Positions 1 to 64,000 of a stretch of DNA of 64,000 nucleotides are shown piece after piece. Both the position numbers and the translations under genes were made by a program. The stretch's first letter is position 1. Every line of letters begins with the position of its first letter. Under the pieces are notes generated by a model. The model did no database searches. It was not told the origin of the DNA and saw only the letters and a list, made by a program, of their open reading frames with translations. Source of the DNA: Leuctra nigra (lineage: Eukaryota > Arthropoda > Insecta > Plecoptera > Leuctridae); NCBI GenBank assembly GCA_934045905.1, contig OW203762.1, positions 22,290,345 to 22,354,344 on the forward strand. Reading direction: 5' to 3'.

Positions 1-1018
1 CAATCACTACAACACGACCCTCAGATAAAAATTGATGATATCACCATACCAATTACTGACAGCGCTAAGAATCTCGGTCTTGTGGTGGATAGCAATTTAA
101 AGTTCACGCAACACTTAAAATTACTGAAAAGATCATCATATGGAAAATTAAAATCACTAAACAGCTTCAAATCCCTTCTCCCACCATTTGCTAAACTTGC
201 GCCAACTAATGCACTGGTTCTCTCGCAAATCGAGTACTGTGACGTAGTCTATGGCCCTTGCCTCACAGCTCATGACGCATACGAGTTGCAGAAGATACAA
301 AACTCATGCGCTAGATTTGCTTACAATATAAAGAGATCAGATCACATTTCCCCATCCATTAAAAAAGCAAGGTGGTTAAAAATTGCTGACCGAAGACAAC
401 TGCATCTACAGTGCATCACACACAAGATTCTCCATTCCGATAAACCGGCATATCTTCGATCCAAGCTCTAAAGAAGAGGCGATGCACACTCAGTCAAGAT
501 CAGACACAAAGGGCGACTGAGCATTCGAACCCATCGACGTACTAAGTTCAAATCGTCATTCTCATACATGGCGGCTGCGTCCTACAATGAAGTCCCGGAG
601 GAGTTGTACACCGTATGTCCAGCCACATTCAAGAGATGCCTCAAGACACTAGCCTTGCAGAAATCTTAGCTCTAGATCACCTCAAAACCACACTGTCATT
701 TTCATTCATGTTGTTATCACTACTTATCATTACCATTATCCCATATAATTCTATGTCATACTTATTTTTTATCTAATTATATATATAATATATGTATTAT
801 ATAAAATATATATATATAATATATATTATATATATATTTTATATTATACAATTATACCTATTATTAAATATAATTATAGTTAATTATATATTTACCTTAT
901 TCTAATATGGTTGTATGGAAGATCATTATGTACTTATTGTATACAAATAATGAATGCCGCCTATTTTGTATTTTTCGCAAAATAAAGATAATTTGAATTT
1001 GAATTTGAATTTGAAAAT
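1..1018 (+). mobile_element. 3' end of a decayed non-LTR (jockey/CR1-type) retrotransposon
   Basis: Frame 1 is open from the window edge to an in-frame TAA at 469-471, then continues in the same frame to TAG at 667-669. The peptide resembles the C-terminal part of a jockey-type reverse transcriptase, with a block reading NLGLVVDSNLKF, an SQIEYCDVVYGP block and a conserved C-terminal segment around residues 185-220. The catalytic YADD region lies outside the window. The 3' untranslated part contains an AT-rich TA stretch (about 775-890) and ends in a short TTTGAA repeat (about 991-1014), as is common for non-LTR tails. The premature stop and the missing 5' part mark it as inactive. Family assignment is by resemblance only. 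Confidence 0.75.
772..900. repeat. TA-rich low-complexity tract
   Basis: Runs of TATATA with short interruptions inside the 3' untranslated part of the retrotransposon remnant. No coding content. Confidence 0.7.
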
Positions 1019-2149
1019 AAAAAATATTTATCTTTAATCAGTAATTATTTTATATTTTCCTTCAATATTTCGTGACCTAAGCCTTGAGAAACAACGTGGG
1101 TTCAACCCAAATGAATTAATACAATTGTTTTAAATAAATGAAGATAATGAACTGGGTATAAAGATTTAATAAAAACTACTACTATTGGAACTACGCCAGT
1201 ACTCAAGAAACCATCAAACAATTAAAAACTAGGCACAGTTGTTTTAGTTATGAACGAGACAAAAAATCGGAATTGTCTTTTTGTAATTAGTAAAGAAGTG
1301 TAGAATGACAATGCAATAAATATTAAAAGAACAGTAGATGTAATCGAGCAATAGGTCATTTAAGAAAGTAAAGAGCCATCTGTTGGTGAGGTGGGGTACT
1401 TATCTTTCAAGCTTTAACGCATGCGCAGTGCGCACTTCAAACGACTTGGCGTGACGTCACCCCACCCACAGCCTTCTCGAACCCACGTACATTTATGACA
1501 GACACCAATCAGACACTAGTCGTCTACACACTAGACAGCTGTGGACCTCTCAGGCTTTATCGCATGCGCACTGACTTTCTTCAATGCCTATTGTAACTGG
1601 CGTCTCTTAATTTTTCGCATTTGAACTTAAGATTTGCAAGCATTTAAAATGTATGGCTTTGTCAAAAGAATGAACAAGTTGGCCAAAGCAAAATATATTC
1701 AAGCTTATACGTATACAATACATAAATAAACAAGTATTTGATAGCAACTTCTATTCTTCAATAGTGGCAGAGACCTATGAGGACGTATGATGGTCGTAGC
1801 AGATATTCTGTGTTATGGAAATCCCCAAACAAGAGATTTGACAATTTTCTAGTAAATTGTGTTTTTTTTCACACAAACTATTGCATTTTCAATTTAGGTT
1901 ATTTTTCTCCTCTCCATCACGTAGCAATACACATCTCTTGAAACTACTACTTTTGTCAGAGATAAATTATAAAAAAATACCCTCTAATTATCTAATGATT
2001 CGTGTAGGTGCTATCAGCTAACAATGCCAAAATCTTGGAGAAAAAACGTTTGAATTTGATGATAAAGTTAATTGACATTCCATTGTTTCTTAATCAAATC
2101 AACTGATATAAGTGGAACTTGATCAACTCAGCTTACAACGTATTCAAAC
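1019..2149. other. Upstream region of protease gene A
   Basis: No gene is seen. The stretch contains GC-richer DNA with GCATGCGCA motifs (around 1420 and 1562) and a TGACGTCA palindrome (about 1452). The last 150 bp are the likely promoter of gene A, with a TATA-like GATATAAG (about 2104-2111) and a WGATAR site at 2060. Confidence 0.4.
2060..2065 (+). promoter_or_regulatory. GATA-type site upstream of protease gene A
   Basis: TGATAA lies 90 bp before the ATG at 2150. The same hexamer sits 82 bp before the ATG of gene B and 84 bp before that of gene C. GATA factors drive midgut genes in insects, so a role is plausible but only inferred from position. Confidence 0.4.
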
Positions 2150-5100
2150 ATGCTGCGAGTAATTACAGTATTGTGCCTGGTTGCTGCGTGCTGGGGTAAG
2201 TCGAAATTTTGATAATATTTGAGGTGCTGATATTTAGTTTCAAGTTTTAGGAAGGTAATTAGAAACATATGTAACCTATATTAAATATGAAATTTAATAC
2301 AAACTGATAGTGAGCACAGACAAATTATTCCGGTAATCAGCAAATCGTATAAATAAAATTGATTATTACGTGATATACTTACGTTTAAGCTAAACCGTGA
2401 TAATACAGTTTTTAGTTCTCTATCTTCTCAAAATACGATACAAAGTTCAAGAAAAATCCTCCCTTTCAGAGCGTGGATTGAAAACTGATTTTGCCGGCTG
2501 ATTGTAAAACAAATGCACGTGGGTTTTCCGGTTTTTCTCAGAAATCACAGTGGAGTAGTTTATATTGTTGAGCGAGAGTCGAACGTCTTCTTTTCTCTCT
2601 TTTAGCACGGACCTGATTTTTAAATGTTTTTCGTCAGGTCGCAAAATTCTTCCAATCAAGCTGATATTTTGCACACTTTGTAAAGAAACTGCACACATTG
2701 AGCGAGCGAAGCGAGCGTCTCCTTTTGGCTCTTTTGGCATGGACCTCTGTTTTTTTTTTTTTTTCTGTTGGGTGACAGACAGTTCACAGTTTTTCTTCGA
2801 TCGAGCTGACATTTTGCACACATGTAGAGACAACCTTTTCTGTTTACAGACCCACATTTTTTTGAAATCCATTCATTGGTTAAAATTTAAACTAGGAAAA
2901 CGCTCAGTGTAACGCGTTGATGAGCGAGCAAGGGTATGTGCAAATTCTCGAACCGGAAATGCGTACACAACGCACAGAAAACATATACATCCATATTGAA
3001 TTGATTATGATATCAACTTAAAAGTGTACTATGCTTTTCATCGAAACTTTAAAATAGCATCTAAGCACCTGGTTCATAAAGCAAATCAGAATCAATTTTC
3101 AATTGGCACTGGAAAACATTCATTTCGATACTTCATTACTGACAGATATTAAAAATGTAAATAACTTTATACGTTCTTAACTGATTGGGATGAAATTTTG
3201 TAAAATAAGAGACAATATTGGTTTTAATGATCATGCAAAATATGAGTTTGATCAGAATTATCGAAGACCGTTTTCATTTTTCAGCCTATCAGGAGATATT
3301 TATTTAAATTTTAACCAATGAATCTGAGTAACGCGTTGATGAGCGAGCACGGATACGCGCAACACCTCGAACCGAAATTCTGTCTATCGAAAATGTCATT
3401 AAAAGCCAATAATTCTAAAATTTCGCCACAGATTTGTATAGAAATCTCAAAACATTCCTAAAATATTGGTCCAAATAACCATGCAAAGCTTTAAGTTGAT
3501 CGATTGAACCTTTATGATTGAACTGTTCCGTGTTAATTTTCAAAAATCACAGGATCTCCTTCAAAAAATATACATGAGACCACTCATATGATATAAGTGT
3601 GTCTACACAATATCAGATCGACTGTTAAACGGTCATTATCAGTTTCATATGCGTTTGAAAGTTTCTGCTCTAACTACCTTGCCTTGAACTGAAGAGTCGA
3701 AGTCGCCGTGAATTCGACAGCCAACACGCAAATAGTCCGTAAAATGTCAATAACGTTTGGATTTAAACACAGATTAGTATGAAAATTGTCAAAAATGCAG
3801 ATAATGTTGGTCCCAACCATCATGCGAAGTTATAAGTTGATCGTTCAATCGGTTATAGTTTAAATTTCTAAAAACACAGGAAAGATAGTTTTAAATTTTA
3901 ACCAATAGGAGGATTTGGCTGAAACTTTGTTTGATTGGGTACAATGTTGGGGGTAATGACTTGTCAAAATTTCAATTTGATCAAAACAACCAATCGAAAG
4001 TTAATTTTTTTTAAATTTGAACCAATCAATGGATTTCAAAAAAATTAGGGTCTGCAACAATCAGAAATGTTACGTACATGTGTGCAAAATTTCAGCTCGA
4101 TCGAAGAAAAACTCTGACCTGTATATCGTCAGTAACAGAAAAAAAAAAACAAACAAAAAAAAAAACAGAGGTTCGTTCCAAAAGAGCCAAAAGGAGACGC
4201 TCGCTTCGCTCGCTCAATAAACATCTCCTTAGGTTGAAAAATGAAAATGGTCTTCGATAAATCTGATCAAACTCATAATTTGCATGGTCAGTAAGACCAA
4301 CATTGTCTCTTATTTTACAAATGTTCATCCCAATCAGTTAAGAACGTATTAACTTATTGACATTTTTAATAGCTGTCAGGAATGAAGTATCGAAATGAAT
4401 GTGAAATGAATCTGATTTGCTTTATGTACCAGGGTGCTTAGATGTACCAGGGTGCTATTTTCAAGTTTCGATGAAAAGCATATACTTTTATGTTGATTGA
4501 GTGGATCATATTTCAATTCAATATGGATGCATAGGTTTTCTGTGCGTTGTGTACGCATTTCCGGTTCGAGAATTTGCACGTACCCGTGCTCGCTCATAAA
4601 CGCGTTACACTGAGCGTTTTCCTAGTAGATAGAAATAATTGATGATTTTCCCCACTAGGAATTAACAATATGTTAGGCTTGAGCTTGATTGTGTATAACT
4701 TCTAAGTGTATATTTGCAGCTACGCCTGTAATACGAAAGTCTGTGCCAAGGTTGGATGGCAGGATTGTTGGGGGAGAAGATGCAGACATAGTAACCTATC
4801 CGTATCAGGTAGGTAATCATTGTAAATATCACAACACAAATACAAAAACTTGAAAATATACTGCCTACACCTACACACCTACATGGATTTGGATTTAAAA
4901 GCACAGCTTTGTTAATTTTGTTAAATCCTTTTCGCATTCAAAATGCTTTAATCATTTCGTCTGCTACTGCCGCCAAGCTTCCGTACGAAACTATAACGTT
5001 GTGCCTGAATTTGAAATTAAAGAAGTCTACAAATAACAACAGAAAATCATACAAAAATTAAAAACTAAGTAAATATATTTATTTGCAAACTGAATAAGCA

Positions 5101-8100
5101 TATTTGTAATCTCTCTCTGGCCTCGTTGTTCTCGCTGCGCGCAGGAAGCTCTGTCCGAGGATCTGGCGGCACGCTGCACCTCACACACTCTCACTCTCTC
5201 TCTAGTTGTCGCTGATCAACTTGGGCTCCCACTCCTGTGGGGCTTCCATCATCAGCGTTGACTGGTGCATCACGGCTGCGCACTGCGCTGGAGGTCTGGC
5301 CTCGTTGTTCTCGCTGCGCGCAGGAAGCTCTGTCCGAGGATCTGGCGGCACGCTGCACCTCACACACTCTCACTCTCTCTCTAGCTGTCGCTGATCAACT
5401 TGGGCTCTCACTCCTGTGGGGCCTCCATCATCAGCGTTGACTGGTGCATCACGGCTGCGCACTGCGCTGGAGGTCTGGCCTCGTTGTTCTCGCTGCGCGC
5501 AGGAAGCTCTGTCCGAGGATCTGGCGGCACGCTGCACCTCACACACTCTCACTCTCTCTCTAGTTGTCGCTGATCAACTTGGGCTCCCACTCCTGTGGGG
5601 CCTCCATCATCAGCGTTGACTGGTGCATCACGGCTGCGCACTGCGCTGGAGGTCTGGCCTCGTTGTTCTCGCTGCGCGCAGGAAGCTCTGTCCGAGGATC
5701 TGGCGGCACGCTGCACCTCACACACTCTCACTCTCTCTCTAGTTGTCGCTGATCAACTTGGGCTCCCACTCCTGTGGGGCCTCCATCATCAGCGTTGACT
5801 GGTGCATCACGGCTGCGCACTGCGCTGGAGGTCTGGCCTCGTTGTTCTCGCTGCGCGCAGGAAGCTCTGTCCGAGGATCTGGCGGCACGCTGCACCTCAC
5901 ACACTCTCTCACTCTCTCTAGCTGTCGCTGATCAACTTGGGCTCTCACTCCTGCGGGGCCTCCATCATCAGCGTTGACTGGTCCATCACCGCTGCGCACT
6001 GCGCGGGAGGTCTGGCCTCGTTGTTCTCGCTGCGCGCAGGAAGCTCTGTCCGAGGATCTGGCGGCACGCTGCACCTCACACACTCTCACTCTCTCACTCT
6101 CTCTAGCTGTCGCTGATCAACTTGGGCTCTCACTCCTGCGGGGCCTCCATCATCAGCGTAGACTGGTGCATCACGGCTGCGCACTGCGCTGGAGGTCTGG
6201 CCTCGTTGTTCTCGCTGCGCGCAGGAAGCTCTGTCCGAGGATCTGGCGGCACGCTGCACCTCACACACTCTCACTCTCTCTCTAGTTGTCGCTGATCAAC
6301 TTGGGCTCCCACTCCTGCGGGGCCTCCATCATCAGCGTTGACTGGTGCATCACGGCTGCGCACTGCGCTGGAGGTCTGGCCTCGTTGTTCTCGCTGCGCG
6401 CAGGAAGCTCTGTCCGAGGATCTGGCGGCACGCTGCACCTCACACACTCTCACTCTCTCACTCTCTCTAGCTGTCGCTGATCAACTTGGGCTCTCACTCC
6501 TGCGGGGCCTCCATCATCAGCGTAGACTGGTGCATCACGGCTGCGCACTGCGCTGGAGGTCTGGCCTCGTTGTTCTCGCTGCGCGCAGGAAGCTCTGTCC
6601 GAGGATCTGGCGGCACGCTGCACCTCACACACTCTCACTCTCTCTCTAGTTGTCGCTGATCAACTTGGGCTCCCACTCCTGCGGGGCCTCCATCATCAGC
6701 GTTGACTGGTGCATCACGGCTGCGCACTGCGCTGGAGGTCTGGCCTCGTTGTTCTCGCTGCGCGCAGGAAGCTCTGTCCGAGGATCTGGCGGCACGCTGC
6801 ACCTCACACACTCTCACTCTCTCTCTAGTTGTCGCTGATCAACTTGGGCTCCCACTCCTGTGGGGCCTCCATCATCAGCGTTGACTGGTGCATCACGGCT
6901 GCGCACTGCGCTGGAGGTCTGGCCTCGTTGTTCTCGCTGCGCGCAGGAAGCTCTGTCCGAGGATCTGGCGGCACGCTGCACAACGCAGCCAGGAAAGTCA
7001 TCCACAACGAGTACGTCTCAGCCACGCGTGATTTCGACTTCGCAGTCATACAGGTAGAAACATTAAGTCGTAATGTTCATTCAATCTCAGTTTTCCATGT
7101 CCAAAATATTGATTCTCTGTGTATAGACGAGCTAAAAGTTGTTATAAAACTTTTACAGAAATATTTGTCATTATAGTTCTATTCATATAGCTTTACACTT
7201 ATAATAATAATTTCACCCTCCATGCACTGTGGAAAAAATGTCGATGCATTCTTTTCACAAAACTATGACTTAAATTCTGCAATTTAACCATATATTATTT
7301 TCTTGTAAGAATTAACTATAATAACAACTATACGAAAGTGTCAGAGCTATATTGTGTTCAATTAAAACGAAGAAATGTATGATACTACAAGAAATTATAA
7401 GATCAAAGCTCCTATTCTGGACAACAACGGTTGGCGTGAGGAAGGAAACCAAAGCTCTGCCGAAATAGTGCCTACGTGTTTTATTTTGATTTTACCAAAC
7501 CTAACGCATACAAAATGTACCAATAGTGTATAATCATTCATTTGTTCACATTGCATGGATCTTCTTTGCCATAGGGGAATAATTGGTACCCTTTCTGTAG
7601 GTGGATGGACCATTCATCTTCGAACTACCAGGAGTGAACGCCATCGCCCTGCCTACTCAGGGTGAAGATACTGTAGCTGGAACAATGGCTAATGCCACAG
7701 GCTGGGGTGCAACAGTGGTTCGTATATTTCATCTTCGGCGTTATCTGAAATGCTGGATTAGAAGATAGAGCTTTTGTTTAGAATAGAACATGTCAGAATG
7801 GACCATTTCTCAAGATTCTGTTCATCTTTCTTCATCTTTAGGTACGTTCATAGTTTGACCTTGAATATTTTTATTCGATTTTTTTAAATTATTTTTACTA
7901 ATGTAATTGTTAATAAAAATGGCTACGTTGACGTCTTCAGAACTGTTCAATTAAAATAATGTCGTAGTTTGAATTGGATTATTATAGTTTTTTTGGTCTA
8001 AAGACGCTTAGTGCCATATTTCTTACTAATTTTCAGGCACTAAACGTCTGAAGGACGTAAAATACATGTACGTTTTATTTTATTAATCCTGATCAAACTA

Positions 8101-10432
8101 TGAAATCATAGTACAGTTCTGAAGACGTCTATGTAGCCTTATTTTATTAACAATTACATTGGTAAAAGATAAAATAAAAATCCATTAAGAAACTCTTCAA
8201 GGTCATAACTAAGAATTTAATTCGGATATTATCGGAAATTCGGTGTAACAGTCACAAGTGTTGATGATCTGAGAATGTTTTATTTTATTTTATTGTCATT
8301 TGTAATTGAATTTAGTAGCTCTGCCGACCAGCCATTGTTGGTTTAGCGGGGCTACGTTGAAATTGTATAATAAAGAAAAATAAATTAAAACAAAATGTTC
8401 AGCGACAACAAGATTTCCACACAACGCGACTATTGGTTTCTCTTTGACTTCAGTCTGGAGGATCTCTTGCTACTCAGCTGCAAGTTGTCACCCTTCCCAT
8501 CGCCACCATGGAGGCATGTCGGGAAGCATACGGCGTCAACGACGTCAGCTCGAGGATGATCTGCGCCGGTGCGGCCGAGGGTGGCGTCGACTTCTGCAAT
8601 GTACGTTCTCGTCACCTCCTTTCAACATAGTTAGAGTGGAGTGCTCATGCGGATCAACTTTGGTCAGGGCCTCGGGAGGTTATTCTAAATTCCCTTGTTG
8701 TCTCTTATTGAGCGAGCGAAGCGAGCGTCTCCTTTTGGCTCTTTTGGCACGGACCTCTGTTTTTTTTCCGTTTACTGACGCTATACAGGAGGCCAATTTT
8801 TGAGTTTTCATGTTTTGAAACCATGTGTGGTTTCATTGTTTAAAACGTAAAAAAGTTGACAACTATTGCTTAGTCTTCAACTTTTTTACGTTTTAAACAA
8901 TGAAACCACACATGGTTTCAAAACATGAAAACTCAAGAATTGGCCCCCAGGTCAGAGTTTTTCTTCGATCGAGCTGAAATTTTGCACACATGTGGAGACA
9001 ACCTTTTCTGTTTGCTGACCCCTAATTTTTTTGAAAAAAATTGATTGGTTAAAATTTAAATAAACATCTCCTGATGGTAGGTTGAAAAATGAAACTGGTC
9101 TTCGATAAATCTGATCAAACTCATATTTTGGCTATACAGGTCAGTGTTTTTCTTTGATCGAGCTGAATGTTGTACGTTGTAAAACCAATTCATTCTCTGT
9201 TTGCATACCATAACGTTTTTTGAAATCCATTCATTGGTTAAAATTTAAATAAATAACTCCTGATAGGCTGAAAAATTAAAACGGTCTTCGATAATTCTGA
9301 TCAAACTCATATTTTGCATGATCATTAAGACCAATATTGTCTCTTATTTTACAAAATTTCATCCCAATCAGTTAAGAACGTATGAAGTTATTGACATTTT
9401 TAATATCTGTCAGTAATGAAGTATCGAAATGAATGTTTTCCAGTGCCAATTGAAAATTGATTCTGATTTGCTTTATGAACCAGGTGCTTAGATGCTATTT
9501 TAAAGTTTCGATGAAAAGCATACACTTTTAAGTTGATATCATAATCAATTCAATATGGAGGTATATGTTTTTGTGCGTTGTGTACGCATTTCCGGTTCGA
9601 GAATTTGCACGTACCCGTGCTCGCTCATCAACGCGTTACACTGAGCGTTTTCCTAGTCAATTGATACGGCGCACTACCATGTTAAATAGATACCGTTTCA
9701 AGTGAAACGAGACGACAAGGCAATTTAGAATAGCCCTCCTGGGGTCCTATTCTAGAGCAGCTAAATTCCAAATTCTGATGGAATTTGTTAATTCTTATGG
9801 CAGTGACCGGATTCCATCAGAATTGAATTGGGAAAACGTTCTAGAATAGACCTCCTGATCTCTTGGACAACAATGAAATGAACATTAGCACATATCAGTT
9901 TTCTTCGACCTTAGTAGGTATAAAGCAGATACATTAATTGTACAAAAGTAATAATCAGTAAATTACAGAGTTTATCATTAGATCAGAGAATTCAAATGGG
10001 AAGATGAAGGCATTTAATTAAAGGGACAGAAAACAGATTAAAGTAGACCAAGGCCCTACTTGACGAAATATTAATAATTTCAGGGTTCCCACAGGGGATT
10101 GTCTTGGGTCCATTAATATGTATCTTGTTTATTTTATCAGATGGATTGGATGATTAATGTGACTTTGATAATTCATAAATAACAGTTTAAAGATGACTGC
10201 AAATAAATTGTGTACGCAAACCCGTCTAAGAGTGCTCAATGTTGTTTGATGTTGAAGTACAATGGCGTTGAATTGATTTGTTCAGGGTGACAACGGTGGT
10301 CCGCTCGCTGTTGACGGCGTCCTCATTGGAATCGCCTCCTGGGGAAGCAGTTGCGGTGTCCCTAACTTCCCAGGCGTCTATGCAAAGGTGTCCTTCGTCA
10401 GGACCTGGATCCTGGACACTACAGGAGTTTAA
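2150..10432 (+). CDS. Trypsin-like serine protease homologue A, catalytic Ser replaced by Asn
   Basis: Six exons: 2150-2195, 4720-4808, 6829-7053, 7601-7717, 8454-8600, 10286-10432, giving 256 residues, the usual size of a secreted S1A protease. A signal peptide (MLRVITVLCLVAACWG) is followed by a propeptide ending in R before IVGG, the classic activation site. The His motif is TAAHC in exon 3, the Asp lies in DFDFAVIQ at the end of exon 3, and the S1-pocket Asp189 is in VDFCN at the end of exon 5. Exon 6 reads GDNGGP instead of GDSGGP, so the nucleophile is missing while everything else is intact. It should fold and be cleaved but not hydrolyse peptides by the normal mechanism. The intron 4 donor (GTTCGT at 7718) is weak. 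The intron 2 acceptor chosen is the tenth of a tandem array; the nine earlier ones lead to stops. Introns 1, 4 and 5 are full of repeats. Alternatives are a recent pseudogene or a sequencing error. Confidence 0.85.
2698..4625 (+). mobile_element. Helitron-like repeat, interrupted by a second copy
   Basis: The 5' end is TTGAGCGAGCG after an A. The 3' end has a CGCTCA stem-type motif, a loop containing AACGCGTT, TGAGCG, then TTTTCCTAG followed by T. The outer element is 2698-2891 plus 4218-4625 (about 602 bp); a second copy in reverse orientation occupies 2892-4217. No coding capacity is seen, so it is non-autonomous. It lies in intron 1 of protease gene A. Confidence 0.6.
2892..4217 (-). mobile_element. 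Nested Helitron-like repeat in reverse orientation
   Basis: It starts CTAGGAAAACGCTC and ends CGCTCGCTCAA, the reverse of the family termini. The flanks TTTAAA and TAAACATC join without duplication. The related copy at 8708-9656 has the uninterrupted TTTAAATAAACATC near 9054-9067, so the insertion fell between A and T. An internal second 3'-like motif near 3330 (TAACGCGTTGATGAGCG) suggests it is itself composite. Confidence 0.65.
5117..6981 (+). repeat. Tandem array of the intron 2 / exon 3 acceptor junction of protease gene A
   Basis: A partial unit is followed by ten acceptor-plus-exon starts at 5206, 5385, 5564, 5743, 5922, 6107, 6286, 6471, 6650 and 6829. Spacing is 179 bp, or 185 bp where an extra CTCTCA is present. 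A unit is the last 26 nt of intron 2 (pyrimidine tract plus TAG) and the first 153 nt of exon 3, which encodes the TAAHC active-site His. No donor is seen within units. Reading on from any of the first nine copies crosses the intronic 26 or 32 nt, shifts frame and ends at TGA after Ser-Cys-Arg. Only the tenth copy continues into the rest of exon 3. Copies are nearly identical. Confidence 0.95.
7845..8215. mobile_element. Foldback MITE in intron 4 of gene A
   Basis: Two arms of roughly 180 bp form an imperfect inverted repeat around a centre near 8030. Shared blocks include AATGTAATTGTTAATAAAA, GACGTCTTCAGAACTGT and a central TTTCAGGCACTAAACGTCTG. The same family is found at 13362-13732 in intron 2 of gene B. 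No open frame. Confidence 0.7.
8708..9656 (+). mobile_element. Complete Helitron-like repeat
   Basis: Termini are TTGAGCGAGCG (after A) and TGAGCGTTTTCCTAG (before T), with a 6-bp stem CGCTCA/TGAGCG around AACGCGTT just before the 3' end. It lies in intron 5 of gene A and carries a nested foldback at 8790-8947. It also supplies the empty site that defines the insertion at 2892-4217. Confidence 0.65.
8790..8947. mobile_element. Small foldback MITE nested in the Helitron-like repeat
   Basis: The arms (about 8790-8861 and 8876-8947) are almost perfectly complementary, for example CATGTTTTGAAACCATGTG against CACATGGTTTCAAAACATG. It is flanked by CAGG at 8786-8789 and 8948-8951, a likely 4-bp target duplication. 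A sister copy of the repeat at 9133 onwards has CTATACAGGTCAG uninterrupted. Confidence 0.7.
9735..9860. repeat. Imperfect inverted repeat in intron 5 of gene A
   Basis: TCTAGAGCAGC and AATTCTGATGGAATTTG near 9750-9790 pair roughly with ATTCCATCAGAATT and TTCTAGAATAG near 9810-9850. Probably an old foldback element. Nothing else is seen between 9657 and 10285. Confidence 0.4.
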
Positions 10433-10448
10433 TTCTGTGATTATTGCC

Positions 10449-10454
10449 AATAAA
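10449..10454 (+). terminator. Poly(A) signal of protease gene A
   Basis: AATAAA lies 17 nt after the TAA stop, a short 3' UTR like those of genes B and C. Confidence 0.7.
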
Positions 10455-11433
10455 TGTAATGTCATGTGAGAGAATCGTGAATTATTGAATTTTTCCCAAG
10501 TTTTCAATTCCCATCCAACCTACGCATACTATGTGAAAACCAAGGGACTAGGAAGCTTTGCACTGTGGGGTTTGATAAGTAAAAAACCACAAACTACACT
10601 CAGGCCGGCTTTTGACATGAATCTGATAGTATAGGTAGGTATAGCATAAGCACTTTTTAAAGAAATTCACGTGAAATCTTATGACGTGAGAACAGTAAAA
10701 ATAGTAATGTGCTTATTATAATGGAAAGAAAAAACAATATTTCCTTGCAAGCTTTCATAATTTCATATATTTTTTAAAAATATTCAGTGATTTTTTTTAA
10801 CAATATATTTGGGACCGCAAAATTGCACTTCACTTGAAAATTGCCCTGAAAAGCAAGGATCAGCTCAATTTGTACTTGTTAGTTAGAGTCGGGATGTGCG
10901 TTTTCAAAATCGAAATTTGTTTTATTTGCAAATAATAATTTTACTTTAATTTATATCGATAATTATTTGTCGTAATCGGTTCTAACCCAAGCACGAGTCA
11001 CATTTTAGAACCTATACTTTTGTTAATTCGCTATTTAAAACATGTACTACGTCATTACTAGCTCACAACTACAATCCATTCAATATTTTCCTTTCATGTG
11101 TCTTTTGCAGACACGTTATAACAGAAACAGAGTAGCAGTTTTTAATGCAATAATTATTTTAAAAATTATTTAGCTATTTAAATATGAAAACTGAAATAAA
11201 AGATACGAAATATTATCGTCATTCGTTTATTTAACTTGGTTGTACATAAAAAAATGGGAAATACCAAAAAATACAGTCTCGTGCGTCAATGTTGCTTAGA
11301 GAGCTTCAAATCCTAACAACGATTAATCACAAAACTGTCTAAGTAAACTTGAAGTAGATCGTTAGGGACTCCAAATAATATGATTGAGAGATTACATTTG
11401 TTATCAAATAATGATTTGTCTATTTGTATCCAC
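10455..11433. other. Intergenic region between protease genes A and B
   Basis: AT-rich and without recognisable genes. The last 120 bp before 11434 share a block with the region upstream of gene C, including TTGTTATCAAATAATGAT (11399-11415 region; 18203-18222 region), so this is probably the conserved promoter. Confidence 0.4.
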
Positions 11434-11439
11434 TGATAA
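11434..11439 (+). promoter_or_regulatory. GATA-type site upstream of protease gene B
   Basis: TGATAA is 82 bp before the ATG. TTATCA (the reverse) also occurs at about 11401 in the block shared with gene C. Confidence 0.4.
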
Positions 11440-11515
11440 AAATGTCATAAAAGTGAAGTTAATATTAAAGTGGTGCACACGTTTTGATTCTTCAAGAAAC
11501 CACAAACTCGACAAG

Positions 11516-14500
11516 ATGCTGCGTGTGAGCATTGTATTGTGCCTGGCTGCGGCCTGCCTCGGTAAGTCAAGTCACGTGTGAGCATTGTATTGTGTCTGGC
11601 TGCGGCCTGCCTCGGTAAGTCAAGTCACGTGTGAGCATTGTATTGTGCCTGGCTGCGGCCTGCCTCGGTAAGTCAAGTCACGTGTGAGCATTGTATTGTG
11701 CCTGGCTGCGGCCTGCCTCGGTAAGTCAAGTCACGTGTGAGCATTGTATTGTGCCTGGCTGTGGCCTGCCTCGGTAAGTCAAGTCACGTGTGAGCATTGT
11801 ATTGTGCCTGGCTGCGGCCTGCCTCGGTAAGTCAAGTCACGTGTGAGCATTGTATTGTGCCTGGCTGCGGCCTGCCTCGGTAAGTCAAGTCACGTGTGAG
11901 CATTGTATTGTGCCTGGCTGCGGCCTGCCTCAGTAAGTCAAGTCACGTGTGAGCATTGTATTGTGCCTGGCTGCGGCCTGCCTCGGTAAGTCAAGTCATA
12001 TGTGAGCATTGTATTGTGCCGGGCTGCGGCCTGCCTCGGTAAGTCAAGTCACATGTGAGCATTGTATTGTGCCTGGCTGCGGCCTGCCTCGGTAAGTCAA
12101 GTCACGTGTGAGCATTGTATTGTGCCTGGCTGCGGCCTGCCTCGGTAAGTCAAGTCATATGTGAGCATTGTATTGTGCCTGGCTGTGGCCTGCCTCGGTA
12201 AGTCAAGTCACGTGTGAGCATTGTATTGTGCCTGGCTGCGGCCTGCCTCGGTAAGTCAAGTCACGTGTGAGCATTGTATTGTGCCTGGCTGCGGCCTGCC
12301 TCGGTAAGTCAAGTCACGTGTGAGCATTGTATTGTGCCTGGCTACGGCCTGCCTCGGTAAGTCAAGTCACGTGTGAGCATTGTATTGTGCCTGGCTGTGG
12401 CCTGCCTCGGTAAGTCAAGTCACGTGTGAGCATTGTATTGTGCCTGGCTGTGGCCTGCCTCGGTAAGTCAAGTCACGTGTGAGCATTGTATTGTGCCTGG
12501 CTGCGGCCTGCCTCGGTAAGTCAAGTCACATGTGAGCATTGTATTGTGCCTGGCTGCGGCCTGCCTCGGTAAGTCAAGTCACGTGTGAGCATTGTATTGT
12601 GTCTGGCTGCGGCCTGCCTCGGTAAGTCAAGTCACGTGTGAGCATTGTATTGTGCCTGGCTGTGGCCTGCCTCGGTAAGTCAAGTCACGTGTGAGCATTG
12701 TATTGTGCCTGGCTGCGGCCTGCCTCGGTAAGTCAAGTCACATGTGAGCATTGTATTGTGTCTGGCTGCGGCCTGCCTCGGTAAGTCAAGTCTCATGTGA
12801 GCATTGTATTGTGCCTGGCTGTGGCCTGCCTCGGTAAGTCAAGTCACGTGTGAGCATTGTATTGTGCCTGGCTGTGGCCTGCCTCGGTAAGTCAAGTCAC
12901 GTGTGAGCATTGTATTGTGCCTGGCTGCGGCCTGCCTCGGTAAGTCAAGTCACGTGTGAGCATTGTATTGTGCCTGGCTGCGGCCTGCCTCGGTAAGTCA
13001 AGTAATTTTGAACTTGTTATACACTTTGTAACCAACGGATTCTGAATTGCTATTTCTGTCAGGTGGCCGAGTTACCAGAACCAGACCTATGCTGGATGAT
13101 CGGATTGTTGGAGGAGCTGAAGTCAACATCACTGAAATCCCCTGGCAGGTAAAGAAATCTTCCCTTCATCAGTGGCCAGGGACATGACATGATATTTATC
13201 CCTTTCAGACCCAGGCAAAAAAAAATCGCAGATTTTTGGATTTTTTTTTCCTGCCAGATGATTAAGTTTTAAGAGTTGTGACACATCCAAAAAGATTGTT
13301 TAGTTCATATACATCGATAATCAACAGTTGAGTTGTTAGATTTTCTACACAGATACACAGATGAGTAGTGAGAGCGGTCTTGAAAAGTTTTTCAATCGAA
13401 TTTTTTTCAATATCTTTTACCAATGTAATTGTTGATAAAATAAGACTTTGTACGAGTCTTCAGACTTGTTCAATAAAAATAATACCAAAGCTTGGAATGG
13501 TGTACTAGTTTTATTTGTCCTACTAGTGCCATATTTTTTACTAATTTTCAGGCACTAAACGTCTGTAGGACAAAATAAAACTAATACACCATTCCAAGCC
13601 ATGAAATTATTTTCATTGAACTGTTCTGAAGACTCGTACATAGCCGTATTTTATCAACAATAACATCCTAAAAGATATTGATCAATATCGATTAAAAAAC
13701 TCTTCACAGTCAAACTCACTACTCATCCCCTCTAACGCTGCGAACGGTGTTGTCATTGGTTCTAGCTGTCGTTCACCTGGCTCGGCTACCACGCGTGTGG
13801 GGCCTCCATCATCAGCAACGACTGGGCTCTCACTGCTGCGCACTGCTGCGCTGGATATCCCATCACTGACTTCGAGCTGCGCGCGGGCAGCTCGATCCGC
13901 GACGCAGGAGGTTCGCTGCACGAGCTCGCAGAGATGATCGTACATGAGATGTACGACGACTTCCTGTTGGACTATGACTACACACTCTTGAGGGTAACGT
14001 TTATCTTATTCTCGACAAGAACAGGCTTACATAATGTCGACATCTTGTGCCGAAGTAGAGTTGGTTTTAAATGTTCAAAATAAAGTAAGCTTTTAAATAT
14101 GTTTAACAATAAGATATCCAAGGTATAAACACAGAAGTAGAAAGATCTATACCGATGTATGTTTGACATTTTTCAAAGAGTACAGAACGAAAGAATTCTT
14201 GATCCTCATTTCAGTCTTCTTGACACCTCTTTTAGAAAGATGTGATCAAAACAAGTGCAATCTGTCAGACACGTCTAGTTTCGCAAGAGAAGGAATCTTC
14301 CATCATCCAATCTATGAAAAGTATGCAATTATTCTCTCTGTGCAGGTGGCGACGCCGTTTGTCTACGGACCTGGCATTGCTCCCATAGCTCTTCCTGCTC
14401 AAGGACAAGACACGGATGCTGGAGTCCTGTCAAGGATCTCTGGATGGGGAACAACTTCGGTCAGTACATCACTCGAAAGAGAGCAATATATCAAAATAGA

Positions 14501-15694
14501 AAGATTCTAATCGAAATGAATATGCTTTGTTGTCACTGTTTTTGAGATCAGTAAGTACGGAATAGACAAAGAGTTCACCCAAGGAAGGAAGAATAATATG
14601 TTACCCTAACTTTCACCATCAAAGGAAAGATTAGGCTAGGGAAAGATTAGAAGATCACTGGATCAGAATAACCTTACACAATCTTTCAACTCACTCAAAT
14701 GTCTTTTGGTTATATGGAACTTATTTCTCTCTGTTCTCCTTATGAGAAAGCAAATCCTCGTAAGGAAGAGGAGGCACTTTGAGTGAGGCCATTTGAGTTT
14801 GAGTGATTTGAAGACGCTACCATTGCCCATTCCTGAGGATTTATTGAGAGTGTGCACCTGCTTGCAGGATAATCTATAATATTAAACAGCTGAACTGCAA
14901 TTAGTGATGTGTGTAATTTTCAGTACGAGGGAGAGCTATCTGATGTACTGCTCGAAGTGTATCTTCCAGTCAGCACCATCCAGTACTGTCAGGATTACTG
15001 GAGTGTGGAGTGGGTGACTCCCAGGATGATCTGCGCTGGAGAACCCGCTGGAGGCATCGACTCCTGTCAGGTAATCCTTCACATCCTTGACGATGTATGA
15101 CGTCACATTTATTGTATTTATTGTTTTTCCGGGGGGGGGGGGGGAAGGGGGCTTAACGTCGTACTGTTCTGCAGCGAGGATAATGGCGACGGATGAATGA
15201 TTATGATGATGATTGGGAGATGATGGTGAAGAGTAGGTAAGGATAGAAAGTGGGAAGGAGGCGGTCGTGGCCTATTAGTATTAGTACCTTCCCAGCATTT
15301 GCCTGACGACTGAGGGAATACCACGAAAAAAACCCAGTCAGGAAGGACGGCCGCGGAAATCGAACCCGGGCCTCCGGAATACAAGTTCAGTGCGTTACCA
15401 CTCAGCCATACCTGTTCCGTGACGTCACATATTGTTATCTAACACGTGTTTATGTCACAGGGTGACTCGGGCGGCCCCATGGTGGTGGACAATGAGCTGG
15501 TTGGAATGACGTCACATATTGTTATCTAACACGTGTTTATGTCACAGGGTGACTCGGGCGGTCCCATGGTGGTGGACAATGAGCTGGTTGGAATGACGTC
15601 ATGGGGTGAAGGATGCGCGTGGCCAGACACTCCTGGAGTCTACGCGAGAGTTTCCGCTGCCAGAGACTGGATCACGGCCAACTCTGGAGTCTGA
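11516..15694 (+). CDS. Trypsin-like serine protease B
   Basis: Six exons: 11516-11561, 13063-13148, 13766-13993, 14346-14459, 14924-15070 and 15548-15694, giving 255 residues. The signal peptide is [17 protein letters not shown] short propeptide ends in DDR before IVGGAEVN. The triad is complete: TAAHC in exon 3, Asp in DYDYTLLR at the end of exon 3, and GDSGGP at the start of exon 6. IDSCQ before GDSGG supplies Asp189, and SWGEGC then PGVY are as in trypsins, so cleavage after Lys/Arg is expected. It is secreted and probably digestive. Exon 1 uses the first of 28 tandem donors; exon 6 uses the second of two duplicated acceptors, because the first gives a stop (HIVI then TAA). A tRNA-derived SINE sits in intron 5 and a foldback MITE in intron 2. 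Residue assignments are by alignment in the head to standard trypsin numbering. Confidence 0.92.
11523..13003 (+). repeat. 28-copy, 53-bp tandem array of the exon 1 / intron 1 donor junction of protease gene B
   Basis: Units start every 53 bp from 11523 to 12954. Each contains 39 nt of exon 1 (the hydrophobic core of the signal peptide) and 14 nt of intron 1, including a GTAAGT donor. The ATG at 11516 is only in front of the first copy. Reading past the first donor gives a stop (TGA) at the start of the second unit, so later donors cannot give protein. Units differ by single substitutions (for example GGCTGTGGCC, CATGTGAG, CATATGTGAG, CTCAGTAAG), showing that this is an aged array and not a simple read error. 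Confidence 0.96.
13362..13732. mobile_element. Foldback MITE in intron 2 of gene B
   Basis: Ends GATGAGTAGTGAG and CTCACTACTCATC are inverted. Inner arms share ACCAATGTAATTGTTGATAA, TGGAATGGTGTACTAG and related blocks. It is the same family as 7845-8215. Confidence 0.75.
15109..15419 (-). mobile_element. tRNA-derived SINE, copy 1
   Basis: On the minus strand the head reads TGGCTGAGTGGTAACGC (Pol III A box), then GGTTCGATTTCC (B box) about 40 nt later, within a Leu/Ser-tRNA-like head. The body contains a GATGAT-rich stretch and the tail is C- and A-rich, ending at the G run at 15131-15143 on the plus strand. TGACGTCACAT occurs at 15098-15108 and 15420-15430 and is a likely target duplication. 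A second copy is at 20042-20315. Confidence 0.75.
15420..15601 (+). repeat. 87-bp tandem duplication of the intron 5 / exon 6 acceptor junction of gene B
   Basis: Copies are 15421-15507 and 15508-15594, each with 40 nt of intron (through TTATGTCACAG) and 47 nt of exon 6 ([15 protein letters not shown]). The 8-mer TGACGTCA sits at 15420, 15507 and 15594, exactly at the boundaries, in intron and exon alike. That microhomology can explain the duplication. Reading from the first acceptor reaches TAA 23 codons later; the second acceptor is open to the end. Confidence 0.93.
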
Positions 15695-15731
15695 GACAAT
15701 GATACGTGTAATCAAATCTGTTTAATTAAAC

Positions 15732-15737
15732 AATAAA
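15732..15737 (+). terminator. Poly(A) signal of protease gene B
   Basis: AATAAA lies 38 nt after the TGA stop. Confidence 0.7.
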
Positions 15738-16244
15738 ATCAGTTGAATGCAGTCGTGAATTTTTACTTTCAAACTGAAATACAGTTGGAGTACCAAGCTG
15801 GATGGCTCTCGTGCATAATATCTTGACTCTTCGATACTTTGCTTGGAATAAAGATCTTCCCCTAACTCTATGTGGTTACCACGTGAATTGTATTATCACT
15901 TGGTATTATCACTTGGTTCAAGAACTGGATGTTATATAATTTGGAAATTACATATTTAATGCTCGTTCTATTTGGTGTAATTAATTCTACTTTGAAGAGT
16001 TAAGATAGGTATTTTTATTATTGGTTGGTATCGTCGTTGGTTTATCACCACACAAAACAATTGTTCCTATTTCACCAAAATCCTATATCTTATTCTATTT
16101 ATAAATCCTATTTTTATGATTATAATATTGAATAAAATGTGCAAATTTTACAAATAAATAGTTGAGTTAACGTATCTACGAGCTTGTCAATGCTACAAGT
16201 ATTAAAATCAATGTACCTAAACAATTATTAAAATTGAACCTGCA

Positions 16245-16438
16245 GCGCGATTGTGTAGCATCGTCCATCTCCTAGATGCTGAGTGTGTAAATCACTTTAG
16301 AGATGGAGTACTACACCTCTAGCCAGAGTTAGACGGACTACATCTCTAAAGTGATTTACACACTCAGCATCTAGGAGATGGACGATGGACGAGATTAGAC
16401 GATACTCGTCTAACTCGGATGTTAAGCTTATACAATCG
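16245..16438. repeat. Foldback element
   Basis: The segment 16264-16313 (ATCGTCCATCTCCTAGATGC and onwards) is repeated inverted at 16341-16388, and the outer GCGCGATTGT near 16247 pairs with ACAATCGCGC near 16433. Likely a MITE. Confidence 0.65.
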
Positions 16439-16661
16439 CGCTACTGGAACTAAAGTGATTCCGAGTCGCACAAGATTTTAATTTCTGGGCAAATATTGGA
16501 AGCAAATGTTAATAGATGAGCGATGAAAAGGGAAATCAACTTATTTTGGAAAGTCAAAAGAAAATACGGACCGATTCAGATTAATTAAAAATATGTTATA
16601 GAATGCATTACAAAAGAAACCCCCATTGGTGTGAATCTCGTGGTACGTAAGCACCGTTACT

Positions 16662-17900
16662 AGGAAAAAGCTCAGGATAACGCGTTGATAACCGAGCACG
16701 GGAACGTGCAAATTCTCAAAACCGGAATTGCGTACAGTCAGGGAAACTAGATGGTACATACTCTGCCTCTCTCTGACCCATAACATCAACATGTTTTTAT
16801 ATGGAGCAGAGAGAGATAGAGTATGAACCATCTAGTTTCCTTGACTATACACAACGCACAACGCACGGGAAACATTTACATCCATATTGAATTGAAATAT
16901 GCTCCACTCAATCAAAATAAAAGTATATGATTTCCATTGAAGCGTGAAAATAGCATCTAAACACTGGTACCTAAAGCATATCAGATTCAGTTGCAGTGGA
17001 AAAACAGTTATTTCGATACTTCACTTCAGACAAAAATGGCATTTAGTGGATACTTTCTTAGCTGATTGGGATGAACTTTTGTAAAATAAAAATATGAGTT
17101 TGATCAGATATATCGAAGACCATTTTCATTTTGTAACCTATCATGAGATACATATTCATTTAAATTTTAACCAATGAACGGATTTCAAAAAAATTAGGGT
17201 CTGCAAACAGAAAAGGTGGTGCGAACATGTGTGCAAAATTTCAGATCGATCGGTGAAATCAGTCTAGAATAAGTGAACATTAAGATGTCTGGTTCGTCCG
17301 GCCAGGTAGCTCTGATGGTAGGGCTCTCGCCCGGCAAGTAAGAGGTCCCTGGTTCGAGCCCCGGTTCGGCCGGATATTTTTTACAACGCACCTCATGACC
17401 TCCGGACTCTGCAAGTTTTCCATAAAAACCCAGTTTCTCACTCCATAGCCGTGATTATGGTACTTTTCGATATTTTTCTTTTGATAGCTCTTTCAAAACT
17501 CTTAAAATTTTTATTTTGTAAATACTTGACCGATTGGGTAGGAGACGTGATCACATAAGAGATAATGTTGTTCACAATGCAAAATTTCAATTAAATCTGA
17601 TTTTCATTTTCATTTTTTTCATTTTTCATTTACCTAGATTTTCAATCAATTGTAAGATATACCGCATGTATTACAGGCATTTTAAATTTTAACCATTTGG
17701 ATGATTTGGCGGAAACTTCGTACTTTGACAAACTATTGCACCTTCCAAAATTTCAAATTAATCGGATCAACCAATGAGTTTTTAAAATTTGAACTAATCT
17801 ACGGATTTAGAAAGAAAATTGGTCTGCAAACCCTAGTCCTTACTTGTGTGCAAAATTTCACCTCGATCGGTGAAACGGTGTGACCTGTATAAGAAGGGAC
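16662..17900 (-). mobile_element. Decayed Helitron-like repeat remnant
   Basis: The left end CTAGGAAAAAGCTCAGGATAA matches the family 3' terminus with changes. Inner blocks on both sides of 17297 match other copies (for example TTTGATCAGATATATCGAAG and GTGTGCAAAATTTCA). No clean right end is seen. Confidence 0.45.
17297..17374 (+). repeat. tRNA-like sequence, probably a SINE head or tRNA pseudogene
   Basis: The ends TCCGGCC and GGCCGGA form a perfect 7-bp acceptor-like stem. TAGCTCTGATGG resembles an A box and GGTTCGAGCC is a perfect B box. At 78 nt, with no convincing anticodon stem and loop, it does not fold as a normal tRNA. It is embedded in a decayed repeat. Confidence 0.5.
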
Positions 17901-18238
17901 AGAAAAAATAGGTACGTTGCAAAATGTCGAAAGAATAATATACGATATTATCATAAGATATATTTTCTGAGTTCATAGTTAATTTTTTACATATTTGTCA
18001 CCAAACCCCTAATTTCTAAACAAATTGGATAGATTAGGTTTCAAATGAATTGTTGTGCTGCAATTTTGAAACTACTTTTGACGTCAATATCTCGTGTCTT
18101 GAAAACCAATCACAAAACTGTCAAAAAATCTTGAGCTTTGCATGATAGGTACTCCACACAATATGATTGAGTGATTAAAATATTTGTCAAATGATTGACT
18201 ATTTTGTTATCAAATAATGATGGGCTATTTTTATGCCT

Positions 18239-18244
18239 TGATAA
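18239..18244 (+). promoter_or_regulatory. GATA-type site upstream of protease gene C
   Basis: TGATAA is 84 bp before the ATG, at the position seen in genes A and B. Confidence 0.4.
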
Positions 18245-18322
18245 AACTTGTTGAAGTAGTATTAGTACCTACTGAAGCGGTCTCAAGTGTTGATTGTTGA
18301 ACTAAACTCATACGCGGACAAG

Positions 18323-25088
<6,766 letters not shown>

Positions 25089-25120
25089 GTCAATCAATGT
25101 AGTCACAAGATCAATGGTGA

Positions 25121-25126
25121 AATAAA
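25121..25126 (+). terminator. Poly(A) signal of protease gene C
   Basis: AATAAA lies 33 nt after the TAA stop. Confidence 0.7.
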
Positions 25127-26352
25127 ATCAATTCCGCTTAAAAGTTAACGTGTGTATTATTTAGGGACCATACTTGGAATTGCAATATTAGACTAAAAAA
25201 TTGCGAAGTTGCGGGGATAGACACATCATGAGTTTCAACAAAATTATTCTTGAAGGTAATTATGGGAATCTGTGCACGATGAATTTTCAAGTATCTATCA
25301 CTTATTCCACAATTGTTATTCTAATATTGCGAATCCAAATTTGGGCACCCTAACCCCCCAAATATGTAGGTGTAAACGTGTAAATGTATAAATTACACAT
25401 TTTATACCTATGCACTGTAGCCTATGATGATAAGATCTATAGTTTTTCCAAGTGGTGACATTTTTACAGTTTTATCAACATGTTGTACAAAAACAAAAAC
25501 TTGTAAATAGACTGCCAAGCACCTTTCCCCCTAAAAGGATTGAGATCTAAAAGAAGGGCGCAGCAATTTAGTGGAGCGGTCGCTCCACCCAGCCAAGTCG
25601 TACCGTACACTCACACTCACTCAACATACCGTAAATGCCTAATAAACTGAGGAGCAGACCAAACACTTTTACTGTAAGCAACAACATGGCATTTTCGGCC
25701 TACTGGATCTAAAAATTCTAAAATCTCACATTGTTGCGGAATATCTTAATTTCGAGCTATGGCCCACCCCACCCCCTTTACCAAATTTGGGAACAACAGG
25801 TTATGTCATTTGCGAGCTAGAGGGCCGTGAAAACAGTAAAATTACACCCCTTTTAAAAGCAATCTTCTTCTTCTTCAGATATCAGGAAACACTGTTGACA
25901 GGGCCACAGCCTAAACTGGTTAACCGATCGATCTGAAATTTTTACCACATGTGCACTTTTGGCGTCTGATGATACCTTGTTCTTACGAATTTTTTGTGCC
26001 GCCATTTTGAAACCGGAAGTGACGTCATATCTCGAAAATGGCTGTACCGATCGGAACGAAATTTGCGCCAATCGATTCAGACGGTCATCTATATGAAATA
26101 TCAATAGTTGAAATAGATATGCACTATTATCAAAACCGGAAATGACGTAATAAATATGCCAAATCTGACTAAAATCATCTCTTATAACAATAACTACATA
26201 TTCAGAAGGCTTATAATGTTACATAACATTTATAGATAAAAAAATTTAGGTGGCAGTGATGTCAGCCGCCATTTTGAAAACCTGAAGTGATGCGATAACT
26301 CGAGAACGGCTGGACCGATTGGAACGATGCTTTCGCAATTCATCATGGAATA

Positions 26353-27180
26353 CAGAGTTGGGTAAGTTACTTGTAAAAAGGAACTAGTTACTCTGTAAGT
26401 TACCTGATCTCCAAAGGAACTAAGTTACTTGGTAAGTTACTTCATTTGAAAAGTAACTGAGTTACTTTTAAGTTACTTTAAAGTTACTTTTCGGATATTT
26501 TTTCGACAAAAAACAAACGTGATTGAACTCCGCCGAGAAAGCAATTTTATTATTTGTATTTACTCACAGTCATCGTGCTCACAGTCAAAAAAATAAATTT
26601 AAATTGCACTCGCGGTAACTGGAAAATTTATTGCATGCACCTCGTTCTCTTCACTTCTTTCAATGGTCCATCCATGTGACAATCGCTTTGATTTGTGAAA
26701 GACTGCATCTGATTGGGTATAGGTACATTTTATGTAAAAACGACCCTTATTGGCTAGTAATGAATGACGTCATACTTGTTTTCACTTTGGATTGGTATGA
26801 TTCTCGGAAAAATTTGCTGCTGCACCTGCAAGCATCCCCCAGCCCAACTACCTGCTAATGACATGTGGAAGGAAATAGATCAATGGGAAGGAAGGACACA
26901 CATTTCATTTCCTGTGATTTGTTGTCTGGGTTTATGATTTTCTCTCAAGAGATAGATAGGGAGTTTGTAGACTGTGAAAATATTATATTTTTGTCAAATT
27001 ATTTCACCTAAAAGTAACTTTTAAAGTAACGAAAATTAAGTTACAAGTTCCTGTAAAATTGTAACTTAGTTACTCACAAAGTTACTGAGGATGAAAAGTA
27101 ACTAGTTACCCCAAAAGTTACCTTAAAAGTAACTAGTTACCAGTAACTAGTTACTTTCGTTAAGTTACTACCCAACTCTG
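26353..27180. mobile_element. hAT-like non-autonomous element with 8-bp target duplication
   Basis: The termini CAGAGTTGGGTA and CTACCCAACTCTG are inverted; inner sequence is made of AGTTACTT / AGTAACT repeats. ATGGAATA flanks both sides (26345-26352 and 27181-27188). The sister copy at 32188-33511 has the uninterrupted TTCATGGAATATC near 32961. The CAG start, the 8-bp duplication and the GGG in the terminus are typical of hAT. Confidence 0.88.
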
Positions 27181-27335
27181 ATGGAATATAATTTTAAGCT
27201 TACATTTAGCACCAAACACAATTATTTTCCTTAGAAACCAAATCACAAAGGCGTATTTTTTATAGGAATTATAGTCATTGGTGACACAATATATGTTACA
27301 AGTTGTAAGAATAAACTGAAAAAAGGAGTGATATC

Positions 27336-27705
27336 CCCATAAAAAAACACTCCGTGTAAAAATACCAGCCAAGTCTCTTCAAATAAAAAAAGTAGAAGAA
27401 ATCTTACAATTCAACACTGAAAAGTAGTGATATCAAAAAATGGCCAAGTCAAAACTTTTCAAAAAATACTTGGCGCATCGTTTCTTAGGAGATTATAGAT
27501 ATATTTTATGTATAGATTAGTATACTTGATTTCCGGTTTACTTCTTTACTATTTATATGCACGATGCGCCAAGTATTTTTTGAAAAGTTTTGACTTGGCC
27601 ATTTTTTGATATCACTACTTTTCAGTGTTGAATTTTAAGATTTCTTCTACTTTTTTTATTTGAAGAGACTTGGCTGGTATTTTTACACGGAGTGTTTTTT
27701 ATGGG
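27336..27705. repeat. Long hairpin, 146-bp arms
   Basis: The arms 27336-27481 and 27561-27705 are nearly perfect inverted copies, with a 79-bp loop. They begin CCCATAAAAAAACACTCCG and end CTTGGCGCATCGT. The same type of hairpin closes the three other large copies. Confidence 0.9.
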
Positions 27706-27708
27706 TAA

Positions 27709-28378
27709 TAGTCCAGTAATTGTGTGATTGTACCCACCACTAATTGCAACAGAAGGTTTCAATACATGAATCGATTCAGAAAAATGTCCTCTACAACATA
27801 TCCAAAATCGACCAAAATCGCTGTACGGAAAAAGGGTTTTAATTACTTTTTAAGTTAATTTCCCATGTTAATTCCATCTTGCAAAAAAAACTTTTTTTTA
27901 TGTAACTCCGATTTTGACGAAACTTGGCAGAATTGTTCACCATCCTAAATGAACACAAATAGCTCTCTGAGCGTTTTCCTCTAAGTCTCATCGTTCGGGA
28001 AATATGGCCCATTGAAAAGTCATGTTTTCGAAGATTTAAGTCACTTTGAGTTTAATTTGACGTTTTGCGAGGTCCATATTTCCCAAACGATGAGATTTAG
28101 AGAAAAACACTCGGAGAGCAATTTGTGTTCATTTAGGATGGTGAACAATTCTGCCAAGTTTCGTCAAAATCGGAGTTACATGAAAGATTTTTTTTGCAAG
28201 ATGGAATTAACATGGGAAATTAACTTAAAAAGTCATTAATACCCTTTTTCCGTACAGCGATTTCGGTCGATTTTGGATATGTTATAGAGGACACTTTTCT
28301 GAATCGATTCATGTATTGAAACCTTCTGTTGCAATTAGTGGTGGGTTATGCTGATTTTTTCACTAGATTACTGGACTA
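27709..28378. mobile_element. Foldback element with about 300-bp arms
   Basis: TAGTCCAGTAAT at the left is inverted as ATTACTGGACTA at the right. The arms (27709-28010 and 28070-28378) share most of their sequence, including GAATCGATTCATGTATTGAA and CATCCTAAATGAACACAA. It directly follows the previous hairpin. The frame at 28012-28239 is only the arm. Confidence 0.8.
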
Positions 28379-28843
28379 TAATATATAGGTGAAACATTTT
28401 CGCACTTAAAATTCGTGAAATCATTTCGCCCAGTTACTGCCGCCAAGCACAACACTATAAGCCTAATGTTGTGTCCCAATTTGAAGAATTAAATCTATGT
28501 AAACCATCATTGTAAACTTTAACAAAATTATAAAAATTAAAAACAACTTAAAAAATAAATTTAAAATTGAAATTAAAAAAATTTAAAATAAAGCTTGGCG
28601 CATTGTGTCAAGAAGAAGGCAACATAAGAAAGAAGATGACGATAAAGGAGCCGAAGAAAGACAGAAAGTAGGAAGACGGTAGAGCTACCCCCCATTATCT
28701 TCTAATCTAGACATGAGTGAATTCAACATTGCATGCAAGTCACTTACATGTCAATCGTAACGAGTTCAGTCAAGTTATAATTTATAAATCACATCGCGAA
28801 ATAACAGAAATTGATGCTTACCTCATTGTCAACAATCAAATAC
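28379..28843. repeat. Dispersed repeat fragment
   Basis: ACTGCCGCCAAGC and following AATTAAAAAC sequence resemble 4968-5095, and the part before 25567 resembles 4806-4880. The two flanks may be halves of one older repeat that was split by the insertions between them. No gene is seen. Confidence 0.35.
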
Positions 28844-30215
28844 AATAGACAACATCATAAATTATCTAGTTAGCTCTGCTTTTCAAAAATTTTCATATGC
28901 AGTACCGTGATCCAAGTACCTATCACCGCGTAGAGAACATCTATCTTCACACTATTAAATTTAAGGTGAGATCAGATGGGCTTGAGACGTGAAACATGCT
29001 CCAATGCTAAATGGCCAGGTCTATAAAGTGGATTGGCTGCGGCTACCAGCCGTTCGCAGCGCTCTCTAAGCACCATGGTTGGTGTTAGAAAATCGAACTA
29101 ATCTGAATTTTAGCGGGTTAATTCAAAATCAAATGTATAAATTAGAACTTAAACAACTTGGATAACGATCAGATGAAATTAAAAGGGTTGATATCAGTGT
29201 AAAAATGTGTTTAGTTTATTGATTGTAATAATTAACATGTAATACAAGCATTTTCACTTACTTATAATTCACCAAACAGCAAATAACCTAAAAGACGGCA
29301 TTTGACAGCTCGCGCCATTGACTATCACTCAAGAAATAAAATGATTGCCTAGATTAGTTCCGGGATCGCCACCAGCGAACTTAGCGCTGCGATCGGCTAG
29401 GGTGCAGACTGACCAAGGGTCGATTTTATAGCATTTTTTTCTGCGTATTCAGACATGGGCAGTATCTAGATACTTGTATCTTAAGATACGTATCTTAGAT
29501 ACATTTGTATCTTGTATCTAGTATTTTAAATACATGAGCCAAATGTATCTGTATCTTGTATTTTAAATACCCATTTCTAAAGTATTTTGTATCTTTTTTG
29601 AAGATTTAAAATACAAGATACATATTTATGCGCCTAGAATTTCAAAGATAGCTTGATCTCTTGCTTGATTTCAAACAAGCATCAATGATACAAGTTGCCG
29701 TATTGAATCGATCAAGAAAATGTTAAGTATGTTGCCTTACAAATAGAAAAAATTAAAATCTAAATTAGAAAGTAAGTCCCTACATTTTTTACTGTTGGAT
29801 GATATGCATGAGAATAAAAAAAGGATCTTTAAATGTATCTTTTTTGAAGTATCTAAAGATACTATCTTGTATCTTGTATTTTAAATACATCTCTAAAATG
29901 TATCTTGTATCTTGTATTTTAGATACCCAAATTAAAAGTATCAGTATCTTGTATTCCAAATACATTGAAACAGAGTATTTTGCCCATGTCTGTGCGTATT
30001 CCACCCGTAGTCCGTATTCACGGGAGCCAATGGTAGATCATTGAAGTGTTCACACCGTAAGCTTAATAGTGTGAAGATAGCTGTTCTCTACGCGGTGTAT
30101 CTATTATGGCTATGATCCATTGTTGAAAAACCATAATAGATACTTGGATCTTGGTACTGCATATGAAATTTTTTGAAAAACAGAGCTAACTAGATAATTT
30201 ATGATGTTGTCTATT
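28844..30215. mobile_element. 1.37-kb element with long terminal inverted repeats
   Basis: AATAGACAACATCATAAATT at 28844 is inverted at 30196-30215, and the match extends about 120 bp inward through CACACTATTAA. The right arm has an extra 30-bp hairpin near 30115. The interior carries a nested hAT-like element. No transposase frame is seen. Confidence 0.7.
29450..29992. mobile_element. 543-bp hAT-like element with 8-bp target duplication
   Basis: The termini CAGACATGGGCA and TGCCCATGTCTG are perfect inverted repeats. TGCGTATT flanks both sides (29442-29449 and 29993-30000). Inside are GTATCTTGTATTTTAAATAC-type repeats. Non-autonomous. Confidence 0.92.
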
Positions 30216-31973
30216 CCCACAAATAAGTGATACGTGATGGAGCCACTTCTGGCAAGATGGCTACTATTAGGTCCATATATTAATTTGTTTGTTTTTACAT
30301 TACGTGTTTCCATAAAGCAGTGAAAAAACAAAAAGCAAATGAAATTGATATTTAGTTATAAATTTACTTTTTTGACCATAACAAACAACTATATCAAATA
30401 TTTGTATTTATATTTATGCAAATGCGCCCTTGATAGCCGCCATTTACCTAGTACCACAAAATCCACCAGAGGTCAGTTGTGTTCCTTATTTTCTCGAATT
30501 GGCAAATTTCATTACAGCACACATTCATCAAAATTCTTGTGAAAACGAAAAGCAGCATTTTGACCACGGCCTCCTTTATAAGTTTTGTTGTTTTGTTTGA
30601 TTTTGATAGATTCGTCAACAAAAATGTGTGTTCAGAAGGCCACTGAGAAGGCCGTGAGAAAAACAATTACAACTGTCAAATGGTGATTTTTTTCTGTTTT
30701 AGTGTCGAATATTCTATAGATTCTATCACCTATTTGTGATCTAAAATCGATCATACTAAAAGCGTATGCTAAAAGGCATACTCAGGCATCAAATGCGTTT
30801 TAAATATGATATGTTGCTTCACATTATTATATTTATTTGTCACTTCTCAAAATGTACAAAACTGTATCAAAAGTTTATTCGCAATCATTCGCAATTTCAT
30901 ACGCAAAGTGTTTAATTTCGCTGAATCTGATAAAAAAAAAATTATGTGAGTCTTGATTCCACTTTGGGAACTAATACATATTTGTTTACATTTGACAGCC
31001 AATGAGAAATACAACATTGAACATTGAAGATCAACCCTTTTTTCCTATTTCTTTCACTCGTGACGGTAGGATTTGCGATCTCATCAAATGAGAATGGTCT
31101 TCTAGGGTTTTGTCACCGTGACAAGGAAGTTCTCATTTTATGTGATCGCACCCCAGTACGGATCTTCAGAACTGTTCAATTGATTAAGTTATTTCATAGC
31201 TCAGAATGGTTTATTAATTTGTATTATTTTGTCCTACAGAAGTGCCACAGTTTTATAAATTTAAGGGTAATAAGGGTAATGGTAATATTTTAGTATGTAC
31301 ATACCCTTTCGGTTTGTATACTTTTCCTCCGGGTTTCTCAAATACCTACTTTCGTTGATTATCCATCCCCCAGTTTTGTTTTCTTGTTTTTATTAAGCGA
31401 GCGGATCTACTTGACTCTTGCGGCACAATCTCTGTGTAAAAAAAATAAAAATTGTTGGTTCAACCCACGTTGCACCAGTCAACGGGCATTGAGAGAAGTA
31501 TGCATTACAAAGTATCAAAAGTATCTTTTCGGTAAAAGCTTGTAAAAGATACTTGATACTATTTTGTTTTGAATATTAATTGATAATTGATACATTTGAT
31601 ACTGACTCCAAGAAAAGTATCAAGATATAGATATTGATAGTATCAAGTAACAAAGATACTATCAAAGATAGGTCACTACTTGTATCTTTGATAGTGCCCA
31701 GCCCATCTCTGGGCAATATATTAAATAATATGCAGTTACAAAATCAATTAATTTCAACTTCACAATTTATTTATATTATGTACGATATTTCGTCCATCAT
31801 TCACAGAGCTACTTCAGGTAATAATGATAAAAAAACAAAGTCTGTTTGTATTAAAAATAAAGTTGGTAAAAGTTTAGCAAGGACCTCTGTTGTAATTCCA
31901 TTGCCACCCTCTTAAATTTGGTCTGTGGCTCAATGGGGCTAAACAGGTAGATATTTCATACTTCAATGGGGTT
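30216..31973. other. Region without a recognised gene
   Basis: AT-rich. It contains a partial foldback fragment at about 31150-31260 (GATCTTCAGAACTGTTCAAT, like 7930) and a GTATC-rich stretch at 31500-31690. Open frames are short and unlike known proteins. Confidence 0.4.
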
Positions 31974-32183
31974 GTTCACTGCCATTTGCTCTCACTCGCA
32001 GCGCTAGCGGCATTGGAGGTGTCTCTCTCTGATTGGTTGGTCTCTGAATCCAAAATCTCTGAATCAAACTCCCGCCAAGGTTTAAAAACCTTCCATTCCG
32101 CTAGATGCATTTTGATTGGCTCTCTCCCGGACGATTAGAACAGCAGCGCCATCTACAATCGTTTTGCGTGAACAACCCCATTG
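31974..32183. mobile_element. 210-bp MITE with CAATGGGGTTGTTCAC termini
   Basis: The 16-bp termini are perfect inverted repeats. A second copy lies reversed at 47741-47960 with the same interior (TCTCTGATTGGTTGGTCTC). The next repeat begins five bases later. Confidence 0.8.
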
Positions 32184-32187
32184 TTAA

Positions 32188-33511
32188 TCTAGTGGAGCGG
32201 TCGCTCCACCCAGCCAAGTCGTACTATACACTCACACTCACTCAACATACCGTAAATGCCTAATAAACTGAGGAGCAGACCAAACACTTTTACTGTAAGC
32301 AACAACATGGCATTTTCGGCCTACTGGATCTCAAAATTGGGAAATCTCACATTGTTGCGAAATAACTTAATTTCGAGCTATGGCCCACCTGACAACATAT
32401 ACTAAATTTGGGAACAATAGGTAATGCCATTTGTGGGCTAGAGGGCCGTGAAAACAGTGAAATTACACCCCTTTTAAAACCTATCTTCATCTGATGATGA
32501 TATCACGAAACACCGCAATCACCGCCACAGCCTAAACGGCTTAACCGATCGACTTGAAATTTTTACCACATGTGCACTTTTGTCGTCCGAGGTGCCTTTT
32601 TATAAAACCAACCGGAAGGCGCCATTTTGAAACCGGAAGTGACGTCATATCTCGAAAACGACTACACCGATCGGAATAAAACTATCGCCAAATGATTCAG
32701 ACGGTCATCTTTATGGAATATCAATAGTCAAAATATACATTTACTATTACCGAAACCGGAAATGACGTCATAAAAATGAAGAATCAGACTTGAATTAACT
32801 CTTACTACAATAACTACAAATTCAGAAGGCTTATAATGATACATAACATTTATAGAAATAAATTCTAGGTGGCTGTAATTTCAGCCGCCATTATGAAAAC
32901 CGGAAGTGATGCCATATCTCGAAAACGGCTGGACCTATTGGAACAATGCTTTCGCAATTCTTCATGGAATATCAAAACAAGCTTATATTTAGCCCCAAAC
33001 ACATTTTTTCGTAGTAACCAATTCGGAAATGGCCTATTTTTTTAAAGGAATTAGTCATTGTTGCTCCGATATGTGTTAAAAGTTGTGTAAATAAACTAAA
33101 AAAACTAGTGATATCCCCATAAAAAAACACTCCGTGTAAAAATACCAGCCAAGTCTCTTCAACTTAAAAAAAAAATGAAATCTAAAAATTCTGCACTGAA
33201 AAGTAGTGATATCAAAAAATTAGCCAAGTCAAAACTTTATTTGAAAATCAAAAAATACTTGGCGCATCGTTTTTTTTAGGGCATTATAGGTATACTATGT
33301 ATATGTATATTTCATGTATAATTTATAATTGGCTTATACTTCCAAGCTATTTATGTACACGATGCGCCAAGTATTTTTTGATTTTCAAATAAAGTTTTGA
33401 CTTGGCTAATTTTTTGATATCACTACTTTTCAGTGCAGAATTTTTAGATTTCATTTTTTTTTAAGTTGAAGAGACTTGGCTGGTATTTTTACACGGAGTG
33501 TTTTTTTATGG
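32188..33511 (+). mobile_element. Large repeat of the GTGGAGCGGTCGCTCCAC family, hairpin end
   Basis: Left end TCTAGTGGAGCGGTCGCTCC after A; right end is a hairpin with arms 33117-33270 and 33359-33511. It contains one exact CCGGAAGTGACGTCA and two variants. It is the empty-site reference for the hAT-like element at 26353. Confidence 0.75.
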
Positions 33512-33915
33512 TAAACTATACAACATATTTTTTATAATGTCCAACAGTAAAAGTATGTTAGTTGTTATGAAAAGAAATAATTTCAATTTTAGTGAAATCC
33601 TTTCTTCAACCAGCTATTATAATAAAAGTAATTACCTACAGTATTTTTCTCTGCCAGCGTATTAGGCCACGCTTGGCAAAATTGGTTAAAATCTCTCATT
33701 TTTAGCATCCCTTCCATTGTATTCGGCTGACAGCTACCTGCGGCCGACCTTCCCCACTCCACCTTTCTGAGGGATGTACAGAATGGTGGGATAATACGCT
33801 CACAGTTAAACATACTATAATATTCTTCAGTTATGGACCGGAATTTCAGGAAATATAATACCAAGGCAATATTACATTATTCTGAAATTGCCCTCCTACC
33901 TATGCACCAAAAGGA

Positions 33916-36900
33916 TCATAATAAAAAATCTTGAATTTCTTCTCGCATCTTCTTAAAACTAGTCCTCTCCTGGATGGCAATGGCCAACTGCGGTGGCAAA
34001 TGTTGAACAGATTTCTCAATCTCCCTCGTAATCAGTCGACACCCGTAGCAGATGAAGTCTTCTGCTTCGGTCCAGGTGATGCGATGTTCGTCTCGAGATG
34101 CTCCTCGACTGCACTTGCATCCCTGCGCTTCAGTTGCGCAGCAGCCGCCTTGCGCCGAGTCAAGTGCAGTGTCACCTCGACTGCACTTACATCCCTGCGT
34201 TGAGCAGCAGTTGATTTGAGGCGATGTAAGAGCTACTTCAGGCCGTGGTTCACCTAGGGAACCTGTGGAAAAATGTTGAATTCAGACATATAAGTGATTA
34301 GTGGCTACTAAAATTCCTGTGTTGAAATTAGCTCTAAACCTTTCATCAAGGTCACATGATATTATGCTAAATGCTATTGCATTTGTCAAAGGTAGAAAGA
34401 GTAAGACTTAGCAACATGTCATTACCTACTAGGATTTTGAGTATTATACAGGTAAACTACTTTCTAAACACATACCTCAAAAACAACATAGGTACACTCC
34501 CCCAAATAATAAACGGTACTCGAAAGAAAATGAATTGACTGATTAAGGTTTGATGGCATCATTCCATGAAGTCAGTGCTAACGCATTATCTAACTCTTTT
34601 AGGTGAGCTCTGATTTCATTGATAATAACAAGGATTGATTGTCAAGGAACCGGCCCAGCAGCCAATACGTTTTGTACCAAGTACCGTTTATTATTTGGGG
34701 GAGTGTACCTATTTAAAAAGTATGTTTTTTTTAAACTTGGTAATGTGGGTGTGACATTTTAAAAAATGCTCATTTATTATTTGTGGGGCTGGTAATTTGG
34801 CCCAGGGGTTTGAGTCAATATGAAGGAGGGGGGAGAGGGTAAAACCACCCTCACTGCAGCACTGTGCTGCATAAATATTATACGTTCATCAAAGGCAAAT
34901 TTTGTCACTTATATTTCTGCGTTGAGGAAAAATAAGAAAAATTGATTTGTAAATAGGGAATAGGAAAGAATGTAGATTCTTGATCCATGGCACAAAGCAT
35001 CACATAAAAATTAGCAATTGAGACGTTTTACTGCATACATTTTGAAATAGTACCTAGTTCAAATCTTACCAAGTGAACTACTATCAAATCCAGCTGGTCC
35101 GAGATTTGAAATCTTGCGCGAGAACTCGGTGGCTTGCAGTGCCGACGACTCCATCCGTGCCGTATCGAGAGGAGCGTTACACAGAATACACGATTCTTCT
35201 GCCAGCGGAACATCAGCAGATAAACTCAGTTTGTCGCCAGTTCGAAACACATTCGAGACTGTCGAGGGGAACTCAGCCTGAAGATCTGTCACAAACTTCT
35301 CGGTTAGTTTTTGAATGCTGGAATCGGAACTGCTCTTTGTTCCGATGGAAGGAATGAAGACTTCTTGCAACTCGTTGAACTTGTTGTAAAAAGCAACTTC
35401 TTTCTTTGTAAAATCTCTTATGGGACGGAGGACTTTAACATCTGGATCCCTCGTATCGCAAAAACCCTGAAAAATTACAATATCCAGTCAACCATCACTG
35501 AATGAATCCAGTGTTCAATAATGTACAAGACGTAGTACCTAATTAGTTATTTAGTTAATAATAAGTTAAAGTCTTACAACATCAAGTGGAAGCTGAGCTC
35601 CTCTTCCAAGAGCAATATTGCTAAGAATCTTGACTGCTAAATTATTTCCGGTGTCAGCAACAAAAACCTTTGTGCAGTTTAACTCTTTGGCAGCTGACAG
35701 CAGCAATTTCATTCGCAATTTCTCCATTAGATCTTCACGAGATGTCAAATTATTTGTAGCACCAACAATATTTTGTAAATATTTATCACTTTCTTCATTG
35801 AAAGTCATTGGACTGTTGTCAAAGTTTAAGCACACACTCTCCAATTGTGTATTGTCGTTGATACTTTTATCAAGAGTCGAGTGATATGCCGGAAACCCAA
35901 ATTTTGATAATGAGTCTGCTATCGATGAGTGGAAAACTTGTCGATCTTTTTGAGAATGGCCGAGTGCTGCACCCTCTGAATCGAACAATACAGCATATTT
36001 ATTTTAAGCAGTTTGGTCCGTGTGTAATGGTAATGTTGATCGCAGAAAACAGTAACTTACCATCGATATACAAGACTAACGAAGTGAACAAGATCCGCTT
36101 GTGAGTTGTTTCGTTCATGCCATTGCGAAGCAAATGTAGTAGACAGGTCGACGATTGGCCACCAGAATAACCAATCAGAACTCGATCAGAAGGCCTCATA
36201 ATCTTTGATTTTCCAAGTAAAGCTCGAAATTTATGAACAGTGGACAATAGAAAACATTCCCTGGGTGAAATACAACTGAGTTAGTCCAACAGTGATTGAG
36301 ACAAGGATATAGCCTAGTTTAATATAGGTGATGTGTTAAAATGTAGGTATTTAAATGATCACTATCAGTCAGTTGTATGAATAGTGCAACCATATCTGTA
36401 GGGTGACCATAGATATAAAACACAAATTGGCCAAATTACTACACAATAAGTTGTGAGCGAATGATTTTGCCACAAGGGATTCTACAGGTCACAAGACCTT
36501 TTTTACCTCGATTTTATTTATATTCTTTTAATATCATTGCAAAAACTGTCCGTATCACTTGAACCCTGATATTTGGATTGCACTCCAATGCTCGTACCAT
36601 TTTGGGCATCAACCGTCTAACTTTGCAAGTGATTTGACCAAATTTGACCATTCTCATAGAGTTTTACAAAACAAAATTACTCCATATTTAGAAGATAGAT
36701 GATTGGAGCTAGGAGAACAAATGCAAAGGTCAGGGGTTCGAGTACACTGATACAGATCTTCATGAAAACTCACCTGCAATAAGGATCACGTATTCGCAAT
36801 ACAACAACTGCAGTTTTCTCATTGCACTTTCTGCACATACCACTGACGCTGAAAACAAAAGTGTGGAAATTAATAAAGACAAGAACTTAAGAAGTATGAA

Positions 36901-38081
36901 ATTAACTTAAGACATTTTTAAAAAGATTTTTCATGCATCTTGAAGACTCTTGTGGCACAACCAGTGCTTTGACTTGTTGTTTGACAGTGAAACAGAAAAC
37001 AGTAACAATACGACGTCAGGTCTCATATTATTTACTGTTGATCGAAAGTTGTTGATTGTAGTATTTTGATGTGATCATCTTTAAGATAGGCTTTTAAGTT
37101 TACATTTTTTTAATCTCCAGGTGGGGGAAGGGAATTAGAGGCATATAAAATCGCGTAATCTATCAACCTACACACAATTTACATAACGGCTAGAAAACAG
37201 ATGAGATGTTAGCCCCGTTTGTCACAATGCTGTGACAAAATACAAATAAATTTTATGGAATGGCACATTCAAATGCAGAGTTTAGAGAGAGGGTGCTTCA
37301 ATGAAAGGTCTTCATCGCAAATGATTTCACGACATTATGTTGCCGTGATTCAAAATCTCACTGGCTGTACGGCCAACACAGCGTTGCTAATTTGCGTAAC
37401 CATGGAGTAGCCATGGAGTTTTAACCCAACGGCTAGTGTATTGGATACCTCGGTTCTCGTTAGATCACAGAGGTTTTAAGCAACATTGATCGCGGTCAGC
37501 GGTTGGATGGGTCCAACTCTGGCTTGCCAGTTGCCAGTTAGTGTGACGACACACCTCCACCTGTTATCAGTCTCTTGACGGGTGTAACACCGTCCTTGGA
37601 ATGGGGCGTTAAAACCAGCAGGGCGGAAATCCCTATAGCTACCTCAACCAATCCTCAACCAACTTCACCTCCTATAATAGCGCATCGTCAAAGGAGTAGA
37701 GTTGTTGAGGCGGCAGTCCTGTAACGCCATAACAAAATAATAAAAAAATAGTTGAAGTACATTTTTGCGTTTGTGGAAGAACTGATTTATACTTATTAAT
37801 GTAAGATCTGTTGCCGTGACGCCGATTGTGCTACAATAAAGTGATACCTACCTAGCTTGTGATTGTGTTTACTGGAGGATAGGTTCAGAATAGGAAGTAG
37901 AAAAGGAAATACTTTTTTGCCATCGATTCGCGTGCTGACAAACTTAACCTTAACCTCACATAATCAGTTATTTGATGTTCAATATCAAACAAGCGTAGGT
38001 AACTTACTTGCATGGTAATGACGGCTCTTTTACCATCAATTCTTCAACCTCATTAATGTCACCGTCATTTAAACTGCACAT
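33916..38081 (-). CDS. Ctu2: Cytoplasmic tRNA 2-thiolation protein 2 (CTU2/NCS2)
   Basis: Six exons on the minus strand: 38008-38081, 36774-36848, 36061-36260, 35578-35975, 35070-35466 and 33916-34262, all with consistent phases, giving 496 residues. CTU2 works with CTU1 to put the 2-thio group on the wobble uridine of Lys, Glu and Gln tRNAs in the cytosol. Seen: N-terminal CxxC pairs (MCRKC, YCREC; C30, C33, C49, C52), KFRALLGK, a degenerate PP-loop SGGQSS (82-87) that lacks a catalytic look as usual for CTU2, YIDEGAA, VFVADTGNNLAVKILSNIAL with GRGAQLPLDV, RPIRDFTKKEVAFYN, ESCILCNAPLD, and a C-terminal FICYGCRLI with IQDFLL before TGA. A Cys-rich segment is partly duplicated between CILC and CYGC. 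It shares a promoter region with the BRD7/9 gene. Intron 5 carries a MITE. Confidence 0.93.
34492..34712. mobile_element. MITE of the TACACT-TIR family in CTU2 intron 5
   Basis: ATAGGTACACTCCCCCAAAT at the left is inverted as ATTTGGGGGAGTGTACCTAT at the right. The interior resembles 24345-24565. Confidence 0.7.
36849..38007. other. CTU2 intron 1
   Basis: No gene or clear element is seen. A short ORF at 37219-37410 has no recognisable similarity. Confidence 0.4.
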
Positions 38082-38326
38082 TTTAATTATAAATTGAGGA
38101 AAATACCTCTGCACTGACAGTCGCTTCCAGTTCCACGAAACGTGAATTTTCAATTCGTAGATTTGGCATCCCTGATTCTCTGCACTTTTTTACTTTTCGA
38201 TTGTTGGCAGCAACGTTTCAAACAAAACAAGTAAAACAATATGGCGCCGTCGTCTACTGTTTGACACAGCGAACAATCTACCTAGAGTTGCGTTTCTGTC
38301 AGCGGCATTTGACGAAAAGTACATAA
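38082..38326. promoter_or_regulatory. Divergent promoter region of CTU2 and the BRD7/9 gene
   Basis: The two start codons face away from each other over 245 bp with no repeat in between. It contains ATGGCGCC (about 38242-38249), within a GTAAAACAA-ATGGCGCCGTC block that recurs at 41814-41834. Bidirectional use is inferred from the spacing. Confidence 0.5.
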
Positions 38327-41300
38327 ATGGGTTCTAAGAAGCATAAGAAACATAAATCAGAAAGAAGAGATCGCTTTGAAGGTAAATTTTGCACGATTAA
38401 TAGATATACGGAATAATATTGACGACGGCATAAAAAGTTATTCTCAGACCAAGAATGCACCTAGAGACACAATGTAAAACCAAGTTTTCATCTTAAATCA
38501 TTTCTTAAAATTATCGACTGTCTATTGTAAGTAGAACCTAAGTTATTCTGTTGTATTGTTATTATTTTCAGAGAAGCAATTTGGAGTAGACAAACCTCCA
38601 GCACTAAAGCTTATCTTCAAGGTAGGCAGTTCATCAACCCCGGAGCACAGCAGCGACTCCCCTGGTCCAGCCTCTGTTCCAGTGGGACTTTCGGGGATAA
38701 ACTATAGCGTAGCTCCAACAACAGGAGACGAAGAATCCAGACACTCGACGGCTTCGTTTCACGCCAGAGATGAAGCACATCTTGAAAGACAACACAAGAA
38801 AGCGAAAAAGAAGAAAAGAAAGAAAGAAAAGGACAAAGATCGAGAGAAGCATGAAAAGAAGCATAAACACCATCATAAAGAGAAACGTAAGCGGCCTCGA
38901 GAAGAGTCAAGTCAGGATGATGTGAGTATCGGAGAGGAATCTTTATTGGAAGCACCAGCTCCAAAACGTAGGCCAATTGAAGGTAGTAATGTTTTACTCA
39001 AGACGGCGCTTCGTGAGCCAATGCATATCGCCACGAACTTGGGGCTTCTGTCAGCTGCAAACTTGTCGCCTACAAACGCATCCGGATCAAGAGAACCGCG
39101 CTCGTGCGTATTGAGACAACGCCAGGAGCGTTCTGCTCTACAAAAGCTGTGTGATTATTTACTAAAGGGCTTGGAGAAGAGAGATCCTCAACAATTCTTC
39201 GCTTGGCCAGTCACAGATCACATTGCACCTGGATACTCGCAGATCATCAGTCAACCGATGGACTTCAGCACAATGAAGCAGAAAGTGGATGACAATCAAT
39301 ATCCAGTTCTCAACGACTTTATTGTACGTATATCATTATATTGCTTGTTTGATGTTTCCTCAGAATAATTGTTAATAATACGGCATATTTTAACTCATAA
39401 TTTTAACTTAATGGCAACATTCAAGTACATACCTACATAATATAATTAATTGGGTACATTTTCAGCAGAATTTTCCTGTAAATGTAGACAAATTAAAAAT
39501 CAAAATGGCATAGAAAAAAATATGTATTTATCATATTACGCTTATTCAGTTACTAGGTGCCTATTTTTGGTGATGCCCAGTGAAGAAAATAAACTACCTA
39601 CGCCTTCTCAATATTTTCTTTTAGACCAATGTTAATCTCTGAATTTTTGTAGACTATCTTCCAATTCTAAAAAGGTTTCCATAATAATGTGCAAGATAGC
39701 ATGGTGTTGTGCCCAAACTCACTTCAGTGGTGATCTTCAATTATATATTTGTAATTACAGGATGACTTCCGACTAATGTGCAACAACGCCATGGCTTACA
39801 ACCACCCCGAGACGATATACTACAAAGCTGCCAAGAAGTTGCTGCACGTGGGCGTGAAGGCGATGACACCTGACAAGTTGAAGCTGCTCCGTCCCGTGAT
39901 CACGTACATGGGGGAGATCAGTCGCGAGGAGCTCGGCTTCGATCTCGGCTACGAGGAGGTGGTGATGTCAGCACCAGGAAGCATTCAGACGGAAGCCAGC
40001 GAGGAGGTGGTGCCAGAGGAGGGGGAGGATGCCATGGAGGTGTACAAGGAACATCGGAGAAAGATGAGGGAGGCCAGTCGCCCTCTGTGAGTAATTTTAA
40101 TAGCATTGAATTTAAATTCACCATACCCTACTAAGTGTAGATTTGGAAATTACTATATTTCAATTGATTTTTGAAGTAGATTTGTAAGTATGTTTATAAA
40201 ATTTTTGGACATTCCAATTATAAAACTAGGTAGGTAGGTACACTTGGCCAAACAAAACTTGAACGTTCAATAAATCTGATAGGCTGATGTAAGATCGCAC
40301 CATCAGAAGTCAGTCTAAGCGATCTCATTGTCTCACTCTAGTAGGTGATCTCACATTTCAATGATAATAACAAGCTTTGATTGGTTATGGGACATGACCA
40401 GCAGTCATTCAAATTTGGTCAATGTTCAAGTTTTGTTTGGCCGAGCGAGTGTAGGTACCTACCTATACAAAACACTCTAGGTGTAGGTAACCTAATTGGT
40501 TCACTTTGTACAGTTTGCAGGCAGATTTTCAGCATGAACATGCCTACACTTGTAAAGTTGTAATGTTTCCTTGTCATAAAAATGTGAATTATTCTCTTCT
40601 TTGTGGGACATGACCTCTTTCACCCATAGATTTAATTGGCTGCTGAATTGAAATAATTGTTTACCTTGAGTCGGGATAATATCCATAAATGCAGATTTCA
40701 GTCAATATATTTTTATTTTATTTAAAAAAAAATATTCTATTAAATTAATTAATAACTTCTCTCTTCTAATATCAGTGGAAAGTTTGAGGCCATTCCGGAC
40801 GACCTCTCACCGAATCAGATCTTGGTGCAAGCTCAACGTGCTGCCAAGGCCGCTGCCGACCGACTCTCACTGAAGCGAGCCAACAGCAAGATGGGTTTCT
40901 TGCGGCAGCGCAAGGACGGCAGCACTTCTCTCGCCATCCTGGTGCCGGGCAATGGAGTCGCTCCCGGCACCAACGAGCAGCCGGTGTCGCTGGGAGTTCT
41001 CACCGGGAAGTTGACTCACGGCACGGGACAGCTCCAGGGATTCAGAGAAGATCGACGGAACCTGGCCAAGACCGTCAAGCCACTCTATTACGGGGCTTTT
41101 GGCTCATATGCTCCGTCTTACGACTCCACGTTTGCCAACCTCACCAAAGAGGAGTCAGATCTCGTATATCAAACATATGGAGACGAGACGGCTGTTCAGT
41201 ATGCAGAGAGGTTAGTAGACTATGAAGCTATGCTATGAGTTAGTGCAGTGAAATTGCTTGTATGAGTAGAGCTATGTATTATTAAATCATGCTTTATATT

Positions 41301-43824
41301 TTGGAAATTCTGTTATAAGATCATATTTTCGCTCGAGTTCTATACTTGGATATCTCCAAAAAACAGGATTGTATTTGTTTTTGTTATAGACACCACAACA
41401 GGATTCTTCTTTGGATTTGGTGTTACATATTGATGATGCCTGAAAACATATTGACTTGGGTTAGCCAGTTGAAACGACCTAGGGTAGACAGTTAGTAGGT
41501 CTAACTGAGTGGTCTCACTTCGCAGTCAAGGCTGTGGCGAGGGGTGGATGAGGTTGGGTAGGGGAGGGACTGAGAAGTGGAGGTAGACACAGGTTTTGTC
41601 TGTTGTATTTGGTGTCTTGTCCGCAGTCAAGTTCTGTCTCTTGAAAATTAAAAACACACACTTGAATCTTATCAGTACCTACGTTGATAGAAACCAAAGG
41701 TATAAAACCGCGTTTATAACAACTTAACGTTCGAAAATTAATAATTATCGTTTCAAAATTAACGGAATTCCACTTTCCTTCACAACCACTTAGGAAACAT
41801 AACATACACACAGGTAAAACAAGATGGCGCCGTCCAGCGCGATCAGCTGTGATTTAGAGGTGAGAGAAGTGTCCGTGCGCATGCACCACTTTCTCCACTT
41901 AAAGTTCAAACTAAGAAGTTGAGGGTAGGTATTTCAACTTAAGTTGAAATTGGCTTATGTTAGGTAATTTTCAGATTAAGTTTTGAGCAAATACATAAGT
42001 TTATATGGGCTTGACAATTGAAATTGCGTTAATTTTGCTTAATTTTCAAACGTTAAGTGAATGTAAACGCAACTTATCACGGCCATTTCGCTAAAATAAT
42101 TCAATATCGTAATTCTTGCGCTTGCAGTATTTTGGACTTCTCAAAAGACTGCGATTACACTCTGACGATGGTCGACAATCTGTTGGACCTGCTGACAAAT
42201 GGCGAGCACCGCAGAACGAAGAAGGTCCTGGACGAAAAGCGGCGTCTGCGCGAGGAAGAGGAGCGGGTTCAGCAGCTGATGGAGGAGCGGCCGGTTGTCG
42301 AGGAGAAACCAGTCGAGTCGTCCGGACACCACGACGTCAAGATCGATCTCAACTCGTTGAAGACCTTGGCGGAGTTTGGTATAGACATGACTTTTGTGGA
42401 TGTTTATGGTGAGTATTGAATAATTGTTTAATTCATGTAGACCCAACAAATTTCTGACAAAATCATAAAGTTAGCTTCCATATTAGTTGATTTCATTAAG
42501 ATATAAATGGTGCTACACCACTTTTAAATGTCATGTCAACCAACTTTTGTCTAGGAAAATAGCATCATTAACATGAAATGTAACACAGAGCAAGAACCGA
42601 ATATCTTCAAAACCGACGTTCTGATTAAACAGAAACTCATAAACATTGTTCTTGTTGCAATTCACCTCATTTTATGTGCAATAAGATTTTTTTCCTTCAC
42701 TCATCCACCTAATTGCAGAATTCTTCTAACGCTGTGAACTCTTATGTTTCTAGAACAAGAGAAACAGAGCCACGAAGAGCGATGTGTAGCGAATGAAGAG
42801 ATGCAGTCTCAGTTGAACCAGACCTCGGATCTCCTGCAAAAGCTTCAGCAAGTGCAGAGCGACCGGTTGAGTTTAGCGCCGCCGGCACATCTGGCGCACG
42901 TGCCGCAACCGTCGGACAACGAAGTCCAACTGGGTGAGTTGTGTTGGATGTCTTTAACTAGAACAATAAAAAAGTTAAAACTCCATTTCAGTTAAACTAT
43001 GGAGTATTTTGGGAATGTAATTTCTACAGAATATAGTGGGTTTTTTATACGCTGCTGATTTCTCATCACAGAATTATAGTTGAGTGAATGAACAGCCCGA
43101 AGTTGCATATTATAATGTATCTCCAGCAAAACATTGAATTTTTTTAGCATGTTTGTGGCCGTGTGGCTCATATTTTAGATTTGTGATGAAATAAGATTGA
43201 GAATTATGGTTTCTCACTGAGGAAAACTGCCATGGAGTCAGGATGTTAGGAAGGGATGTGCGTTGTGAAAAATATCCGACTAAATCGGGGCTCTAATCGA
43301 ACTGGGGCATTTTTCACAATGCACATTCTGCCTAAAGGTAAGAATATTTGTAAATTGTAATGCATGGATTACTAAACAAACGGTGCAAAAGTTTATTAGT
43401 AAGATGGAGAGATACTGTTTGCTAATGAATGTATCTTTGTCCTTTAGCTGAGAAGATCACAGCAAGTCTGAAGGACATGAGCAAGAAGGTGCCTCCAAAC
43501 GTCATCGCATCGATGCCAGCAATACGCAAGGCGATGGGCATCAATCCGGAAACCTCCCCCTCCAGTCCCGGTTCGCCAGGGGAAGTGATGGAAGTGGACG
43601 AAGACTCGACCAACCAGCAGAGCAAGATGGAAGAATCCATCCCGAGCGATCCGATGGTCGACGTGGAGGGTTCATCGTCGCAGGCAGAACCCGACGATGA
43701 CGCAGACGTCGGCGTTCCGGACTTCGAGTCTGAACTGCGGGAGTTCTTGGAGAGCGAACCGGCTTTGAGCAATTCGCCGTTGCATGACGATACAACCATC
43801 ATGGAGATTTTATCGGAGTCCTAA
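38327..43824 (+). CDS. Bromodomain-containing protein of the BRD7/BRD9 family
   Basis: Seven exons: 38327-38381, 38572-39323, 39761-40086, 40776-41210, 42128-42408, 42754-42933 and 43448-43824, consistent phases, 801 residues. N-terminus MGSKKHKKHKSERRDRFE, then a Lys/Arg/His-rich stretch (about 85-125, nuclear signal). The bromodomain spans about residues 200-320: HIAPGYSQIISQPMDFSTMK, then NNAMAYNHPETIYY, where the Asn of AYN (N283) is the acetyl-lysine-binding residue. The following segment (KFEAIPDDLSPNQ to the KTVKPLYYGAFGSYAPSYDS block) fits the BRD7/9-specific domain. A coiled-coil-like Arg/Glu stretch (RRLREEEERVQQLMEE) and an acidic C-terminus (FESELREFLESEPAL) follow. Family members are SWI/SNF subunits that read acetylated histones. 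Intron 3 holds a MITE. Longer than human BRD7 or BRD9. The BRD7-or-BRD9 split cannot be decided here. Confidence 0.93.
40230..40450. mobile_element. MITE of the TACACT-TIR family in BRD7/9 intron 3
   Basis: TACACTTGGCCAAACAAAAC at the left is inverted near the right as GTTTTGTTTGGCCGAGCGAG. Nearly the same interior is found inverted at 52021-52246. Confidence 0.75.
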
Positions 43825-46800
43825 GCAAGCTTAAAGTATATGAAGTACATACCTATATATTATTGGAGTGACTTGAGTAATTTGGTGACATCATGGAAGA
43901 AATGATAGTTGCCTATGCAATATCTCAATATCATCTCACATTCAAGGGCATATCTTCTTATGGCATTGTTTTGAGCTTGAATTTCTTATTTTGCGAAAGT
44001 ATTTATGAACTTTACATGGATGTACCTATAATAAATGTTCTTCACGACTGGCAGTCGAACCCAGATATCAGGTTACCGATGAAGAGGGAGGGAGGTTTTA
44101 ATCAATAGTCTTGAGGTAGCGACAATCTGAAGCCCATTTCCATCTAAATTGTACAGCTTCGGAAGTTGAGCACTAACTTTTACTTCGGGTAAGAGTGTGT
44201 CTGGTGTTCTTTGGTCATTTTCACGTCTCAAAAATAATATGTACCAAGTTCATCTGTACCTCTACAGGTAGTAGGCCCGATGTCCGTTTCAATAATTCTT
44301 GAAGTGAGATCAAACAACCAGTAATTCTGCCTTCATCCAATCACATTTGTATTAGGCACAACAGTCATTTTGCTAGAGAATACTTTAATTTTAATATAAA
44401 CTGTACGTACCTACTTGTTGTATTCAGTGTTAATTAACTATGTACCTAATTTGCCATTTATTAAGCTTGATTGTATGATTCAGCTAAGTACTTCATAGTC
44501 TTTAGCATTACTCATCCATTACATTAACAATATTGAGGATTTCTTTCCCTATGGTAACCTACCGATGTATGCATTAGCAGTGACCTAAAAGCCTGAATTA
44601 CAGTAATCAATTTATTAATCAAGAAGATATGTCTGGGTGCCTATTCTCAAATCGAAACTGCATGCGAAAATGTTCAACTGTGTGAAATCAAGTAAAATCT
44701 TTTGATTTTTCAATGTTAATTTTTCCAAATCCATTTAGCAGAAGAAACTCGAGAATAGACCCCCCTGGATTGAAACACTTACCTAATAGGGAATATGCAT
44801 GAATTTATTAAAAACTATAATTCAAAATAACAACATATTTGATGGTAAAACACACTAATTTTCACACCAAAATGAGTACATTTTCATTCATAAAAATTAA
44901 GTTAAAAATCAATGTAAATTTTGGCGGGAAAACGCCATCCTGGCCAGTGATGTCCTTTGTATCATGCAACAAGATGTTTGCATAGTTACAATAAAATATG
45001 ACATCACTCGCCGGAATGGCGTTTTCCCGCCAAAATTTACATTGATTTTTTATTTCATATTTAGGTATGAATGAAAATTTACACTTTTGAGATTGAAAAT
45101 AGTGTGTTTCCTCTACATGTTGTTATTTTGAAATATTTTATTTTAACCACATTAAAAAACCTGAGCATATTCCATAATAAAATTAATATGACATGTTTTA
45201 ATCGAAATTCTTCAATTTTTTATGTTCTTCAACTATTGTATTCACTTGGATGTTCTGTGCTTTGTTTTAATTAGTTTAATTTCATCTAATTTCGAGTCTT
45301 GATTCAAAACATTGCTACATGTAATTCAGGCCTAATGCACAAAATAAGGTAGTTGTAGTACCTATTATGTAAATAGTTTAAAATACCTTCGATTATCTAT
45401 GTTTGAACTAGATTCACATAATGAAATAAAACTTAACAAGTATAAACTACATAACCGGTTTTAGGGGTCATGTTTTGTAAATATAATTTGGTGTGCTCTT
45501 TTATTTTGCATTATGTATCTCATCTTCATGCGTAGAGTACAGGACCCTTACCTTATATCATGTTTTTTCATGCTAACACCGCATTAAGACGGTCCACGGT
45601 ATCCCCGGCCTAGCCCGAATTTAATATTAATTTTAATGTCTTGTGAGTTGTGACTGGTGCTACAACGGTCTTACCGGCGGGCTAGATCTCTATAGCGTGC
45701 TGTGGCAAACCACGCTAAAACTTTATTTATATTAAATCGGGGCTAAGGAATTGTCTTATCTCTGTCCGTAAAAGGACCGGTCCAAGGTAACATTCTCTTA
45801 AATTGAGCGAAATACATTTTATTATATAAGGGTCCTGACTCCTGATATTATATTCTTTGTCAAAAATAGTGCTAACTTATAATTTTTTATTATAATGAAT
45901 ATGTGTAATTAATTATATGTACCCAGTAAGATTTTAATTTGATTGACAATTTTAGAAAATGTCCTCTTAGTAATATGATCTATAAAGAGTTTTTAAAACT
46001 TCTTTAATAAATCATGCTTTGTTTTATATAATCCCTCCCATACCTATTCTCCACAAAAGAGAAGAGCTCTGAACAATATATCTAAAACTAATCCTTCATA
46101 ACTTCCGTCTAATAGAATTTTCTTGGTAAAATCTGACACATTCGCTGCCAATATTCTTGGCAGTTGTCACTCTGGTGATACTGACAGAGATTGATCACAA
46201 GACACAATCATCATGTAACAAGACTGTCAAGTGAGTGATGGACTGGCTTCAAAACTTTCACAGAGACAACAGTGATTGAAATTCACGCATTTTCTTGTGG
46301 TTCATTAATTCAAGATTTAGGTTTCGTCAAATTTAGTGCAATGCCTTGATTTGTTTTCAAATTACCGCCAGGGAGCTGTTTGCAATGGTTACCACAATTT
46401 ACAAGTATTTATTTGTAATATTAAAACAGAAAATAATAAATATAGGTACTCAACAATTATAAGAATGCTCCATGAAGACCAAATTATGAGTAATTTATCA
46501 ATGGATTCCTCTAATTTTGTAACATTTTTCAAAAAATTATATTTAAGGAAATATTTTTTTTGTTCAAAACGCAATTGATCTTTTTGCAAATATTTGTTTA
46601 GGATCTTTGCAGATGAAATATAACAGAATGATTTCGGTTACACTGAAATCATACAATTTTTAATCAAACTACAGGGTCCATCCATTTTGAAATCCATAGT
46701 GGGGTGGTACGTACGTACTCTCATCTTTCAGGAACAAGTTTGTGGAGTTTGAAATAAATTGGAACACAGGATTGGTCTGCAAACGATCCCGACAAAGCAT

Positions 46801-47740
46801 AGCTGGTATGGTTTTGGTTAAATCCATGCAACTATTTAACAATGCAAGAAGCAAAATAAAAAGCAGATGACAATACAATTCGACTGATCAAATGAATATT
46901 TCAGAGCGAGACTTGCATACAGAACATGCCATCACTGAGCTCCCACTGCCGTGCGCTAGTGACATTTAATCCAGTAACATTCTCAGAGGTAGTAGGCCGG
47001 AAGTCCATTTCAATGATTCTTGAGGTCAGCTCATAAGCCAGTAGGTAATTCTGCCTTTAGGTACTTTCATTTTGGGTAAATTTTGAATTGCAGTGAATTG
47101 CTATTTCTGGGGCGCAGCCCGGAAATGTTTGAAATTTTAATTAACTCAATTCCAAGCATTTTGGTAAGTTTTCGACATGATCTGTCATTTTTATGACATT
47201 TTTTTGCGTTTTGTGCGTATATTTTTTAGACGAAGTCCTGATTTCGGTGGGGGGTTAGGGGGGGGGGGGGGGGGAGGGCATGCTCCTGGTATCTTACGAG
47301 ACATTGTGTAAGAGAATACTACAATATAACTGTATTTGTTGACATCAGTGAAATGGCACAAAAGTGCTCCACGCGAAATCGAGATGGAGTTCCGGCCTTC
47401 TACTTCTGAGGCACAGAACTAATTTCATTTCCAATGCATTGAACATTTTTCCAAAGTTAATCTTAGACTTTGACGAACATTGAATGGAACCGACAAAGCA
47501 CTCTCACGCAACAAAGGAATATAATTTGTTTGCCTTGTACTTACCTATGAGTTTACCTGCACACAAGTGAACCTAAGTATTGATAAGGATGATGCTGTTT
47601 AGCATATTCTCCTTCGTACAATACAGTGATTGATGCCTTCATACATTATGCATTGAGGAATTTTATCACATTTCCATAAGTTTTGAGCTGCAGCTTTGAG
47701 AGATGATTGATTTCTTGATGAAAGATGTTTCATTTTAACA
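43825..47740. other. Region downstream of the BRD7/9 gene
   Basis: No further gene is recognised. The near part is probably 3' UTR, with an AATAAA-type signal at about 44028. A foldback lies at 44795-45175. A G-rich run is at about 47255-47278. Short open frames (for example 45071-45274, 46336-46578) show no family features. Confidence 0.4.
44795..45175. mobile_element. Foldback element
   Basis: The inner arms AATGTAAATTTTGGCGGGAA and TTCCCGCCAAAATTTACATT are perfect; outer blocks (GGAATATGC against GCATATTCC, ATTTTCATTCAT against ATGAATGAAAAT) pair imperfectly. Confidence 0.7.
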
Positions 47741-47960
47741 TAATGGGGTTGTTCACGCAAAACTATTGTAGATGGCGCTGCTGTTCTAATCGTCCGGGAG
47801 AGAGCCAATCAAAATGCATCTAGCGGAATGGAAGGTTTTTAAACTTTGGCGGAAGTTTGATTCATAGATCTTGGATTTAGAGACCAACCAATCAGAGAGA
47901 GATACCTCCATTGCCGCTAGCGCTGCGAGTGAGAGCAACTGGCAGTGAACAAACCCATTA
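47741..47960. mobile_element. MITE, second copy of the 31974 family
   Basis: AATGGGGTTGTTCAC at the left and GTGAACAAACCCATT at the right. The interior is the reverse of 31974-32183 (GGAGAGAGCCAATCAAAATG). Frames here are by-products. Confidence 0.75.
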
Positions 47961-48131
47961 CGAACAAAAAGTGACTCGAAAATCACTCTCGAGTCGCGAG
48001 TGAGTTGTTTTAATCTACGATCACTTTTAATGCATCGTGATTTTAACACACTGGCGTAGGTAACATTCTATGTTGCAGCCCCCACGGTCGTGGTGGAGTG
48101 ATGGGGGGTATTGCGATCGAATAAATACCAC

Positions 48132-48600
48132 TAGGAAAACGATCTGAGTACCTACTGCGTTGATAAGCGAGATTCGTATTATATCTATGTCATTTGATAT
48201 GCGTTTGCAAGTCTCTGCTCGCCATTGGAGCTGAAACATCAAGATCAGTGATCACTGATATTAGGTAGAAATTATTGGCATAAATTTGAAAATATTTCAG
48301 GATTATAGAACAAAATGTCCTTAAAGTGACAATAACATTTGAAGATAACGACAGATTAGTCCTAAAATTGGCAAAAATACCTAAAATATTGGTCTCAATG
48401 ACCATGAAAAGTTTTAAGTTGATCGGTGAAACCCTTGAAACTGTTCTAGTTGAAATGTTAAAAACCACAAGATAGATGGTTTTATATTTTAATTAATTTG
48501 AGGATTTAACTGAAACTTTGTAAGATCGGAAACAATGCTGGTTGCAATGACTTTGCAAAATTTCAAATTCAAAATTTGTCGGTGCCTGCCCGGCCAGGAC
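48132..48600 (-). mobile_element. Helitron-like repeat fragment
   Basis: CTAGGAAAACGATCTGAG with an inserted short stretch, then GCGTTGATAAGCGAG, matches the family 3' end. The body resembles 3640-3990. The right end is lost. Confidence 0.5.
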
Positions 48601-49239
48601 CCGCGTGTTGTTGTAAAGCCCACTCCCAGGCCCAAAGCGGACCTGATGTTATAATATTTTACTGTGAACTTAGTTTGGAATGAGTTTGGAATGTTTAGAG
48701 TCGATTACTCCTATATACCAATAAAATAAGACATGGGATTTATGTGCATACATAATGATAAAAAATGAAAGAAGTGATATTTGCAATCAGAGGATCTAAA
48801 TTTTTCATTAAGGTTCAGTCATAACTCAGTTTGTTATGATTGTAGGTATTGCATCGTTTATTTGGATTTGTCTGAAAACAAGCTCAGATGACAAGCTCGA
48901 GCCCCATGGCGTTGTTGTGATGGAATGGTGGTGATTAATATTTGAAATACTACAGTGTTGGGGGACCTGTCTATTGTGCACAGCATAATGAAATTTCCGG
49001 GGAAGCTCATACGTAATCTAAATTTAGTTAATCGATTACTCTTACAACCGCTTCTAAACCTGATTATCGGTAAGTGTAATTAGGTTTGCCGTCCGTGTAT
49101 GCGATTAGTTGCCTAGTTTAGCGCCAGGTGCGTGGTCATTAGCTCATCATCATGGCTCACTGGCGCCAGCTAGAGCGCCAGCAGGTGCAGCCATTGCATT
49201 GCATCGTCACCACCCGAGATGTCGCTGAACGTCTCACGT

Positions 49240-49700
49240 ACTCGCTACTCGTCGTCCCGGCTCGCTACTAGGTCGCCCGCGCTCGCTACTCGTCGTCAGT
49301 GCTCGCTACTAGGTTTCCCGTGCTCGCTACTAGGTCGCCCGCGCTCGCTACTCGTCGCCCATGCTCGCTACTGGGTCGCCCGTGCTCGCTACTAGGTCAC
49401 CCGTGCTCGCTACTCGTCACCCTTGGTCGCTACTAGGCGTCCTTGCTCGCTACTAGGTCATCCGTGCTCGCTACTAGGTCACCCGTGCTCGCTAATCGTC
49501 ACCCTTGGTCGCTACTCGTCGCCCGTGCTCGCTACTCGCCGCCCGTGCTCGCTACTCGTCGTCCGTGCTCACAACTCGTCGCCCGTGCTCGCTACTCGTC
49601 GTCTGTGCTGACAACTCTTCTCCCGTGCTCGCTACAAGGTCGCCCGTGCTCGCTACTCGTCACACTTGGTCTTAACTCGTCGTCCGTGCTCGGTACTTGT
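49240..49700. repeat. 20/21-bp minisatellite
   Basis: About 22 units built on GTGCTCGCTACTCGTCGCCC (20 bp) or with TACTAGGTCGCC (21 bp). The mixed unit length keeps shifting frame, so the arginine/serine-rich ORFs across it are not genes. Confidence 0.9.
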
Positions 49701-52020
49701 CTTGTATTCCGTCGAAAAAAAAGGAATACTATGTGGACCCGTCAGTAAGACCCGTAACTGAACACAAATATAGTTTTCTCTCGACTCCACCGGCCTCCTG
49801 TCCATAGGACCTATAAAAACCTACCATAGACACATAGTTTCATTCTTAAAACACATGTACAATTTGCACTAAGCTATTTCACTCAGATGGTGTAGCAGTT
49901 TTTTTTTATATACCTACTCGAATTTATAAAAAGGCTGAACCTAGATGTTTGGGAAAATGTGATGCAACTTGATTACTTTTTATTCCTGACTCTTTAACTC
50001 GCAAACGGATACATTCAGATGCTAAACTGGAGGAAACAAAACTTTTATTCATCTGACAAACACAGTGTATTACGTACGATTTCAATTTAAAATATCCTAC
50101 CTCTGCCACCAATTGTAAAATCCACAAACAAGAAAACTACGAAGTCCAGAGATTTGTAGAATTCTACCCGAAGTGCAAAATCTGCTGAAACAATTACCAA
50201 ACGCTCCATTCGAGAATTCTGTTACCGAATATAAAATAATCTTCCCTACCATCACCCACATAAGTATGAAATGCGCAAGAACTTATCTTACAACAAAGCA
50301 AGGAGCCATCGCACTAAGGAATATACCACCTTCACGGATTTATACTAGATTCAATTTAGATTCGCTCGGGAAAGCGCTCGAGATTCTCTACCCTCTTCTC
50401 TACAGCTGTGCCGACGGAAGATAAAACTGATGTAGGACGATAATGTGGGGTTTAAAACCTCGCTGGTGAAACTTGAAGAACCCGTTCCTCACACACAGGG
50501 ATGACGATGTGAAGATAACAACTGATTAACTCTGCGCCGTGCGTTCACATTTCCTCCCGCTACAGATTCATCCCTTAACGTTCGCCGTTTGATGAATGAG
50601 ATAACAATATTTGCAGAAGAGAGTCAGGAGCGACGCGTTAAGTGCGTTCGCCAATCAGATGACTCGGTGATTGGAATTCTCCTGGCACGAAGCGAAACAC
50701 GGCTTCGTATTGGTTAACAATCGCAATCTTCACCCCTGACGCCGTACTCAACGGCGAACTTCAGTTTTGCTGATGTGAGTATGTTTAGTTTGTCATAGAG
50801 CATCAGAAAAATTAGTTGGAATTATCAAATAGATACATTTGTACCAACTATTTAATTAAAGCGAAGAGTAAAATAAAATATGTATTTTTTAATGCAAGCC
50901 TTCAAATGCATGGAAATAATATAAATAAGTATAAAAATCAGGTAAAACGAAGAGACCGATCTTTCTAGAAAGCAATAGAGGCAAATGCAAATAATAGTGA
51001 GTAGTCTTTTGTGATAAAAGTGAAGTAACCCATGACTTTCTTTCACTTGTAATGGAAATGAGAGAGATTTAAGCCATAGGTAAGTTCTGAAATAATCGTT
51101 CCCAAGCAAAATCCTAATTATAGTTGTATGTAGAATTGATTTTCCTCAATTCATATTTTAGTAGGTGCTTAATGATGAATAAACTTATTAACTTTTTATG
51201 AACATTTCTAAATTCTAAAGGCAATGGGTAAAATGGATTGAATTCAATTAGAACGGTAAACAATTAGACTTGTCAGAGCAGAGTGTACAGCACAACAAAT
51301 TATAAAATGAAGATTAAGAAGACTTATTAATAATTATCCACAACTTTCATTCCAATCCAACATCTTCCTGCCGCGTATTTCTTGAAAACTTCGAACACTA
51401 ACTTAATAACATCCCACACAATTCTAAAATGCATTTGAATGTTGAAACTAATTAACCTAGCCTCGTGTAGGTTTGAGTGCAACACCAACTCTGGGGAGTT
51501 GTCTTGTGAAAAGTCTTGAGAAGTTAAATGAGTTAGAGTTGTAGACAGTGCTGAGTGCAATGGGGTGGAGGTGTGAAGTTGACATCGTGTTATAGTGTCG
51601 GGAAGGGAGCCGTGCAGTGAATTACAATATGAAAAGAACGCGGGACATGTTTCATTCTTCCAGGGATATTATTCACGCACACTGGAGATGGAGAAGATTA
51701 ACTCAACTGGTGTGAACAGAAGAGGGAGGGAAATGTTTCTGTTTCACGTGAGCTTGATGGCGCCTCTCTCTTTGCCTTTCTTGACACTTTCAGCTACTAA
51801 AGTACCCTCTTGGACAGGAATGTGAATAATTTAAAATAGAGTGACAATCTAATATTTTAGAATCTACAATGAAATTACAAAGGGGGTTTCAAAACTGTGA
51901 CATCCACAAAATGACACCGGGTTGAAACAAGCATCAATACAGACCACCAATGGTATGTACTCAACAGAATTGTAACTTATTACTACCAAATATAATAATA
52001 CTTTACTCAAAAAGCTTCAT
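49701..52020. other. Region without a recognised gene
   Basis: Open frames at 50173-50424 and 51595-51825 show no domain or signal peptide that I recognise. No repeats of note. Confidence 0.35.
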
Positions 52021-52246
52021 GTACACTCGGCCAAACAAAAATTGAACGTTGACCAAATTTGAATGACTGCTGGTCATGTCCCATAACCAATCAAAGCTTG
52101 TTATTATCATTGAAATGTGAGGTCACCTACTAGAGTGAGACAATGAGATTGCTTAGCCTGACTTCAGATGGTGCGATCTTACATTTATCAGCCTATCAGA
52201 TTTATTGAACGTTCAATTTTTGTTTGGCCAAGTGTACCTACCTATC
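52021..52246. mobile_element. MITE of the TACACT-TIR family, reversed copy
   Basis: GTACACTCGGCCAAACAAAA is inverted as TTTTGTTTGGCCAAGTGTAC. It is the reverse of the copy at 40230. Confidence 0.8.
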
Positions 52247-52383
52247 GAAATTTAAGAAGTTTTCGACATCATGTGCAACAGTTTCTGTCAAACAAAGCAG
52301 ATTATTCGGTAGAAAAATAACTACAGAGGATCATCGAGTAGAGCAGTTATAGACTAGAGCAACATTATATAAAGTATGAAATA

Positions 52384-53170
52384 CTATTCGCAGACGATCA
52401 GGTGGTTCTTGCTGAAGATGAACACGACGCAGAATACATGATGAGAAAGCTTATAGAAGAATACGATTCCTGGGGCTTAGAAGTGAATATGGATAAGACT
52501 CAATGTATGGTCATTGGAAGAGAGGGTCAAGACATGGTAACCGATAAAGGTATTATAAGATTAACAACAGAGTACAAATATCTAGGTGTGACATTGACGG
52601 CTGACGGAACGGATGAGAGGGATGTGCTGAACAAGCTGGGCAGAGGAAGAGCGATCACCAGACAATTACACCCAGTGCTTTGGAACGATGTCATCTCAAC
52701 CAAGACAAAAACACGTATTTACAACTCATTCGTCGAAAGCTGCGCTTCCTATGGATCAGAAATCTGGACCTTATCTTCCCGAATGGCACAAAGAGTCCGA
52801 GCAATGGAGATGGGGTACTGGAGAAGATGCTGCAAGGTTACGATACTCGACCATGTGAGGAACGACCGTATACGGGAAATGATGGGAGTGGAGACATCAC
52901 TGACGGATTACATAGAGATGAAGCAACTCTTATGGTATGGCCATCTGAGAAGGATGCCAGATGAAAGATTGCCAATGAGATCCTGGTCATGGGTACCGTC
53001 AAGAAGAAGGAAGAGAGGAAGACCAAGGAGGAGGTGGGCAGAAGGAGTTGACACTGCCATGAGAAGAAGAGGTCTTCGCGATGGAGACTTCTTAAATAAA
53101 GATAAATGGCATTTAGGATGCAGAATACGGCCTGAAGTGCTGTAAACAATCTGCTTTAATAATAATAATA
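52384..53170 (+). mobile_element. 5'-truncated non-LTR retrotransposon, reverse transcriptase C-terminal half
   Basis: The frame begins LFADDQVVLAEDE, so the catalytic FADD box is at the very start and everything upstream is missing. It continues through VNMDKTQCMVIG, YKYLGVTLTADG, IYNSFVESCASYGSEIW, a KQLLWYGHLRRMPDERLPM block and an Arg-rich RGRPRRRWAEGVD near the C-terminus, stopping at 53143-53145. An AAT-type tail ends at 53170. ATGAAATA at 52376-52383 and 53171-53178 is a likely short target duplication. Open over about 760 nt, so young, but dead for lack of the N-terminal half. Confidence 0.88.
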
Positions 53171-53178
53171 ATGAAATA

Positions 53179-54255
53179 TCTTATTTATATAACAGTTATT
53201 ATCTCAAATAATTTAACTACTTGCCAAGCTATAACTACTGCCATATTACTGTATTCAAATATCTATAAGTATTGAATATATCTAGCTTCCATCATACTCT
53301 GCTCTACTTTGTAACCCTACTCTAAAAAAATGAAAAAGAATCTGATGCACCCCAAATGAATTTGGGTTAGAATAACCCAAATCAAATTGGCATTTTATCA
53401 TCTATAAAATCTTACCGCTCTGAGATACAAAAAAACGTGAACATCCAAAATACAAGTTTACGTTTCTACTTTCTGTACTATCGACTACTATCCACTATAA
53501 ATTCCTGACGCATGCTCTTCGTACTTCAAGTGAGCATACATGTCTATGGCACTTCTGCGCATGAAACGTGATTTTCTGATGACAGAGTGATTTAGTTAAA
53601 TTCCCATTCCACTTGTCAAACACAATTATTTGAATCGGCCTAGAAGCAGAACGTTTGCAGAAGGTCAAAATATCAACCTTTTGTACATCGAGTCCCTTTA
53701 CTTGCCATTCAGTAGAACATCAAACAAAATCCCATAGGGGTTTGACCACAAACTGGCAATTAGCTACGCAACTATTAATTACACTAATATAATAATAATA
53801 ACATTTCGAATACTTGCCCTTAGGGTAACTACACATAAGCAATGTTTGCATCTTTCAGAGTAATTAGAACGGCCAAAGCACAAACAGCCAATGTATTTGG
53901 AACACAAAATTAGCCTCAAGTAGAATTCAACAGTGTTGCCACAGTTCCTAACAGAATCTACCTTGGCAATTTACTGACACTGCTTTCTACATCAAACACG
54001 ACAATGCTTTGTTGGTCTCGGGTACACAATGTCAAAGTTACCTTCCCACATCCGAAATACTTAGTTTGGCACACAAGAGTGTCAATTAATCGCCACATGG
54101 GTCCATAGATGGGTTACATCTAATTAGTAGCTCATTAGTGTATTGACATTTTGATCGATAGAAACTCTGATTTCATTAATATGGTAGGCATGGCGCTGGT
54201 AGGGAAGCGGGGGCAATGGAGGACACTTGCCCAGCTCCCAGATATCAGGAAAATA
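53179..54255. other. Region without a recognised gene
   Basis: AT-rich intergenic DNA; no long open frame or repeat noted. Confidence 0.35.
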
Positions 54256-55026
54256 CTAGGAAAACGCTCAGCGTAACGCGTTGATGAGCGAGCACCGGTA
54301 CGTGCAAATTCTCGAACAGGAAATCCGTACTGAATGTACAGAAAACATATACATACATATTGAATTGAAATATGATCCACTAAATCAACATACAATTAGG
54401 TATCTGTTTTCCATTAAAACTTGAGAATAGACAATACACTCTGGTACTTAAAACAAATCAGATTCATGATGTGATCTCTTCTTCGGTCTGCTGGGTTGTT
54501 TGTGTTAGCCCTGTTGCGCCGTTTCGGGTGGCTTGCTCCATCCATCTTCAGACTCGGAACGTCGCAACCGGCCCTTTTTAGGGCCAACGGAATCAACCCA
54601 GCAGAGTACTACCGAAAAAGAGATCGCATCATATTTCAACGACTCTGAAAATATACGAGAAATCAAATCAGATTCAGTTGCAGCTGAATCACATTTATTT
54701 CGATACTTTATTTCTGACAGCATACGTTCTTAACTGATTGGGATGAACATTTTTAAAATAATAGAAAATGGTAGTCTATGTTCATTCACAATTTGAACTT
54801 GATCTGACCATTTAGTTTTTCAGCCAATTAGAGGAGAAATTTATTTTATTGATTTAAATTTTAACGATCAGGATTTCAAAAAATAGAATGCCAATATGAA
54901 AAGTGGTCTTAACATGTGTGCAAAATTTCAGATCGATTGGGGAAACGGTCCGACTTGTCTAGCACACAAAAACACAGAGGTCCGCGTCAAAAGAGTTAAA
55001 AGGAGTCGTTCGCTTCGCTCGCTCAA
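54256..55026 (-). mobile_element. Helitron-like repeat, complete ends, internal insertion
   Basis: It runs from CTAGGAAAACGCTCAGCGTA to TTCGCTTCGCTCGCTCAA. An unrelated segment (about 54464-54665) interrupts the family body. Confidence 0.6.
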
Positions 55027-56077
55027 AACTTTGTGTGGTGTTTAACGTCGAATGGTGAACAAACAAGTCCTAAACAGACGTCTTGATGGAAATCATTGAG
55101 AGGTCTTGAATTCATTTGAACTCGATCTTATTTCACTAAATGGTCGTGTTTACCCGTACCAATGGTTTGAACCATTTGAACTAAAGTCAAGTCTTGAATA
55201 GACATTGACTCATGTGAATAAAGAGTTTGGCTTTTAGTAGGTTAAGGTTCACACGTTTTGTCAATACTATGAATGACACTTTTCTCTCCCACTTTACCAA
55301 AGTTCGACGTTGAAAAATCATAGGATATCATTCTATCACGTAGGATAGAAATAAAGGATCCAGCTACTTTTATTCGGTACGAGAATTTCTCAACATTGCC
55401 AAGTAATAAGAAACCACGTAGTCAGTTATTAACACATAATCGATAGTGATAAGCTTTTCCAATCATACCGATTGCAATTACAATAAATAAACTACGAGCT
55501 AAAAGTTCGACTGTACCTGAGGCAATAACGCGTAAGTAATCAACGTCTCTCTTCACACGCATGTTTACACCTCTAACTCAGCTGAAACGCGACATGCTGC
55601 GTGGCTGCTGGTATACATTGGGGTGTGAATAATACATGATATTGCCCGCACTCAGGGGAGTAAAGGTGAAGGCTTACTCCACACCACAGCATCGATCTTC
55701 ACGTCCCTTCGTCTAAGACCGAGGAGATTCTAATAGGAGAGCGTTCGATGTAACTTCATCGGTGCATGTTGTTAGAGTGGAACTGTGTGAAATTGATTAA
55801 CACACGGGGGATTATATAAAATTGTTCTACGATAGTTGTTGAGAAAATTATTTATTTGAGTAAAAACTTCAATTTACTAACTTATTCGAGAAGCAAGTGG
55901 TTCTTCGAAGTGATTTTTAAATATTATCGTCATTAATACACTTGTGCGCATCACTTGTTTTTCCATTAATTTTACTCTGTCAGTTTTTCATAATAATACT
56001 ATTGTATTAAGGATACCTTTTATAATTGTTATGTTCACTTGTGGAGAATTGTTCTCTGTTGGATACATTACTATAAA
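55027..56077. other. Region without a recognised gene
   Basis: No gene or clear repeat is seen. Confidence 0.35.
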
Positions 56078-57339
56078 TCCCAGAAAAAAACACTCCGTGT
56101 AAAAAAGGCAGCCAAGTCTCTTTACTTTAAAAAAATTCAATACCGAAAAGGAGTGATATCAAAAAAAAAGCCAAGTCAATGACATTTCCAAATATTTAAT
56201 CGTATCTTTGAAATAAAAGTATAAACACCGAGAAATACTTTACAAAAGGACTTGGCGCATCGTTTTTTTAAAGACATCATTCTATCCTATAAGTGGAAAG
56301 AAATTTACAATTAGGTACATTTTCCTCTTTTTTTTAGAGCCAGTATCTATGAATCAAGCTACTTTTAGTAATGGCTATTTTATAGTTTTGTCAATGGCGA
56401 TAGAAGAAAGATTTCATGTTGTAATAGATAAGTAATGTAAGGGTGGAAGAATTAAATAACAATTGGAAGTGGGCTCATTTATATTTTTATAGCACTGTTA
56501 ATATGGTGATATTAGAAGGGTATGTTTTCATAACTTGATCTTGATTGAGGGAAATCATGAAACGTTGTAAAATAATTACTAACTATCTATGGAACACTAT
56601 TATATATTTTTGAAGTGTCAAGTGTATAAAGTTAAAAAATTTAAAGAAATTCCATGTGCCGTCTCTGTGTACTTTGTGAAATGTATTGTTATAAAAACGC
56701 GGATTAATAGAAATGTATTTCATGATGCGAAGGTATAATGCATGAGACTTAATTATGTTGACCACGAAACAATATTACGAAGATAACTATTGTGTATTTA
56801 TAGAAAACATAGGCAACAAGTTTCATAGCGTATATATTCAAATAGAAAATATTTTACAGTAGGTATGTATAATATGTAATTGAAAGATGTGTCCCTATTA
56901 TTCTAAAAATTCTAAATGACGGTTGTATATTAATGGCATATGCTTATGAATAGAAAAATGTCTTTAAAAAAACGATGCGCCAAGTCCTTTTGTAAAGTTT
57001 TTCTCGGTGTTTATACTTTTATTTCAAAGATACGATTAAATATTTGGAAATGTCATTGACTTGGCTTCTTTTTTGATATCACTCCTTTTCGGTGTTGAAT
57101 TTTTTTAAAGTAAAGAGACTTGGCTGCCTTTTTTACACGGAGTGTTTTTTTTCTGGGATATCACTTCTTTTGTTAGTTTATTCATACAGCTTGTAGCACA
57201 TGTCCTACCAAGGACTAATTTCTTTAAAAAAATACGCCTCAACCGATTTGGTTAGTAAGAAAAGTTGCATTTGGTACAAGCTTAAAATGATTATCCAAGA
57301 AGAATAGTCTGAGTTTCGTTACAATCTGTCCAGACGTTT

Positions 57340-58100
57340 TCGATATCTGACTTCACTTCCAGTTTAAAAAATGGCGCTCAATAATACTGCCGCCTTGAAT
57401 TCATAAAAGTGCAACATAATTGCATAATTAAGCTGCAATCTCGGCAGTTGTTTTCGATATATGACGTCACTTCCGGTTTTGAAATAGCGGCCGAAAATAA
57501 TGTCATCTTGAATCCATAAATATAAGGGCTATATAATTACATAATTTAGTTGCAATCGGTACATCTGTTTTCTATAAATGACGTCACTTCCTGTTTTAAA
57601 TATGGCGGCCAGAAATAATGTTGTCTTGAATTCATAATTATAAGTCCAACATAATTAGATAATTTAGTTGCAATCGGTACAGCCGTTTTCGACATATGAC
57701 GTCACTTTCGGTTTTAACAATGGCGGTCGAAAATAATTTCGTCTTTAATTCAAAAATATAAGTCCTACATAATTACATAATTTAGTTGCAATCGGTACAG
57801 CCGTTTTCGATATATGACGTCACTTCCGGTTTTAACAATGGCGGTCGAAAATAATGTCGTCTTTAATTCAAAAATATAAGTCCTACATAATTACATAATT
57901 TAGTTGCAATCGGTACATCCGTTTTTGATATATGACGTCACTTCCGGTTTAAACAATGGCGGCCAAAAATAATGTCGTCTTGAATTCATAATTATTAGTC
58001 CTACACAATTCCAAAATTTGGTTACAATCGATACAGCCGTTTTCGATATATGACGTCACTTCCGGTTTTTGCAAATGGCGGCCGAGTACACCGCAATCTT
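57340..58100. repeat. 118-bp tandem array with a TGACGTCACTTCC core
   Basis: The core is at about 57343, 57462, 57579, 57697, 57815, 57933 and 58051. Each unit also has TTTAGTTGCAATCGGTACA and ATGGCGG. Further less regular copies continue to 58760. Confidence 0.85.
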
Positions 58101-58911
58101 GAATTTATAATTATTCACAATGTATGTTTACTAAATATCTATTTAAAAGTATAGATTGGGGAATTTAGTGTCATTTAGCATATTAATGGCGTCATTTAGC
58201 ATATTTATGACGTCATTTCCGGTATAGGTAATAAGAAAACAATCTAGTTCTATCTAGTTGATACTTCATGAATGACCTTCTGAATTCTTAAGCGCTAATT
58301 TCCGTCAAATCGGTCATATCGTTTTCAATATATGACGTCACTTCCGGTTTCATTTAGTGGTTCCTGCCGCCATTTCCGCTACCGTTTATTTGTATATTCA
58401 TTTATCCCAATTGATTTTTCAAAAAGATTGCAGAATGCATAGACAGGAGCTAGTTCAGTGGCAATCGGTACAGGTGTTTTCGATATATGACGTCACTTCC
58501 GGTTTCAAGAATGGCGACCGAGAACACTGTATTGAAATTATAATTATTTTGTATTGTCTATGTTACAATGTAAGCTAATTATATGTGTATTTAAAGTATA
58601 ATTTGATGAAATAAGCTAAATATTGTGAATTTATGACGTCACTTCCGGTTTAGAAAATAAGAAAATAATGTTTTTTAGTATCATACTTCATATAGATGAC
58701 CATCTAAATCGAATGGCGCTAATTTCGTTCTAATCGGTCCAGCCGTTTTTTATATATGACGTCACTTCCGGTTTAAAAATGGCGGCACAAAAAATTTATA
58801 AGAGGCAAGGTATCATCAGACGCCAAAAGTGCATATGTGGTAAAAATTTCAGGTTGATCGGTTCAGCCGTTTAGGCTGTGGCGGTGACAGCAACTTTTTC
58901 GGGAATCATAT

Positions 58912-59047
58912 GAAGAAGAAGAAGAAGAAGAAGAAGAAGAAGAAGAAGAAGAAGAAGAAGAAGAAGAAGAAGAAGAAGAAGAAGAAGAAGAAGAAGAAGA
59001 AGAAGAAGAAGAAGAAGAAGAAGAAGAAGAAGAAGAAGAAGAAGAAG
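58912..59047. repeat. GAA microsatellite
   Basis: About 44 uninterrupted GAA/AGA triplets. The long poly-leucine frame on the minus strand is its by-product. Confidence 0.95.
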
Positions 59048-59344
59048 CAGATGAAAGCGGTGTAATTTCACGATTTTCACTGCCCTCTAGGTCGTAAACG
59101 GCATGACTGGTTGTTGTCGCGTGATGTATAATATGTTGTTAGGTGGGCCATAGCTCAAAATTAAGACATTTCACAACAATGAGAGATTTTCCATTGTTGA
59201 GATCCAGTTGGCCGAAAATGCTATGTTGTTGCTTACAGTAAAAGTAGTTGGTCTGCTCCTCAGTTTATATAGGCATTTACGGTATGTTGAGTGACTGTGA
59301 GTGTACGGTAAGACTTGGCTGAGTGGAGCGACCGCTCCACTAGA

Positions 59345-60046
59345 TACTATAAATACCAGGTATATAAATACTATACTATATTTATTTATTTATAAATAAA
59401 TACATTCAGTTTCAGTTACACTTTTTTGTTGACATACTACATACATTTTTTCCTGATTTAATCTTAAAAAACTCACTATACTTAAAACACTAAAAAGGCC
59501 ATACACTAGGTACATCACAACCTAGTAAGTGTGTGACGAGATTATTTAGAACAGCGAGTTTGAACTGTGCACGAGTCCTCTATTTTACAATCATACACTC
59601 ATTTGGCAATAATACGCCTGTTTTATGTATGCTTAACGTCATAAGGACTCTTAATTATTATGAAAAAATAAATTTTCAACATTTTTGGTCACTGCAAAAT
59701 TAAATTCACAATCGCAGAGCTTTTGTCAGCCATCTCATTTCATCCCCTCGACATGCTTTTAAAGGACGTTCTTTTATTTATCATTTATAACGACCTCAAA
59801 ACTCTGGCATTACATGAATATAGTATTAATTTTCATTTTTCAGCCCATTCCTCTTTCTCGAGATCAGCAAACCTCACAATTAATTCACGAGGTTGAGGGA
59901 GGGATATTTAATTGCTTCTTCATTCTTTGTATTCTACTTGCAATCAAGTATTAATGCTCCTGCCAGCCCTCATTGCATAATTCAGACTATTTTTCTCCGA
60001 ACATTTCTTGCCATGTTAGCTAACGAGTTCAGTTATTTTTTTTAAA
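59345..60046. other. Region without a recognised gene
   Basis: AT-rich spacer between two copies of the same repeat family; no gene is seen. Confidence 0.35.
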
Positions 60047-61930
60047 TCTAGTGAAGCGGTCGCTCCACGCCAGCCAAGTCGTACGGCGCGCGCACACACT
60101 CATTTAAAAAGGCTGGAGCAAACCCACTTTTACTGTAAGCATCAAAGTGGCATTTTCGGCCTACTGGATCTTAAAATTGGAAAATCTCACATTGTTGCGA
60201 TATATCTTAATTTCGAGCTAAGGCCCACCCTACAACATATACCAAATTTGGGAACAATAGGTTACGCCCTTTGCGCGCTAGAGGGCCGTGAAAACAGTGT
60301 TTTAGGGCGGTTTTCATAATAATAATAATCTCAGTAGTAGTAGTAGTAGTAGTAGTAGTCTCCTGGAATTTAAATCCGGTAAACAGGCCACAGCCTAAAC
60401 GGCTGAACCGATTGATCCCACATTTTTACCACGTGTGCACTTTTGGCGTCTGATTTAACCTTCACCCCATGAATTTTTTGTGCCGCCATTTTGAAACCGG
60501 AAGTGACGTCATATCTCGTCAACGGCTAGACCGATTGGAACGAAAATTGCGCCAAACGATTCAGACGGTCATCTTTATGCATGATAAGTAGCAAAAGACT
60601 GAACATTATGTCAAAGAAACCGGAAATGACGTAATGAAATTTGAAATACATCGATTGGCTTTTTGGCAACAAAGGTTTAACCGATTATTTTGATATTTAC
60701 CTATGTAACGTATGTACTTTTGACGTCTCATGTGACTTGTTATAAAACCAACCGGAAGCCGCCATTTTGAAACCGGAAGTGACATCATATCTCAATAACG
60801 GCTAAATAGATTTCAACGAAACCAGCGCAAAACAATTTAGACGGTCAACTTTATGTATTATCATCAATAATATTTGCAGTTTCCCATACCTAAACCGGAA
60901 ATGACGTCACACATTTTAATAATCTCACAAATTTTTATTTTGATGCAATAAATATACTATTTGAGACAGCTTATAAAATTGTAATCATGTTTCAAATATA
61001 TTTCAAGGGGTCAGAGATTTCAGCCGCCATTTTTAAACCGGAAGTAACGTCATATCTCAAAAACTGGTAGACAAATCGGTATGAAACTAGCGCCAAACGA
61101 TTCGGATGGCCATCTCTATGGAATATGAACAGTACAAATAGAATTTTCCTATTTATGAGACCGGAAATGACGTCATTTAAATGTATAAATTATTATAATT
61201 CCCTCCTATACAATAAATACATATTCAGAAAGCTTAAAATGATACACATCATTTATAGAAATAAATTCTATGTGGCATTGCAGAAAGTTCAGCAGCCATT
61301 TTGAAAACCGAAGTGTTTCCATATCTCGGAACTGGGTTGACTGATTGGAATGAAACCTTTGCTATTCTTCGTGAAAGATCATTTAAAGCAATTATTTAGG
61401 ACCATACGCTGCTATTCATTAGTGGTAACGAAATTGTAAAGGGTGATGATTTTTTAAAATAATTTAGTAATTGTTCATTTCATATGTGTCACAAGTTGTT
61501 AGAATAAACTAAAAAAAGGAGTGATATCCCCATAAAAAACACTTCGTGTAAAAATACCAGCCAAGACTCTTCTACTAAAAAAAATATATGAAATCTAAAA
61601 ATTCTGCACTGAAAAGTAATGATATCAAAAAAATTGCCAAGTCAAAACTTTATTTGAAAATCAAAAAATACTTGGCGCATCGATTTTTTAGGGCATTTTA
61701 GGTATACTATATGTTTGTATATTTTATGTATATTTTATATCTGGCCTATACTTCTAAGCTATTAATATACACGATGCGCCAAGTATTTTTTGATTTTCAA
61801 ATAATGTTTTGACTTGGCAATTTTTTTGATATCATTACTTTTCAGTGCAGAATTTTTAGATTTCATATATTTTTTTTAGTAGAAGAGTCTTGGCTGGTAT
61901 TTTTACACGAAGTGTTTTTTATGGGGATTT
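60047..61930 (+). mobile_element. 1.9-kb repeat of the GTGGAGCGGTCGCTCCAC family
   Basis: Left end TCTAGTGAAGCGGTCGCTCC after A. The body has six CCGGAA-TGACGTCA type motifs about 130 bp apart, and the right end is a hairpin with arms 61526-61682 and 61772-61928. It lies 0.7 kb from a copy in the other orientation. Confidence 0.75.
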
Positions 61931-64000
61931 ATAGTTACCCCTAGAAATATATATAATTTTGAGCCGTATTGTGAACTACGAATAAAGTAACTGCCATCAA
62001 CTCTAATTTCGTTATAAAGATCTAGATCCAATGTTAAGAATGATAAAATTTAACTCTTTTTAATATTATTAAAAAACTTATTAATCTTATTAATCTCTTA
62101 TTAATAATCTTATTATCGGTTATCTTATTAATAATAATTCAATCTAGGTATAATAATATCGAATGTTTTTTTATATCGGTAAGTATATATAAGTCTCATA
62201 GCTGTACTAAGTATAGGTACACATAGTTATTTCTTAAGCAGGAATATTAAAATTATTGAAGCTGATAGAAACTCTTTGCTGCGTAGGTTTTAGGTTTCTC
62301 GGCTATATGAATTCCATTATGATGCTTGAGCTGTAATGACATTAAACTATTGGCTTCCCTCTCAGGTTGCTTCAAGGGAATTCAATTTACTTCATTTTTC
62401 GTGTCTACTGAGTCTTGACTACATTCTACTTTTTTATTTCCTTTTAATTTCGATCCCAGATTCCCTTCAGAAGAACGTCTTTCGTCCGGATATTTTCATA
62501 GGAAACGAAAGAATAGAATGGGAGTATTTTTTTCTTTAAATAGGGAGAGTTTCAAGTGCATAGACTTTTTCAGTTGTGCATCTCATTAAAATAATTAAAA
62601 CCTCTATCTCGATGAATTTTCAAGCGATGAAGGACAGGGCATTCGCGTATTCTCTACCGAGGTATTTGGCTCTTTTGTTAGCTCCGAGTTAAACTTATAA
62701 AAGGTTCCAATTGCTTCCTTTCACATCTCCCTGCTCCAACGTCGTACCAATCAACGTCATTAAAACAATTAATTAGACTTCATTAATGTGGCAGAGCGTG
62801 CCCCATTTCTCCGGGTCAAACGTAAAAGGAATAAATATGAATCTTCCACTGAAATGGCTAACAAAAACCATTCGTTTGTACACAAACGAGTGGTTTAAAA
62901 AGTAAGAGAAGCCACAAAGTGAGGTTTCCTAAAAGTCTTTGAAAGGATTTTTATTGACTGTATCAACATAGTAATTGATTACCACTATTGCTTTAAGAAA
63001 GTTTAATGACATTACCTTCTTTGACACATATAAATATAAGTGTTTATCTTAGTATTCTCGTATGACATCCCGTCAGTGTACAGACGAAGAGATCTCGGAA
63101 TCATTCTGCTGACAAACCTGTAAAACTTCGTGTACACACAACAAACTTTCATCAGCATTGCCATATGTCCCAACAATCTATTTGTTCAACTCTTAGCAAC
63201 AAATTATTTTGTTTGTTTACTCGAATCCGATTTTAATTGCATCGTCGTTATTTCCCATCGCCACTAGAAATGAATTTAATTCCAGTATTAATTGGACGTC
63301 AGAGCAGGAAGCGATGATTGCAACGGAAGTGCAGTTGGAGCTGGCAACAGTCTCCAACCAGCTAACAAGCTCGACTTCTCTGACGTCACTTCCGACTTCA
63401 ACAGCAGTTCACGCCGGGCGAGTCGACGTGCGACTTTAGAGATGGGTTTTACAATCTGTTTAATCTCCCAGGATTGTATTTTAAAACCTTACCCAAATCA
63501 TTTTGAGAGTAAACTTTGGAGCGTGTTTCAATAATGTTAATTTTGTTTGTAAAGTACACAGATTTGCGGATCGTTTTCCACTTTTGATAGCGTGGTGCGA
63601 GAACAGAGATTATGTGATCGCAAAATAAGTGTTTTCCTATAAACCGTTGACAGAAATACACTTCGTCCAGTAAAGGGGTTTTTAGTTCCCAATTCGGGGA
63701 AGCTGAATAATGTCGACTGGAATAATGTCGACTCACTCGTGTGACAGGGTCTTTTCATGAAGTGGAATAATGTCGACTAAAAGTCGACGTTATTCCAATA
63801 AAAGTACTTAAGGGGAAGGAAGAGCCTCTGAATGAGGACCTCGGCTGGAAAGCAGTTATCGTCCCGTCTCGTTGAAGATAGACTAGATGTTAAAGCGACA
63901 AAGTTGTGGAGAATGAATTGCAGATTATGCAGCGTTGACCACTTATTTGAAATTTTAAATCACCTTAAAGTTATAAGTAGTTATATGTTGCGTAATTATT
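61931..64000. other. Region without a recognised gene
   Basis: An ORF at 63209-63439 has no recognisable similarity. AATAATGTCGACT is repeated near 63710-63775, once inverted. Otherwise nothing is seen. Confidence 0.35.

Follow-up and report, generated by a model that had tools for sequence, protein, structure and literature searches.

The trypsin gene g2 of Leuctra nigra carries 28 nearly identical copies of a complete 5' splice site at the junction between exon 1 and intron 1, and only the first of these donors yields an mRNA encoding the protein. The array is probably (about 0.6) a junction-spanning minisatellite in which the exon-side donor is chosen, with leakage to later donors. The window, i.e. 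the whole stretch of DNA that was analyzed, comprises 64,000 nucleotides, and positions are counted from its first letter. The genes and junction-spanning repeats of the trypsin cluster described below are all located on the forward strand.

Anatomy of the donor array

Tandem Repeats Finder identified a 53-bp array at positions 11522-13003, with 28.0 copies, 97% matches and 0% indels. The GT dinucleotide of donor k is located at position 11562+53(k-1), placing donor 28 at 12993. The GTAAGT motif is kept in 28 of the 28 units, and the donor sequence from -3 to +6 is TCGGTAAGT in 27 units and TCAGTAAGT in unit 8. If the register starts at 11522, each unit consists of 40 nt of exon and 13 nt of intron; if it starts at 11523, of 39 nt and 14 nt, as proposed in the first-pass annotation of this DNA, whose description of a 28-copy array of complete 5' splice sites is also confirmed. 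Each unit thus contains an exon end and a donor, head-to-tail, as in the 31-bp variable number tandem repeat (VNTR) of the human CBS gene, and an array containing a whole exon-intron junction in every copy is no chance match. Short tandem alternative splice sites of the NAGNAG and GYNNGY types are separated by a few nucleotides. Assignment of the g2 array to this category was ruled out by its spacing of 53 nt.

Comparison of the units with their consensus revealed differences at 23 of 1484 positions (ca. 1.5%). The variants were scattered and partly shared among units, with T at position 29 in seven units and A at position 2 in six. CpG dinucleotides held 16 of the 23 differences. Counting distinct sites of the unit, four of the six CpG positions were variable versus five of the other 47 (P = 0.005). 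This excess suggests decay of methylated cytosine and might point to cytosine methylation of this locus in the germline. Reading of the codons indicated that one of the seven variable exonic positions was silent, versus 27-33% expected under neutrality; the six amino-acid-changing positions fit what would be expected of non-coding DNA, although seven positions are too few to prove or to exclude constraint. A trace of segmental growth, in which neighboring units would be more alike, was also sought, and no signal was detected (1.37 differences between neighbors versus 1.44 in shuffles, P = 0.36).

Coding capacity of g2 and consequence of donor choice

Exon 1 of g2 (11516..11561, 46 nt) starts with the ATG, encodes the signal peptide and ends in phase 1; it contains the only copy of the repeated exon end with an ATG in frame. 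Intron 1 (11562..13062) is 1501 nt long if donor 1 is used and 70 nt long if donor 28 is used, its acceptor AG ending at 13062. Exon 2 (13063..13148) encodes the propeptide and the IVGG motif at the start of the mature enzyme. Exons 3 to 5 (13766-13993, 14346-14459 and 14924-15070) encode the His57 and Asp102 regions, and exon 6, starting from the second of two acceptors (15548..15694), encodes the Ser195 region and contains the stop codon. Joining of the six exons generates an intact 255-residue trypsin, with GT and AG at five of five introns. The protein matches the Pfam Trypsin domain (PF00089) with 198 bits over residues 30-249, and its residues 30 to 253 align to the hepatopancreas trypsin 2f91 with conservation of the His, Asp and Ser motifs (TAAHC versus TAGHC, DYDYTLL versus DNDISLL, and DSCQGDSGGP in both). 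On the basis of the domain and of the residues that we take to be His57, Asp102, Ser195 and Asp189, g2 belongs to the trypsins of peptidase family S1A, and tryptic activity is predicted. The array is therefore located in a trypsin gene, as the first reading had proposed. In a protein search with g2, none of the 120 best of 7172 matches exceeded 50% identity, indicating that no product of g2 was among them; the best full-length matches reached 49% (Anabrus simplex) and a partial Periplaneta protein reached 50%.

Use of donor 1 leads to a first stop at codon 256. Use of any of donors 2 to 28 (27 of 27) leads to a first stop at codon 22, because each longer exon 1 includes the first unit boundary (...CAC GTG TGA), and the in-frame TGA at 11579..11581 is present in every mRNA generated from these donors. 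The first-pass annotation correctly predicted that only donor 1 gives the protein and that a TGA results from all later donors, but placed the latter after 22 codons; it is itself codon 22 and is preceded by 21 sense codons. Six ATG triplets lie wholly within the array, all of them with TGA as the next codon. Based on the reading frames and on this ATG-TGA context, synthesis of a trypsin with a signal peptide is therefore possible from donor 1 alone. Polyadenylation signals (AATAAA or ATTAAA) were not found in intron 1 of g2, and inspection by eye of the 53-bp donor array revealed no acceptor.

Comparison with the closest paralog

The closest paralog of g2, designated g3 (18323..25088), is intact, encodes 256 residues and has a first intron of 88 nt. 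Tandem Repeats Finder listed no tandem repeat over any of the ten splice sites of g3. A 24-bp repeat present in 3.1 copies (24240-24313) starts 3 nt downstream of the first base of its intron 5, leaving the splice site outside. Comparison of g2 and g3 gave a dN of 0.11, a dS of 0.54 and a ratio of 0.20, indicating that the pair evolved under constraint. This ratio covers the whole time since the genes split and cannot show that g2 has been working since the array arose.

The 70-nt intron defined by donor 28 of g2 was aligned with the 88-nt first intron of g3. The score was 18.0, versus 5.9 ± 3.5 for 1000 shuffles in which the splice signals were kept, the fraction of shuffles scoring as well being 0.001. 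This likeness indicates that the array grew from one ordinary junction, an ordinary short first intron of g2 having reached 1501 nt through repeat expansion.

Acceptor repeats in the same cluster

The trypsin-like gene g1 (2150..10432) encodes 256 residues and its frame is intact, with Asn replacing the catalytic Ser195. GDNGGP is found in the segment 10286-10432, where GDSGGP is expected, and the product should be a non-catalytic trypsin homolog. This gene contains a 179-bp array present in 10.4 copies (5116..6981). A polypyrimidine tract, an AG and the first portion of exon 3 are found in each of ten units; the partial copy at the left end has no acceptor. The acceptors are spaced by 179 bp (seven times) or 185 bp (twice). 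The last acceptor, from which exon 3 extends over 6829..7053, is the only one giving the 256-residue protein, since the nine earlier ones lead to a stop at codon 108 (seven acceptors) or 110 (two acceptors).

In g2 itself, an 87-bp segment spanning the intron 5 acceptor and the first part of exon 6 is present in 2.1 copies (15420..15601), the two units being 99% alike. Use of the first acceptor would lead to a 229-residue protein devoid of the normal C-terminus. The sequence TGACGTCA is present at both edges of the 87-bp unit, as expected of a microhomology event; edge microhomology was not seen for the 53-bp array. In their anatomy and frames, g1 exon 3 and g2 exon 6 are both tandem acceptor duplications of the type exemplified by human CBS 844ins68. 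Taken together, three junction-spanning repeats are present in two genes, and in each of them anatomy and frames designate the exon-side copy as the working one and the extra copies as intronic. The pattern recognized by the first-pass annotation thus holds for the donor array and was incomplete, the ten-acceptor array of g1 and the duplicated exon-6 acceptor of g2 having been missed.

The exon parts of the g1 units (5206-6981) vary almost only silently, although nine of the ten units should be intronic. Eight positions are variable in the 153-nt exon part, of which seven are silent, versus 27-32% expected (P = 0.0007-0.002). The unit at 5922 codes for Ser where the other units code for Cys. 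Because of the silent bias, the variants seem to come from sequence under coding constraint; candidate sources would be alleles or a paralogous gene contributing to the array, or recurrent copying of the functional last unit.

Five tandem arrays with a period of at least 50 were detected in the window, and three of them contain a trypsin splice site. Placement statistics were all run post hoc, the pattern having already been seen. Random placing of whole arrays gave an expectation of 1.1 of five with a trypsin splice site (P = 0.07 for the window) and a P of 0.14 for the three arrays within the cluster, neither being significant. Random placing of single units, which we consider the appropriate model for the initial duplication event, gave a P of about 0.001 for three of five straddling a trypsin splice site.

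Other features were recorded elsewhere in the window. Tandem repeats comprise a 118-bp array in 6.6 copies (57314-58083), a 20/41/62-bp array with stops in all six frames (49230-49702) and a GAA trinucleotide tract of 48 copies with 97% matches (58912-59055; Tandem Repeats Finder). An open frame of 267 codons (52342-53145) resembles, by eye, the terminal part of a reverse transcriptase from a non-LTR retrotransposon. A gene similar to that of bromodomain-containing protein 7 is present at 38535-42419. Its best named matches are polyneopteran insects (Periplaneta, Bacillus, Schistocerca and Gryllus). A composite of this gene showed identities of 71 and 68% to two other entries, which came nearest, followed by 70% to Periplaneta, 69% to Bacillus rossius and 66% to Schistocerca.

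Splice-site choice and alternative explanations

Pairing with the 5' end of U1 was computed for the two donor sequences rather than copy by copy, giving -9.3 kcal/mol for TCGGTAAGTCA, equal for 27 donors, and -5.6 kcal/mol for unit 8. Donor strength was rejected as the selector since donor 1 is no better than the other -9.3 kcal/mol donors. RNA structure was also rejected, as the predicted probability of the 9-nt donor being unpaired ranged from 0.002 to 0.052 over the 28 copies, with 0.012 for donor 1. In view of the equal U1 match and predicted accessibility, position must therefore decide, if donor 1 is chosen.

From these data we infer the following scenario. The array would have originated from a tandem duplication of a segment covering the 3' end of exon 1 together with the beginning of intron 1, followed by spread via unequal exchange or slippage. 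Each unit would bring its own donor, so that the copies after the first would be intronic and spliced away whenever the exon-side, i.e. cap-side, donor is used. The exons of the trypsin genes present here do not exceed 228 nt, and, given the use of donor 1, 14 of the 15 introns are longer than 300 nt. Short exons and long introns favor exon-based recognition. Donor 1 would be used most of the time as the sole donor bounding a short first exon, with the help of the cap-binding complex, which in human and yeast is reported to enhance U1 binding at the donor nearest the cap (PMC4889658) and would, by analogy, have the same effect in this insect. Some leakage to later donors would generate mRNAs with the stop at codon 22. 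Preference for the exon-side copy would likewise account for the tolerance of the acceptor array of g1, with its ten units, and of the duplication at exon 6 of g2.

Several considerations argue against a strict rule of this kind. In duplication experiments, the intron-proximal site is often the winner. Intron definition could prefer donor 28, whose 70-nt intron is close in length to the 88-nt intron of g3, and donors 2 and 3 may also be near the cap. Downstream repeat units of IFI6 have been reported to act as donors (PMC4526556), and donors other than the first of a repeat can therefore be used.

If a late donor were mostly paired with the acceptor at 13062, mostly unproductive mRNA would be generated, one of the two outcomes put forward in the first-pass annotation. 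The array would then have crippled g2, which would be an incipient pseudogene. The length of the intron defined by donor 28 is compatible with this possibility, g3 could cover the function, and the exon-6 acceptor is duplicated as well. We regard such a loss as rather unlikely since g2 has kept its six exons, its reading frame and its splice sites in intact form. This argument is weak, however, because an array whose units diverge by only about 1.5% may not be old enough for decay to have become visible. Use of later donors might instead be set by copy number, the mRNAs with the codon-22 stop being wasted or decayed and trypsin output being tuned accordingly. The same early stop is generated by 27 of 27 later donors, and the six units in which ATG is followed by TGA would add minimal reading frames to the long-exon mRNAs. 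In human CBS, a higher number of boundary-spanning VNTR copies was reported to accompany decreased activity and elevated homocysteine (PMC5188458), and the reported use of downstream IFI6 units points in the same direction. A graded effect could nevertheless exist without selection, and g3, the nearest paralog, is devoid of such an array; tuning of this type is conceivable, although we do not expect it. A broader proposal extends this idea to the cluster as a whole. Junction-spanning arrays would be a recurrent selected device, the length of a donor or acceptor array setting the share of productive splicing for each digestive protease, with copy-number mutation providing fast heritable tuning; the 28 U1 sites, being close to the promoter, might also act on transcription. 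We consider this proposal improbable.

The remaining explanations question the array itself or its location in an intron. Tandem arrays are classic trouble spots of assemblies, and the copy numbers (28 in g2 and 10 in g1) might have been inflated or the arrays misassembled. This is quite improbable since the units display scattered and partly shared variants rather than exact stuttered copies, the 53-bp array contains no indels, and three junctions with different periods are affected. Initiation of transcription inside the array, which would make the units promoter or 5' untranslated sequence rather than intron, was named as a general possibility in the first-pass annotation. We found no support for it and hardly give it credence. 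The in-frame ATG with its signal peptide lies at the array's upstream edge (11516), each of the six ATGs within 11522-13003 directly precedes a TGA, and a putative TATA-like GATAAAA, identified by eye ca. 80 nt 5' of the ATG, is common to g2 and g3. Preference for the exon-side donor with leakage is the reading that we consider probable.

The g2 array is known in kind and extreme in degree, and the set of three repeats is more interesting than the donor array alone. Twenty-eight near-identical donors are found in one gene and ten near-identical acceptors in the adjacent one, every site being accompanied by flanking exon sequence of its own. As sequence strength is nearly constant, the locus offers a natural test of position alone (cap side, exon side and distance to the partner site), a question usually addressed with a few engineered duplications. 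The locus also indicates that a large junction array is compatible with an intact frame, since the extra copies fall into the intron.

Comparison with known systems

The first-pass annotation knew of no described gene with such a donor array. The human CBS 31-bp VNTR and the IFI6 minisatellite, as they are described in the sources cited below, precede it, and the present observations extend the occurrence of such repeats beyond human genes, to a protease gene cluster of an insect. Our literature search, which covered titles and abstract openings, retrieved neither a donor or acceptor array in any insect gene, nor a ten-copy acceptor array, nor donor and acceptor arrays side by side. Exon-4 duplications have been reported in an earthworm metallothionein gene, and the accessible part of that report describes no donor or acceptor array (PMC12783039).

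For the acceptor repeats, the relevant system is human CBS 844ins68, a 68-bp duplication comprising part of an intron-exon junction. Splicing is reported to strongly favor the distal copy, with removal of the upstream exon piece (PMC2630376, PMC1334203). PMC2630376 uses the term 'splice donor' for this duplication although the junction is that of intron 7 and exon 8, and the title that it cites refers to 3' splice site selection. The geometry, as reported, is that of g2 exon 6 and, in principle, of the g1 acceptor array, with the difference that 844ins68 adds one extra copy whereas the g1 array comprises ten.

The units of the IFI6 minisatellite are short, 12 nt in about 26 copies. The minisatellite of this gene (also known as 6-16 or G1P3) supplies multiple splice donors, according to the title of Turri, Cuin and Porter (1995) (PMC4526556), a feature shared with g2. 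Two downstream repeat units are reported to be used as donors, resulting in three mRNA species (PMC4526556). The alternative donors of IFI6 are said to yield protein isoforms, whereas the later donors of g2 lead to an early stop.

Judging from the descriptions available, the closest match in anatomy to the g2 array is the 31-bp VNTR located at the exon 13-intron 13 boundary of human CBS (Lievers et al. 2001), designated c.1444_1467+7(16_21) (PMC2630376, PMC5188458, PMC1395315). We take this name to describe a unit of 24 exonic and 7 intronic nucleotides, repeated 16-21 times; a donor would then be present in every unit. Like the g2 array, the CBS VNTR consists of tandem units spanning an exon-intron boundary and differing by single bases (PMC2630376). 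It differs from the g2 array in that its units are of 31 rather than 53 bp, in being polymorphic where g2 is represented by one assembly, and in that exon 13 is described as non-coding (PMC5188458), in contrast to the signal-peptide exon of g2. An increase in the number of CBS repeats is reported to result in lower CBS activity and raised homocysteine (PMC5188458). The idea that copy number could tune expression, put forward in the first-pass annotation, thus already has a human counterpart, as reported for CBS.
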